A DNA stretch of 64,000 bases from Chondrosia reniformis (lineage: Eukaryota > Porifera > Demospongiae > Chondrillida > Chondrillidae), in NCBI GenBank assembly GCA_947172415.1, contig OX359192.1, forward strand, positions 8,707,901 to 8,771,900, given 5' to 3'. Numbering within the stretch: position 1 is the first letter of the stretch; every line of letters begins with the position of its first letter. The notes beneath the pieces were generated by a model. The model was not told the origin of the DNA and did not search any database. It saw only the letters and a list, made by a program, of their open reading frames with translations. This document shows positions 1 through 64,000 of the stretch, piece after piece. A program made the position numbers and the translations under genes.

Positions 1-126
1 CAGCCATACATATTCTCATAAGCATACCTCTCAAAGGCATGCAACGGATGAGAAGATGATAATATTTAGGGATTCAGTAGTCATCCTTCTTCCCAAGTTA
101 TCATGTACTTGCATGTCATTGTTTAT

Positions 127-266
127 CAGCTAATTACTGATATCTCTGTATACATACCCATATCTGTATACATACCCATATCTGTATACATACCCATATC
201 TGTATACATACCCATATCTGTATACATACCCATATATGTATATATACCCATATCTGTATACATACC
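127..266. repeat. 18-bp minisatellite, about 7 copies
   Basis: Tandem copies of an 18-bp unit (TATCTGTATACATACCCA) with a few substitutions. It lies just upstream of the 3' splice site of the terminal exon at 312, so it is probably intronic. The open frame running through it is a repeat artefact. Confidence 0.9.
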
Positions 267-311
267 TATGTTGCCCATACTAGTGAATGTTTCTAGCTCT
301 GTAACTACTTA

Positions 312-508
312 GGCATTTTGATCATCACTGCCGACCAGACTTTGAGCACATATACACGTATTTACAAGTGTATGATGATCATCTGTTGACAATCACAGAA
401 GAACACATTGAGGAGGTGGAGGATAAGGAAATGGCAAGGAAACTGGGAGCACCTCTTGAGTATGCATTTAAGATGTACACTGACTTGCAGTCATTTTACC
501 AAAAGTAA
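312..508 (+). CDS. Terminal exon of an unidentified gene (partial)
   Basis: After an acceptor-like ...CTACTTAG the + strand is open for about 65 codons to a TAA at 506-508. The peptide reads in part DFEHIYTYLQVYDDHLLTIT and ends DLQSFYQK. It is acidic and helix-like, with no membrane segment or recognised motif. The coding look (no stops, sensible codons, clean acceptor) supports a last exon whose upstream exons lie outside the window. I do not recognise the family. It converges on the Frizzled-like gene that ends at 772. Confidence 0.5.
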
Positions 509-694
509 CAGTTTGTCAATATTTCATGCAATTGTTGCATAAATGATAGAATAAATGTACACACGTATACACACAATCTTGACATCTGTAAAAGGACGAA
601 TTGTAGTTTAATTAATGATTGGTTTCATTGCATTGTACAAAAATATTGTAATTATCGTTTTAATTGAGAAAACATTCTTGATACGTAATCAACA

Positions 695-785
695 AAAATA
701 ATGTAAAATGACAAACATTGGACCAAATTAATGTTTAATGTAAAATGACAAACATTGGACCAAATTTATGTTTAATGTAAAATGC
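695..785. repeat. 36-bp repeat at the 3' end of Frizzled-like copy 1 (about 2.5 units)
   Basis: Units of about 36 bp (AATGTAAAATGACAAACATT plus GGACCAAATTTATGTTT) run into the stop-codon end of the last exon. The same unit is expanded to about 7.5 copies at the 3' end of the second paralogue (5645-5920). The array therefore predates the gene duplication and has since changed length. Confidence 0.9.
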
Positions 786-3700
786 TTCTTTCAGTATTGG
801 ATCCACTGCTCTCCTTAAGAGCCTGTTCATTCCCTCTAGAGTCTTCAAGTATATCAACCCCTGCCTGAGCATTGCAGATGCAGGTGGTTAGTTCATACCC
901 TCTAGAGTCTTCAAGTATATCAGCCCCTGCCTGAGCATTGCAGATGCACGTGGTTAGTTCAGCCTCTTCCTTCGGACTCCTGTCATCCATTTCATTAAGA
1001 CAGTGATTTGGGGTGCCTGGTTCCTTGGAGAAAACGTAGGAAGCAGAATTCTCTGCTACTTCTGAGGATTTTAATGTGTTACTTTTTTTAAATTCAATGG
1101 AATCTCCAGTAGATTGTGTCTTTGAAAAGGTTGTAATTTTCATACACTTGCATACTCCTGCTGAAGAGAAGAATTTCGTTACTCTACTGATATCTTCACT
1201 GGTGAAAGCAAACACAAGATTGGACAACGGAAGTCCAGCAAGCAGGAGGAACACAATTCCATTAATGATAATTCCACTTTCAGCCCCTAGAGTAGGGCAC
1301 GAAGGATTATTCCCACTCAATTGGCAGAGGGCATATTGGATTGCAAGGCTGATATATACATCAAAAGTTGCAAATGATTCTGAAAAGCGCACTAGAGATA
1401 AGACTCCGGCTAAAAAGTATGTAATTGAGACCAACAACAGCTTTGCCTCTGGCGTACTTAGCAGCTTTCCTTTTCTGTACAGACCCTGAGTCTAAATGAA
1501 ACGTAGAGATGAGAAGAATCTTATGGAAGTCAAACAATTAATAATGATACCAGACACCTGTAGCTTTAGGTAGGCATTGAACAAAGCTCAGCAATTAATG
1601 TGTACATAAAAGTGTAAAGCTAGAAGTTCCAGTTAGTATATCTACTGAGTATAATCTTTGCATGTATGATAAATGTGGAATTGTAAAAAGAATCTTTTTA
1701 ATTGTCTGTGGCAGTTACATATAAATCACAAATTGCTTCTGAATCAACACATGCAGACACATGTCTCCTAATGTACGTACCTTGTGTGTCATCCAGAAGA
1801 GCATGAGAAGCAAGCTCACTCCAATGGTCATAATGATTTGAAGGGGGAAAACAAAAGTGTAAAATAAAACATCAAAATTATTAGCCATGCAGTCAACAGG
1901 AGGTAATCTTAATGGAATATAATCAAATCCTGCCAGTGTGATGATGGGTCCCAAAGCACTGATAAAAATCCCAACCACAATTATTGATATGTGGATTATA
2001 GTCTGTTTCTTCCTTTTCATAATTGATTTTGCTCTTGGTGATACCAACATGATACTAAGGTAGGTTATGTGAGCCAGCCAGAATATGAAGTTTAGGAGCA
2101 GCAAAAACTGGAACGTAACGCCTGTATATATATTGATAACAAGAATACTTGGTAAACATTAATATGTCTATATATATGTAAATCTCATATTATATGTAGC
2201 TATCTACACTGTAGTCATTTATAAAGTCTATTGTATGAATGTAATAGAGATGCAAGATAATTAATACATTTCAGTGAATTTGCCATCGATTGATACACTT
2301 TAAGAGCTAATGAGCCAACTGACCAGAAATGACACAGTAAGGCGATCCTTTCTGTAAAAGTGTTTCAATGAGATTGTCTGAAGAGCAAAGAATATTAATC
2401 CCTCCAATTGGTGGTATCAAAATAGATAGAACTATTGACATACAGAAATAAAATGAACTCCACAGAGTATGAAATGAGAACATGATAGATGATTGCATAT
2501 AAAACTCTGAAATTGCACTTTTCCAAGTAACTATATAGGGTTGTAATTAAATCATGTCATTGTTTAGTTAGGCAGTTTTTGTGGACCATTGATTTCCATA
2601 CATAACAGTATTGTATTCATAGAAAATTCCAGTGCATAGGTATACGTACGTACATGTATATGACTAATGGAATCTTTGTTTCGTGAAGATTTTCATGACC
2701 TACTAGAATTCTGGCAGATAGATACTAAGATGCTGTTGGTTAAATGACTGCTTGCTTACCATATAATACTTGCAGTACAGTTTCATATAACACCAAAATA
2801 GTTGGAAATCTCAATCTATTTCAATAATAATAATAATAATAATAATAAATAATGATTGTTTTTTATTGTGACATGCTATACAAAACTGAAATCAGTAAAA
2901 ACAGCCCAACCATAAGGGTTTATAAGTCACACTAGAAAGAGTTTACCATAAATTAGAGTGGAATAAGGATTTCTTCTAACTGCGTCGAACTTATCTTTGT
3001 AAAGTTCATCTTTCGACTTTGGGAGCGTCTAGGCGGTCACTGAAGAAGACCCCCAGGGTCGAAATGTTTGGCAGAAAGAAGAATTGAAAAAACTGCGTCT
3101 CTAGACGCTCCCAAAGTCGAAAGATGAACCTTTACAAAGATAAATTAGAATATCTTGCAATTGGATCGTATATAATATACATATAATATAATAAACTAAT
3201 AAATTTAACTTTAATAAACAAGGTTCATACATATTGGTATGCAACTCACAGTGCCTTGTGATGTATGACTGCCTTAACAATAAATATAGTCCCAGCAATC
3301 AGAGCAACTGCCACAGCAATGTACCTGCACACCTCTTCATAGAGGTATATAGATTGCTCTCTAAAGTTGAATGAGTCGCACTTCGGAAGGCAAAAGGAAC
3401 ATTCCTTATAAAAGCCAGGATGACAAGTAATGTTGGTAGATACTTCAACTGAGGAGTTGTTGGGTGATGTGCGGGTACTGCTTGCATTACAATGGGATAA
3501 CAAACTACTGTTGGACCATTCCTGGCAATGTATGGAAATATTTCTCTCCTCCAGAAAGGACCAAAGATTGTTGCCACACGGGGTTTCTCTCAGTTGAACA
3601 CAATCCTCCCATGTTGCACTAATGACTCCATCAATGGTGCAGGTTGGGTAAAGTAGAGCACACAATGCTGGCAGTTCTGATACACAGTTACTCATGTTGT

Positions 3701-4720
3701 CCATTAAAGTGAATGAGGTATTACCCTCCAGCGATATATTCAGAATCAAGCCATCAATAAAGTCAATATATTGCAGCTCAATTCCACTCAATAGAGGTGC
3801 CACACTGCTGCTGGACAAGAAGGTACTACAGATACCTCCTTTAGTCTCACAGCAAGAAGATGGAACACAGAGAGTTTCATCTACTCCAGGTCCTTCGGAA
3901 CAGATTGGTGCCTGCAGTGATGACATACAGGACACTTGGTCGTGCTATTGGTAATACTGTTACAGTAGTATTAATTTCACAACACAACCTACAATTTCTG
4001 GTAGTTCTTCACACTTGGGAAATTCAAAGTCTCTGGTCTGAGGATGGTTTTTAAGCAGGGACAACTCTCTCTCACAAAACTTGTTTGTGACATCTAAACA
4101 AGCACTTTTGCTAAGTTCGACAGTATGTCCGCCAGGCGCGCAGGGCCGATAGTAATACTGACAGAGCAGAGGGATTCCCATCTCCCTGCAAGCTGGTGAT
4201 ATGAAGGTGAAATAATCCTCAATGGCCTCAAAGATGCTTTGCACTTCTGATTCATCTCCTCTGATGCTAATAGACAAAGGAACTGAGCAACCTATATCCT
4301 CCAAATAACTTTTACAGAAGGAATCCTCTGGAAGCGGGACACAAACTGCGCTTTCAGTACTCTTCGTAATGCAGTGTTCTTTGGACTAAACAAGCAGTAG
4401 TAACACAACGATAACCTCTTGCTACATATTGTAACAGACGACATGCACATAGTTAAAGGTTTAGACTAAGCCTTATAATATCTGTGCCAATTTTATTAAC
4501 TCACTTGTCCTAGAGTTGTGTTTTCTATTTTAAGAGTACTAGAGCAGGAAGATTCGAGCACGTTTAACAGACCTTTCAGCTCATTTTTCCAGTCCTCAGC
4601 TGGCGGTCGGTAGACATGATAGATTATTAGTGGAAGCGTAAAAAGGGTGGCAATAGTTATTGTAGCGATCAGCAAAACGAGCTTTTCTTTCCTGTTAAAC
4701 AGACTATTTGCAGATTTCAT
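772..4720 (-). CDS. Frizzled/Smoothened-like 7TM receptor with two CRD-like modules, copy 1
   Basis: Six exons (4720-4505, 4385-3993, 3944-3250, 2517-2324, 2121-1781, 1491-772) join in frame to 852 aa. Exon 1 gives a short basic N-terminus and a hydrophobic segment (about residues 14-33), a signal anchor or signal peptide. Exon 2 is a Frizzled-type cysteine-rich domain, with CREMGIPLLCQYYYRPC, an ACLDV helix and FPKCEELP. Exon 3 has a second CRD-like block (LPALCALLYPTC, WEDCVQLRETPC), a Cys-rich linker and TM1. Exons 4-6 carry TM2-TM7. The cytoplasmic tail contains a 22-residue tandem repeat starting ELTTCICNAQAG. Intron 2 is only 48 bp. Canonical Frizzleds have one CRD, so this belongs to a lineage-specific Frizzled/Smoothened-like group. 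Whether it binds Wnt is unknown. Its tandem paralogue is at 5907-9549. Confidence 0.85.
832..965 (-). repeat. 66-bp coding duplication in the receptor tail
   Basis: Two adjacent 66-nt copies encode 22-residue units beginning ELTTCICNAQAG, differing at a few residues (ADILEDSRGY versus VDILEDSRGN). The paralogue has one unit. This accounts exactly for the 22-residue length difference between the predicted proteins (852 versus 830). Confidence 0.9.
2823..2848. repeat. (AAT)n microsatellite
   Basis: About nine AAT/ATA units in the fourth intron of Frizzled-like copy 1. A shorter, interrupted version is at the matching place in copy 2 (about 7868-7890). Confidence 0.9.
2958..3149. mobile_element. 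Non-autonomous foldback element (about 192 bp) with 9-bp target duplication
   Basis: Present in the intron of Frizzled-like copy 1 and absent from copy 2. TAAATTAGA occurs at 2949-2957 and again at 3141-3149, while copy 2 has one uninterrupted copy. This defines an insertion with a 9-bp target-site duplication. Inside, about 40-nt arms (about 2991-3032 and 3103-3143, containing GACTTTGGGAGCGTCTAG and its complement) form a long hairpin. The loop holds CTGAAGA...GACCCCCAGGGTC-GAAA. No coding capacity. A 9-bp duplication fits Mutator-type or similar transposases, but the family is not assigned. Confidence 0.8.
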
Positions 4721-4889
4721 CTCGGTTAGTGCAGCCGATCTAAGTTAGCTAGACAGACAGACTTAGCCAAACATCCTAAACCTGACACGGTTATGAATAT
4801 AAATTTGTTCACTAAAATGGGCATTGCTCGGTATGGGATAGGAATGTTTTATGTAAAGAGACTTAACCTACGGGGACTTGGGATCGTTA

Positions 4890-5037
4890 AACATAGAATG
4901 CGCAACGCAATTTAGGAATTCCTACAATGCGTAGATTGTTGCGCATTCTATAGAAAGTGCACGTTCGATTCTATAGAAAGTGCACGTTCGATTCTATAGA
5001 AAGTGCACGTTCGATTCTATAGAAAGTGCACGTTCGA
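4890..5037. repeat. Inverted repeat followed by 23-bp tandem repeat (4 copies)
   Basis: ATAGAATGCGCAACGCAAT near 4893 is answered by ATTGTTGCGCATTCTAT near 4935, giving a short hairpin. The right arm then runs into four copies of a 23-bp unit (ATTCTATAGAAAGTGCACGTTCG). The tandem units reuse the hairpin end ATTCTATAGAA, so they may have grown from it. The block lies upstream of Frizzled-like copy 1, beyond the point (about 4890 versus 9735) where the two paralogue copies stop aligning. Confidence 0.85.
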
Positions 5038-5055
5038 TTAATGCAACACAAGAAA

Positions 5056-5331
5056 CTAAACACAAGACACTGGAAGAGTGCAGCTCTCAAAGTGGCAGCC
5101 ATTGAGGTACATAACTTCCTTACAACTAATCATAAAGTCTTTAACAGTCAAGTAGTAGTTTACAGAGTGTTCTGTTGTATTCCATAATCTGCCCACAGGA
5201 AGGCACTGAAACTGGTAGCTCAGCCTACGAGAATGCACCCTTTGACCCACCTCCAGATAGAATGGACAAACTGTATGACCAGCTGTATAATAGGAGATGC
5301 TTGGAAATACCACAGAGGGCATTAAAGTAAG
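5056..5331 (-). pseudogene. Orphan Cys-rich exon-like ORF between the Frizzled-like paralogues
   Basis: An acceptor-like CAG at about 5332 is followed by about 90 open codons to a stop at 5056. The peptide has five cysteines late in the frame (FMISCKEVMYLNGCHFESC) and an NTT glycosylation sequon. The spacing CKE...GC...SC loosely recalls the CRE...LCQYYYRPC part of the neighbouring CRD exons, so it may be a decayed receptor exon. No partner exons were found nearby. It could also be an unrelated short gene or chance. Confidence 0.3.
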
Positions 5332-5424
5332 CTGAGGACCATATACTGTAGGACAGCAACACAGTCATATATACTGCAAATGTCTTTACAATAATATCTT
5401 TAATGTGTACATAATAATATAACA

Positions 5425-5510
5425 AAATGTATGTGGACCCTCGCTTATCCGGACCCAAGGGCCTGAAATATGTCCAGATAACTGAAACGACCGGATATGT
5501 GAAGCAATAC
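5425..5510. mobile_element. Possible pogo-like DNA transposon end (remnant)
   Basis: GTGGACCCTCGCTTATCCGG followed by ACCC...GTCCAGATAACTGAAACGACCGGATA resembles the terminal motif of pogo/Tigger-type elements and their MITEs, where phrases such as ACCTCG-TTATCCGGAC are common. Only one end is seen, with no transposase. Recognition is from memory of the motif alone. Confidence 0.35.
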
Positions 5511-5644
5511 TTGTATGTATAATGCATACACATATATAATGTATATTTATATAATTATAATGAATAATCAAAGTGATAATCAAACCACAAGTATAATCAG
5601 TCAAACATCAATAGGAGGGGAAAACACGAAAGAAGCAATTGCAA

Positions 5645-5920
5645 CAAAAATAATGTAAAATGACAAACATTGGACCAAATTTATGTCTAATGTAAAATGA
5701 CAAACATTGGACCAAATTTATGTTTAATGTAAAATGACAAACATTGGACCAAATTATGTCTAATGTAAAATGACAAACATTGGACCAAATTATGTCTAAT
5801 GTAAAATGACAAACATTGGACCAAATTTATGTTTAATGTAAAATGACAAACATTGGACCAAATTTATGTTTAATGTAAAATGACAAACATTGGACCAAAT
5901 TTATGTTTAATGTAAAATGC
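5645..5920. repeat. 36-bp tandem repeat at the 3' end of Frizzled-like copy 2 (about 7.5 units)
   Basis: Direct repeats of the unit AATGTAAAATGACAAACATT-GGACCAAATTTATGTTT (36-37 bp) end at the stop codon of the paralogue at 5907. Some units lack one T. It corresponds to the shorter array at 695-785. Confidence 0.92.
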
Positions 5921-8900
5921 TTCTTTCAGTATTGGATCCACTGCTCTCCTTAAGAGCCTGTTCATTCCCTCTAGAGTCTTCAAGTATATCAGCCCCTGCC
6001 TGAGCATTGCAGATGCACGTGGTTAGTTCAGCCTCTTCCTTCGGACTCCTGTCATCCATTTCATTAAGACAGTGATTTGGGGTGCCTGGTTCCTTGGAGA
6101 AAACGTAGGAAGCAGAATTCTCTGCTACTTCTGAGGATTTTAATGTGTTACTTTTTTTAAATTCAATGGAATCTCCAGTAGATTGTGTCTTTAAAAAGGT
6201 TGTAATTTTCATACACTTGCATACTCCTGCTGAAGAGAAGAATTTCGTTACTCTACTGATATCCTCACTGGTGAAAGCAAACACAAGATTGGACAACGGA
6301 AGTCCAGCAAGCAGGAGGAACACAATTCCATTAATGATATTTCCACTTTCAACCCCTAGAACAGGGCATGAAGGATTATTCCCATTCAATTGGCAGAGGG
6401 CATATTGGATTGCAAGGTTGATATATACATCATGAGTTGCAAATGATTCTGAAAAGCGCACTAGAGATAAGACTCCGGCTAAAAAGTATGCAATTGAGAC
6501 CAACAACAGCTTTGCCTCTGGCGTACTTAGCAGCTTTCCTTTTCTGTACAGACCCTGAGTCTAAAGGAATGTAGAGATGAGAAGAATCTTATGGAAGTCA
6601 AACAATTAATAATGATACCAGACACCTGTAGCTTTAGGTAGGCATTGAACAAAGCTCAGCAATTAATGTGTACATAAAAGTGTAAAGCTAGAAGTTCCAG
6701 TTAGTATAGCTACTGAGTATGTAATCTTTGCATGTATGATAAATGTGGAATTGTAAAAAGATACTTTTTAATTGTCTGTGGCAGTTACATATAAATCACA
6801 AATTGCTTCTGAATCAACACATGCAGACACTAATGTACGTACCTTGTGTGTCATCCAGAAGAGCATGATAAGCAAGCTCACTCCAATGGTCATAATGATT
6901 TGAAGGGGGAAAACAAAAGTGTAAAATAAAACATCAAAATTATTAGCACTGCAGTAAACAGGAGGTAATCTTGACGGAATATAATCAAATCCTGCCAGTG
7001 TGATGATGGGTCCCAAAGCACTGATAAAAATCCCAACCACAACTATTGATATGTGGATTATAGTCTGTTTCTTCCTTTTCATAATTGATTTTGCTCTTGG
7101 TGATACCAACATGACACTAAGGTAGGTTATGTGAGCCAGCCAGAATATGAAGTTTAGGAGCAGCAAAAACTGGAACATAACACCTGTATATATATTGATA
7201 ACAAGAATACTTGGTAAACATTAATATGTCTATATATATATAAATCTCATATTATAGCTATATGCACTGTAGTCATTTATATGAATGTAATAAAGATGCA
7301 AGATAATTAATACATTTCAGTGAATTTGCCATCGATTGATACACATTGGGAGCTAATGAGCCAACTGACCAGAAATGACACAGTAAGGCGATCCTTTCTG
7401 TAAAAGTGTTTCAATGAGACTGTCTGAAGAGCAAAGAATATTAATCCCTCCAATTGGTGGTATCAAAATAGATAGAACTATTGACATACAGAAATAAAAT
7501 GAACTCCAAAGAGTATGAAATGAGAACATTATAGATGATTGCATATAAAACTCTGAAATTGCACTTTTCCAAGTAACTATATGGGGTTGTAATTAATACA
7601 TGTCATTGTTTAGTTAGGCAGTTTTTGTGGACCATTGATTTCCATACATAACAGTATTGTATATTCATAGAAAATTCCAGTGCATAGGTATACGTATATT
7701 ACTAATGGAATCTTTGTTTCGTAAAGATTTTCATGACCTACTAGAAGGCAGCTTGTAAATAGATACTGAGATTCTATTGGTTAAATGACTGCTTGCTTAC
7801 CAAATAATACTTGCAGTACAGTTTCATATAACACCAAAATAGTTGGAAATCTCAATCTATTTCAATTAAAATAATAATAATAATAATATAAATAATGATT
7901 GTTTATTATTGTGACATGCTATACAAAACTGAAATCAGTAAAAACAGCCACAAGGGTTTACATTAGAAAGAATTCACCATAAATTAGAGTATCTTGCAAT
8001 TGGATAGTATATAATATACAAATAATATAATAAACAAGGTTCATAGGTTCAAGGATCAAGGTTCATTGGTATGCAACTCACAGTGCCTTGTGATGTATGA
8101 CTGCCTTAACAATAAATATAGTCCCAGCAATCAGAGCAACTGCCACAGCAATGTACTTGCAAACCTCTTCATAGAGGTATATAGATTGCTCTTTAAAGTT
8201 GAATGAGTCGCACTTCGGAAGGCAAAAGGAACATTTCTTATAAAAGCCAGGATGACAAGTAATGTTGGTAGATACTTCAACTGAGGAGTTGTTGGGTGAT
8301 GTGTGGGTACTGCTTGCATTACAATGGGACAACAAACTACTGTTGGACCATTCCTGGCAATGTATGGAAATATTTCTCTCCTCCAGAAAGGACCAAAGAT
8401 TGTTGCCACACGGGGTTTCTCTCAGTTGAACACAATCCTCCCATGTTGCACTAATGACTCCATCAATGGTGCAGGTTGGGTAAAGTAGAGCACACAATGC
8501 TGGCAGTTCTGATACACAGTTACTCATGTTGTCCATTAAAGTGAATGAGGTATTACCCTCCAGTGATATATTCAGAATCAAGCCATCAATAAAGTCAATA
8601 TATTGCAGCTCAATTCCACTCAATAGAGGTGCCACACTGCTGCTGGACAAGAAGGTACTACAGATACCTCCTTTAGTCTCACAGCAAGAAGATGGAACAC
8701 AGAGAGTTTCATCTACTCCAGGTCCTTCGGAACAGATTGGTGCCTGCAGTGATGACATACAGGACACTTGGTCGTGCTATTGGTAATACTGTTACAGTAG
8801 TATTAATTTCACAACACAACCTACAATTTCTGGTAGTTCTTCACACTTGGGAAATTCAAAGTCTCTGGTCTGAGGATGGTTTTTAAGTAGGGACACCTCT

Positions 8901-9549
8901 CCCTCACAAAACTTGTTTGTGACATCTAAACAAGCACTTTTGCTAGGTTCGACAGTATGTCCGCCAGGCGCGCAGGGCCGATAGTAATACTGACAGAGCA
9001 GAGGGATTCCCATCTCCCTGCAAGCTGGTGATATGAAGGTGAAATAATCCTCAATGGCCTCAAAGATGCTTTGCACTTCTGATTCATCTCCTCTGATGCT
9101 AATAGACAAAGGAACTGAGCAACCTATATCCTCCAAATAACTTTTACAGAAGGAATCCTCTGGAAGCGGGACACAAACTGCGCTTTCAGTACTCTTCGTA
9201 ATGCAGTGTTCTTTGGACTAAACAAGCAGTAGTAACACAACGATAACCTCTTGCTACATATTGTAACAGACGGCATACACATAGTTAAAGGTTTATAAGC
9301 CTTTTAATATCTGTGCCAATTTTATTAACTCACTTGTCCTAGAGTTGTGTTTTCTATTTTAGGAGTACTAGAGCAGGAAGATTCGAGCACGTTTAGCAGA
9401 CCTTTCAGCTCATTTTTCCAGTCCTCAGCTGGCGGTCGGTAGACATGATAGATTATTAGTGGAAGCGTAAAAAGGGTGGCAATAGTTATTGTAGCGATCA
9501 GCAAAACGAGCTTTTCTTTCCTGTTAAACAGACTATTTGCAGATTTCAT
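5907..9549 (-). CDS. Frizzled/Smoothened-like 7TM receptor with two CRD-like modules, copy 2
   Basis: Same six-exon structure as copy 1: 9549-9334, 9217-8825, 8776-8082, 7563-7370, 7183-6843, 6560-5907. It predicts 830 aa. Domain order is N-terminal hydrophobic segment, Frizzled CRD (CQYYYRPC, FPKCEELP), second CRD-like block (ALCALLYPTC, WEDCVQLRETPC), Cys-rich linker, TM1-TM7 and a Cys-containing tail. Protein differences from copy 1 are few, for example LS to PS in the CRD exon, R to K in the linker, and one tail repeat instead of two. The copies therefore arose by a recent tandem duplication of about 4.8-5.1 kb. Copy 2 lacks the 192-bp intronic insertion. Both reading frames look intact. 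Confidence 0.85.
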
Positions 9550-9559
9550 CTCGGTTAGT

Positions 9560-10192
9560 GCAGCCGATCAAAGTTAGCTAGACAGACAGACTTAGCCAAA
9601 CATCCTAAACCTGACACGGCTATGAATATAAATTTGTTCACTAAAATGGGCATTGCTCGGTATGGGAATTTTAGGATCGGAATGTTTTATGTAAACAGAT
9701 TTCTTAAACTACGGGGACTTGGGATCGTTAAACATTCTGCATATACGTATATATAGAACTTTTTCTGCGTGTATATGTATAGACTATATAGAACTGGTGT
9801 CAATGTTTATTGTATATCTAGTGCTGCATTGGGCAAAATTTAGCCCTAGTGTGCAACTACACATGATGCACTTAAATCAATTATAATAATGTATATTTTA
9901 TTAGAGTGGAAGGCTTACTTAGTTTTAACCGCATGGCAAATGATTTTTACAAGCACACCTACCCGTATGCATAGCTCAGCAGGAGTAGCACCAAATGGTA
10001 CGAAGTATCAATTAATTGACACCAAGCTGTAGCTCACTTGTTAGAGAGTTTAAAGATCAGACTTTGGTCACTTGGTTGGTCACTCCCAGTGATTCTAGCT
10101 ATCACATTCATCTTATTTATACTGTGATTCGAAGTTACCAAAGTTATTAGGACAAAGGATGGATTTCAGATTCATAATGCAAAAAAACTAGC
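9560..10192. other. Intergenic region, no gene seen
   Basis: 9550-9735 is homologous to the upstream flank of Frizzled-like copy 1 (4721-4890), so it may hold the shared promoter. From 9740 to 10190 I see only AT-rich, non-coding sequence. Confidence 0.6.
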
Positions 10193-10490
10193 TAGCTTGC
10201 AAACTGCCAGGTTTCAAAGGTATGAAGGCATGTGTTGACTCAAAAGGGGGGAGATATATATTATATGATCGAATCTGTTGACTCAAAAGTGGGGAGATAT
10301 ATGTATTAGTTATACCACGGCGCTTCGGTGTATATGGGTTTATATACGTACTCGCCCTCGTGACTCGTACGTATAACACCCATATACACCTCAGCGCCGT
10401 GGTATAACTAATACATATAATACTTGTAACTATGAAACTATTCTATCAATGCATACTTGAGCACCCTTTGAAACCTGGCAGCTTAAATAG
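10193..10490. mobile_element. Palindromic MITE-like element (nested inverted repeats)
   Basis: Outer arms TGCCAGGTTTCAAAGG (about 10206) and CCTTTGAAACCTGGCA (about 10467) enclose a second palindrome. In it TATGTATTAGTTATACCACG-GCGC (about 10299) pairs with its complement ending about 10420. A further short GTATATGGGTTTATATACGT arm pairs around a roughly 20-bp centre. Within the left part GTTGACTCAAAAG-GGGGAGATATAT is repeated directly. No coding sequence. Target duplication not resolved. Confidence 0.7.
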
Positions 10491-10711
10491 GTATCATGTT
10501 AAACCTGAGATATGATCCTGTGTTTGTATACTTAAGAATAGAATACTAGTGTTTGCAATTTAAAGTCAACTACATTGTGATGGTATTGTATTACTAATGA
10601 TATTTTGCTGTATAAACATGCAAAATTGATTTACAATCACAACTATTTCTTATTAAAATTATTTTAATTATCTAATCCAATAAAACAATTGGCCAATGAA
10701 CTTAAAATAAA
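10491..10711. other. Downstream flank of the sarcosine oxidase gene
   Basis: AT-rich sequence with no open frame of note. It contains TTTATTGG (10678-10685 as CCAATAAAAC on the + strand), which could form part of 3' processing signals for the - strand gene; this is not resolved. Confidence 0.4.
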
Positions 10712-13364
10712 TCATAATTTGCTAGTTTGTACGAAGCGCCCAACAGTAAAATGTTCCAGGCTGTAGGAAGGAGGTGTGTCCAAGGTCAATTCAGCAAGGA
10801 GCTTACCCACTAATGGAGACAATTTGAAACCATGTCCTGAAGTAGGGAAAGTGAGAGTGAAAAGGGAGAAAGAGACATATAAAGCAAGACTGAGGATATG
10901 TACGCTTAGAATGTAACTTTGGATATACCAAAAAGACCTGAACATAAAGCAAGTTAATGTGACTGACCATATTTGGAACAAGGAGATGGGAAGTCCCTTG
11001 TCCAAGCCTGCATATTTGTAATATTAAGTATAAGATTTTAAGTTCTAAAACTTCATACCGGAGAAACCTGCTCCAATGACAATGTTAGAGTAGCTGGGGT
11101 GCTTGTCAATAATAAAGTCTTCATCAGGTGTTTGAGTATATATGCAGTATTCCACAATGTAAGGACTGGTAGCATCAACTCCTCTAAAGTGGCTGGCAAT
11201 AAAGTTCTTCACTGAAGGAGTGCTAGGAGCACCTTGAGTTTCATCTCTCTTGTCAGGATCAATTGGAATACCTCCATGAGCACAGACCTTTGTGTGCCGT
11301 GACATTGAGAGAGAGATAGTGTTCATCACATGAATCACGTACACTGGGCATACAGTACTAGTTAGTAATACTATGGCTCAGTTACTATGTCATTACATCA
11401 CAATTAAGCTATTACTGAGCAAATCACAACAACGGTCCTCATAGAGAATACAGAATTCAAACTGTATGTTGAACATTCAAGCAAGATAATTACCTTGACA
11501 AGGCCAGGATATTCCAGTATAGGTGTTCCATACATATCAGGAGAGCCCACCTTTATGAAGATTGGCATTCCACAAGGCTTACAGTGAGCAGACATAGACT
11601 GAGGATTGTCTACTGACCAGTACATGTTATCTATCCTGTAGGGCTGGTGTGGACAAAATGCACCAATTAATGGCTACTTGTGTGTCTATATTTACGTTGT
11701 TTTAATTGTGCTGTGTTCCTATGTTTGTGTTGTTATATAAGATGCTTGTATACGGTATACACAGTGTGTCTACCCCAGGTCATATATGGATCCACCAATA
11801 TTTAGTTAATTCATATAGAATGTGACACTATATAAGTGCACATCCATTTAAGCAGTTTTATACATACATACATACATACATATCCATACATACACAGGAT
11901 CAAAACAGACATGAGGCTCTAGTCAAGCAAGTCCTGCATACCTGCAGTGGTAGTTTGAGGTGGAGTGGCTCAATTAACTTGGAGGTCCATGGACCTACAG
12001 CATCAGAATGATGTGGCAACTGATTACCTCTTTACAGCCGCAGCTCTACATCTGACTACATATGTGTATACATGCGGGGAACACTTGCATTACCTGCAGC
12101 TATGACAACCTGCTTTGCTGTGAGAGTGCCTCTGGTGGTATGGATCCTGACCAAAGGTCCGGGGCTGATGCTCTCCACTTTACAGTGGTCCAGTATGGTA
12201 CCCCCATTGGCCACAAACACTTGCTACATAATCAATTTAATGGGACAATAACATCAACATCCTCTTTCTGGGTATGCCACACACCTCATTAGGACACGCC
12301 CACTACACATACCTCCATCAAGACACACCCACTACACATACCTCCACCAAGACAGGCCCACTACACATACCTCCATCAAGACACACCCACTACACACACC
12401 TCAATAGGACACACCCACTACACATGCCCACCAGGATATCCCATAGGTTCATAGTATATATGATAGTTTATTGAGCAACAGCAACGTTAAATCTTTGGAA
12501 TAGAACGTTTCAACCCGTAGGTCTTCATCAGCAATATGCTATTCATAGTATTATACGTATGTATATATGCTATAGGGTATTCCATAGTCCTAGCTACGAA
12601 TGTTGGCTACTTTGAGTGGGAAGACATTGCTCTACCAACCTGGTAGCTCTGCACAGCCATTGAAGCTCTGATGATGCCTGCTTTTGGCTCAAGAATACAA
12701 TAGTAGCCTCTTGGAAGGTTCAAAATGGAAATCCTTTTGTTCGCTTCTTCACTGGTTAAGACTTCATGAACTATCTTCTGTTGTAACATGGTTTCAGCTA
12801 GCTGTTTCATTTTGCCCTCTTCCTGCGGTCCAAAGTACATTCCTCCAGTTTCACTAGAGAAGCATATAGAGACTACTTGTGACCTGTTATGCAACTCCCT
12901 GGTCACCAATCTCATTACTAACAGTACATATTGCACACACACACACCCTCAAACTTTTAGTTTATACATAACTACGTATACCTGTTGGTATCAGTATAAA
13001 GAGGCAATGCAAGAAGACGACATACATGTAAAGAAGATTTCCAGACTCCTTTTCCAAAGTACTCCACATGTTAAAGCACTCTGGCATCATTTCTGCATAG
13101 TAAGATTCAGTATAGGCATTTCTGGTGATCCGAGATCCTCCGTGGGAACTGCCGCGAGTGTGGTGAGCATCAAACTATATAAATGAAAACATTGCCTATT
13201 TTACTGCCTTTAGCAAGATCAATTGAACAGTTACTTGTTCCAACAGAGCAATCTGCTTCCCAGTTGTCATTTTACTTAAATTGTAAGCAGTAGAACTACC
13301 TTCTACGCCTGCTCCTATCACAGCTACATCGAAATGATTTGGTCTACCAGACGCCATTTTACTT
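10712..13364 (-). CDS. PIPOX: Peroxisomal sarcosine/pipecolate oxidase-like flavoenzyme
   Basis: Eight exons align in order with animal PIPOX. Exon 1 (from ATG 13364) has the FAD-binding Rossmann motif [19 protein letters not shown]. Exon 2 (about 13027-13165) encodes [18 protein letters not shown], the conserved H-x-R-G-S-S-H-G-x-S-R block. Exon 3 (about 12645-12870) carries [20 protein letters not shown]. Exon 4 (about 12097-12230) ends VVIAAG and exon 5 begins GPWTSKL. Exon 6 (about 11512-11640) has MYWSVDN and [12 protein letters not shown]. Exon 7 (about 11045-11307) has [15 protein letters not shown] and [10 protein letters not shown]. Exon 8 begins [12 protein letters not shown] and ends in SKL, a type 1 peroxisomal targeting signal. 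Known role of the family: FAD-dependent oxidation of sarcosine, L-pipecolate and L-proline, with H2O2 release inside peroxisomes. Its start is only 57 bp downstream of the stop of the co-directional kinesin gene. Confidence 0.9.
11858..11886. repeat. (TACA)n microsatellite
   Basis: TACATACATACATACATA-type repeats, with a nearby echo, in an intron of the sarcosine oxidase gene. Confidence 0.85.
12284..12430. repeat. 29-bp minisatellite in a PIPOX intron (about 5 copies)
   Basis: Units such as GACACACCCACTACACATAC-CTCCATCAA repeat head to tail with substitutions. The array is intronic, between exons 3 and 4. The 66-codon open frame across it is an artefact. Confidence 0.9.
12490..12550 (-). 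repeat. Dispersed CTGATGA/GAAA motif (hammerhead-like)
   Basis: On the - strand: GCTGATGAAGACC-TACG-GGTTGAAACGTT. A GACC/GGTT stem with a TACG loop sits between CTGATGA and GAAA, as in a hammerhead ribozyme core, but with one extra A. A related sequence is in the loop of the element at 2958-3149. It lies in an intron of the sarcosine oxidase gene, and is probably a transposon relic. Confidence 0.4.
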
Positions 13365-13421
13365 GTGGGTGGGGTCATAGCGTTTAAATTACAAAACAAG
13401 AAAGAAAATTGTTATAAAAAA

Positions 13422-16400
13422 TCATTTGAATCCTCTGCCAGTCAGATTGAGGGTAACATCGGGTTTCTTGTTATTCCTAGCATTAGATCGAGGGTTGTCT
13501 CGCTTGGTAGCCCTTGGCAGGGCTGGAGGAAGAGACTTGGAGAGGTAGGGTGAGGGGGCAGGACCTCTCTTTGAGGTTGAGTCCTTCTGCAGAGAAATAG
13601 AGTATGTATGTATTATAATGCAAGTAGAGGCCATTGGGATCATGGTATCAGTTTAAAGCCAACCTTTTGACTATTTGTGGTAATGGAGCTCATGAGGCCC
13701 AGCGTTAGTAGTCTTTTGTTAGCATTAGCTCTCTCCCTCCTCTTCAGCTGTGCCTTGACATCGGGAGGGGGAAGGGGGGAGGCTACTGAGGGGTCTTTGT
13801 TGGTTGGTGAACTTTGCAATACATCTTTAGCTGTAACCACGTGATGCTTTGACTTGCCTCTGTGTGGGGCCTGGTCCAGAGTGTGCTTCTTCTTCTTTGA
13901 TCGTGTTTTTCTTCCCTTCCCAGCGCCAACTGATGTGGTTGACAAGGAGTGACTGGTGTCTGTCTGGAGCATAAGCTGTCTGGTTCCAGCACAGCCTGAG
14001 GCCTTGAGACTTGAGCAACGGGACACAGAAATAGTGGGAGGAGAAGTGGCAGAAGGAAAAGAAGTTGGTTTGTGTGAAATATTCTTGAGTTTAGTTGATC
14101 CCTTTACTTTTGAGGACAATTTGATGGAAGGCAGACTGTCATCCTCGCTAACATCACTATGGCGACGTGAGGGTGCCTTATCCAGGAAGATCCTTGTGGA
14201 CCTCCCAGAGGTACCACTTCTCTTTGTGGCCTTATGAGACTGGAGCTTGGTGGGTGGGCCAGTGGGCAGCTCTTCATTTGAAAGGTAGCCATCTTGTTCA
14301 ATTAGTGTGATACTGTCTCTGACACTTGTAAGTGATGCTAGAGAGGAGAGCATTCTGTCTGGTTCCCCCAGCGTCATTCTCTCCTGCATGAGTGGGGAGA
14401 GGACGATGGTGGAGGCCTCGTCATCCCCGTCACCTGCATCAGTCAGGTGTGCCTCAGAAGGTGCATTGCTGAGAGTAGCAGACATTGAGAACCAATCGCT
14501 AAGGTAACGGTGATGCTGCACCAAGGTTAGAAAGGTTGAATCCATCTCCTTGGGATATTCAATGTTCTGATCTGCAGGACAAGTGAAATGCACCAATCAT
14601 ACGTAGTATACAATATACGTATGGTGTTGATTCCCTTCATTGGTGTTGGTACAGTCGCTATACACTAGTTTATATACACTGTCATGTGTACCTTTAATCT
14701 CAAGTCTCTGTCTCTTAACCAGCTCAAGACAATTCTGATTTTGTTCCATCAACTGTTCAATAAGCCTTTCTCTGTCCTGTAAATATAAACCAGTTCTAGC
14801 TGACAAATAATTTTGGTTGAGTGCTGTGGATAATTAAGGAAATACATCTGAACCATTTCCCATGTATGTACTTGTCTTAATGTAAGTCCCCCATTTATGT
14901 GCTGAAGGGGCTACCTTTGTGATAATGATAATGTACGTAATTCCATGCGGACAGTAAGTACATATTATGTAAGATACGTAGTCACCATTGGTAGTTTCAC
15001 CATATTACAGTTGCTACTAATTACTACACATGTTTGGAGAGGATACTTTGAATTTCGAGGTCATTTATCTTCATCATCTGTTCAATTATCCCCTTCTGCC
15101 TAGATTCCATCACAATGTCTGACAGCCTCTGTAGTGAAGCGATAATACATTGACATCAACCCGTTGAAGTGTGAGAAGTGGACACGTGTATGTATGTACC
15201 TCATAGGAGTCAAGTGCTCTCGTCTTCAAATGTTCAAATGCCCTTTGCAGTGTTCTCTGCTGGGACAGCAGTTTCTTCTGCTCTACCTTCAATCTGCTAA
15301 TGGGCAGGGTCTGCCTCATTTTGGTGGCAGCATGACCTCCTTCTGAAGTGTCAGAGTCGCGGCTGCCCAAGTTACTTACAGAAATAGTCAGATCATTTTC
15401 CCCCTCTGTTGCAGTCCCAGGGTCTTCCCCTTCGGCCTCACTTCCTAAGTGGTCTCTAGAGAGAGGGTCCATATGCAGGCAGGTAGGTGGGTGGGTGGGT
15501 AGAGGTTAATGAAAATGGAGCACAATTGGACTTACTCCTGCAGCCTAGATCTGTTTGTGTCCAGTGCATTCTGCACGATAGCACACTCTACAGTAAACAG
15601 CTCTCTTCTGCTACTTTGCTGCTCTTGAAGCAGATCTTTAAGCTCTCTAAACAAGTCTTCCCTTTCCTGAGTAATGGCTAAAGGAAACACAGACCTCTTT
15701 TATTCTCTAGTGGAGTCTGTATAAATGTTGTGACATACTTACCAATGCTCTGATTTGATTCCTTTCTTACAGTTCTTGAAGAAAGCTTTGCTTTCAATTT
15801 TTCAATTTCTCTTCTCAAATCAGCAATTATATTTGTATACTGAATTATGTGGTATGAGACATCGTGAATATTTGCATGGATCTACAAAGGATGGTAAGAG
15901 AGTATTTCATTGTAGAGGGTGGGAGGGGCCACCAGATAGTGATGTCATTGTAGAGGGTGGGAGGGATCATTAGAAAGTGATGTCATTGTAGAGGGTGGGA
16001 GGGATCATTAGAAAGTGATGTCATTGTAGAGGGTGGGAGGGATCATTAAATAGTGATGTCATTGTAGAGGGTGGGAGGGGTGATGTCATTGGACAAGCTG
16101 GAAACTTCTGAACTACATGACAGAGGTGGCATACTGGCTGTCTCCTGGAGTGCCTCTCACCTTGGTCTTGATGTGCTTGGCTCTCTCAGCATATCTCAGA
16201 GTGTTGTGCGACTCTTCAAAGCACTTGCTGGCTGGGCTGACGTGGGCTATCATTACAGTACGACAGTTCCCTCCTAGAGAGTCCTACCACAGATAGACAC
16301 ACAGATAGATACACAGAGGACCACACAGATAGACACACAGATAGACACACAGAGGACCACACAGATAGACACACAGATAGACACACAGATAGACACACAG

Positions 16401-19055
16401 AGGACCACACAGATAGACACACAGAGGACCACACAGATAGACACACAGAGGACCACACAGATAGATACACAGAGGACCACACAGATAGACACACAGAGGA
16501 CCACAAAGATAGACACACAGAGGACCACACAGATAGACACACAGAGGACCACACAGATAGACACATAGATGCACCAGTACGTATATCAATAGAGGTATCA
16601 ATAGAGGTATCGTATGCTATTCAAGTGCCTCTAGAGGCAGCAGAATAATACTAGAAATATTAAAAATTTTCTACAAAAATAGTGAAGATGTAGGGATGGC
16701 ATAAAAAGTAGAGAAACAAGAAAGGGATGTTACACAGTAAAGCATTAGCTGTGCATGAATCATACAACACCCTTGCTTGTAGGATTCATGTATAGCTAAT
16801 GCTTCACTGTGTAACATCCCTTTCTTGTTTCTCTACTTTTTATGCCATCCCTACATCTTCACTATTTTTGTAGAAAATTTTTAATATTTCTAGTTTCTGT
16901 ACTTTTTATGGAGCATGGGAGGAATTAGATTCATATAATTAAAATCATTTTGGTTTCGCAATCTTCGACTGATTATGACGTCATTAAAATGGCGACTTTA
17001 TTGAGGCCTTGACTCTAGGGTCATAAAAACCGTCATGCTCAATAATAGCGTTATCGCTCTCGCTTCTACAAAAGAATACAGCTCGGAAAATTTGCAGTAG
17101 TTTCGTGTAATAATTAGTCCAAAAGCTTATATAGTTTTTTAGTTATGGCTGACGAAGAAGAATAAGAAGAAGAAGAAGAATATGAAGAAGACGAAAATGG
17201 GAATTTTTAAAGTTTATTATTTCGCCAGCGGGACATATTCGCTTGCCTTTAAGGTCTATTTAGAGTATGTATATTGTATATTTAGCTATACATAGCCTTG
17301 TTTTGTCGATTTTCGGCCTATTTCGGGATTTCGCTCCTATACCAATGTATGGGGAAAACGAAAAAAACCGTGTCATCCCTACATAGGGAGTACTACCGTA
17401 CTCCCTGATATAAGTACCTTGAGGATCCTAGTCAACTTGCTGTCTCTGTAGTTGACATACTGGACCTTCCCACTGCCACCCAAAGCGTTGATACAGTTCC
17501 CAAGTGCGAGAAGAGATCTGTTAATATGAGCTCCTTCAATCATCCTTTTACCACGATTCTACACAAAGTAACAAATAGACTAGTAAGTATTACCACCATT
17601 CTATACAGATGTTGCCATACTATAGTACTATGCAATACATCTTCTTGATAGGTTATTACAGCTGTAGGCAGTCACAGGATGCAGCCGAACTTACTTTTGT
17701 TTGCGAGGCTCTCTCAGACCCAGCCAAGTCCACCATGTACAGCTTGCCGGTGCTGACTTCCTGTGACACATCTCCCACTCTGCCCTTCCCCTCCACTGTG
17801 ATCTGGAGCACTGCATGCGATCGAGAGGAGGTCTTGTTCACTGCAGTGGGCTCACAAGTTCTCCGGGAGTTCCCCAAAGACAGCAAACTCATTACCTAAC
17901 ACAAAACAGACACTGGATCCTTACCGTGCATCGGGAGAGATGTACACACTAGGTAGTGTACATACCTGACTGGCTGAAGTGACCTCCACATCAAGCAGGC
18001 CCACCACTACGACACCCTTGGAGTCCTCTCTCATATCAAGGATGCCACTATTGGGGTGGAGCAGGTCTCGAATCATCTCATTGTATATCTATAAGATTAG
18101 AACAGATAAACCTCTAAAGATCTGGCTATCACCAACTACACAAGTACTTTAGCTCAGATCATGTATCAAAATCCACCGACAACCCACTCACAAAGTATAC
18201 CTAACCCAAACTACCCTGCAGGACACACATGCTTTACTATCTTTACTATTCAACTTCTACGTGTACAACATCTGGCTAGATATGGCTATCAATCTGAGAG
18301 TGGGAGGAGTCACTAGTTTCTAGTATTTAAATTTAATAATCATATTATCATAAATATGCCTGCACCTGATCTGGTCATCAATAAATTATTAATGCACTTG
18401 TTCTGGCAGCTATACAGACTTCCTAATATGCCCAAGGTGCCTTATCTCCAACACATACGTATATAGCACTATCCTCACCTCCAAATAAGATATGGTCACT
18501 TTGTATGTCATATCCTCTGCTTTCCGATCAATCTGTCCGTAAAGCTCGTTCAAGGTTAGATACATGATACCCGGTTCCTCGCTTGTGCCCAGCATTGTGA
18601 AGGTCTTGCCTGTTCCTGTCGGTCCGTACGCGAACACGGTCGCATTGTACCCGTCCAACACGCCGCCTAGCAAGCCGCTCGCGGTCGACTCGTAGACATT
18701 GCGATGGGTGGCCTGCGGCCCGAACACAAGGTCAAACACGTACTGCTTCTCCCTTGACCTATTGGCTCGCAGAATATCGTCCGCATCCTCGTTGGGGTCG
18801 CGCAGTACAACCAGCTGTGGATAGGAAAATGGTTGCATGGTCTCTGCAGTGTAGCATTAACAAGTTCGCTTCCTACTTACCTTTCCATCCATGACATGTG
18901 CAATGTGTTGCGATCCGCAGTTAATCTCACTACTGTTCATGGGGCGGATGCGTAGAGCAACCTATAGAACGGAACTACATTACACATCGCATCGCGTGGC
19001 GTATCGAACAGCTTCCTACCGTTAAGGCCTGGGTTTGCTCAATGCTGTTCTTCAT
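13422..19055 (-). CDS. KIF19: KIF19-like kinesin-8 motor
   Basis: Start ATG 19055 (exon 1 ends QTQALT), then about 12 exons. The motor has [23 protein letters not shown]; the P-loop [13 protein letters not shown] (about 18600-18640); [16 protein letters not shown]; switch [13 protein letters not shown]; switch [29 protein letters not shown] with [12 protein letters not shown]; and [19 protein letters not shown] ending at about 16162. A coiled-coil stalk follows, starting with [20 protein letters not shown] (15745-15888), close to the neck of KIF19. The tail exon 13640-14580 is Ser/Lys-rich, and the last exon ends NLTGRGFK. Known role of the family: plus-end motor that depolymerises microtubules at ciliary tips and limits cilium length. 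The order and sequence of motor motifs fit KIF19 better than KIF18. Introns hold two minisatellites and a 243-bp palindrome. Confidence 0.92.
15895..16082. repeat. 38-bp minisatellite in a KIF19 intron (about 5 copies)
   Basis: Unit GATGTCATTGTAGAGGGTGG-GAGGGATCATTAGAAAGT repeated with small changes, between the last motor exon and the first stalk exon. Confidence 0.92.
16286..16566. repeat. 12/24-bp minisatellite in a KIF19 intron
   Basis: Copies of ACAGATAGACAC, often alternating with ACAGAGGACCAC to give a 24-bp higher-order unit. The array begins at the 3' splice site (TGTGGTAG on the - strand) of the exon encoding [10 protein letters not shown], so it supplies the acceptor context. Long open frames here are artefacts. 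Confidence 0.93.
16651..16893. mobile_element. 243-bp near-perfect palindromic element (MITE)
   Basis: Starts CTAGAAATATTAAAAATTTT and ends with its complement ...AATATTTCTAG. Arms of about 105 nt include GATGTAGGGATGGCATAAAA and AAGAAAGGGATGTTACACAG. They close on a small loop around 16777 (ACAACACCCTTGCTTGT). No ORF. It sits in a KIF19 intron. The symmetric CTAG at both ends makes the target duplication (TA or CTAG) ambiguous. Similar wording (TCATCCCTACAT) recurs at about 17368, so a second fragment may be near. Confidence 0.9.
16894..17394. other. Intronic sequence of KIF19, no gene
   Basis: Contains a GAAGAA-rich stretch (about 17150-17200) and AT-rich DNA between the palindrome and the motor exon at about 17418-17562. 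No coding potential beyond the purine-rich stretch, which is interrupted by stops. Confidence 0.6.
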
Positions 19056-19192
19056 GTTTCCTAGTGCATTCTGCCGTGCTTTGCTCGCTCCTTCACAGCA
19101 TGTGGCATCGCGTCTGTCTATCTAACCATAGAACTGATTGTTGATCAACACTACCCCCAGATGGTTGCTAAGGCCTGTATCTCATTTGTATA

Positions 19193-19207
19193 GTTACTAT
19201 GGCTAAC
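19193..19207. promoter_or_regulatory. Candidate RFX X-box upstream of KIF19
   Basis: GTTACTATGGCTAAC is close to the X-box consensus RYYNYY-N1-3-RRNRAC, with one mismatch in the second half-site. It lies about 138 bp upstream of the KIF19 start, within the 249 bp between KIF19 and the PARK7 stop. RFX factors drive many ciliary genes in animals. The match is by eye only and could be chance. Confidence 0.35.
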
Positions 19208-19304
19208 TATTGTACACTTTCAAATGTATTGATAACCACAACTATTCAAAATAAAGAAGCTTGGGGTAACACTAGAATTTCAGATATCATTACAATTAAA
19301 CAAA

Positions 19305-19871
19305 TCACTTGACTAACATTGGTTCGGCAATGTTCTTTGCGAGTTCCTTGTCAAATAAGACCTCCACTACAGCCAGGGCAAACTCAAAACACGTCCCCGG
19401 TCCCCTACTTGTGATGAGGCTTCCATCAACGCACACTCTCTCCTCTACGTAGGTATATCGCCCACAGTCGACAAGCTGTTGTTTCACTGAAGGGTGGGAG
19501 GTGAGTCGCTTGTTCCTAGCTACATCATGTGACATCAAAGCAATGGGTGCTGCGCACACTGCAGCAATGAAGCCTCCTTGGGACTCTTGTCTCAACAAAA
19601 TTTCCTTTACCAGCGCACTCCCCGCCAGTCTCCTGGCTCCCTCTCCCCCACCGGGTAGAAGGACGACATCGTACGGACCATCTCTGACCGCATCGGCCAA
19701 GGACTTTTCCGGTATGAGGGTCACTTGTCTGCTGCAGAGGACGGGATCCGTACCATCCAGACCGGCTAATGTCACGTTGACTTTAGCTCTGCGGAGCACG
19801 TCCGTGGAAATGACAGTCTCCATCTCCTCCGCTCCGGCGGCTAGGATCACCAGTGCTTTTTTGGCCGCCAT
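19305..19871 (-). CDS. PARK7: DJ-1/PARK7 family protein
   Basis: Intronless ORF of 188 aa, close to the 189 aa of animal DJ-1. Starts MAAKKALVILAAGAEEMETV, matching the family's N-terminus, including the conserved glutamate (EE-ME) that pairs with the reactive cysteine. The nucleophile elbow is AAVCAAPIAL (the Cys106 equivalent). It is followed by TSHPSVKQQL with the conserved His, and by GSLITSRGPGTCFEFAL. Known role: redox-sensing protein of the DJ-1/PfpI superfamily with proposed deglycase and chaperone activities. Transcribed away from the Cys-rich receptor gene, with 234 bp between the preferred start codons. Confidence 0.96.
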   Translation of the reverse strand: MAAKKALVILAAGAEEMETVISTDVLRRAKVNVTLAGLDGTDPVLCSRQVTLIPEKSLADAVRDGPYDVVLLPGGGEGARRLAGSALVKEILLRQESQGGFIAAVCAAPIALMSHDVARNKRLTSHPSVKQQLVDCGRYTYVEERVCVDGSLITSRGPGTCFEFALAVVEVLFDKELAKNIAEPMLVK

Positions 19872-20105
19872 TTTGTTTGTATTATAAAAATTTTACCCTC
19901 TATAAGTATATTGTACCCTCTCTAGCTCCTACAGCACAACACAGTAGATTTGGTAGTAGCAACAATGACTATTATGTATTCTAACATGCTGTTCCCATTA
20001 GCCGATTAGCTTAGCTTGGTCCAAAAGGTGCAGACCAAATTTAGTGGGCTGCGCGGTGATATGGGAATAGGGACACCCGGAAGTCGAACCGTACAGTGCT
20101 GCAAC

Positions 20106-22793
20106 ATGAGACGAGGTGTTAATATTGTGTTCGTGTCCCTTCTGTTAACGTATTCTCAAGTGCGCCCGGTGTTTGGTCAGGAGCATACAGCGGTTACTTC
20201 GGAAGTCGTTGGGAGTCTATTTTGTACCAGTCCCGATCTGGGGGAGAGGGTCGACAAGCTGATCAAAGTGATAGAAGATGGATATGCTCCGAGTAGTGGC
20301 CACAACACGTCTGTGGAAATCAACTGCTGTGCGAGGGGTAGGGAAGGCGTTCTCGTGTCTGCCGTTGTCAGCAGCTATAACTCTGCCAACGTCACCGGAC
20401 GAAGGTACAAGTTGGAGGTAGTGGATGGTTTGCTGATCGCGTATCCGATTGAAGGACAAGGCCCGATTTCTGAGAAATGGGAAAACAGTTCTAACTGTTA
20501 TAACTGCAACGAGACAGCGAATTTCGAAAACCTTTGTTTAGGTGTGCTGAACAGAATGCGTGTCTAGTATATGACCGATTATCTCTATAATATGCCTGTG
20601 TGTATCCTAAGAGCCATCATTGTATTAATATTCCTAGACTGTAGACAGTTTGTATCATGTGGTTTTCCTATTTCACAGCTTGTGATGAAAACTGTAAATA
20701 TTGTTCGGGTCCTCACAACACCAAAGAAGATTGTCTAAAGTGTATTTACTCCACTAATGATAGCTCTGATTCCATGTATTGCCTACCAGAGTGTCTGCAT
20801 GGATATACCAAAACAGAAGGTTGTAAAGGTATGCACCACATTTCAGTAACTAGTTTTTCTTACTGAGCAGACAATGTTTTCATATTTGGAATATGTACAT
20901 TCTGCCAGCACTGTGTCTGTGATTACTCAGTAATGACAGTTTGTGTTGAAACCCCAAAAGGTTGGCTGGGCATTTTCCTGTTTTCTCAATTGTACAGCAG
21001 TGGTCAATTTACATTTTCATTCTGAACCTTGTTTGAATTCAGTGTCTGGTCAGCTTCCTGTTGGCTAGATCTGCTTTGTCTCATGATCATCTGGGAGTGT
21101 CATTTCTTTTCATTCTAGACTGTACATCAGGTTATTATACAATTATTGGAATGGAGGAGTCAGGTAATTCAGAAGAAGGTTTGCATGTCGAGGAGGAAGA
21201 AGAGAACATTATTGAAAGATTTGAGCTAGAGTGTTTGAAAAATATGGAATGCGAAAGTGGTTATTTTAGAGATCCTATGACATTGGATGGAAAGGGTGTG
21301 ACTCTTTGCATTGGTGGGTCTTAATAAATAATTAGGCGCTGATGTATGACTGAATACTTAAATGTTTATTACGTTAGGTAGCTATCTGTATTATTATTTC
21401 TCACAATATAGCTGGTCAAGTGTCATTTTGTAATCAGTCTTCCAAAAACCTTTATTGTGACAAGTGTTTTGGCGATCTTATTGAGTTTGCTGGTTTGCAT
21501 TTGGAGGTAGAGGGTTTGCCTCACGATGAAAGGATAAAAGTGGAAGAGCTCTGCAATTTTGAAGGAATTAGATGTCTCTCAGAAGAACAAGTTAATGGTC
21601 AGTTGTCAACAGTTACGTACAGTACTCTAATTTAAGAAGAAGTTAACTGAATCTCTCATACAATAAATTAGTATAGTAAGACCTAGTTTAGTTAACTAAT
21701 TTTAACATATAAGCTGTGACTTGAGCAGTAATGTGAAAGGATATTGCACCCAGCAGGTAGAGTGTTCCTTAATGTTCCACTACGTAGTGTATAATATTCA
21801 TCCTATTTGACTAGCTGGACACTTTGACCAATCTTTCCAACCTTGTGTTTCTTTCAACTGCAACCTTGTGTTTCTTTCCAACTGCAACCTTGTGTTTCTT
21901 TCCAACTGCAACCTTGTGTTTCTTTCCAACTGCAACCTTGTGTTTCTTTCCAACTGCAACCTTGTGTTTCTTTCCAACTGCAACCTTGTGTTTCTTATGT
22001 GTACCAATGGCTGCATGTTGTGTTGTAGAATGTGTGGAGGTGGACATTAGAATACAGACAGAAGAACTCATCAAGGAAACGGAGGAGGAGAATAGGGTCA
22101 GAGCAGAGCATAATCTCTATTGTGAGTGGTAGAAGGCAGACATATCTGCTCTGCTTGTCACTTGATGTAGCTTTATACAGTGAATGGTCTATCACAGTGT
22201 ATCATGCTTGTACTCCCTTAAGTAGATATGATGTACATGATGCTTGTGTAACCATGCTCTGTGTTTACTTTCAATTTCAATCCATTTTGATCTCCTTGAA
22301 AGCATTGCCATTCATAATTTTCTTTTTTCAGTATTCAAGTGTTTTTACTTGAGAGTTTCATTTGACTATGTATTGTACATGTAGGAAGTCAACCTTATGT
22401 ATACTTTTTAACAATTCACAGTGGCCATTTTCCTTCCAATTGTGTGCACTGGAATCATTGTTATATTTGTGGCTTTGGTCATATTTGCTCATCGCCGATA
22501 TCCTCACGTGTCCATCCATGGAGACAAGAGACACAGGGAACCACCCAAGTTACCGTTAGTCTACATCCTTCTACTGCCACACACCCACACAGACACACCC
22601 ACACCCACCCATTGCCACACAGACACACCCACACCCACCCATTGCCACACAGACACACCCACACCCACCCATTGCCACACAGACACACCCACATTCCACA
22701 TGCCCCATTCAGAGGTTATTTATATGCTGATTTTACAGGTCAAGTCCAGTTAATGCAGTGTGGAAGGCAAAGCCAACTATTCGATATCGATAA
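20106..22793 (+). CDS. Cys-rich single-pass membrane protein of unknown family
   Basis: ATG 20106 is chosen because it is followed by a good signal peptide (VNIVFVSLLLTYSQ to VFGQ); an in-frame ATG at 20016 would bury it. Exon 1 ends NFENLCLG. Short exons follow: ACDENCKYCSG...CLPECLHGYTK (about 20680-20828), CTSGYYTIIG with an acidic patch (about 21119-21314), SFCNQSSKNLYCDKCFGDL (about 21413-21597), an acidic helix VECVEVDIRIQTEELIKETE (about 22026-22122), one TM helix (LPIVCTGIIVIFVALVIFA), and a short basic tail ending KPTIRYR at 22793. CxxC pairs recall furin- or TNFR-like repeats, but the pattern is not canonical. Several N-glycosylation sequons are present. Probably a type I surface receptor; ligand unknown. 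Confidence 0.7.
21836..21998. repeat. 24-bp minisatellite (about 7 copies)
   Basis: Unit ACCTTGTGTTTCTTTCCAAC-TGCA. It is pyrimidine-rich on the + strand and lies just before an acceptor of the Cys-rich receptor gene, so it makes up much of the polypyrimidine region of that intron. Confidence 0.93.
22575..22692. repeat. 30-bp minisatellite (about 4 copies)
   Basis: Unit CACACAGACACACCCACACC-CACCCATTGC in the last intron of the Cys-rich receptor gene, starting about 20 bp after the donor. Confidence 0.92.
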
Positions 22794-22996
22794 CAAATTC
22801 AAGTAACAAGTGTTTAAAAATCAATAAATGTGTATGTACAAAGCCCACATTGCATGTATTTAGGTGATAGAAACACATATGTTGTACGTAATAATAGTAT
22901 AAATGTAATTCAAAAATACCCTGTCAATATAAATTGTGTGTATATAGGCATAATTTATATTATTTAACATCAATATATAATTATGAATAGTGAAGA

Positions 22997-24193
22997 CTAT
23001 CCAGTGGTTGCGTTAAAGTGGACAGTCACTTTCTCTCCGGCACTGGACATGGCTACCATTGGGTAAAACCCTCCTTGAGGAATGACCATTTTGGACTCTC
23101 CAATTTCCTTTCCATTCTTGGTAAAGTAGATCACACACTCCTGACCTGATCCATTGGACTTGAAAGATGCAGTAGTTTTGGCTAATAGCTGTTTCTCATC
23201 TTCTTCACAATCGTCTTCATTGGTTTGATGTGATTCCCTCCATTCAGTGAACCTGACACCACATCCCATCACATCTCCCATCTGGCAGGTTGGACCAAAG
23301 GGCTTACCATAGCCATTCTCCTGATACAACATACCGTTGTCGGCATGGTAACCAATGGATCCATGCTTCCAGCCAGGATAGGAGTCAAGGATGTAAGTGT
23401 ACGGTCCCAGTCCAATTCCAACCTCTGATTGGCCCTTAGAATCATCTATACTGACCTCAAAGTAGCAATTCTGAGGATCCATTGGTGTGTTGCTGATTGC
23501 TATGGCAACATCCTTATTCGCTGCTTGAAAGATTAGGGAGTGAGGGTTTTCCCCAAATTGGATTCCATTGGACCTTGCCCATACCTCAAGAGGAGAACAA
23601 TTCACTATCATATCTGCTATGTGTGAGTCTCCTGACAGAGGAGGACGATAGCTGTGACCCAGGTACTTGACACACTCCATTTCACTATGAAGACCAATTA
23701 ACGGATAATGACCTTTCATTGGTCTTTGAAAATCTACTGCATGTCCAACCATTTCCCCATTCCTTGTGAACCAAACTCTATTCTTCCTCTCACCTCGGCC
23801 CACCTCGTAGTCTATACCTACTCCCATGCGATCACCCTTCTTACAGACAGGTCCAAATGCCGCCCCCCACCCAGCCTGATGGAACAGCTTTCCATCGTCA
23901 GCATGATAACCAATGCTCTCCCTGTTCCATCCGGGCATCCTCAGCAGCGGGTAGGAGATTACACCTACTCCGATACCTATAGCCTTAGACCGTCCCTCGT
24001 CAACTATCTCTATTTCAAAGTAATTATATAAATGAGACATCGGTTCTTTCATCCGTACAACTCCCACCTCTCCACCACCTTGCTTCCTGCAGAACTGAAA
24101 GAGGTGACATCCGTCCTCTTTCTTCTTTGTAATAGATGCACCTATATCAGCACCGAATAATTCTACGAAATCTATTGTATTCTTCTCCGCCAT
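22997..24193 (-). CDS. SPRYD3: SPRYD3-like protein with two SPRY domains
   Basis: Intronless. The start at 24193 (MAEKNTIDF) is preferred; an in-frame ATG at 24226 would add 11 residues, and the SPRYD3/SSNA1 promoter is very short. About 398 aa. Two SPRY/B30.2-type domains are visible as parallel motif sets. The first has YFEIEIVDEG, PGWNRESIGYHADDGKLF, GDRMGVGIDY and VWFTRNGEMVG. The second has YFEVSIDDSK, PGWKHGSIGYHADNGMLY, GDVMGCGVRF and IYFTKNGKEIG. Two-SPRY architecture and length match SPRYD3 (about 440 aa in vertebrates). Function is poorly known; SPRY domains bind peptides. Divergent from SSNA1, 88 bp between start codons. Confidence 0.88.
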   Translation of the reverse strand: MAEKNTIDFVELFGADIGASITKKKEDGCHLFQFCRKQGGGEVGVVRMKEPMSHLYNYFEIEIVDEGRSKAIGIGVGVISYPLLRMPGWNRESIGYHADDGKLFHQAGWGAAFGPVCKKGDRMGVGIDYEVGRGERKNRVWFTRNGEMVGHAVDFQRPMKGHYPLIGLHSEMECVKYLGHSYRPPLSGDSHIADMIVNCSPLEVWARSNGIQFGENPHSLIFQAANKDVAIAISNTPMDPQNCYFEVSIDDSKGQSEVGIGLGPYTYILDSYPGWKHGSIGYHADNGMLYQENGYGKPFGPTCQMGDVMGCGVRFTEWRESHQTNEDDCEEDEKQLLAKTTASFKSNGSGQECVIYFTKNGKEIGESKMVIPQGGFYPMVAMSSAGEKVTVHFNATTG

Positions 24194-24281
24194 TATCTGA
24201 TTCTCATCTCCTATACCATGAATCAAGGAAGCGCCATTTTTAGAAGGCGTACCTCTTAGATGTGGGCGTGGTTAATTCAAA
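24194..24281. promoter_or_regulatory. Shared divergent promoter SPRYD3/SSNA1
   Basis: Only 88 bp separate the two start codons. The stretch contains GCGCCATTTTTAGAAGGCG, a GC-flanked imperfect palindrome, and GGGCGTGG. No TATA box is evident. Both 5' UTRs must fit here or overlap. Confidence 0.6.
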
Positions 24282-24800
24282 ATGGCACAGCAGCAGCAAC
24301 AGGCGGCTGCCTTGCAAGGATACAACAATGAACTGGTGAAGTGTAAGCGTAGGACGAGAATATCGTACTCCACAAGTCGACTCTTGTATACCATATTTAG
24401 GCATCGAGGACCTTTGTGCAAAGAGAGACGAGTTACATCGTCAGATTCTCTTGGAAGAGGAGGAGAAAGGAAAGTTGCAAAATGATATTAGAATACTGAC
24501 AGACCGGCTGACCAAAATCAATGAAAGCCTTGCTAAAAAAATTTCAACCCGAAACGACTTCGATAGGACTATTTCAGAGACTGAGAATGCCTACAATAAG
24601 GTGAGTCGTCTAATGTTTTGAGTCAGGTATGCTCCATTCATTGTCTATAAATCTATTGTCAGATCTTGGAGAGTTCTCAAGCTTTGGTGCACGTTTTAAA
24701 GAAAGAGGCGGGATCATTAAAGGACCGAATGGCATCTGACACTACCTCATCCAAAGATTATCGAAGTGGACAAGTTTTTAGTAAAAGTGACCATAGTTGA
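24282..24800 (+). CDS. SSNA1: SSNA1/NA14 microtubule-binding coiled-coil protein
   Basis: Three exons (24282-24342, 24401-24600, 24663-24800) give 132 aa in frame; the vertebrate protein is 119 aa. Landmarks match SSNA1 closely: [51 protein letters not shown], and [17 protein letters not shown]. It is a single long coiled coil preceded by a short Gln-rich start. Known role: fibril-forming protein at centrosomes and basal bodies, also implicated in microtubule branching. The first intron is 58 bp and the second 62 bp. Confidence 0.95.
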
Positions 24801-24962
24801 CCCGATTGATCATATACATTAACAGAATGGTAGAATTGTATTTGCAGAGACCAATAGTTTCTTGTAAAATACTTGTTTAATGGACAAACATCAAAATGCA
24901 ATGATCTACAACTACATATTTCATAGGAAGTGCTGCTCCACCAGTTACCATAGAAACCCTGT

Positions 24963-26019
24963 TCACGCTGCAGCCTTCAGTTTTTTCCTTTTGCGATATG
25001 CTTCCACAATTCGTTGTCTTTCTAGTTCCAGCTCACGAGTACGAGAATGCTCTTGAGCAGACACCTGCTTCTTACCAGTGGAAGTTTTGACTTCGTCCTT
25101 CACTTTGGGGTTTTCCTGCACCAGTTTCAAGGAGAAGAGCTTCTGTGCCTTTGAGAGGAAAGTAAATTGAGAAGCACAAGTACACTCCTATAGCTACAAC
25201 AGTCAATTTACTGTGGTACTCTTCTTGGCTTTGCGAGGCTTGCTAGTAAGGTGGGGAGGAGAGCAAATAACTTCACCAAACTTGATCACATCTACAGAAA
25301 GACATACTTCATTCACATAATTGGTGCTAGAGCAATAATACAAAATACATACCTGTGTACTGTTGAAAGTCTTTGAAGCCTTCAACTGATTCACCCTTTC
25401 GTTTGACCTTTAGTTTCTGCTTCCTTGTGATCATATATCTAAGACAGAAGGGAGCGTGAGAGGAGGGGAGCGTGAGAGGAGGGCAGCGTGAGAGGAGGGG
25501 AGTACAAGAGGAGGGAATAACTAACTTTCTCTTTTTGTCTGATTTCTCGCGTCCCTTCTTATATTGCTCCATTAACCTAACATTGGTCTCCCTATCCACA
25601 CGATCCAAGTACTGCCTAGTACTTTCACCTACACTCTTCTTGAATTTTGGAATGTCAATTGATTTTGAGTTAGTCTCATCAAGTCCCACAGATTCTCCTC
25701 CGGAAGCTGCGTCTAGAGTAGCCAATGATATTAAAGATGTCTGACCATGGGCCTGTGAACATGCGAGGACTGGACAACTAGCCTCACCTTTCTTGGTCAC
25801 CTGCGGTGGACCTGCAAATAGCCTTTTCATCTTTTTAGGTACGGGCTGGTGGTCGGGATCTGAAGGTCTCAAGTCGAGCTCATTGCTGAAGTCACAGTAT
25901 TTACTTGTAAATGTAGAACGTGCGCAAAGGACTGAATCTTACTTCGTTTTCGTTTTGTCGGGTCCTTTGTAGTACGGATCAACAGACTTGAGTTTCCGTG
26001 ACCTTCGCAAGCGTCCCAT
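24963..26019 (-). CDS. CCDC137: CCDC137-like nucleolar/chromosomal coiled-coil protein
   Basis: Exon 1 from ATG 26019 encodes MGRLRRSRKLKSVDPYYKG. Later exons carry IPKFKKSVGESTRQYLDRVD, a Lys/Arg-rich helix, KGESVEGFKDFQ, and DVIKFGEVICSPPHLTSKPR, which parallels the KFGEVV-PPELTARP signature of CCDC137. The last exon (24963 to about 25150) ends in RQRIVEAYRKRKKLKAAA. Highly basic, with nuclear localisation-like clusters. Function in animals is incompletely known (nucleolar and perichromosomal). Convergent with SSNA1 (163 bp) and divergent from RBM18 (61 bp between starts). Confidence 0.82.
25446..25503. repeat. 16-bp repeat in a CCDC137 intron (3 copies)
   Basis: Unit GAGCGTGAGAGGAGGG, with a single C/G change in one copy, in a short intron. 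Confidence 0.85.
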
Positions 26020-26080
26020 TTCTGTTAGCTTTTCAAAACATGCAGGGATGATGTGACAGCCATTTTCTAATAAAAATAAA
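26020..26080. promoter_or_regulatory. Shared divergent promoter CCDC137/RBM18
   Basis: 61 bp between start codons. AAGCGTCCCATTT on one side and ACAGCCATTTT / AAAATGGC on the other give CCAT/ATGG elements at both ends, a YY1-like core that also occurs at other starts in this window. No TATA box. Confidence 0.55.
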
Positions 26081-27026
26081 ATGGCTGCGGTGAAAGAGGG
26101 CGTACACGTATTATCGACATTAACTTCTACAGAATGTACGCAGCCGTTATCTGATGACCAACGGCATCCAAAACCGGCAGAAAAGGAAGTTGATGAAGCA
26201 ATTCCTCCGGAATACCCTAAATCTGGTGTTCCTATTCTAGCTCACAAGCTCTGGATCGGTAACATCGACAAGAGAATAACTCAGTTAGTGTTCCGTATAA
26301 CGAGCTCATTATATTGGTATCCATTAAAGTAGAGTACAATGTCTAATATTAATTGGCTTTCTGTGAATGCAAGTACTTCATTTGTTCCCTAGCAACAGGA
26401 AGAGTTTATGGCATTTGTATATATATTGGTTTGCTTTTTATTCATTCATTGTATGCATAGGCACTCTAATAATAATAATCATAATATACTTCTTAGGGAA
26501 CAGTTATTGAGAATACTGCGCAAGCATGGAAAGATAAGGTCATTTCGTTATTTGTTTCGAACCTCGGGTAGAAATGCAAGGGAACCAAGAGGGTATGCTT
26601 TTGTGGAGTATCACACTCGAAAAGTAGGTATTTCCCCACCCTCACACACCAGCCCAGCCTACTTGACTGTGTTGTGGTTGTGCAGGATTGTGAGAGTGCT
26701 CTGTCCAGCCTGTCGGGGAAGATGGCACTTGGACAGCGACTCACTGTGGACTGGGCAAAGGCGGATGTGGCAGCAGCTAAAACTGAAGGCAAGTCTCAGA
26801 CGTGGGACCCAAACGCAGCCTCCAAGACACTGAAGAGTGGTACCAGGTATGTCCAGTGTTTTGTGTTGGTGAGTGAATCTGCACAATTAACTGTCGTGTT
26901 GTGTGCAGTGTTGAGGACAAGATTAAAGCTCTTGAAATGAAACTAAACTCCATGAAACAGCAAAACACTGCCAAAAAGTCATTATCAAAATCTTTACGAT
27001 ATAAACCTTATTGTGTAAAACACTAA
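26081..27026 (+). CDS. RBM18: RBM18-like RNA-binding protein (one RRM)
   Basis: Exon 1 (ATG 26081) ends with the RRM beginning HKLWIGNIDKRITQ (RNP2). Exon 2 has LRILRKHGKIRSFRYLF and PRGYAFVEYHTRK (RNP1). Exon 3 has CESALSSLSGKMALGQRLTV and DWAKAD. The last exon has EDKIKALEMKLNSMK, ending VKH at 27026. The order and the C-terminal IKALEMKL helix match RBM18, whose RRM is followed by a short basic tail. The N-terminus is longer than in vertebrates. The 3' end faces TMEM104 with only 45 bp between stop codons. Confidence 0.9.
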
Positions 27027-27071
27027 CAATGAATCTTGAATCAGATTTTAATATTTCAACCTGTACAAATT

Positions 27072-29866
27072 TTAATAATAAGATGTAAAGTTGGTACAGT
27101 TGGAGACGGGTGTATTGTTAGTGTGGCCTGTGTGAATCCTGCTGAGTACTTGGTAGACAATGACAAGGACTATACACACCAGTGACCACACCATGATGAA
27201 CACGAGAAACACTATGTTATTGAAGAGGGATCTGTGCTTGTTTGCATAAGTGCCAATTTCCCTGACAACAATTCTTCTCCCAAAATAGGCAAGGAACACT
27301 GGAATAACGTACTGGACACCCACTCCCGGGATGGACCCAGTAATGGCAATCAGTAGCTCCTCATTCTGAGTTGCAAAGGCTATAGCAAATGGAGGAACTA
27401 CAACAGCCAGTGGGAAGACAATCCGTTCTATGATAAAGTGAAACTTTCTTCCTTTATTGAAGTAATGAAAGAGAGCCTTGACTGTTTCTCTGAGGGTGAT
27501 TGAGATGATTGGAAAGTTTGTGCTAAGAGTGAATACTGGGAAAAGGAGGAGATAGTAGCCAAGGTAAATAGGAGCAACCATTGGAGAGAAGAAGTTGAGA
27601 GTATAAATATCGTCCAGATCAACAGAGGAGAATCTGAAGACAGCTGTGTATGCCAGCAGTAAGTACACCAGAAGAATGAGAATGTAGTCACAGAACAGCA
27701 TCTTGTAAAGGTGTCTCTTGGTAGTCATTGGAGTGACCATTCCGGGAAGAGAATGGTGGCACATGAAAGAGTATATAGATATACCAAACAGAGCTGGCAG
27801 ACCAGAAATTTGAGCAATGTTTGGTGAAACATTTTTATTGGATCCTTGAACTATCCCAACTACTGCAATAACTACCATCATTATCAGAGCTACAAGGAGA
27901 GAAATTAAACAAAGGCTATATCTCATTCTGATAGCACTACTGAACTATCCATCTCACCACGGCACTACTGACCTATCCATCTCACCACGGCACTACTGAC
28001 CTATCCAACTCACCACGGCACTACTGACCTATCCATCTCACCACGGCACTACTGACCTATCCATCTCACCACGACACTACTGACCTATCCATCTCACCAC
28101 GGTACTACTGACCTATCCATCTCACCACGGCACTACTGACCTATCCATCTCACCACGGTACTACTGACCTATCCATCTCACCACGGCACTACTGACCTAT
28201 CCAACTCACCACGGTACTACTGACCTATCCATCTCACCACGGTACTACTGACCTATCCAACTCACCACGGCACTACTGACCTATCCATCTCACCACGGCA
28301 CTACTGACCTATCCATCTCACCACGACACTACTGACCTATCCAACTCACCACGGTACTACTGACCTATCCAACTCACCACGACACTACTGACCTATCCAT
28401 CTCACCACGGTACTACTGACCTATCCATCTCACCACGGCACTACTGACCTATCCATCTCACCACGGCACTACTGACCTATCCAACTCACCACGGTACTAC
28501 TGACCTATCCATCTCACCATGACACTACTGACCTATCCATCTCATGATTGAAGTAATAAGTTGCAGAATCTTCTGTTTTTGCATATTAAAGAAGGTGAAT
28601 GGACTGATTACGATGAAAAAGGCTGCCTGCAGAAGACAGAGAGAGAGATCACACAATCACATGCTAATAAGCTAATAATGCATTCCCGCTGTCAAAAGAA
28701 AGGACATTAATGATTGGAAAGTTGTGAAATGTAATCCTCACAAGTGCAACATAGTAGACTTCTCGGGAGCTGAGAGCAGTAATTGGGCAGTCACTGTGTG
28801 CTACACCAAGGCCCTGCTTGTAGTAGGACCTGCTGTTTGGGCCACTGTATACTGACATATTAGAGCTGCAGTGCAACGCTGTGTCTGTAATATTGGTTAT
28901 GTTCTCTTTAGATGATGGGCTATTAGAGGGTTGGCTAGGTCAGAATAAAAGTGAAGAGAGAGCTGACCTTTGAGCTTTATACAACACATTCAGAGACCTA
29001 CTTGCAAACTGCAAATGCAATGCTCTTTGGGACAGCTATAGCATATATTACAAGATCTCCATACAAATAGAGACCTTTTATTATGTAATATATGAGCATT
29101 CCAACTACAGAATGAGGACATTACATTAATTGATACTCTAATGTATAATATACACGTGCAATTAAACATACATTTATTGAAGAATAGTGTTGCCATGTCA
29201 GCCATTTCAAACTTTTCTGTAATTTCATAAATATCCCCGGGCTTCCCTGTACAGTAAGGAGACGACACTGATCGGCTCAAGTAGGCCACACAACTAAGGT
29301 ATACATGCAAGATCACTCTCACCCAGTAAGGCCACCTGCTCCTCGCTGCCACTGCTAATGCTCTGTAGATAGACAAAGTTGGTCAACACCACACAAACTA
29401 CATGTACACACACGGAGCAGAGGATATCATAACACAATAACATTCTTCATACCCTCCACATAAACTAACAGCCTACACAAATACACGCTCAAGGTCCTAC
29501 CACAGAGTCGACCTGAATAGCCGGTTTGGGAGAGCCTGCTCGCTTCCTGTGCTTGGTCAGCGCGTTAGCTGCCGCCATCGCCTCTATCACCAGAGTGGCC
29601 GTTCCGAAACTCAAAACACACAGTATTACCATGAGTGCCGTTCCCAGGGCGAGCCCCGCTTGGTCGAAGGCGATGGGAATGGACAGAGCTCCGATTCCAA
29701 CAATCAAGTTGAAGATGTAGATGAATGCAAACTAACATTGAATATAAAAATACAAGTTACGCTAATAATGCAGCAACTCATATAGCTTGCTTACACTCGG
29801 ATTATACGAGTCTTCTGGTCCATTGCTACCTTTCTTCTTTCTTTTGAAAAGGTTCAGAACCTTCAT
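27072..29866 (-). CDS. TMEM104: TMEM104-like amino-acid-transporter-family membrane protein
   Basis: Exon 1 (ATG 29866) is MKVLNLFKRKKKGSNGPEDS. The following exons match TMEM104 in order: IFNLIVGIGALSIPIAFDQA with LVIEAMAAANA (about 29505-29730); EITEKFEMADMATLFFNK (about 29170-29240); YLYGDLVIYAIAVPKSI (about 29002-29075); a loop exon with several NxS/T and Cys (about 28700-28890); ISPFTFFNMQKQKILQLITS (28530-28625); and a long last exon 27072 to about 27926 with YSFMCHHSLPGMVTP, FPVFTLSTNFPIISITLR and GVQYVIPVFLAYFGRR. About 11 TM helices. Family: SLC32/36/38-like fold; human TMEM104 is poorly characterised and reported in lysosomes. The intron before the last exon is almost entirely a 28-bp repeat. 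Exact splice sites there are uncertain. Confidence 0.88.
27932..28545. repeat. 28-bp minisatellite filling a TMEM104 intron (about 22 copies)
   Basis: Unit CACTACTGACCTATCCATCT-CACCACGG, with CAAC/CATC and CGG/CGA/TGA variants. On the transcribed (-) strand each unit reads ...ATGGATAGGTCAGTAGTG... The exon itself ends ATGAGATGGATAGGTCA-GTAGTG, so the first unit overlaps the exon-intron junction. Confidence 0.95.
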
Positions 29867-29904
29867 TTTCTACTTTCTGGTCACGTGCCTCTGTCTGCTT
29901 ACAA
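29867..29904. promoter_or_regulatory. Shared divergent promoter TMEM104/IQCK with a CACGTG E-box
   Basis: 38 bp between start codons. It includes GGTCACGTGCC (29879-29889), an E-box whose GTCACGTG core is the left eight bases of the CLEAR motif GTCACGTGAC bound by TFEB/MITF factors. The match is by eye. Confidence 0.5.
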
Positions 29905-32501
29905 ATGGCGTCGGACACTCAATGTATGCACAGTTAGTCTGCGGTTTCGCTAATAATTATTTTATTTTCTCTCTTAGTATGTACGGAGGAGCGTCCAGAG
30001 ACATACCTGGAACGAGCAGTGTTCCCCATTTTAATGCCAGCACTTGGAGCGATGCTTCACCGAGCTTTGGAAACGGAAGTAAACAACTTGTATGCGTACA
30101 TATGCATAGCAACGGTCAATATGACTGCCTGTTGTATATACATTAACTTAAAATGACAAATAATGCCTGTTTCTGTGCTGCAATGAATAACAGTTTAACT
30201 TTGTCTTTTCACAGAGAAGAAGACGTTTTAATTCCTTGGACTACCTTTGTGAATACCTGTACAAGTTAGTCATATGACAGTCACATGGCATGGATTCTCA
30301 AAGAGTATGTGTAGTGCACTGTGTGTTATGTGTTCTGGGTCACAATTAAATTCCTAACAGGCTCATGTTAAATTCTTTTTCCATCAATTTCAGTCACAAT
30401 CCAATGTGTAGCGACAGGAACCACGTGAACCTGTCAGACATACCATTTGTGAAGGACGAGTGGAGTATTAGGTACAAATTATAAAAAGCCACCAAATAGT
30501 CTCTACCAATCTATGGGGAATGCCCCATTCTACAATCTACATATCTACACTTACATTGTGTCCATATCTAGTGCTTTGTAAGTAGGTTGGTAAATTGAGC
30601 TGAATGAACACAAAATCCATTCATCCAGGTTATTGTGTTTCCATATACTGTCAGGCTCCAATTGGCTAACTGTAGAGATTCATGATCTGTGCACACATCA
30701 CTTTCTTGAGACAGAAATACTGATTGTTCTCTTCCCTCTTCTCAGACCTAGACCTCCTCCACCACTTTCAGCATTTTTGACAGAAGAAAAAGCTGCTCGC
30801 ATCATCCAATCTGCCTATAGAGGATACCTTGTATGTATACCCAGAACCTCCTGATACTCACACTAGCCACCTGATACTCACACTAGCCACCTGATACTCA
30901 CACTAACCACCTGATACTCACACTAGCCACCTGATACTCACACTAACCACCTGATACTCACACTAGCCACCTGATACTCACACTAACCACCTGATACTCA
31001 CACTAACCACCTGATACTCACACTAGCCACCTGATACTCACACTAGCCACCTGATACTCACACTAGCCACCTGATACTCACACTAACCACCTGATACTCA
31101 CACTAGCCACCTGATACTCACACTAGCCACCTGATACTCACACTAGCCACCTGATACTCACACTAGCCACCTGATACTCACACTAACCACCTGATACTCA
31201 CACTAGCCACCTGATACTCACACTAGCCACCTGATACTCACACTAGCCACCTGATACTCACACTAGCCACCTGATACTCACACTAGCCACCTGATACTCA
31301 CACTAACCACCTGATACTCACACTAGCCACCTGATACTCACACTAACCACCTGATACTCACACTAGCCACCTGATACTCACACTAGCCACCTGATACTCA
31401 CACTAGCCACCTGATACTCACACTAGCCACCTGATACTCACACTAGCCACCTGATACTCACACTAGCCACCTGATACTCACACTAGCCACCTGATACTCA
31501 CACTAACCACCTGATACTCACACTAGCCACCTGATACTCACACTAGCCACCTGATACTCACACTAGCCACCTGATACTCACACTAGCCACCTGATACTCA
31601 CACTAGCCACCTGATACTCACACTAGCCACCTGATACTCACACTAGCCACCTGATACTCACACTAGCCACCTGATACTCACACTAGCCACCTGATACTCA
31701 CACTAGCCACCTGATACTCACACTAACCACCTGATACTCACACTAGCCACCTGATACTCACACTAACCACCTGATACTCACACTAGCCACCTGATACTCA
31801 CACTAGCCACCTGATACTCACACTAGCCACCTGATACTCACACTAGCCACCTGATACTCACACTAGCCACCTGATACTCACACTAGCCACCTGATACTCA
31901 CACTAGCCACCTGATACTCACACTAGCCACCTGATACTCACACTAACCACCTGATACTCACACTAGCCACCTGATACTCACACTAACCACCTGATACTCA
32001 CACTAGCCACCTGATACTCACACTAGCCACCTGATACTCACACTAGCCACCTGATACTCACACTAGCCACCTGATACTCACACTAGCCACCTGATACTCA
32101 CACTAGCCACCTGATGCTCACACTAGCCACCTGATGCTCACACTAGCCACCTGATACTCACACTAGCCACCTGATACTCACACTAACCACCTGATACTCA
32201 CACTAGCCACCTGATACTCACACTAGCCACCTGATACTCACACTAGCCACCTGATACTCACACTAGCCACCTGATACTCACACTAACCACCTGATACTCA
32301 CATGTGACTAGTATAATTATATGATGTAGATCAGGAAGAAGGGAGATATGCAAGTTTTTCGAACGTGGTTGAAAGGATATAGAAAGGTACTTGTATAATT
32401 GTACTGGAATACCTAACTTAAATCTCTCCTTTGTACGACAGGAAGCAAAAGCTGCTAGATCCATACAGGGATGGTGGAGACAATTGAAGGGACTACTTTA
32501 A
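29905..32501 (+). CDS. IQCK: IQCK-like IQ-motif protein
   Basis: Exon 1 (ATG 29905) MASDTQ. Exon 2 YLERAVFPILMPALGAMLHR matches the FPLLLPALEALL block of IQCK. Small exons encode FNSLDYLCEYLY, NPMCSDRNHVNLSDIPFVKD, and PRPPPPLSAFLTEEKAARII-QSAYRGYL (IQ motif 1, about 30746-30831). After a 1.45-kb repeat-filled intron come KGDMQVFRTWLKGYRK and EAKAARSIQGWWRQLKGLL (second IQ-like motif), ending at 32501. IQCK is a small calmodulin-binding-type protein; in animals it is linked to ciliated and sperm cells, with limited functional data. Confidence 0.87.
30850..32302. repeat. 20-bp minisatellite, about 72 copies, in an IQCK intron
   Basis: Unit CTGATACTCACACTAGCCAC, very homogeneous, with AACCAC and GATGCT variants. 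It starts about 20 bp after the donor (CTT-GTATGTAT) of the IQ-motif exon and ends about 30 bp before the next acceptor. The repeat is nearly the whole intron. Confidence 0.97.
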
Positions 32502-32925
32502 TGCTCATTCCACACATTTTAAATGTATAACATGTCATGCAATGTATTAGTTTGTGAAGGCAATCTGTATTTTAAGAGTTGTTGGTTTGAATTCATATCC
32601 ATTTTACTGTGTGTAGACATACGTAAGTGAATATACCACACAAGAATTGAGTTTTTGATGTGATGTCATGCTATTCATTGTATGTATGCAATAGAATATA
32701 TTATACTATTCATGTGTTGAAATGTATAGATTATTGTAGCTATTGATGAGTGCACATCGTTTTCAGTTGTTTTTGATCAATAATATTACAATACAATGTT
32801 TTAAAGGACTCCAAATATAGTATAGGATTTAAATTGTGAATACAAGTACTACACCGTAAGTTATCCAAATACCCAAAGTAGTAGTATCAGTATAGAAATC
32901 ACCAAGTAGCTGCAGACAAGTTCAA
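32502..32925. other. Intergenic: 3' flank of IQCK and 5' flank of the beta-helix protein
   Basis: AT-rich sequence without coding features. The distal half should contain the promoter of the gene starting at 32926; no clear element is visible. Confidence 0.5.
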
Positions 32926-35900
32926 ATGATGTGCAAGCTAGAGACTGTCTTCATGTTCCTTGTACTGGTCTTCCTCCCTCAGTTCAGAACCAGTGGATAC
33001 ATTAGCATATTAATAACTGATATTCACACTGGTCAAGTTGCGTCAGACGATGAGAATTGTCTCCTTGGTGAGCATGCCTGTCAAACACTCCAATATGCCC
33101 TTGAAATGAGTTCCAACAGCAAATTTGATACTGACATCACAGTCAATGGGACACTTCACAACATCTCTGGAATCTTTAACTTCACTCAAATAGACTCAGT
33201 CATCCTCTCCAGCCCCAAAAGTGCCAGTATTACCTGTTTCTCTAGCAAGGGGAGTGGAAATGGTACAGCTATTCTCTACTTTAGAGATCTCAAAAGGATC
33301 CAGATCAGTAACCTTACCTTTCACCAGTGTCACTACTCACTATACCCAGCTGTGGTGTTTGATAAACAGCTTAAAAACTACAGAGTGGGTCTACAAGTTG
33401 AATTTGTTAACAATGTATCAATAGATCAAGTACGCATTACCAAGAGCAGTGGTAGTGGATTGAGACTGTACAATATCAAACAGGCAATCATAACATCGTG
33501 TCACTTTAGAGGAAATGGAAGATATTCTGATATTGCTGGAGGTATAACTGTGCATGGCAGTACTTCATACAAGAAGAATCTTAAGTATTTCAATGACAGC
33601 CTTCCCAAATGGCTAAACATAACTCACACTCAATTTATTAACAATGTCGCAATGAATAATCACACAAATGGGTATAAAGTACATAAAAAGCAACACTATC
33701 TAAGAGGTCGCGGAGCAGGTCTACAAGTTTCTCTCACAAATGAAACAAATAATTATGCAATTACTATTCAAGACTGTCAATTTCTGGATAACAAGGCCGT
33801 TTATGCTGGAGGGTTGCATTTTTATTTCCAGCATAAGGTGAGCGAAAACACTGTTTTAGTTAAAAATTGCAATTTTTCTGACAACTCAGGAGTAACCTAT
33901 GAACCAGAGGAGGAAAGCAGGGAATCAGGTGGTGGTGCATTTCAGATTATGTTGTCTGCTTTTCCATTCAATAAACTACAACTAATGCATAACAACACTT
34001 TCATTATTGAAGATTGCTTATTTCAAGACAATTCAGCTTATTGGGGTGGAGCAGTTTCCATAGTTGCAGCTGCAGAACACAATGTTCAATCCTCAAACAG
34101 TATTCGCTTCATTAATTGTAGCTGGAGGGAAAACAGAGCTAGATTGGGTTCAGCAGTGGACGCTGTCTATTGGACCAGACAAACTGGACCACTTGCATGT
34201 GTCACATTTGAAAATTGCAGCTTTGTAGGAAACACTGCTGTATACAGCAGGTCTTTGGATTTCCCTATTGAAGGTGCTGGAACTATATATTCAGATTTGG
34301 TACCTATTAACTTTACTGGAACAAATAATTTTGAAGAGAACAATGGATCCGGTATTACAGCGGTTGACTGCATTCTTAATTTTGAAAATGATTCAAACAC
34401 TAATTTCATTGCAAATGAAGGCATCAAAGGTGGTGGAATCTCCTTATATGGAAAAGCTAGGATAGTCCTTTACAAGAGCAGTACTTTAAGATTCAAAAAT
34501 AATTCTGCATTCCTGCTGGGCGGTGGAATATACTACAGAATCAGTGGACCAAGGAATCTGGTGACATCTCAGGACTGTTTCATTCAGTACTTTGACCCGA
34601 CTATTCATCCGACTAATTGGAGTGTTTCAGTGATATTTGACTGCAATGTAGCTAAAATGGATGGACATGACATTTATGCTAGCTCATTGTTTCCTTGCAT
34701 TTGGAATGGTGGGAGATTTGGGCATGGATTTAGTATAAATGCCTACAATGAAGTAAAAAATGTGTTCAAGACTAGTGGGTTTACTTATAATAATTGTAGC
34801 TGCTGGCAAAATGAGGCACTATCCTCCATTAGCACAGACTGTTTGAAAGTAAACAAAATTGACCTTAACCCAACTATTAAAGTGCAGCCTGGTAAAAATA
34901 TCCATCTCAATGAAAATTCTATTACAAATGAATTGGGTCATCCAGCACCATCTGTGTTTAGGTCAGATTCTAGTAATACTAAAATTGGAAAGGTTCTTTC
35001 ATCTCAACGCTATATTTTTGGAATGAATTTTTCAGTTTCCGGAAAACCAGGTAATAACTTTTCACTAAAGCTTTCAAGTCCTTGGACTCTTAGTTTGATC
35101 ATAAATCTCGATGTCTCTCTGTTACCCTGTGCACCTGGATTTATATTTCCTAACAAGGGCACTAAAAGTTCCAGTAGCAATACCTGTTCCTGTTCAGTTG
35201 GTAGCGGAAGTAATAACACGTACGTCGGAATAGTTGAATGTGATAAAGACTCATATAAAGCCAAAATGCGGCGGACATATTGGGCAGGATACCTTAAAGG
35301 CGTGGATGGTGGTGTTCCCTCTCTCTGTACTGATGAGGAAATTGAGGAGGGAGATTGTAAACTGTACACAGGGAGATGTCGTCCTGGTATATGCACCCAG
35401 ATATCTACTGAAACACTCCTTGAACTTCCAGACACTGCAAATAACACTCAACTTGCTGATAGAACTTGTGATCCAAGTTTGAATAGGAGTGGAATATTGT
35501 GTGGCAAGTGTAAAGATGGCTACGGACTATCAATTATATCTCAATTGTCAAAATGTGTAAAATGTACCCACAACTCAGTTGGAGAAGAGATAGGAGCATG
35601 GACCATTTGGGTCATTACTAGACTTGCCCCACTTACAGTGATGTTGATAATATTTCTACTCTTTGACATTGATGTGCTTACAAGGTCCCTACAGAGCTTT
35701 ATCTTCTTTGCTCAAATGCTGCCCATTTTGTTTCCCTACTTGGAATTAGAGGGTTCTACAAACCAGCCAAAAACTGTTACTACTCTGCTCAAACTGTCGT
35801 ATAGCTCATATAGTATGTGGAGGTTGGTGTTCTTTAGCTATATCATAGATTTTATACCCCACGTGTGTGACAAGTCTCTCAATGCACTGGACAAACTTCT

Positions 35901-36963
35901 GCTAGACTACATACCAGCATTCTACCCCTTTATATTCATTGGGGTGATATGGCTGGCCAAGTGGGTACAAGACAGAGGATACTGTTGGTCACCTTGCAAC
36001 AGAGCTGCCCATGGCATCCATAAAGCTATACATCGCCTGAAGAGGAGTTGGTCTCCAAACAGTACCATTATCCACGGGATTGCTGCATTCATTGTCTTCT
36101 CATACACAAGGTTTCTGCAAATATCATTGTATTTGATCACATATACACATTTATTTGGTCAAGGGGGCCAGCGGTCAGCCAAAGTGACCTACTTTGATGG
36201 CAACATTCCTTATGCTAGCAGAGATCATCTGCCATACCTCATCACTGCAGTCGTCATCATCGTGACATTTGTCTCCATTCCTCCTCTGATCCTCATCCTT
36301 GTGCCCATCTTGCCAAGAGCTCTGCTACACTATCAACCTGATCGCTCCAGCTACATCATCAAAGTATGTGACAGATTGTTCTCTGGACCAAAATGGCAGT
36401 GCTTTCTTGATGCCTTCCAAGGGGGATTTAAGGACAAGTGCACATTTTTTGCAGGGCTCTTCTTTGTATACAGAATAGCACTACTTTCAGCTTTCTCATT
36501 TAATACTTCTTTAGAATTGCAATACTTCACTCAGGCGGTCCTGGTAGTGTTTTTCTTGGTAGTACATGCAATATTTCAGCCATACAGGAGAAACCTCTAC
36601 AACATCATTGACACTCTCATTTATGGAAACATGCTAGTGATACTGTTGTTAGCCTCTCTGATGTGGTACCAGTCTTCCACCAACACACAGATTAGTAAAG
36701 TCTTGTACTGGCTGACCTTAACCTTGATCAACAGCCCACAGATGTGTTTTTTAGGTTACATTGTCTATAAAACAGCCAAGGTGATCAGAAGAGGTGTCCG
36801 GATTTGGAGACACAGAAGAAGCAGAAATGCCTTGAGAAAGCAAAGTCTTCGTGCGACTTCAGAGGAAAGGGAAGAGGAATTGATGCACAATAGCTTTGTC
36901 TGTAGAGGAGAATATGTATCAGCAGACTGCTCATCAGATGTACCTGAAAATAATTCCATGTAA
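32926..36963 (+). CDS. Intronless 1345-aa protein: Pmp-like beta-helix ectodomain plus multipass membrane domain
   Basis: Starts MMCKLETVFMFLVLVFLPQF, a signal peptide. Residues of about 40-650 form a right-handed beta-helix-like region. Repeated motifs such as FINNVAMNN, FLDNKAVYAGGLHF, FQDNSAYWGGAVSI and FKNNSAFLLGGGIYY match the polymorphic-membrane-protein type repeat (G-G-A/I near F-x-x-N-x-A). There are many N-x-S/T sequons. A Cys-rich hinge follows (CDPSLNRSGILCGKCKDGYG, about residue 850). About 10 hydrophobic helices come next, for example LAPLTVMLIIFLLFDI and FFAGLFFVYRIALLSAFSF, then a basic/acidic cytoplasmic tail. Related proteins are abundant in sponges and other early animals and are often mis-titled as bacterial Pmp. 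Neighbours and eukaryotic signals argue against contamination. Probable surface receptor or transporter-like protein; function unknown. Confidence 0.8.
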   Translation: MMCKLETVFMFLVLVFLPQFRTSGYISILITDIHTGQVASDDENCLLGEHACQTLQYALEMSSNSKFDTDITVNGTLHNISGIFNFTQIDSVILSSPKSASITCFSSKGSGNGTAILYFRDLKRIQISNLTFHQCHYSLYPAVVFDKQLKNYRVGLQVEFVNNVSIDQVRITKSSGSGLRLYNIKQAIITSCHFRGNGRYSDIAGGITVHGSTSYKKNLKYFNDSLPKWLNITHTQFINNVAMNNHTNGYKVHKKQHYLRGRGAGLQVSLTNETNNYAITIQDCQFLDNKAVYAGGLHFYFQHKVSENTVLVKNCNFSDNSGVTYEPEEESRESGGGAFQIMLSAFPFNKLQLMHNNTFIIEDCLFQDNSAYWGGAVSIVAAAEHNVQSSNSIRFINCSWRENRARLGSAVDAVYWTRQTGPLACVTFENCSFVGNTAVYSRSLDFPIEGAGTIYSDLVPINFTGTNNFEENNGSGITAVDCILNFENDSNTNFIANEGIKGGGISLYGKARIVLYKSSTLRFKNNSAFLLGGGIYYRISGPRNLVTSQDCFIQYFDPTIHPTNWSVSVIFDCNVAKMDGHDIYASSLFPCIWNGGRFGHGFSINAYNEVKNVFKTSGFTYNNCSCWQNEALSSISTDCLKVNKIDLNPTIKVQPGKNIHLNENSITNELGHPAPSVFRSDSSNTKIGKVLSSQRYIFGMNFSVSGKPGNNFSLKLSSPWTLSLIINLDVSLLPCAPGFIFPNKGTKSSSSNTCSCSVGSGSNNTYVGIVECDKDSYKAKMRRTYWAGYLKGVDGGVPSLCTDEEIEEGDCKLYTGRCRPGICTQISTETLLELPDTANNTQLADRTCDPSLNRSGILCGKCKDGYGLSIISQLSKCVKCTHNSVGEEIGAWTIWVITRLAPLTVMLIIFLLFDIDVLTRSLQSFIFFAQMLPILFPYLELEGSTNQPKTVTTLLKLSYSSYSMWRLVFFSYIIDFIPHVCDKSLNALDKLLLDYIPAFYPFIFIGVIWLAKWVQDRGYCWSPCNRAAHGIHKAIHRLKRSWSPNSTIIHGIAAFIVFSYTRFLQISLYLITYTHLFGQGGQRSAKVTYFDGNIPYASRDHLPYLITAVVIIVTFVSIPPLILILVPILPRALLHYQPDRSSYIIKVCDRLFSGPKWQCFLDAFQGGFKDKCTFFAGLFFVYRIALLSAFSFNTSLELQYFTQAVLVVFFLVVHAIFQPYRRNLYNIIDTLIYGNMLVILLLASLMWYQSSTNTQISKVLYWLTLTLINSPQMCFLGYIVYKTAKVIRRGVRIWRHRRSRNALRKQSLRATSEEREEELMHNSFVCRGEYVSADCSSDVPENNSM

Positions 36964-37408
36964 TGATACATAAACCTTTCCAATGTTCATTTATCAGCTC
37001 TTCATATTGTATCATGCAATAAAGTTTAAGTATTGTATAAGAAAGAAACATTTGCTGGGTACAATGCCTTGTGACTATTAATGGTGAATGTGTATTACAA
37101 TTTCGAAACTTTTATCATCAACATTATTTGTTGCAAATTTATATGCTTACTATTTATATGCATACTTGATAATTACACTTACTAGTCTACTGTAATTCAG
37201 GAAATGTTTGTATTGAAATATTTGCCCAAACCACAAACATTTCACACATGAAATTTTCACTTCATTCATTTGTGTGAATCAAGAAGTGCGTTTGGCTTGG
37301 ACCATGAAAATATTTTATAACAAAAATTTTTCAAATTTACAGTAGAGTAAAGAAATCATACTGTCACTCTTGTACATTTACCATGTCCATGCGCTATGTA
37401 AAAATTAT
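36964..37408. other. Convergent intergenic region
   Basis: AATAAA at 37018-37023 is a likely polyadenylation signal for the beta-helix gene. The rest is AT-rich with no coding feature. The ACAD gene ends at 37409 on the other strand. Confidence 0.55.
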
Positions 37409-38650
37409 TCAATTAGGCAAGGTGCCAGAGAGCTTGCAAATGATGGACAGCATCACTTCATCAGCTCCAGCTCCAATAGACAGCAGTCTAACGTCACGAT
37501 ACATCCTTGACACCTCCATTTCTGACATGTAACCCATACCTCCCCAAAACTGCAGACAGGCATCCGTAGTCTCCCTGCTCAGACGGCCAGCCTTCAGTTT
37601 TGCCATGGAAGCTAGTTTGGTCACATCGTATCCCTTCATGTGCAACCCTACTGCTCGGTAGACCAGGGAACGAAGTGCCTCTACCTCACTCTCCAGCTCG
37701 GCCAGTCTGAAGTGAACAGTCTGGTTGCTCAAGATGCTCCTTCCAAAAGCCTTTCTCTCCCTTGTGTAGTCTGCAGTCTCACTTATAAGTCTCTCCAGAG
37801 GCAGCAAAATAGAGCTTGCTGCCCACAAGCGCTCTCGTTGGAACTGCATCATCTGGTACATGAACCCCTTACCTTCCTCACCAATAATATTCCTACTTGG
37901 AATGCGTACATTGTCAAAGAAGATTTGCGCAGTATCAGAAGAATGGTGGCCAAGTTTCTTCAATATCCTGTCCACCGTTACTCCCTTGGTCTTCATGGGA
38001 AGGCAGATCAGCGACTTGTTCTTGTGGACGTCTGGACCCTCGCTAGTGTTGGCCAACAGACACATCCAGTCCGCCTGCGACCCACTGGTCGTCCACATCT
38101 TGCCACCATTAATCACCAGATCGTCTCCCGACCTCTTTGCAGTCGTTTTGATGCTAGCTACATCGGATCCAGATCCAACCTCGCTCACTCCGAGACAAGC
38201 CACCATATCCCCTGCTATCGTTGGAGAAAGAAAGGATTTCTTGAGCTCGTCGCTTCCAAACATGGCCAAGGCTGGAGTTGTCATGTCGCTTTGCACGCCA
38301 ATAGCCATCGGTACACCGCCGTTCTTAATGTGTCCGAGCTCTTCTGCTATAGCGACAGCATAACTATAGTCCAATCCCAGTCCTCCGTACTGCTCTGGCA
38401 TCGTAGCACCGAGAAATCCGTGCTCTCCCAGTTTCTTCATGACCTTGTGAGCTGGGAAGGGAGGCGATTCCTCCCATTCTTCCACGTAAGGATTAATCTC
38501 CACATCAATCAGTTTACGAAGCGATTCACGGAGTCGCTTGTGATCCTCAGAGAAAATGGATTCTTCTTGATAAGGAATGGAGGTCACAGAGCGAAATTGC
38601 GAACATCTAAAGCTCGCAGGCCGAAATACACACCTAACAAAGGACGCCAT
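37409..38650 (-). CDS. Mitochondrial acyl-CoA dehydrogenase (intact copy)
   Basis: Intronless, 413 aa. N-terminus MASFVRCVFRPASFRCSQFR is Arg/Ser/Phe-rich without acids, a probable mitochondrial presequence. ACAD motifs in order: LGEHGFLGATMPEQYGGLGL; VACLGVSEVGSGSDVASIKT (flavin/substrate signature 1); GGKMWTTSGSQADW; FDNVRIPSRNIIGEEGKGF; RKAFGRSILSNQTVHFRLAE; QFWGGMGYMSEMEVSRMYRD. The usual C-terminal catalytic Glu site (YEGT) reads IGAGADEVML, lacking that Glu. FQRERLWAAS on the helix that carries the base in LCAD and IVD has a Glu instead. So it is likely an LCAD/IVD-type dehydrogenase, perhaps for branched or unusual acyl-CoAs. Divergent from EME1. Confidence 0.92.
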   Translation of the reverse strand: MASFVRCVFRPASFRCSQFRSVTSIPYQEESIFSEDHKRLRESLRKLIDVEINPYVEEWEESPPFPAHKVMKKLGEHGFLGATMPEQYGGLGLDYSYAVAIAEELGHIKNGGVPMAIGVQSDMTTPALAMFGSDELKKSFLSPTIAGDMVACLGVSEVGSGSDVASIKTTAKRSGDDLVINGGKMWTTSGSQADWMCLLANTSEGPDVHKNKSLICLPMKTKGVTVDRILKKLGHHSSDTAQIFFDNVRIPSRNIIGEEGKGFMYQMMQFQRERLWAASSILLPLERLISETADYTRERKAFGRSILSNQTVHFRLAELESEVEALRSLVYRAVGLHMKGYDVTKLASMAKLKAGRLSRETTDACLQFWGGMGYMSEMEVSRMYRDVRLLSIGAGADEVMLSIICKLSGTLPN

Positions 38651-38707
38651 CTTTGATTAGAGGTCAATGATCGATCAGGCACTTATACGTATGTAGTAAT
38701 GTATTAA
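38651..38707. promoter_or_regulatory. Shared divergent promoter ACAD/EME1
   Basis: 57 bp between start codons, including TGATCGATCA and TACGTA palindromes. It has been copied in inverted orientation to 41824-41876, with a 4-bp deletion. Confidence 0.6.
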
Positions 38708-41182
38708 ATGGCCGTGCTACTCGATTCGGATAATAACTCTGACAGCGAAAGCAACCCTTTGCCTGATTTCTCTTGTGTATTTGATGTTGCCTCATCGAAA
38801 TCGTCCGATAGACATGGATGTTTGCAAAATTCGCGGGAAAAAGCAATAAATTTGACTAAAAGAAAGCGAAACATGGTTCGAACTTGTTATTACTATATAT
38901 GTCAAATGATCTATTTATCTAATTTCTCAGGTTATTTAACTCATTGTATATACTTTATGCACAATAGCATGTTCAGAGTTACATACTGTATTTGTGTTAA
39001 TGTAATGTTGGTCTACTGCAGGTAGTTGATCATGAGAGAACTACAGCTAAAATGGACAGGAAATTACAAAGAGAAGCAGATCGCAGGGAGAAGAGGCTTC
39101 GAAAGGACAAGGAGAAAGCTTCTCAGAAGGTGGTACTGTTGCATGTTCTCAATAGCAATTGACCCAAGTCTTCCTCCCATTTACTGCTCACAGACAGAGA
39201 GAGAAGCGAGGGCCGAAGTGAAGCCAGGTGAAAGACAAAAGGTATTACATTCACAGTCAGACCCTTGCATACCTACTACAAGTACTACTACTCACTGACT
39301 GTAGATATAGTGTATCTTCCTGTCAGCTTGTGTGTTAAATTCCAGTAATGTTGTACTCCATGTCCTCAGCAAATGACCGTCATGCTTGGAGAGGATCTAT
39401 CAGAACTGCTGCTTGAGGAGCTGGGCAGAGGTCTAGTGGAGTATGATATTCAGTTGGAGACAGCTAGACACCTCACCTCTGGTACAGTCAGGTGGAAGAG
39501 AGCGGTGCATACAAGATCTGTTGACCAAACTGCTCAAGTAGGTTATCCAATCAGTTTGTTAATTATATTATATTAGTATCTTCTCAATACAGATTTTACT
39601 GAATAAAGAATACAGTTTAGAAGGTCATGTTCTGATTTGTTTGACAGCCAAGGAATTTGTTTCTTTGTTGCTAGGTGACAGAGAAGTAGGTTTGCTCAAT
39701 CAGTGTTGCCTTTAAAGTGATTGTCTTTCTATTCCTCACAGTTGAGGATGGGTAGAACTGCTGACAAGTCCCTGATCCAGTTTGTTGAGCATCTGATCAG
39801 AGAGAGCTACCCTGAGTGTCAGCTGACAGTTGCGGTCTCTGGGATGGAAGCTTACTACAGGTAGCTGTCCACAGATCCGTGTACTGTATTTCAGTACTGC
39901 TCCACGTAGTTCACTGCTTTGATGTAGAAGTATTAAAACTAAACATAATAGACAGTTTAAGCAGCAAGTAAGGGATGGTATAACGACAGGGACTCACTCC
40001 CAGCCTCAGTCTGTATCAAAGACAGACGTGCAGGAAGGTCTGGTTAATGTACAGTTGCAGACTGGTTGTGTTGTGAGGCTGGTTGAAAAGTCATCGCATC
40101 TTGTTGAACTGATAGTTCATTTCACCAGAGCCATTGCTGACAAGCCATACAAGAAGACTAGTCTCTTTTCCTTCCACCCTGATCAAGCAACTTCTTCAAA
40201 AAAAGTAAAGACAATAATTATTCTTTAAAATGACCTGTAGTAATCTTTTTGTCTTTTTGCTTGCACTTTGCATAAATTCTATATTTGAGTTACAGTTTAA
40301 ATTATTGTACTAGCACCAACAAGGTGTTATGAGAAGAATGTAAACACTGCTTAAATGTGTAGTGTTTGTCATGTGTTATGAACTTTATAAGCTTCCCTAA
40401 TAATGATGATAGCCTGAGGTCTACAACACAGGATACTTACGTATCAGTAGCAGATTGGAGGGCGGGGGTGCTATTATTAGTTTTATTAGTATCTAGGAGT
40501 CACATTTGTACAAGGCCTATATCTCCATGAATCTGAAATGGTGCAGATTGATAAGGTTAAGCTAATCTATGTGTCCATGAATTGTTTTGAATTTCTTGTT
40601 CTGTAGAAAACTGATCAAAAGACTGAAGCTTCAGTTGCCTGGCAACATATGGTAATGCAGTTTACAAATGTGTCATCTCAGGTGGCTGCTGCCATAGTAA
40701 CAGAGTACCCCACTCCATCTTCACTCTATAAGGTGGGCCCCTTAGAATTGTATGCACCCTAATCTTTGCAGGGTCACTTGTTTGTATGTAAACTGGATCT
40801 CTGAGTTGCATATTTAGTTTGTAGTTTCCACTCTTGTCTCATGTACTCTACTATTCCATGCAGGCGTATCAAAGTTGTACCAATGTAAAAGAAGCCGAGT
40901 TATTACTTCAAAACATAACAGTAAGTCAATGTACATATTTCCTTGTTGAGCTGATAATCATTGTTAAACAACTGTTATGTAATGCATGTACGTTAGTCAC
41001 TGACATTTAATTAAACAGTTTCAGTTATTCATATAGTGCAACTGTATTCAGTGCTGTATACTCCAATGCAGGTGAGAAGAGGCGTTGGAGTGACAGCCTC
41101 GAGCAGAAGAGTAGGACCCATCTTTTCCCGAAGACTACACTCCTTTTTAACTGACACTGATGGACAAACCACATTATCCTAA
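38708..41182 (+). CDS. EME1: EME1-like subunit of the MUS81 structure-specific endonuclease
   Basis: Exon 1 starts MAVLLDSDNNSDSESNPLPD, an acidic Ser/Asp N-terminus as in EME1. Short exons then give the basic helix RKLQREADRREKRLRKDKEK and VKPGERQK. The catalytically inactive ERCC4-like nuclease domain follows: LIQFVEHLIRESYPECQLTV; TDVQEGLVNVQLQTGCVVRL; LVELIVHFTRAIADKPYKK. The helix-hairpin-helix C-terminus has AAAIVTEYPTPSSLYKAYQS and ITVRRGVGVTASSRRVGPIF, ending TTLS at 41182. These blocks match EME1 (VDAEEALVDLQLHT, FTKAVAEAPFKK, VRRGEGVTSTSRRIGPELS). Known role: non-catalytic partner of MUS81 in cutting branched DNA, in the nucleus. About ten small exons. Confidence 0.9.
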
Positions 41183-41226
41183 TCATTCTAATTTGTAAGT
41201 GTTAGAAATGTAAGTTCACCGAAAAT

Positions 41227-41604
41227 ATGATGACCTTCGTAAGTCGTGTACTTGGGCGTGCGAGCTTTAGATGTTCGCAATTTCGCTCTGTGACCTCCAT
41301 TCCTTATCAAGAAGAATCCATTTTCTCTGAGGATCACAAGCGACTCCGTGAATCGCTTCGTAAACTGATTGATGTGGAGATTAATCCTTACGTGGAAGAA
41401 TGGGAGGAATCGCCTCCCTTCCCAGCTCACAAGGTCATGAAGAAACTGGGAGAGCACGGATTTCTCGGTGCTACGATGCCAGAGCAGTACGGAGGACTGG
41501 GATTGGACTACAGCTATGCTGTCGCTATAGCAGAAGAGCTCGGACACATTAAGAACGGCGGTGTACCAATGGCTATTGGCGTGCAAAGTGACATGACAAC
41601 CTGA
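41227..41604 (+). pseudogene. Truncated acyl-CoA dehydrogenase copy (N-terminal third)
   Basis: 125 codons from ATG 41227. The first 11 differ from the intact copy (MMTFVSRVLGR), then the sequence is nearly identical from ASFRCSQFRS to MAIGVQSDMTT. The frame then meets a stop, because the DNA switches to an inverted copy of EME1 sequence (from CTGAGAAATTAG). The junction shares AAC between both sources. It has silent differences from both other copies (for example TACAGC versus TATAGT), so it is a third distinct copy rather than a simple repeat of either. Confidence 0.85.
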
Positions 41605-41899
41605 GAAATTAGATAAATAGATCATTTGACATATATAGTAATAACAAGTTCGAACCATGTTTCGCTTTCTTTTAGTCAAATTTATTGCTTTTTCCCGCGA
41701 ATTTTGCAAACATCCATGTCTATCGGACGATTTCGATGAGGCAACATCAAATACACAAGAGAAATCAGGCAAAGGGTTGCTTTCGCTGTCAGAGTTATTA
41801 TCCGAATCGAGTAGCACGGCCATTTAATACATTACTACATATAAGTGCCTGATCGATCATTGACCTCTAATCAAAGATGGCGTCCTTTGTTAGGTGTGT
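41605..41899 (-). pseudogene. Inverted copy of EME1 exon 1 plus the divergent promoter
   Basis: Reverse-complement copy of about 38627-38932: part of EME1 intron 1, exon 1 (ATG at 41823 on the - strand, MAVLLDSDNN), the shared promoter (53 bp here, 57 bp in the original), and the first codons of ACAD (ATG 41877 on +, MASFVRCVFR). Reading on the - strand, EME1 exon 1 runs on through the antisense of the truncated ACAD copy as a 211-codon chimeric open frame ending at 41188. It has no obvious function. Confidence 0.85.
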
Positions 41900-44060
41900 A
41901 TTTCGGCGTAGTCTGATGAAATCAGACCCAAAACTTACGCAATACTTGCTCCAGTAAGGGTCTGACAACTTACGGCCGGTTTGCTGTTGCACGGTCGCAA
42001 TTAACACCGACCATTCTGTGGTCAAACACCTTCCATATTTGGTAATTGGAATGTAAACATTGCCGTCCTTATTAATAATTAACAAGTGTGCAAAATACAA
42101 GACTAAATGGCAGTCCACTCAAGTTTTATCTAGAAGAAATCCACGCACAAAATCCTTTCTGTTGTTGTTCTTAAAAGTTGGCTGGGGCTTCAATGGATGG
42201 TTTGTCCTTCCACTATCACTGAAGAGATCTGCTTGACTTAGCAGCTGTGAAGCTTTTCGAATGTCTGGAGACAAGTCAGGCGACTTGTGTGTTCCAGGGC
42301 TATAGTGGTCATCAAAACTGCTGCAAATCGACTTGAGAATATCCAGAATACGCCCAGTCCGCAAGATGGTGTTTTCTGTCAAGTTTGAACCAGCCTCTGA
42401 TATGGTATTTCTTCAAATCTCTGTATATTAACTTAAGTCGATTTGCAGCAGTTTTGATGACCACTATAGCCCTGGAACACACAAGTCGCCTGACTTGTCT
42501 CCAGACATTCGAAAAGCTTCACAGCTGCTAAGTCAAGCAGATCTCTTCAGTGATAGTGGAAGGACAAACCATCCATTGAAGCCACAACAGAAAGGATTTT
42601 GCTGCGTGGATTTCTTCTATATATAACTTGAGTGGACTGCCATTTAGTCTTGTACTTTACACACTTGTTAATTATTAATAAGGACGGCAATGTTTACATT
42701 CCAATTACCAAATATGGAAGGTGTTTGACCACAGAATGGTCGGTGTTAATTGCGACCGTGCAACAGCAAACCGGCCGTAAGTTGTCAGACCCTTACTGGA
42801 GCAAGTATTGCGTAAGTTTTGGGTCTGATTTCATCAGACTAATTTCGGCGTGCGAGCTTTAGATGTTCGCAATTTCGCTCTGTGACCTCCATTCCTTATC
42901 AAGAAGAATCCATTTTCTCTGAGGATCACAAGCGACTCCGTGAATCGCTTCGTAAACTGATTGATGTGGAGATTAATCCTTACGTGGAAGAATGGGAGGA
43001 ATCGCCTCCCTTCCCAGCTCACAAGGTCATGAAGAAACTGGGAGAGCACGGATTTCTCGGTGCTACGATGCCAGAGCAGTACGGAGGACTGGGATTGGAC
43101 TATAGCTATGCTGTCGCTATAGCAGAAGAGCTCGGACACATTAAGAACGGCGGTGTACCAATGGCTATTGGCGTGCAAAGCGACATGACAACTCCAGCCT
43201 TGGCCATGTTTGGAAGCGACGAGCTCAAGAAATCCTTTCTTTCTCCAACGATAGCAGGGGATATGGTGGCTTGTCTCGGAGTGAGCGAGGTTGGATCTGG
43301 ATCCGATGTAGCTAGCATCAAAACGACTGCAAAGAGGTCTGGAGACGATCTGGTGATTAATGGTGGCAAGATGTGGACGACCAGTGGGTCGCAGGCGGAC
43401 TGGATGTGTCTGTTGGCCAACACTAGCGAGGGTCCAGACGTCCACAAGAACAAGTCGCTGATCTGCCTTCCCATGAAGACAAAGGGAGTAACGGTGGACA
43501 GGACATTGAAGAAACTTGGCAATCATTCTTCTGATACTGCGCAAATCTTCTTTGACAATGTACGCATTCCAAGTAGGAATATTATTGGTGAGGAAGGTAA
43601 GGGGTTCATGTACCAGATGATGCAGTTCCAACGAGAGCGCTTGTGGGCAGCAAGCTCTGTTTTGCTACCTCTGGAGAGACTTATAAGTGAGACTGCAGAC
43701 TACACGAGGGAGAGAAAGGCTTTTGGAAGGAGCATCTTGAGCAACCAGACTGTTCACTTCAGACTGGCCGAGCTGGAGAGTGAGGTAGAGGCACTTCGTT
43801 CCCTGGTCTACCGAGCAGTAGGGTTGCACATGAAGGGATACGATGTGACCAAACTAGCTTCCATGGCAAAACTGAAGGCTGGCCGTCTGAGCAGGGAGAC
43901 TACGGATGCCTGTCTGCAGTTTTGGGGAGGTATGGGTTACATGTCAGAAATGGAGGTGTCAAGGATGTATCGTGACGTTAGACTGCTGTCTATTGGAGCT
44001 GGAGCTGATGAAGTGATGCTGTCCATCATTTGCAAGCTCTCTGGCACCTTACCTAATTGA
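41877..44060 (+). pseudogene. Second acyl-CoA dehydrogenase copy, 5' end disrupted by the transposon
   Basis: The ATG and 10 codons (MASFVRCVFR) at 41877-41906 are separated from the rest of the gene (42842-44060) by the 933-bp insertion, which brings an early stop. The remaining frame is open from the presequence region to LCKLSGTLPN-type C-terminus at 44060, and carries all motifs of the intact copy, with a few changes (RTLKKLGNH versus RILKKLGHH; SSVLL versus SSILL). With no upstream in-frame ATG it would lose the mitochondrial presequence and part of the N-terminal domain. Recent inactivation is likely; an alternative promoter or start cannot be excluded. Confidence 0.85.
41909..42841. 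mobile_element. 933-bp foldback DNA transposon with 9-bp target duplication
   Basis: Flanked by ATTTCGGCG at 41900-41908 and 42842-42850; the intact ACAD gene has this site once (ATTTCGGCC in the original copy). Ends are TAGTCTGATGAAATCAGACC and its exact complement. The inverted arms are about 420-460 nt each, almost the whole element, with a few indels near the centre (about 42400). Each arm carries a 70-80-codon open frame (CHLVLYF, NKDGNVYIPITKYGRCLTTE), at 41867-42118 (-) and 42632-42862 (+). No transposase. A 9-bp duplication and very long terminal inverted repeats fit a non-autonomous Mutator-like or Foldback element. Confidence 0.9.
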
Positions 44061-45430
44061 ACAATAATAATTATAATTGATGCTATTTTTATTTAACTCT
44101 AAAATTTGTGGTAACGTTTCTAACTTATACTTTTGTAAAAGATATATTGTAAATATTGTCCAATAATAATGGTGTTCTCTTAATTATTGATCAATGGAAT
44201 CAGATCTGTTAAAATGTTTAATGGAATATAGTTTTTAGCTAGCTATTCAATTAGTGCATGGTCAGACACACATCCTGCCAAAACATGTCAACCACTGTCA
44301 TAGTTGGACAGAAAAGCTATTATTTTTAATAATCTATACAAAGTAAGTTAAAAGGGCATGCACATGATCATGAATTACTCAACTTTATATACAACAAATT
44401 AATGCTGCAGCTGGTTTCCTCAAGTACATCTGCCTGATCTCAATTGCATGGTATTAGTTGACTATAGGTGAATATACCACTAGATTTACAAAAATTGAAT
44501 AATGTATTTCCAATTGAATGCATGGTTGCCAGGAAACTGCACACTGGAGAAACTTTTCAATAAGGTAGGGTATATACAAAAGCAAACAAGATGATGTTTA
44601 ATGTAAGCACATTTAGGCACATTTAGACAAGTTGTCATTATTTACACCTCAGATGGACAAGCACTGTAACCTGTAAATGCATGAATACTATAGGAACTGG
44701 AATGGAGAAGTTATTTTTGGTTGCCATGGAAACCTTTCCCCAAGAAATTATAAAAAGCAGGCTACATATGTACTTATACACAATGTACATTTTGAATTAA
44801 CAGTTCTACTTAACTATATACCATTTTGCTTAAATTACTTTGGCCGTCAACATAGTTTTCCTTTTGTTTATTATATATTATCAAGAGACAACCGTTACCA
44901 TGGAAACATTTCTATACATAAGTAAATGGGGAAAAGTAGAAACAAGATGCATATAATTAATAATTGGTAAACTCTATTTGCATGACAAGTTAATTATCAA
45001 TGTAGCTTAACAGCAAAATAGTGTTGTTGCTTTAAAAAGTATATTTCACATAGATGTGTATAACCAAAAAGTGAGGCAAATAATCTGCAAGATGTAGAGA
45101 AACTGATGAGCCTACACTACCTAACTGAGTATAACTAGGGGCTCTCTGATGCAAATATGGTAGTCCCATTGAATGAATATTACAATCTAATCATGTCAAT
45201 TCATGCGCTTGCAAGAGCTTGTGCATATGTTTAAAATTGAAAATTACTGCTGAAACAATTAGAGGTTCATTAAGAAAATAATTTGCATGTTGATTAAGCA
45301 CTTTTATTCGTGCATGGAGATCACTCGACAATAATTGATTTGCTTCGCTGAATAGCCATGCATGTTTCATGTTTGAACTCAATAACAATAACAACTTGTT
45401 GAATAGGCTGGGTCATGTAGTACATATTGT
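44061..45430. other. Intergenic, no gene seen
   Basis: AT-rich DNA with only short, compositionally biased open frames. A phrase GGTTGCCATGGAAACC occurs at about 44717-44733 and TTACCATGGAAAC at 44894; these resemble X-box-like palindromes but no gene start is nearby. Confidence 0.5.
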
Positions 45431-46380
45431 CTATTGTTCCCGAACATGACATCGAAAAGAAGAAAACAAAATTTAGCTTCCACGATTTTCCGCCAAGTTC
45501 ACCATGTTTCCCGCCGACAATTTTTAATAAATAGTCGAGAAAATTTCCAGTCTTTGGCCTCCGGGCTATCAACTCTGGAGGTCTACTTTGGTGTGGATCG
45601 ATGCGAAAACCGTGGTAGGAGCACGACCATGGTACCATGCGACAAAGGGTCATCGGTGTTCGTATAGTGGGGTGGTCTCTCCATCATGGGTTAGTGCCTG
45701 GAGATGTATCTCACTATTAATCCTGCTTGTGTGTTAAATTGGCACTTGCGGATTCTTGCTATACGACCCGTACCTGGAGGAGCGTGGGTCCAGTGCCACT
45801 ACGTAGTCGGTCAGGAAGCTATTGTAGGCTGCCACATCAGGTTGGTTTGGAAGACATTTGCATTGCAATTGGAATTTTACATGCATGTGCATGTTCATGC
45901 ATTTGCTCAATGTTATGCTGTTAATTATGTATTCTCTAATTCTTTTCTTATAGTTCATCGATGGGTCCCTACTCTAAAGCAACCTGGCCGATCCCAATGA
46001 GCTAAAGTCTGTGTACAGTGTTCCCAAGCTGCGTTGTGTGCACATGATGATTCTCATTGGTGGGAGTTTGTGGTCCGCCAGGGTCGGGCTTGTTCTGTCC
46101 GTAGCGTGAGGCAGTGCAGGACTAGTAACTGGTCACAGGTCGGTCAGGTACGCCGGACCGTTCCCGAGCAGCTTCTCTTACGACGCAAGTAGTGGAAGTG
46201 TCAAACAGAGTTGAGAAACCGGAGGCCTTTTGGGGCACGAAGTACTTCTACCTCCTCGTGGTGTGCCCTGGGATCATCATTCGGATGATGCGAAAAGAAG
46301 TACAAGAAAGCAGGAATCCGGATCAATTCAAAAGAAAGAAAAGCTGGACTCGTAAACTCCTGGATATTTAACATAGAACT
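45431..46380 (+). pseudogene. GC-richer block with broken coding-like frames
   Basis: Stands out from its AT-rich surroundings. Short open frames in different phases: 45434-45667 (starts MTSKRRKQNLASTIFRQVHH), about 45740-45900, and about 46003-46191, which has a Cys/Trp/Arg-rich peptide (VCVQCSQAALCAHDDSHWWE, then CSVRSVRQC) ending LLLRRK. The CxxC and second Cys pair suggest a degraded zinc-ribbon protein, possibly of transposon origin. No complete gene could be assembled and I do not recognise the family. Confidence 0.3.
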
Positions 46381-46575
46381 TGTACATTTTACTTTAAATG
46401 TTTGTACATGAAAATATATTTGATGGTTTTCAATTGTACTAATTATGATTTTAGACGAATCGAAAGAAAAAGCACTTTGCTGTGAAACGGACTCGTAAAC
46501 TCTTGAATATTTTGTTTATAATTATTATTATATGATAATAACTTGCAATACTTTACATTGACTTGAAATGCTTGT
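46348..46575. repeat. Diverged tandem copies around GACTCGTAAACTC
   Basis: GGACTCGTAAACTCCTGGATATTT at 46349 and GGACTCGTAAACTCTTGAATATTT at 46489 each precede ...CTTTA...TTGTACAT sequence, giving two related segments of roughly 100 bp. Confidence 0.55.
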
Positions 46576-47409
46576 ACATAAAGAGTATATATAATTAATG
46601 GATTTTAAGTAATGATTGACTGATCACTGATAATAATGTGCTTGGTAGCTCAAGGGGAAGTCCCTCACGTTACCTTCGTAAGATCTCTTCGAGGGATGTT
46701 TGGCCGCTGAACTTGAAGAAGACGCATGCTTGTGCTACTATCTCATACAGTCTCACGAGAATATGTCTTCTTCCGAATCAGTAGATTTGAGGATAAAGAG
46801 ACTGGTTCGTGCAGGAGCAATTTATTATTATCGTCATTAATTACCATTCCTGTATCTTAGTTATATTTTATGGTGCACCTTAACAGAAGCGATGCGCTCA
46901 AATTTCAGTGTTCCACTTTAAATTCACATTGCTACAGCCCTGCCACATGTTGCAGAATTACAATCGATATACTAACTACTTCTAGCTCCATTTTAAATGT
47001 TTTTTTTATTTATACAAGTGGTTGAAATATTACAAAAAAATCTCATTATATACTGTCTCTTATAATAAATTTACAATCTGTGTATTTATAAAAAGTTATC
47101 TCTGAATAATTTCTGGAAACAAATCTTCCACTATTTCATCCAACAGGCAATAGATTAGCTGCACACACATACATCCGTAAGGCACAGAATGGCAGACAAG
47201 AGCACTGTCAGTAAAGGGAGTACCTGCTTGTTCAGTTGTTGTGACTGGAGAGACATGAACAACATCCATACTCCTAGTTCCACATTTTCTTTACCAAACA
47301 GATGCACTAACCCCCCTACACACAGGCACCAGTATTACTATAGAGGTACATGTGCATAGTACAGTATTTGATGGTTTTCAATTGTACTAATTATGATTTT
47401 AGACGAATC
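46419..47409. repeat. 44-bp direct repeat, copies 947 bp apart
   Basis: TTTGATGGTTTTCAATTGTA-CTAATTATGATTTTAGACGAATCG occurs at 46419-46462 and again at 47366-47409, apparently identical. The intervening 0.9 kb has no ORF of note. Could be a remnant of a duplicated segment or ends of a decayed element. Confidence 0.75.
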
Positions 47410-47688
47410 GTATAATGATAAAAATGTAATGGAATATGCTACGGTACTGCAAACATGCAGGCTAAGGAAAAAGTCCCTTCACGTGTCCGTAAACTTTATA
47501 GCTTAGCTAGATGATTCTCTTCGAAATATGCGCTTCGACCACCAAAAGATGCTCGCATAAGCTTTCAACCACACCCTGTGATTTCTGTTTTTAAGTTTTG
47601 AAGGGTATTCGGGCCCTGTTTAGACGATCATACACTATTTAACTTGGTGTACTCAATAAATGTATATACATATGACAATCAAGTATTA
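47410..47688. other. Downstream flank of B9D1
   Basis: No gene seen. AATAAA in + orientation (47656) is on the wrong strand for B9D1; no clear - strand polyadenylation signal was identified. Confidence 0.4.
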
Positions 47689-48836
47689 CTAAGATAAAAT
47701 GTGCGGGTTTTGGGCTAGAGAAATTTGTTGTTGTGAATGAGATGATCCCTCTTGTCCACCACTCCTATAACCCAGCTTAAACATGTCTTTGGTAACCACA
47801 TTTAAGGAGATCTTCACTTTCCCCTCAGATTTGACTCGAGTTACTGCATGGAACAATCATCATATATATAAATAATAATCTTAAAACCATCTGTCTATTT
47901 CTAAGTGTCTCACTTTCTCTTCCTTCCCCTTGAGCTACAAATCTTGGATCCACAAACTCTGGACGAGGACCAATCAGAAAACTGCAACAAGTTGCTTAAA
48001 GTGGCAACTTTACACAGTAATTTAAAACTGTCTTACCTAGCAGCCTTCTGTAAAATTGATGAAGGTTGAGGAACAAAGAGTGGTAATTCCAGTACATGTC
48101 TGCATAAGTACAGAATAACAGAACTACTACGAGTAATCAAGTGATAATCAATCACAAGTAATCACAGTCAAAAATGCAGGGAAAAACATGAATTATTGGA
48201 ACTATGCAAAAGTTAACTGAAAATAGGTCCATTTGCTTCATATGCATATGTAATTCTCTGTAAGATATACATAAATAGTACTACACAAGCCACCAGACCT
48301 TCCAGGTGAGATTGGAAGATGAACTGCCCCATATCCTCTCACTTCGTCACGACCCAAGACATTCAATCCATATACACTGACTACAATTTGGGGCCCTATA
48401 TGGAAACGAATGATATAAGAGATTACATCTTAGGAAGATACAACTAGACTCACATCCAAAGGGATTTGTGCTCTTGAAGGTAATGTCAACTGGAAAGTTC
48501 CACACAAAGTTCTTGCTGGCTCCGCTTCCCCTCTTTGCTGTCTGAGTAATGCCCTCAGTTAGCCCCTACACATGATAATACAAGCTCACTCGTATTACTC
48601 TATCACAAACCTTACATACTCACCGAAACAACTGTCCAGTCCTGTCCAAACACAAACGAGTAGTTGCAGTAAAGATCGTTAAATTCTGGCATCTGCAACA
48701 AGTAAACACAGTTGGTCAATCTGTTTCTACATTTAGACTACAGTCAGTATCTAGCTACCTCTGCTGATTCAATTTGTCCGTTTGCCATTAGCAGAAAGAC
48801 GGTATCTCTAGCCTGAAAATCAACATCAGCAGCCAT
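47689..48836 (-). CDS. B9D1: B9D1 transition-zone protein
   Basis: Exons in order on the - strand match B9D1 almost block by block: [49 protein letters not shown] with [39 protein letters not shown] with [71 protein letters not shown] with MFKLGY. A short Gln-rich end stops at 47689. The B9 domain is a C2-like fold. Known role: component of the MKS/B9 complex (with B9D2, MKS1 and tectonics) at the ciliary transition zone, controlling entry of membrane proteins. Starts 31 bp from the divergent BRAT1 start. Confidence 0.96.
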
Positions 48837-48867
48837 TTTAATCTGTTGCGTAACTAATTTCTAAAAC
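48837..48867. promoter_or_regulatory. 31-bp divergent promoter B9D1/BRAT1
   Basis: Only 31 bp between start codons, including GTTGCGTAAC. Transcription of at least one gene must start within, or upstream through, the other's coding exon, so the core promoters overlap coding sequence. Confidence 0.6.
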
Positions 48868-51800
48868 ATGGCCGACCTTTTGCAATTGTTGGATCAGTTC
48901 TTTTCCATTTTAATAGCCACTCCAGATAAGGTTGTAGACGATACGCACTTAGATAAGATTATAGATGGTCTAAAGTTATGGGCGAATGAAGAGGAATGTT
49001 ATTTCGATACGCTCGTCTCTAGATTGGACCTTACAAATGTCATTGTTCAGATGTTGAGAAGCAAAGTAGATGCCACAAGAGTGTTTGGTGTACGCTTTCT
49101 TGCTTTAATATCTTACAATGAGAAGCATTTTAAATGGTTGCGCGACCGATCCCATTCTGATGGACTGGTCTGTGGAGACAAGACATTTTGGTCAGAATCA
49201 CTCACTAATAAGGAGTCTAGCTCTATGCAGTGTGCTACTCTGCAGCTCCTTCAACAAGTGGCTCATCATCGGACTGGACTAGAATGGGTTCTTCAGAATC
49301 ACTATTTGTCCACCGTTACAATGTGCATGAGGAGTTCCAGTTTTTATGTAAAGAAGGAGGCAGGTGCCCTGTTGGCACTGCTACTCACAAGCAGATCTTC
49401 CTCCAAAGGTGCACCTCAGGATGAGTTGCAATGTTTGGTAAATCAGCTACAAAACATAGTTTTAAACAATTTGAAAAATGATCATTTGTCATTTGACCAA
49501 GCCGTGGCTGTCATTAGGAAGGCCTGTGAGCTGCAATCTGATTGGGCCTTTGCTGTGGTCCCCTCAGTGGCCGAGCTGCTCTCCCTGCTTCATGCTGTGC
49601 CTCCCAAGCAGTGTGCTGGTGTCATTAGGCTGCTCTCCAGCCTGTCGGAGCACGCGAGATCAAGGTACTATGGGACATTGCATGGGTGTGGTGCACTTGA
49701 CTGCCCCTCCTCCTCCCTCCCACCACTAGATACTGGGATACCGTGGGGAGTGAGACACTGTTGGCTCATGTAAAGGTAGTCTTGGAGAAGGAATCACTAT
49801 CAAAAGGTCTGGAGTTATTGGAGGCTTTTGTTTTCCTAGAAAATCGAGTTAGGTGAGACGTGTGTTGGTACGGCTTCTCTCATGTGCATAGTATGGCTTT
49901 TGTCTGTATGTAGCCAGGAGGTATTCACTATTTACTGCAACACTATTGTGTTCACTATTGGGTTTGCATTGAATCAGGAAAGCATCACTAATTTGGATTT
50001 GGTGAATTGTGATGAATACACTGCCACATCCTCACACCCTCTCTGCCACATCCTCACACCCTCTCTGCCACATCCTCACACCCTCACGCCCTCTCTGCCA
50101 CACCCTCACACCCTCTCTGCCACATCCTCACACCCTCTCTGCCACATCCTCACACCCTCTCTGCCACATCCTCACACCCTCTCTGCCACATCCTCACACC
50201 CTCACGCCCTCTCTGCCACACCCTCACACCCTCTCTGCCACATCCTCACACCCTCTCTGTCACATCCTCACGCCCTCTCTGTCACATGCTTAGGATAAGC
50301 TCCCAAAGGACTATCTCTTACTCATCTCTTCTTATGTGAGGGCACAGAAGGATCTAGTGCTTGTAGCTGTCCATCATTTAAAGAGACTTGCTCCACTGGA
50401 CACTTGTTTAGAAGTATGTTTGTACTTGTTACCTCTAGAGGTGTCTTCATTCGAACATGATGAAGCCAATCCTCCCCCTCGCCTGTACACTACAATTCCT
50501 TTTGTAGGCACTCAATTGTAACACTAAAACAGCTCTGATAAATGGACTGCTGAATCTACTATCTAGCTGTGTGAAGGGGGGGTGTCTACCTGACTCCACC
50601 CATTTAGAATTGAGTCTGTCACACTCCAAAACTAGCCAGCTTGTGGTGGTCCTGTTTCCTCTAGTGACAAGACTGCGTTCCTACTGTAGTCGGGAGCAGT
50701 TGGAGCACCTACTGTCATCTTGTTGTGAACCTCTCTTGCAAAACATGGACCAGTTTCAACTTCAGGTCAGTTATAAACTTGTTAGTGACAACTGACTTGT
50801 TGTTAGGGTATAGCTACCTATGTATGGTCAGGTATACGTAGCTACCTATGTATGGTCGGGTATAGCTACCTATGTATGGTCGGGTATAGTTATCTATGTA
50901 TGGTCGGGTATAGCTACCTATGTATGGTCGGGTATAGCTACCTATGTATGGTCGGGTATAGCTACCTATGTATGGTCGGGTATAGCTACCTATGTATGGT
51001 CGGGTATAGCTACCTATGTATGGTCGGGTATAGTTATCTATGTATGGTCGGGTATAGCTACCTATGTATGGTCGGGTATAGCTACCTATGTATGGTCGGG
51101 TATAGCTACCTATGTATGGTCGGGTATAGCTACCTATGTATGGTCGGGTATAGCTACCTATGTATGGTCGGGTATAGCTACCTATGTATGGTCGGGTATA
51201 GCTACCTATGTATGGTCAGGTATAGCTACCTATGTATGGTCGGGTATAGCTACCTATGTATGGTCGGGTATAGTTATCTATGGTAAAGGTATTACCTTCT
51301 GTATTGCTCACTGTAGGTAACGTGTGCTTGTTTAAAGTGTGTACCAATTGTTTATGCATTGTCTGCCAAGCTTCTTCTCCAAGGAGAGAGTGGTAAAGAA
51401 GTCAAACAAGTTTGTGAAAGGTTTTCAAAGAAGGTGCAAATGTGCTTATTGAGGCCAGAGTGGGAGATTAGGGACAGTTGCTTTGGATGTGTGCAAGACT
51501 TCCTAGCTAATATATCAGGTGAGACACACCTGTAGAGTGTCAGCTACTATTCTCTGTCAAGTGATTTGTTGTCATGTAAATTCCTTGTAATATCAAACGC
51601 TTAGGATGTGGGGACAAACTAGTGTATTGGATAGTCAAAGCTCTTAATGTTCTACCTCTCATTCAAAGTGCTTTGAAGGAAGAAGAGGAGCAGTTAAGAG
51701 CGTCTGCCATCTCACTCTTGTCCACCATCATGAGCTACCGTCACTTGACTACCTCCATTTGTCTTGTAAATCAATTACATGAGGTCAGTTATATGTGTAC

Positions 51801-52488
51801 TGCATTGCACTTTACTACAGCAGTGTGAAGCAATTGATAATGTATACACATGCAACCCAACATGACACTGAGAATGCTCTGCAATGTGCACTCACAGGTG
51901 TCACTAGTGAAGATGCTCATCCTTGTGGCCATTTCAGATTCCAGTTCCATTGTCTGCATATTGGTTTGGGAATGTCTGTCCTCTTGGTGTGACACTAGAG
52001 ACTTTCTTGAGATCATTCAACATGATGAAGTAATCCAGCTAGTGAACTCTGCTGTAGAAAGGTGTCTCAAGAATGAAGACCACGAAGTTCATCAAGCTGG
52101 ACTTTGCTTTGTGACAAGCTTGTTCACTTCTCTTCAGAATCACTTCAAACAGAATCTCAAAACTAATGTAGCTACCACTTTAAAGCAACTCTCCCCTATC
52201 TTAAAAAGTCTCAATGAATCCTGTAGAGAGGGCAACAGTAGAATAGTACCACAAGCTATGACAGCCAGGGTGGTAGTCTTGGATGTACTACAAGATTGCA
52301 TCTCATTGGAGGAGAGGGAGGGGCCCAGCCTAGAGAGGGAGGGGCCCAGCTTGATCAGGACACACCCAATAGTGACGGACAGCACTTTGGGACCACCCCC
52401 CACACATGTACTTAAAGGAACACTAATGGAGATTGTAGCAGCTGTTTCAGCTGCAGACAGCAAGTTTTCTGAAGCAGACTGCTACTGA
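48868..52488 (+). CDS. BRAT1: BRAT1-like HEAT-repeat protein
   Basis: A long first exon (48868 to about 49663) starts MADLLQLLDQFFSILIATPD, with VVDDTHLDKIIDGLKLW, matching BRAT1 VADDTCLEKLLDWFK. Later exons are all-helical HEAT-type repeats: ESLSKGLELLEAFVFLENRV; DKLPKDYLLLISSYVRAQKD; ALINGLLNLLSSCV; RPEWEIRDSCFGCVQDFLAN (BRAT1 has PCWEVRDSALEFL); LKEEEEQLRASAISLLSTIM. The final exon (about 51898-52488) ends in EADCY, the exact C-terminus of vertebrate BRAT1. Known roles: ATM/BRCA1-associated protein and chaperone-like partner of the Integrator nuclease INTS11/INTS9; as I recall from recent structures, the BRAT1 C-terminus reaches the INTS11 active site. Two minisatellites fill introns. Confidence 0.9.
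50010..50287. repeat. 22-bp minisatellite in a BRAT1 intron (about 12 copies)
   Basis: Unit CACATCCTCACACCCTCTCT-GC with CACGCC and CACACCC variants. Pyrimidine-rich; it ends just before the acceptor ATGCTTAG of the next exon, so it forms an extended polypyrimidine tract. Confidence 0.94.
50805..51285. repeat. 24-bp minisatellite in a BRAT1 intron (about 20 copies)
   Basis: Unit GGGTATAGCTACCTATGTAT-GGTC. Very homogeneous; three units carry TAGTTATC instead of TAGCTACC. The unit has no stop in two frames, giving repeat-only open frames that I do not regard as genes. Confidence 0.96.
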
Positions 52489-52624
52489 TCATGATTGATT
52501 TAGTTGTCAAGTATTTACTGTATGTAAGAGGACTAATTATTTTGTAACAAATTGAAACAGATCTAATATAATACTTATTAGTTACATTATGATGAAATCA
52601 TTTCTAACAATAAAGTGATCAAAA

Positions 52625-55521
52625 TTAAGTTATAAACTCTTGAAGGTGAGTAAATACACAAAAACAAAAAAATGTGAAAGAAGATAGTGCAGAAATGAGG
52701 ACAGGATAAAGGTCAGGATATCTTGAAGGAGGTCGTACAAAGTGACTCACTAAACACATTACAGTCAGCGGTAAGATACTAACTGCAACCTGCATACATT
52801 AACATTGCGAAGGTGTCAATTGACAGATGATATACATGACATCATTCACTCACTAAGAATGTCTCTCTAATTGTGATTAGATGTCTGAAAGCTATGAAGG
52901 CAATCAGACTCTGGAGGAAGGTAGCACTCCACAATGCCACTGTAACACCATCCTTGTCCAGCAATGGATACATGCTGGACACACAATACACTTTGAAATA
53001 GGCAATACATGTGTACATTTCAGCTTACAACATACCTCAATACAGCCACAACACTGAACCAACTACATGAAAGAGGATAGTCTGTCATTAGGAGCATCAA
53101 AGGACTGCAAGAAGAGACCTTGTGTACAGCTTATGTATACACATCTAGAGCAGCTAGGGACCCTCACATGACTACCAATAGTATGGATTTCTCATGAACT
53201 TGGAAGGAAAATAGAAAGAATATCAGTGATGAATTAACCTACAGAAGCAGTTCATGAACATACAGGAGTGAATGTATGGAATTAAGTACATTAAAATAGC
53301 CTACCAAAGCTAGCAGAAAGTTCCTTGTGGTTGGTCTTATCAGTAAGTGTATGGATGATGGCAGCATACACAACAATGTCGTCATCAAGCTTAAGAATGT
53401 ATGTAGAACGGAAGAGAATTTAAGAAGTTGAAAGAAATGAAAGTGAGTGTTGTCTTCCTACCTCATTCTCAGCATTGCTTGTGTAGTCATGAGACTACGA
53501 AACTTGATCAGAATGGAAAGTGTACACCAAATATTGGCCACTTTGTCCTGTGGTTGGCAATACAACTTATCATTCATCATTCAAAGCAACTTATCATTCC
53601 AAACAACTTATCATTCAACATTCAAAACAACTTATCATTCAAAACAACTTATCATTCAACATTCAAAACAACTTATCATTCAAAACAACTTATCATTCAA
53701 AGCAATTCGTCACATCAAGAACATGTCATAAGGGAATGAAGACACATAAAAGTCATACCTCAAAGATTCCTCGTGCAAAGGGAAACAGTCGATGTAGAAC
53801 TTGTAATGCAACATCCGTTTTGGTTAGAAAGGGTGCCCAACTGAAGGACAGTGATTGATAGAATGGCAGGTGTACTACGTAGGTCACCTACACCAACAAG
53901 CGGTCTTACCATATAAGGAATGTGCCAATGACAGCTGCAGCCAACCTGACCAGATGTGCCACAACACTCCTCCTGAAGTAACAAGATGGGAACTGGAATG
54001 ACAAGAGGACACAACACAGCAGATACACTGATCCTTGTCACTCACCAAGTAGACTTCTTTAAGGACTTTCCAAGAAGGTAAAAGAAGAATGGCAGTGCGT
54101 GGTAGAGCTCCATTTGCTTGTAGTTAAGAGACAGACAAAACAAGACAGACCCGACACTGTCACAGTTGCTGGTGACCAGCAAAACAGCCATAACAAATAA
54201 CCCAAGGCTGACGCAATTGTATCTAACAAAGTGCAATGCAACAAAGAATAAATACCGCACAAGATATATGAGTTCCTTGTAGAGGTTAATAGATAAGATA
54301 TATGAGTTCCTTGTAGAGAGTTAATACACAAGATATATGAGTTCCTTGTAGAGGTTAATACGTAAGATATATGAGTTCCTTGTAGACAGTTAGATGAGAT
54401 GAATGAACTGTTAGTGAGTCGAATGTAACTAACTGAAAATGGCCGTGGTCAATTAGCAGTAGAGCTGGCTGGAGTAACATTAGACTTTCCATTATTATCT
54501 GCATGGTCAGCAACATGAAAGGTATGATAGGCATGCACAAGTGTATGGGTTGCTGTACAGCATTAACATAGTATCTGATAACAAACAATTCCTCAAACAG
54601 ATCCTCAATGGGAGCATACAAGAGTGAATGAACTACTCAGCTATTGACCGTGAGTGGGTATATATAGTATGGTGGAGTGAATAGGAAGTACCTGTTTAGA
54701 AAGATCCTTCAAATGATAATGACTGAATAGAATGACAGATGGAAAGAATATTGTCAGATCAGCCAAGATCACTACATGTACAAAAGGGTAGAGAGCTAGC
54801 AATACCATTACACATACAAGATGTTATCAAGTACCACTAATTCGCATAAACAATTTGTGATTGTAACTCTCATATCCCCTGCTGTTGCCAAGGGCAACCC
54901 AATCAGGTTGAATCCAATGAGACCTACAGAGACAAGACATTCCATAAGAACCTAAGTATGCACGTACCTCTACGTACGTATAGATAGGCACTTACACTTG
55001 CCCACATAGCCAGCTGTGATAGGCTGTCAGAGGTGGATAGTCTAAACCCCAGTACAGGAGATCATTCTGAGTGGTGTTGACATACCTAGTTAAGTGTGAA
55101 CATTGATCAAACACATTTAACATTAAATCACACTTTATAATAATCCAAGTGCTACTAACAGATTGAACCTGATCACTGGTTGCCATTTTAATAGGACTGC
55201 GGTACTACTATACCCATCTTTAATATCCAACTTTCCCAAGGTTTAGAAATGAATCTTCTCTTGCACAGTAGGACAATGATCACATGAAGGTCATGTGACT
55301 TACCAATCATGAATTGGTAAGTGCTTTGTAATTTCCATCCAGTGTCTCTGTGCTTCATAGTCTCCGAAGAGAGGTCCTTCCCCAGCTCCAGAATAAGGAT
55401 ACAGACCCACACCCAGCCTCACCAGCACTGCTAAAGAGCACATCAACAGCCGTAGGGGAACAAGGAGTGCAGATATGTCTACTTCTGCAAATAGACTGGT
55501 TGTCATGGCTACAATGAACAT
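52625..55521 (-). CDS. ALG6: ALG6-like dolichyl-P-Glc:Man9GlcNAc2-PP-dolichol alpha-1,3-glucosyltransferase
   Basis: The first exon (ATG 55521, or 55506 at [10 protein letters not shown]) encodes [20 protein letters not shown] followed by [13 protein letters not shown], the ALG6 signature with the catalytic-loop acidic residues. The next exon has [20 protein letters not shown]. Then [50 protein letters not shown] and [20 protein letters not shown] with [12 protein letters not shown] follow. Distal exons include [20 protein letters not shown] and [20 protein letters not shown], stop at 52625. About 11 TM helices in the ER membrane. Known role: adds the first glucose to the lipid-linked oligosaccharide for N-glycosylation. 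Exons between 53.2 and 54.0 kb were not fully resolved. Confidence 0.9.
53565..53706. repeat. AACTTATCATTCAAAAC repeat in an ALG6 intron
   Basis: About 8 copies of a 16-18-bp unit (AACAACTTATCATTCAAA), some with a TTCAACA insertion that creates a longer higher-order unit. Confidence 0.9.
54262..54395. repeat. About 34-bp repeat in an ALG6 intron (4 copies)
   Basis: Unit GATATATGAGTTCCTTGTAG-AGGTTAATACATAA with single-base differences, between the exons encoding YNCVSLGLF and LLIDHGHFQ. Confidence 0.9.
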
Positions 55522-55665
55522 GCATTTCAGAAGTATACCCTAGTTGGAGCATGCAAATGTACATCACTTTATATTGACAAGAATTGATTAAACATTAAAT
55601 ACAATTACGTACATTACATGCAATAACTATATGTATATAGGAGAACGGTCAATTGAATATTACTG

Positions 55666-58134
55666 TTATGAGTACAATTGAGCTTCTTTACCCTCCAAAT
55701 TGGAGAAAGAGATTACAGAGTCAGGTGCTTGAGGTGAGCCCGAGATGACACTGGACCTTGTGGCTAGACTGGGCTGAGTGCCGGCTGCCACTGGCTTTGG
55801 AACACCCCTAGTGCTCAGAGTGCTGAGGAAGACCCGCCGTCCATCTTCACCCTTCTCAAAGAGGCCACGGTGCTTGTAGATGAACAGAATCACAATGGAG
55901 GCAATAACAGCTATTAGAGGTCCGAATGTGGCAACAGCATAAGGTGCAAATGAGAAAGAAGGGCTGAGATTGCTCACAAACAGTGCCAACAGCACCAGTC
56001 CAACCATGGTAAACACCACGGCATTCACCAACAGGAACGTGAAGGAAGGGCCTGCGTCATTAAACTCCTTGGTCTTAATTGTCCGTATTTGGCAGGCAAA
56101 GATGGTCACAAGAGTTGATATTAACACCTTGAAGAGTACAATCACTCCCACCAAGTATTGAAAATCTGTTCCACTGGGTTGACAGGAGACCACACGCAGC
56201 TCCACTGCACTGTCCTCTTCCTGAATAATTCTTGTTTCCTTCACAAGCGGCTCGTGGGCATTCCAGACAACAATTAGAATGACATCAACAGCTATAATGA
56301 GGAGCAAGGCCAAGATTAGTCCTATGTCTTTTAAGAGAAACGTAATGTATCGTCCTTTTGACATGATCTTGCGAGTTTGCTTAAATATAACATATATCCT
56401 GAAGCATTTTCCAGCTATAGTACCAATCACAAGACTGTATCCTATGGTGATGGTCCAGGGAAGCATGTTACACAATGTCCCATAGTGTGTGTCACTGTAT
56501 TGAGGGTTGAGGTAAATTGCTGAATATATGACAATAAACAGAAGAATGGAGTAATTCCCGGAAAAGATAAATACATTTAGTCCTGGGCTGGTAGCTTTAA
56601 TAGAGGGTGCATCTCGATAAATAAAATTGACCAAGAGAGAAAAAGTGTTGAGGAGAAACCCAAGCGCTGCCACCAGAAGAACAAATGCAGCCAATATAAT
56701 ATTTGGAGGAGAATCCTCAAATTTAAAAGAGTCTGAAGGTGGATCTAGTTTCCACACCAGCGCACTATGGTTCACTGTGATATTGTCATTATCAGGACTA
56801 GCCGCAGTAAACTCTTGGAAACCTACACCAGAGAAGCTGAAGTTACCATCCTCCTTAAGTCTACCTTGAGTTACCAAGACTGGTAAGAACACAATGTGAG
56901 ATTCATGAAACTTGATGAATCCCGAAGCTCCTTGGAATTGAACATCTTTAATATTCTTTTGAAGCTCCTCGGAAATGAACCTTTGGTGTGTTGGAAAGTC
57001 TTTTAAACTTAGGTTGTGAGCCTTGAGTGACTGTTCAGTCCTGTTTAATGCAATTGCTATGGATACCACAGCATCATACGTTGTTGTTCTATAAAACTGG
57101 TAGTCTGTTGCCGGTCTTTCTGTTGTATTGCCAGCTATGGCAATATAAGCAGCGTAAAACTCATTTAGGCGCTGGGTATAGGTGCTATTAAAGTCCTCCC
57201 AATGTACTCCAGTGACTAAAGTATTTGTGGTAGCCTCACTCGAGTAGGTAAGGTAGTATATATCCAAGCTACCAAAAGCAGCCTTCTCCAAATCGCTCTT
57301 ACTACAATGGACCTCGTTTTTATCAGAGGCGATTCCGCCGTAGTGCTCGGGAAAGATCCACACGTAACGAGGATATATCATTTCACGCCTTCCAGCTTGG
57401 CAAAGCACCTCTCGAAGCGTGTCAGCAGAGGCGAATACGACAATTATTCTAACATTGACATTGGAGAGCTGTTCCATGGCCAACTCTACGCTAGAGTCAT
57501 CCTGCAAAACTGAAGAAAAGGCAATATTCCCATCTGGTATCAATTGACTGACCCATCGGTGAAAGTTCAGAGCAGTGTTTCTCAGGATGACATTATTTTC
57601 GTAAAAAGTTGCCACTTGAGACCACCCAAACGTTTTCACCAATAAAGCCATCGTACGTGCTAGGGCGGAGTTGGTGGATACAGTGCGGTAGAGAAAAGGG
57701 AAGGCCTGGAGGTTGGAAAGGGAGGGGGAGGTTGCTCCGTACGTCACTTGGAGCAAGTTGTAGTCTCCCTGCGAGTTAAGTGAAGCTGCCTGTAATGTAC
57801 TGTCCGAACAGCCCGGCCCAAGAATGGCCACAGGCAAGTTCTCCGGTTCTAGATCCACTACCTTCTTTATAAAAGCCGATGCGGCCGGTATTCGACTGCA
57901 TTCGGATATCGCCACCCTAAGGTCTAAACGGTATCCCTGTGGCAGAATGCTTGCGTTATTGACGTGATCCACGGCAAGTCGAGCGGCAGGGATGCACCAA
58001 TATCCATTTGGCCAGAGAGGATTGAGGAGATCTGGAAACATGCCGAGCAACTGTAACGTCGTCTCATTCGCTGCCAAACAGTAGGGAGAGGCTAACACTA
58101 ATATTAGACCAACACGTAAAGCCATCACACTCAT
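55666..58134 (-). CDS. GABA-B-like class C G-protein-coupled receptor, 822 aa
   Basis: Intronless. A signal peptide (ALRVGLILVLASPYCLA; ATG at 58134, or the second Met three codons on) is followed by a Venus-flytrap ligand domain (about 28-430). Its motifs are WPNGYWCIPAARLAVDHVNN, VAILGPGCSDSTLQAASLNS, VTYGATSPSLSNLQAFPFLY and IIVVFASADTLREVLCQA. GPGCS and the YG-x-S-P-x-LSN loop match GABA-B receptors. There is no class C cysteine-rich linker, which is typical of the GABA-B type. Seven TM helices (about 475-765) begin NIILAAFVLLVAALGFLLNT and include NVFIFSGNYSILLFIVIYSA. The tail is Ser-rich, without an obvious coiled coil. Sponges have many such receptors; the ligand cannot be read from sequence. 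Confidence 0.93.
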   Translation of the reverse strand: MSVMALRVGLILVLASPYCLAANETTLQLLGMFPDLLNPLWPNGYWCIPAARLAVDHVNNASILPQGYRLDLRVAISECSRIPAASAFIKKVVDLEPENLPVAILGPGCSDSTLQAASLNSQGDYNLLQVTYGATSPSLSNLQAFPFLYRTVSTNSALARTMALLVKTFGWSQVATFYENNVILRNTALNFHRWVSQLIPDGNIAFSSVLQDDSSVELAMEQLSNVNVRIIVVFASADTLREVLCQAGRREMIYPRYVWIFPEHYGGIASDKNEVHCSKSDLEKAAFGSLDIYYLTYSSEATTNTLVTGVHWEDFNSTYTQRLNEFYAAYIAIAGNTTERPATDYQFYRTTTYDAVVSIAIALNRTEQSLKAHNLSLKDFPTHQRFISEELQKNIKDVQFQGASGFIKFHESHIVFLPVLVTQGRLKEDGNFSFSGVGFQEFTAASPDNDNITVNHSALVWKLDPPSDSFKFEDSPPNIILAAFVLLVAALGFLLNTFSLLVNFIYRDAPSIKATSPGLNVFIFSGNYSILLFIVIYSAIYLNPQYSDTHYGTLCNMLPWTITIGYSLVIGTIAGKCFRIYVIFKQTRKIMSKGRYITFLLKDIGLILALLLIIAVDVILIVVWNAHEPLVKETRIIQEEDSAVELRVVSCQPSGTDFQYLVGVIVLFKVLISTLVTIFACQIRTIKTKEFNDAGPSFTFLLVNAVVFTMVGLVLLALFVSNLSPSFSFAPYAVATFGPLIAVIASIVILFIYKHRGLFEKGEDGRRVFLSTLSTRGVPKPVAAGTQPSLATRSSVISGSPQAPDSVISFSNLEGKEAQLYS

Positions 58135-58427
58135 GGTCCACCTGAGGCGACTGAAGCCGAAGAAATATAGCCTCTGATAAAGGGGACGGTTATTGAATCA
58201 TCACCTATATACTAACGAAACATCACGTTATTGGAATGCTATGAATATCTTTGGTAAGCGAATCAGTGCCTGTGGCGTCAAGTCCTTGAGATAGATTGAA
58301 ATGGTGCGTAAATTTATAATGATCAAGACAAAGTTGCCAGGTTATTACACCTCCTTTATGCTGCCACACCCTATGTGGATGGAGGCACGAACACTCATTG
58401 GCTCCAGTCATGATCTCCTCTGACCTT
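58135..58427. other. 5' flank of the first GABA-B-like receptor
   Basis: No ORF supported. It should contain the promoter of the - strand receptor (58134). A TATAAAGG-like run occurs on the + strand only as TGATAAAGGGGA (about 58176). Confidence 0.4.
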
Positions 58428-59990
58428 GTACCAGCTTGGTTCCTCAGGAAGGACCCGCCCCCTGTACCAGCCAGGTTCCTCAGGAAGGACCCGCCCCCTG
58501 TACCAGCCAGGTTCCTCAGGAAGGACCTGCCCCTTGTACCAGCCTGGTTCCTCAGGAAGGACTCGCCCCCTGTACCAGCCAGGTTCCTCAGGAAGGACCT
58601 GCCCCTTGTACCAGCCTGGTTCCTCAGGAAGGACCCGCCCCCTGTACCAGCCAGGTTCCTCAGGAAGGACCTGCCCCCTGTACCAGCCTGGTTCCTCAGG
58701 AAGGACCCGCCCCCTGTACCAGCCTGGTTCCTCAGGAAGGACCCGCCCCCTGTACCAGCTTGGTTCTTCAGGAAGGACCCGCCCCCTGTACCAGCCAGGT
58801 TCTTCAGGAAGGACCCGCCCCCTGTACCAGCTTGGTTCTTCAGGAAGGACCCGCCCCCTGTACCAGCCTGGTTCTTCAGGAAGGACCCGCCCCCTGTACC
58901 AGCCTGGTTCTTCAGGAAGGACCCGCCCCCTGTACCAGCTTGGTTCTTCAGGAAGGACCCGCCCCTTGTACCAGCCAGGTTCCTCAGGAAGGACCCGCCC
59001 CTTGTACCAGCCAGGTTCCTCAGGAAGGACCCGCCCCTTGTACCAGCCAGGTTCCTCAGGAAGGACCCACCCCCTGTACCAGCTTGGTTCCTCAGGAAGG
59101 ACCCGCCCCCTGTACCAGCCAGGTTCCTCAGGAAGGACCCGCCCCCTGTACCAGCCAGGTTCCTCAGGAAGGACCCGCCCCTTGTACCAGCCTGGTTCTT
59201 CAGGAAGGACCCGCCCCCTGTACCAGCCTGGTTCTTCAGGAAGGACCTGCCCCCTGTACCAGCCAGGTTCTTCAGGAAGGACCCGCCCCCTGTACCAGCT
59301 TGGTTCTTCAGGAAGGACCCGCCCCCTGTACCAGCCAGGTTCTTCAGGAAGGACCCGCCCCTTGTACCAGCCAGGTTCCTCAGGAAGGACCCACCCCCTG
59401 TACCAGCCTGGTTCCTCAGGAAGGACTCACCCCTTGTACCAGCCAGGTTCTTCAGGAAGGACCCGCCCCCTGTACCAGCCAGGTTCTTCAGGAAGGACCC
59501 GCCCCCTGTACCAGCTTGGTTCTTCAGGAAGGACTCACCCCTTGTACCAGCCAGGTTCCTCAGGAAGGACCCGCCCCTTGTACCAGCTTGGTTCTTCAGG
59601 AAGGACTCACCCCTTGTACCAGCCAGGTTCTTCAGGAAGGACCCGCCCCCTGTACCAGCTTGGTTCTTCAGGAAGGACCCGCCCCTTGTACCAGCTTGGT
59701 TCCTCAGGAAGGACTCACCCCTTGTACCAGCCTGGTTCTTCAGGAAGGACCCGCCCCTTGTACCAGCCTGGTTCTTCAGGAAGGACCCGCCCCCTGTACC
59801 AGCCTGGTTCCTCAGGAAGGACCCGCCCCTTGTACCAGCCTGGTTCTTCAGGAAGGACCCGCCCCCTGTACCAGCCTGGTTCCTCAGGAAGGACCCGCCC
59901 CTTGTACCAGCCTGGTTCCTCAGGAAGGACCCGCCCCCTGTACCAGCCTGGTTCCTCAGGAAGGACCCGCCCCTTGTACCAGCTGGTGGA
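58428..59990. repeat. 36-bp minisatellite, about 43 copies, between the two receptors
   Basis: Unit GGTTCCTCAGGAAGGACCCG-CCCCCTGTACCAGCCA. Common variants are TTCTTC/TTCCTC, CCTG/CTTG, CGCC/CACC and CAGCCA/CAGCCT/CAGCTT. GC-rich in an AT-rich region. Because the unit is 12 codons without stops, all three + frames and one - frame stay open for more than 500 codons. These frames are predicted artefacts. Confidence 0.97.
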
Positions 59991-60092
59991 GGTATCTGAA
60001 GAAGTGACAGACAGCTCTGTTGAGTGGCTATTGATAGAAAGTAGTGCAGACATGAAAACACATTGACAGTTGGTAATGAAAAGCCATGTATC

Positions 60093-60425
60093 CTATGTGG
60101 AGCTGAAGGAGCTGAGCTTCACAGCCAGCAGGCCAGGGGCCACTGTTAGTAGGAATGGGAACAGAACTGGATCCCCTGCATCAAAAGTGTGGATACAGAG
60201 AGATTGGACTAAGACTGCTATGGCCAATTGTGTAGTTGTTGAGGCAAGCCGGAAGCAAGCCCACACTAGCAAGATGGTTGACTTTCTGTGTATCTTTGTG
60301 TGTACATATGACCATTTAGGCCACTGCATCCACAACATGGCTGCTCTTGGCACAGAACGATGGGTTCCACTAATATACATTACTTGTGCAACATGGATGC
60401 ACCTTGGGATCTTGACCACTTCCAT
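60093..60425 (-). CDS. Possible small membrane protein (110 aa), unrecognised
   Basis: ATG 60425 to stop 60093. Begins MEVVKIPRCIHVAQVMYISG and has hydrophobic stretches (ILLVWACFRLASTTTQLAIA and DPVLFPFLLTVAPGLLAV). It lies next to the minisatellite and between two head-to-head receptors. The opposite strand is also open for 119 codons, so it may be a chance frame or an exon of a broken gene. No family recognised. Confidence 0.25.
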   Translation of the reverse strand: MEVVKIPRCIHVAQVMYISGTHRSVPRAAMLWMQWPKWSYVHTKIHRKSTILLVWACFRLASTTTQLAIAVLVQSLCIHTFDAGDPVLFPFLLTVAPGLLAVKLSSFSST

Positions 60426-60429
60426 TTAG

Positions 60430-60842
60430 TCAATTGATACACAATCCTACGGGCACACTTTAGTATATGACATCTGGATATCTTTCACATGACCTCTATG
60501 CACTAAACACATATATGCCTCACTGTACATACATAAGCACTTCAAAATGTGTGTGCAAACTTCCTTCTTGCTGAAGCTTGTCCCTTGTATGTCATACATA
60601 TGTCTAGCACTAACCTTTCCACCGGTCTGGGTTGCTTCACTTAAAGAGCCTTCTGAAGATGATTATGACAGCCATTTATAATTTTAATAGCTCCCTGCGC
60701 TTATGCCATATGCCATATGCCATTCGCGAGAGGACATTACGTCATATAAAGGGGTGATCCAATCGCTTGGAAATCTATTAAGCAGCTCATTCCAAATGAT
60801 TAAAAGTAATCGTGACTTCGCTTGCAATGAAAGAATTGGAGA
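60430..60842. promoter_or_regulatory. 5' flank of the second GABA-B-like receptor
   Basis: Contains TATAAAGGGG at 60736-60745, a TATA-like element about 100 bp upstream of the ATG at 60843, and repeated GCCATATGCCATATGCCAT at about 60703. No coding feature. Confidence 0.45.
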
Positions 60843-63638
60843 ATGATAAACGGTATTAAATATATATTTCTGTTCCTCTCAGTGTTTTGTAACGTCTGCA
60901 AGCCAAGTAATCGTACGAGTTCACCAAATCGTCTTTCGCTGTATTTGGAAGGATTTATACCTAATGAACAGTTTTGGCCAGAAGGAATTTGTAGTCTACC
61001 GGGAGCAGTTTTGGCAGTGGAAGAAGTTAATGAAGATGACAATGTTCTTACAGATTACGAGATTGTCTTTGAGTTTAATACGGGTGGCTGTGGACGCGAT
61101 GATGCCGTAGAGCACTTCTTGAAAGATGTCGTTACTAAACCAAAAGAACGGCAGCCGGTAGCCATTATCGGACCAGGGTGTTCCAGCGCGGCTCTTTCAT
61201 TGGCATCGCTAACGGCGCAGGCCGGTTACGAGATTGTGCAAATATCATTTGGAGCAACGAGTCCAAGCTTGTCCAATTTAGAATCGTTCCCTTACTTTCT
61301 TAGAACTGTACCATCGCAAATTGTTCTATCGCAAGCCTTGGCTCGTTTAATGATTGAAAACAATTGGACTAGAGTTGCATCGCTGTGGAACGACGACGTA
61401 ATTCTTCGAAGTACAGCTCTGAACTTTCATTCTGAACTAGCAAAAATGCTCGATGCCAAAGATGCCAAAGCCTCTATCGAATCCATTAAGTTGGATATTG
61501 ACCATATGCGTGAGGACACGGGTAGGTGTATCACTGACGTTGGGCTGCAGTCACTTCGGGAATCGCTAAATATTATCAAAAACCAACGAATAAGAATCAT
61601 CTTCGTTTTTGTTAGCTATTATCTACGTCGAGCAATTGCATGTACGGCCAAAGAGCTCGGAATAACGTCTATAGATCACGAAAATTCAGAAGTCAAGTAT
61701 GTTTGGGTGTGGCCAGAATTATATGACTTTGATTGGATGACTGACAGTTGCGCTAAGCAGTCGTTTCTTTGCAATTACATGATGACAAACGACAGCTGCA
61801 ATATGATGACAAATAACAGCGCCACAAACAAGTCAAGCTGCAATATGACAAATGACAGCGCCACAGACGAGCCAATCTTCTTCCTTAGATACGGACTCTA
61901 CACCCAGTATATTACTAATAATACAAATGATAACTTCTCTTTTCCCAATTATAGTAAGAGATTAGAAAAAAGAAGTGAAGAAATGAAATCTGAGCAACAG
62001 TATCAGAGTTATACCAATAGTTGTAACTACACTACACAGGGGCAATACCGCCACCCAGCCTATGATGCAGTGTGGGCGGTTGCAAAAGGTCTGGACACAC
62101 TGGACAAGAGTCTCAAGAGGGAGAACTCTTCTCTTGCCATTCTGCTGTATAACCGTTCACAGTTGGCTACAATGCTTCATGATTACATTCTAAACCGTTC
62201 TTTTCCTGGTCCCACTGGCCTTGTATCTTTTGACAAATCGGATGGATACCATCTCCTCCCTGTTGGGTTGTGGCAGTTTCAGAAAGATGCAGATCCATCC
62301 AGTGCAAGGGAGTTGTGTGATTATATTTCAAATGAAACTGGGTGGTCTTGTAACCTTACAGAGATATTGAGTTGGCCTTACAATGATACTCCTCTAGACC
62401 GTTTTCCAAGCAGCCCTCCACAAATCATTAAGCCAGACCTTGCAATAGTTGTGGTAGTGACTGCAGTAACATGTCTGATGCTGGTTATAAATTTGTTTCT
62501 TTTAGTGTGCAACTTCTGCTTCAGAAAGGTTTATTGGATGAGACAGACCAGTCCAGCACTTAGCATGTTCATATTCTCTGGTAACATTGCCATTTTACTG
62601 TCCGTATTAATATACTCTGTGTTGATTGGAGATCTGGGTGAAGAGAACAACAAGGATGTCACTGTCTACAGTGTTTTGGCTAATTTGACTATTTGGCTCT
62701 TCTCTGTGGGCTATAGTCTTGTGCTGGGAACTGTGGCCCTCAAGTCATATAGAATCTATGTTATATTTAATCAGACTGGCCATAAGAAAAAGACGCATTT
62801 GGAAGATCGTTGGCTTATGTTTGGACTGCTGGCTATTGTGCTGATTGGGGATGTTATTCCTCTGCTCTTATTTGATTGCCTTTCTCCATTGGTGTACTCT
62901 CAAACACCATTAGATGCAAATGGGTTCAGTTCCAAAATCAGAATCTCTTTATCTTCTTTGCCTTTGGAGGGTATAAAATATACAGAATTTTGCATATATA
63001 CCATTCTTGTCTTAAAGTTTGCATTAGCTCTGCTCGTTACCTTTAATGCTTGGCAAATGAAGAGAGCAAATATTAGAAACAATCTTTATAAGATATACAA
63101 TGATTCAGGATCCATATTTACATTTCTTCTGTTTCATCTAGTATTGGCAACAGTCACCATTGCTCTTGTACTTATTTTTCAAGTAGCTAGCCAGCCTTCA
63201 TCAGATGAGGAACTGATCATGATGAGAGATCTGACAATAGTGTACTGTACCCTGACCTTTGTTCCTCTTTTGTCTGTCATCCTCTCTCTCACAGTGCTCT
63301 TCCTCTTCAAGTACTACAAGCTAGGTTGGAGGAAGAGAACCAGTAAACCGCCGCAGCAAGCTGCGACTCTTGTAAAGACAGCCACTACAACAGATGGGCA
63401 GTTGGCCAATCACATTCGTGTCAGTATAGACAGTGGGTCTAGTGGTTATGCCTCTGAAATGCCTGGAAGTAAGAGGCCGAGCACCTCCAGTTGGGATCAC
63501 TTAAGATATCGTGACATTCGCCAGTCCTCCCCAGGAGCATACTATGGGTTCAATGCACATAGACGTTTGTCTAAGGCAAGTTCACCAGGGCTGGCCAGCC
63601 CTAAAATCTCATTCCTTTCTGAAATTTCTGAAATGTGA
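60843..63638 (+). CDS. GABA-B-like class C G-protein-coupled receptor, 931 aa
   Basis: Intronless. Signal peptide INGIKYIFLFLSVFCNVCKP; Venus-flytrap domain with SLYLEGFIPNEQFWPEGICS, VAIIGPGCSSAALSLASLTA and SFGATSPSLSNLESFPYFLR, parallel to the divergent neighbour. About residues 310-350 contain a low-complexity insert (NDSCNMMTNNSATNKS-type) with several N-glycosylation sequons, absent from the neighbour. TM domain begins LAIVVVVTAVTCLMLVINLF and includes LSMFIFSGNIAILLSVLIYS. The intracellular tail is longer, Ser-rich and basic, ending SFLSEISEM. No class C cysteine-rich linker. Head to head with the receptor at 55666-58134, and clearly a paralogue but well diverged. Confidence 0.93.
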   Translation: MINGIKYIFLFLSVFCNVCKPSNRTSSPNRLSLYLEGFIPNEQFWPEGICSLPGAVLAVEEVNEDDNVLTDYEIVFEFNTGGCGRDDAVEHFLKDVVTKPKERQPVAIIGPGCSSAALSLASLTAQAGYEIVQISFGATSPSLSNLESFPYFLRTVPSQIVLSQALARLMIENNWTRVASLWNDDVILRSTALNFHSELAKMLDAKDAKASIESIKLDIDHMREDTGRCITDVGLQSLRESLNIIKNQRIRIIFVFVSYYLRRAIACTAKELGITSIDHENSEVKYVWVWPELYDFDWMTDSCAKQSFLCNYMMTNDSCNMMTNNSATNKSSCNMTNDSATDEPIFFLRYGLYTQYITNNTNDNFSFPNYSKRLEKRSEEMKSEQQYQSYTNSCNYTTQGQYRHPAYDAVWAVAKGLDTLDKSLKRENSSLAILLYNRSQLATMLHDYILNRSFPGPTGLVSFDKSDGYHLLPVGLWQFQKDADPSSARELCDYISNETGWSCNLTEILSWPYNDTPLDRFPSSPPQIIKPDLAIVVVVTAVTCLMLVINLFLLVCNFCFRKVYWMRQTSPALSMFIFSGNIAILLSVLIYSVLIGDLGEENNKDVTVYSVLANLTIWLFSVGYSLVLGTVALKSYRIYVIFNQTGHKKKTHLEDRWLMFGLLAIVLIGDVIPLLLFDCLSPLVYSQTPLDANGFSSKIRISLSSLPLEGIKYTEFCIYTILVLKFALALLVTFNAWQMKRANIRNNLYKIYNDSGSIFTFLLFHLVLATVTIALVLIFQVASQPSSDEELIMMRDLTIVYCTLTFVPLLSVILSLTVLFLFKYYKLGWRKRTSKPPQQAATLVKTATTTDGQLANHIRVSIDSGSSGYASEMPGSKRPSTSSWDHLRYRDIRQSSPGAYYGFNAHRRLSKASSPGLASPKISFLSEISEM

Positions 63639-64000
63639 TGTTTACACAACCCTGTTCAGTTTTGTTGTATCAAGTGCTGTAATTATTGCCAATGCAAAAC
63701 TGTTAATATATCAACTTTTAAATGTAATGTATATGTAACATTTAATGTTAAAGTGAATATTGAAAATGGTGATATTTTGGTTTGTTGAAGTGTATAATGT
63801 AAACAGGATTAACTAAACTGCAATTACTGAATCATTTCAAGTATTGTATACATACATATTATACTAGTCACTCCATGACACCCAGCCATGGAAACACCTT
63901 CTGAATTCATGTGGCTCCTGCTTCCTTTTGGCCAACTTTATCTTTCGTGGCTGACTATTCCTTTCATCCTGAAGGTGTTTCCGATATACCTATCAGAAAG
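63639..64000. other. 3' flank of the second GABA-B-like receptor
   Basis: Non-coding. GGAAACACCTTCTGAA (about 63890) and CTGAAGGTGTTTCC (about 63971) form an imperfect inverted repeat near the window edge, possibly an element end. Confidence 0.45.

Follow-up and report, generated by a model that had tools for sequence, protein, structure and literature searches.

Tandem sponge genes predicted to encode divergent class-F-like receptors with two CRD-like modules

Introduction

Frizzled and Smoothened carry one CRD each, and there is continuing debate over how the 7TM bundle senses CRD movement. Two Fz domains are found on the N-terminal membrane anchor of corin, a type II transmembrane protease; the 'first FZ-CRD of CORIN' is also named in the literature. 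As described in PMC6938638, the Frizzled CRD pattern comprises ten cysteines, paired C1-C5, C2-C4, C3-C8, C6-C10 and C7-C9. Binding of Dishevelled is ascribed in PMC8235796 to a C-terminal KTxxxW and to motifs in ICL3. Among the amoebozoan Fsl/Fsc receptors, according to PMC10445921, FslJ and FslK of D. discoideum are the only ones to have retained KTXXXW.

Here we analyze a window (the whole stretch of DNA studied, 64,000 nucleotides) from chromosome 4 of the demosponge Chondrosia reniformis, in which a preliminary description had placed a tandem pair of Frizzled-like receptor genes.

Results

Two intact genes of seven exons

The window contains two intact minus-strand genes in tandem, A (772-4720) and B (5907-9549), whose aligned coding sequences are ~98.5% alike. 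The span of 772 to 9549 originally given for the pair ends precisely on the final base of the gene A stop codon and the opening base of the gene B ATG, and the two copies, with their paired CRD-like exons, Cys-rich linker and TM1-7, proved to be correctly placed. The proposed six exons per gene were not. Paralogs have a separate TM2 exon, and comparison with them positioned an overlooked 56-bp mini-exon, encoding ICL1/TM2 (LRFPTILVLYET...), in both genes; the six-exon model was therefore dropped. The splice models now have seven exons each (Table 1), with GT-AG introns, open frames and, once the mini-exon is included, intron phases 0,0,2,1,1,0 in both genes, and predict products of 842 (A) and 820 (B) residues. 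For exon 3, an alternative acceptor 33 bases downstream (CTGCAG|GCA) keeps phase and may be used instead.

Table 1. Positions within the window of the exons of genes A and B and of gene A intron 2.
Feature	Positions	Strand	Content	Basis
Gene A exon 1	4505..4720	-	N-terminus; hydrophobic segment of 24 residues, either a signal anchor or a long signal peptide	gene model, KD19 2.51
Gene A exon 2	3993..4385	-	CRD1 (Fz domain, residues 73-203), flanked by phase-0 introns, no N-glycosylation sequon	Pfam, gene model, CRD alignment, motif scan
Gene A intron 2	3945..3992	-	48 bp, GT-AG; retention would bring in an in-frame stop	gene model; gene B intron 2 identical
Gene A exon 3	3250..3944	-	putative CRD2 (3477-3899, residues 219-359), Cys-rich linker, TM1	gene model, CRD alignment, profile and shuffle tests, phmmer
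Gene A exon 4	2760..2815	-	56-bp mini-exon, ICL1/TM2	paralog comparison
Gene A exon 5	2324..2431	-	last part of TM2; ECL1, containing two Cys	paralog comparison, gene model
Gene A exon 6	1781..2121	-	TM3-TM5	gene model, hydrophobicity
Gene A exon 7	772..1491	-	TM6-TM7, cytoplasmic tail with an in-frame duplication of 66 bp compared with B	gene model, A/B alignment
Gene B exon 1	9334..9549	-		gene model
Gene B exon 2	8825..9217	-	CRD1	gene model, Pfam Fz
Gene B exon 3	8082..8776	-	putative CRD2, linker, TM1; 141-residue CRD2 stretch same as A	gene model, A/B comparison
Gene B exon 4	7801..7856	-	TM2 mini-exon	paralog comparison, gene model
Gene B exon 5	7370..7477	-		gene model
Gene B exon 6	6843..7183	-	TM3-TM5	gene model
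Gene B exon 7	5907..6560	-	TM6-TM7, tail	gene model

Between the copies, 34 of 820 aligned codons differ, 25 nonsynonymously and 9 synonymously, and dN/dS is ~0.9 (NG86) or 1.4 (YN00). The linker and 7TM region accounts for 20 nonsynonymous and 5 synonymous codons, and residues 204-352 for 0 and 2, respectively. Relaxed constraint fits these substitutions as well as purifying selection does. A pseudogene reading was rejected, both genes being intact; yet a dN/dS near 1 over so few changes is no proof of constraint. It is very unlikely that the pair is a single locus whose haplotypes were left uncollapsed in the assembly. The low number of codon differences would suit such an artifact, as would the statement in the genome note that curation took out 4 haplotypic duplications, but A and B follow one another head to tail within a single sequence, separated by an intergenic stretch, and they differ by indels (213 gap columns in intron 3 and 66 bp in exon 7).

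Exon 2 encodes a Frizzled-type CRD

The initial assignment of exon 2 to the Frizzled-type CRDs agrees with its match to Pfam Fz (E 3.8e-7 in gene A), although the 31.1 bits obtained lie slightly below the gathering score of 32.1 bits. The gene B exon scores 31.0 bits, and 32.8 bits with its in-frame neighbours, above the cut-off. In the CRD alignment exon 2 is 28-32% identical to three C3a CRDs and 17% identical to exon 3; outside the window, all nine of its genome matches at E<=1 fall within a cluster at C3:1.54-1.64 Mb (best E 4.1e-9). A search for N-glycosylation sequons in residues 73-203 found none. The AlphaFold model of this exon, made from an alignment of the two window copies only, is too poor to confirm the fold (mean pLDDT 41.8). 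Foldseek matched it to nothing at E<=0.001; the FZD3 CRD occupied ranks 1 and 3 of four, with E values of 3.8 and 8.8 that are not significant.

Exon 2 might instead be an alternative cassette, yielding isoforms with both CRDs or with CRD2 only (exon 1 joined to exon 3), while retention of intron 2 would produce a membrane-anchored CRD1 decoy. Its flanking phase-0 introns would permit skipping in frame, its open frame ends inside the 48-bp intron 2, and single-CRD paralogs show that a one-CRD layout exists. Exon 2 is nevertheless intact in both A and B, and we consider this arrangement unlikely.

Exon 3 is most likely a second, diverged CRD

The reading of exon 3 as a second CRD-like block was supported. 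Alone, exon 3 has no Pfam match at E<=10, and we regard it as most likely a second, diverged CRD because of its homology to paralog CRDs. Against a profile built from exon 2 and seven paralog CRDs it scores 21.6 bits, which was reached by 0/2000 composition shuffles and 0/2000 Cys-fixed shuffles. Its score was matched by 1/2000 composition and 0/2000 Cys-fixed shuffles when exon 2 was left out of the paralog profile, by 0/2000 and 1/2000 with a canonical-Frizzled CRD profile, and by 0/2000 and 0/2000 with a profile combining all CRDs. When the CRD part of exon 3 was compared with 1441 ORFs by phmmer, the eight best non-self matches were all paralog CRD ORFs (best E 7.8e-5), and the ninth was an unrelated ORF of the window (E 0.025). 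Profile-profile matches were weak to paralog CRDs (probability 46%, E 2.1e-4) and weaker still to Frizzled CRDs (24%, E 8.6e-4).

When exons 2 and 3 were aligned with six paralog CRDs, eight columns were invariant, all of them Cys. The preliminary description had proposed checking each module for the ten-Cys pattern; judged by sequence position, all eight aligned CRDs lack C6 and a conserved C10, and eight cysteines are kept. The 8-Cys spacing of exon 3 was seen in 43/100000 shuffles, with limits that were chosen after the family was seen. The same pattern was matched by 22 of the 1441 ORFs, comprising 21 CRD ORFs and one false positive, a run of cysteines that was discarded as a CRD. The AlphaFold model of CRD2 (mean pLDDT 43.2, again from the two window copies only) is too poor to confirm the fold. 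Foldseek gave no match for it at E<=0.001 and no CRD among the best 50 of 125 matches at E<=10, and the model, in effect a single-sequence one, does not look like a CRD.

These observations bear on another possibility, that only exon 2 is a working CRD and that exon 3 is a degenerate one, kept as a Cys-rich, glycosylated stalk to extend the linker. Besides the missing Fz match, this would be consistent with the nine N-glycosylation sequons in residues 204-402, compared with none in CRD1, and with a C3-C4 spacing of 7 in exon 3, where exon 2 and two of the canonical Frizzleds have 8. In two trees the branch of exon 3 is also long, at 3.73 and 2.61 changes per column, but that of exon 2 is long too (2.74 and 2.38). 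However, exon 3 keeps all eight family cysteines, its 141-residue stretch is the same in A and B, and residues 204-352 carry no nonsynonymous difference, although with copies so young this agreement counts for little. On balance a degenerate stalk appears rather unlikely, and we retain the diverged CRD as our reading of exon 3.

Relationships and origin of the two CRDs

A CRD-family profile consisting mostly of paralogs was searched against the PDB. Of the 17 sequences listed at E<=10, 16 were Fz-CRD proteins, with six at E<1e-3 and with ROR2 (1.2e-8), MuSK (5.9e-7) and FZD3 (3.1e-4) as leaders; the Smoothened CRD matched weakly (E 0.26). Exon 3 is unplaced in the CRD trees, the best of which joins it to the C3b and C11 CRDs (67/81). 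One tree pairs exon 2 with a C3a CRD (81/78), a grouping absent from the other. An AU test of four CRD groupings rejected none of them (p 0.229-0.373), including that of exon 3 with canonical Frizzled CRDs (p 0.288).

The second CRD may have originated by duplication within the gene, or exon shuffling may have brought CRD1 in from a single-CRD paralog on C3; we put this account of its origin at somewhat below even odds. The symmetric phase-0 introns of exon 2 and the restriction of its genome matches outside the window to the C3 cluster are in keeping with it, but the tree cannot separate the options: joining exon 2 to exon 3 costs 3.3 lnL (p-AU 0.289), and joining it to the C3a CRDs costs 0.8 lnL (p-AU 0.373).

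A divergent 7TM region in a family with zero, one or two CRDs

Hydrophobicity marks seven further segments besides the N-terminal one. Neither the exons nor the spliced protein matched PF01534 (Pfam Frizzled). A 7TM-family profile listed only two PDB sequences at E<=10, both FZD3 (best E 2.1e-7, about TM1-TM5), and its profile-profile match to four of the genome's own Frizzleds was weak (probability 37%, E 3.6e-4). KTxxxW is absent from all six proteins checked (A and B, together with four paralogs that have a last exon) and occurs in 3/5 canonical Frizzleds of this genome. A and B contain none of the three motifs for Dishevelled binding given in PMC8235796, KLEKLMVR having been relaxed to KLxxLxxR for the scan; since the canonical Frizzleds have KLxxLxxR in 2/5 and IRxV in 0/5, absence of these two from A and B says little. 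'Frizzled-like', as the receptors had been called, is a loose label, given the missing PF01534 match and Dishevelled motifs. Our best reading from sequence is that A and B are members of a class-F-like family that lacks a Dishevelled motif.

The N-terminal segment is strongly hydrophobic in 8/8 family members checked, with a KD19 of 2.32-3.09, compared with 1.19-1.63 in 5/5 canonical Frizzleds. A second measure, the length of the longest run free of D, E, K, R, N and Q, puts one family member (C4_L038, 16 residues) no higher than a Frizzled (L003). A full-length Pfam scan listed two families, neither of them a protease family.

Among the relatives read in this genome, 2 genes lack a CRD and 13 exons carry one; two CRDs were found only in the A/B pair. 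One CRD-less member is on C7, where a single exon holds both signal segment and linker, and the other is at C4:1.15 Mb. When eight family exons were compared with Pfam Fz, four single-CRD exons passed (L014, L015, L016 and L021), three fell below the cut-off, and the CRD-less L009 gave no match.

Discussion

Like Frizzled, A and B have an extracellular Fz-type CRD, a Cys-rich linker and a 7TM region, and they show an [FY]P motif at ICL1/TM2, where the Frizzleds of the genome have YPERPI-like motifs; the 7TM profile of their family, moreover, finds FZD3 only. Unlike Frizzled, they have two CRDs, eight rather than ten CRD cysteines and a long N-terminal hydrophobic segment, they lack a PF01534 match and KTxxxW, and they are multi-exon genes, whereas the five canonical Frizzleds lie in single open frames. 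Two Fz-like domains and an N-terminal hydrophobic segment are shared with corin, but corin has no 7TM domain, and its protease and other domains were not found in A or B. Among solved CRDs, the family's CRDs score best against those of MuSK and ROR, and in exons 2 and 3 C7 and C8 lie seven residues apart, the spacing that PMC6938638 gives for these kinases; MuSK and ROR, however, are kinase receptors with ten CRD cysteines and no 7TM region. The Fsl/Fsc receptors, likened here by description only, are a similar independent expansion of divergent Frizzled-like receptors in which many members lost the CRD, but they are amoebozoan, and the description drawn on from PMC10445921 does not mention two CRDs.

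The gene structure, CRD homology, family and missing motifs are shown here, and upon them we propose a model to which, taken whole, we assign a probability of about 0.5. A and B would be recently duplicated receptor genes, each encoding an N-terminal hydrophobic segment that is probably an uncleaved anchor, CRD1, CRD2, a Cys-rich linker and a 7TM region of class F type that has diverged very far. That two CRD-like modules belong to one class-F-like 7TM protein, as first suggested, is supported by the open frames, splice sites and phases of both genes together with the homology to paralog CRDs. CRD1, which is nearer to the single CRDs of the family and without glycan sites, would probably capture ligand. 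CRD2, more diverged and with many glycan sites, sits juxtamembrane, where paralogs carry their one CRD, and probably serves coupling or spacing; it may hold and orient CRD1 and relay CRD1 movement to the linker and 7TM bundle. Output would presumably pass through G proteins, not known Dishevelled motifs. As part of the same model, the CRD would be a modular component, present in 0, 1 or 2 copies on a common linker and 7TM core in this sponge family.

More doubtful is an extension of this model to a sponge class F branch with an ectodomain membrane-tethered at both ends, a CRD number of 0-2 that evolves freely and Dishevelled-free signalling, where in two-CRD members a two-CRD arch would read a bivalent or composite ligand, for example a protein combined with a lipid of microbial or self origin. 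The preliminary description had likewise suggested that a receptor with two modules might bind a dimeric ligand, or a lipid together with a protein.

A family with an absent, single or doubled CRD on one 7TM core offers a direct test of what the CRD contributes. In addition, because the PF01534 search of the genome returned five genes and missed the whole family to which A and B belong, these data suggest that sponge class F diversity may exceed what Pfam-based surveys have captured.

Structure of the two tandem genes

The window (G000:C4:8707901-8771900) lies on chromosome 4 of an assembly whose 15 contigs total 117.38 Mb, and two receptor genes, A and B, occupy its minus strand. A preliminary description had proposed a six-exon transcript; our models contain seven exons per copy, because a 56-bp mini-exon at ICL1/TM2 had been overlooked and was located only through paralogs that carry one. 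All introns are GT-AG, with phases 0,0,2,1,1,0 in each gene, and intron 2 is a 48-bp segment of the same sequence in both. Since phase-0 introns lie on either side of exon 2, its addition or skipping leaves the frame unchanged. A hydropathy scan of A returned 13 overlapping segments that resolve into eight places, one N-terminal (residues 12-36) and seven across residues 407-701.

Features of the window (window coordinates)
Feature	Position	Strand	Description
Gene A	4720-772	minus	Seven exons, protein of 842 residues
Gene B	9549-5907	minus	Seven exons, protein of 820 residues
Intron 3 of A	2816-3249		434 bp; the counterpart in B is 225 bp
Inverted repeat in intron 3 of A	~2980-3140		Apparent, by eye
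Short tandem repeat, 3' end of both genes	~680-780, 5640-5910		Unit like taatgtaaaatgacaaacattggaccaaattta, by eye
Tandem array	from 30687 (~1.8 kb)		20-bp units
Inverted repeat	37404-44065		1224-nt arms, 99% complementary; acyl-CoA-dehydrogenase-like ORF in each arm, by eye
Large single-frame ORF	55666-58197	minus	Class C (GABA-B/glutamate type) GPCR-like, by eye
Tandem array	from 58280 (~1.8 kb)		36-bp units; several frames stay open
Large single-frame ORF	60831-63638	plus	Class C (GABA-B/glutamate type) GPCR-like, by eye

The two copies are recent. They differ in 34 of 820 aligned codons (25 nonsynonymous and 9 synonymous differences), and the resulting estimates (NG86, dN 0.0148 and dS 0.0165; YN00, dN 0.0167 and dS 0.0119) do not settle selection. 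Nonsynonymous and synonymous differences number 3 and 1 in CRD1, 0 and 2 in residues 204-352, and 20 and 5 in the linker and 7TM region. The tail of A carries an in-frame 66-bp duplication. Of the 20 nonsynonymous differences in the linker and 7TM region, nine, which are few changes, fall in two short stretches of A close to the presumed ECL2 and ECL3: residues 560-568, in exon 6 (window 2121-1781), and residues 646-677, in exon 7 (1491-772).

Exon 3 as a probable second CRD

Exon 2 encodes a Frizzled-type CRD (CRD1). Judged by sequence, exon 3 probably encodes a homologous CRD, at a chance of roughly four in five; we rate lower the proposal that it functions as one. The direct evidence is weak and the support through relatives is better. 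Pfam gave no match to exon 3, its profile-profile scores were weak, and the AlphaFold model of its CRD was poor. A scan of the spliced full-length protein found Pfam Fz at 25.2 bits (cut-off, 32.1); under the permissive threshold of E<=10 the match comprised two stretches, of which the one in CRD1 scored best.

The same genome contains 13 paralog exons (L008, L010-L021) in which one CRD is fused to the same linker and TM1, and in several of these, exon 2 and exon 3 match overlapping parts of that one CRD. Among eight family exons scanned with Pfam Fz, four exceeded the cut-off, L008, L011 and L013 matched below it, and the CRD-less L009 had no match. When exons 2 and 3 were aligned with six paralog CRDs, eight columns were invariant, every one a cysteine. 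For the last of these the aligner picked a residue of exon 3 different from that in the preliminary description.

The score of exon 3 was compared with those of 2000 composition shuffles and 2000 Cys-fixed shuffles. None of either kind reached it with the profile of paralogs plus exon 2 or with that of all CRDs together; one composition and no Cys-fixed shuffle did so with the paralog profile lacking exon 2, and no composition and one Cys-fixed shuffle with the CRD profile of the canonical Frizzleds. When the exon 3 CRD was searched against 1441 ORFs, each 50 residues or longer, the best eight non-self matches were all CRD ORFs (E 7.8e-5 to 0.015), followed by an unrelated ORF at E 0.025, and reverse searches with paralog profiles recovered exon 3 at E 1.5e-4 and 6.9e-5. 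The eight-cysteine spacing occurred in 43 of 100000 shuffles, under limits chosen after the family was known.

The Fz-CRD pattern includes C6-X3-C7 and the disulfides C1-C5, C2-C4, C3-C8, C6-C10 and C7-C9, according to PMC6938638. Of these ten cysteines, C6 is absent from all eight aligned CRDs, and C10 has no conserved counterpart among them, though single members have a cysteine nearby. It therefore appears that the C6-C10 disulfide has lost its two cysteines together, leaving four possible bridges. The same paper gives a C7 to C8 spacing of seven residues in receptor kinases, which exons 2 and 3 share, whereas in Frizzleds, as in a CRD of paralog group C3b, it is six. With a CRD-family profile, ROR2 and MuSK score higher than FZD3.

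Relationship to canonical Frizzleds

Pfam Frizzled (PF01534) did not match the 7TM domain by exon or as spliced protein, and a genome search with it found five canonical genes, on contigs C10 and C1, the A/B family not being among them. A profile built from the 7TM regions of five family members and searched against the PDB gave two matches at E<=10, both to FZD3 (E 2.1e-7 and 6.9e-7). In a tree built from six members of the family and four canonical Frizzleds, the groups separated at 100/100, as would be expected for any two groups. Neither A nor B contains any of the Dishevelled motifs given in PMC8235796 (KTxxxW, IRxV and KLEKLMVR, the last loosened here to KLxxLxxR). All six family sequences that include a last exon lack KTxxxW; of the five canonical Frizzleds, three have it, none has IRxV and two have KLxxLxxR.

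Distribution of the family

Including the window pair, exon 6 matches at least 19 places (one with four stops) and exon 3 at least 18 (one with two stops). Among the genes read, only A and B have two CRDs; 13 exons have one, and the genes at C7:5.47 Mb and C4:1.15 Mb have none. Partial loci or ones left outside this tally are L023 with L033:4988-5251, L027:4237-4596, C5:2.46 Mb, C4:1.455 Mb, C8:3.76 Mb, and L035:5427-5729, where a CRD fragment lies upstream of the first exon of another gene. Separately, at L040 135-2029 (C12:6.818 Mb), two Fz-like ORFs (one at Fz E 1.6e-6, below the cut-off; the other a weak match, E 0.046) adjoin an ORF that is kringle-like by eye, recalling a ROR/MuSK-type gene, and G000:C13:6620276-6628206 holds four Fz matches above the cut-off inside 8 kb.

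In titles and abstract openings we recognised no 7TM protein of Frizzled type that carries two Fz domains; this coverage excludes most subscription journals, so one may be published. Matches to such phrasing concerned corin and other subjects. The portions seen of reports on Amphimedon (three full-length Frizzleds, from nine initial Frizzled-like sequences of which six were discarded as fragments; PMC4302439), Halisarca (six Frizzleds with a CRD; PMC8235796), choanoflagellates (no Frizzled; PMC12716839), fungi and sponges (PMC3251606) and amoebae (PMC10445921) do not mention two CRDs.

Predicted topology and mechanism

The N-terminal segment was strongly hydrophobic in all eight members checked, with start codons chosen by hand: its hydropathy score (KD19) was 2.32-3.09, versus 1.19-1.63 in the five canonical Frizzleds. 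By a second measure one member, C4_L038, was not distinct from Frizzleds. This hydropathy suggests that the segment is an uncleaved anchor, in which case both ends of the ectodomain would be tethered to the membrane. N-glycosylation sequons are absent from CRD1, and nine fall at residues 272-374. From position, sequence and glycan sites, we propose that CRD1 may act as a ligand catcher and the putative CRD2 of exon 3 as a coupler or spacer, and that output would pass through a G protein.
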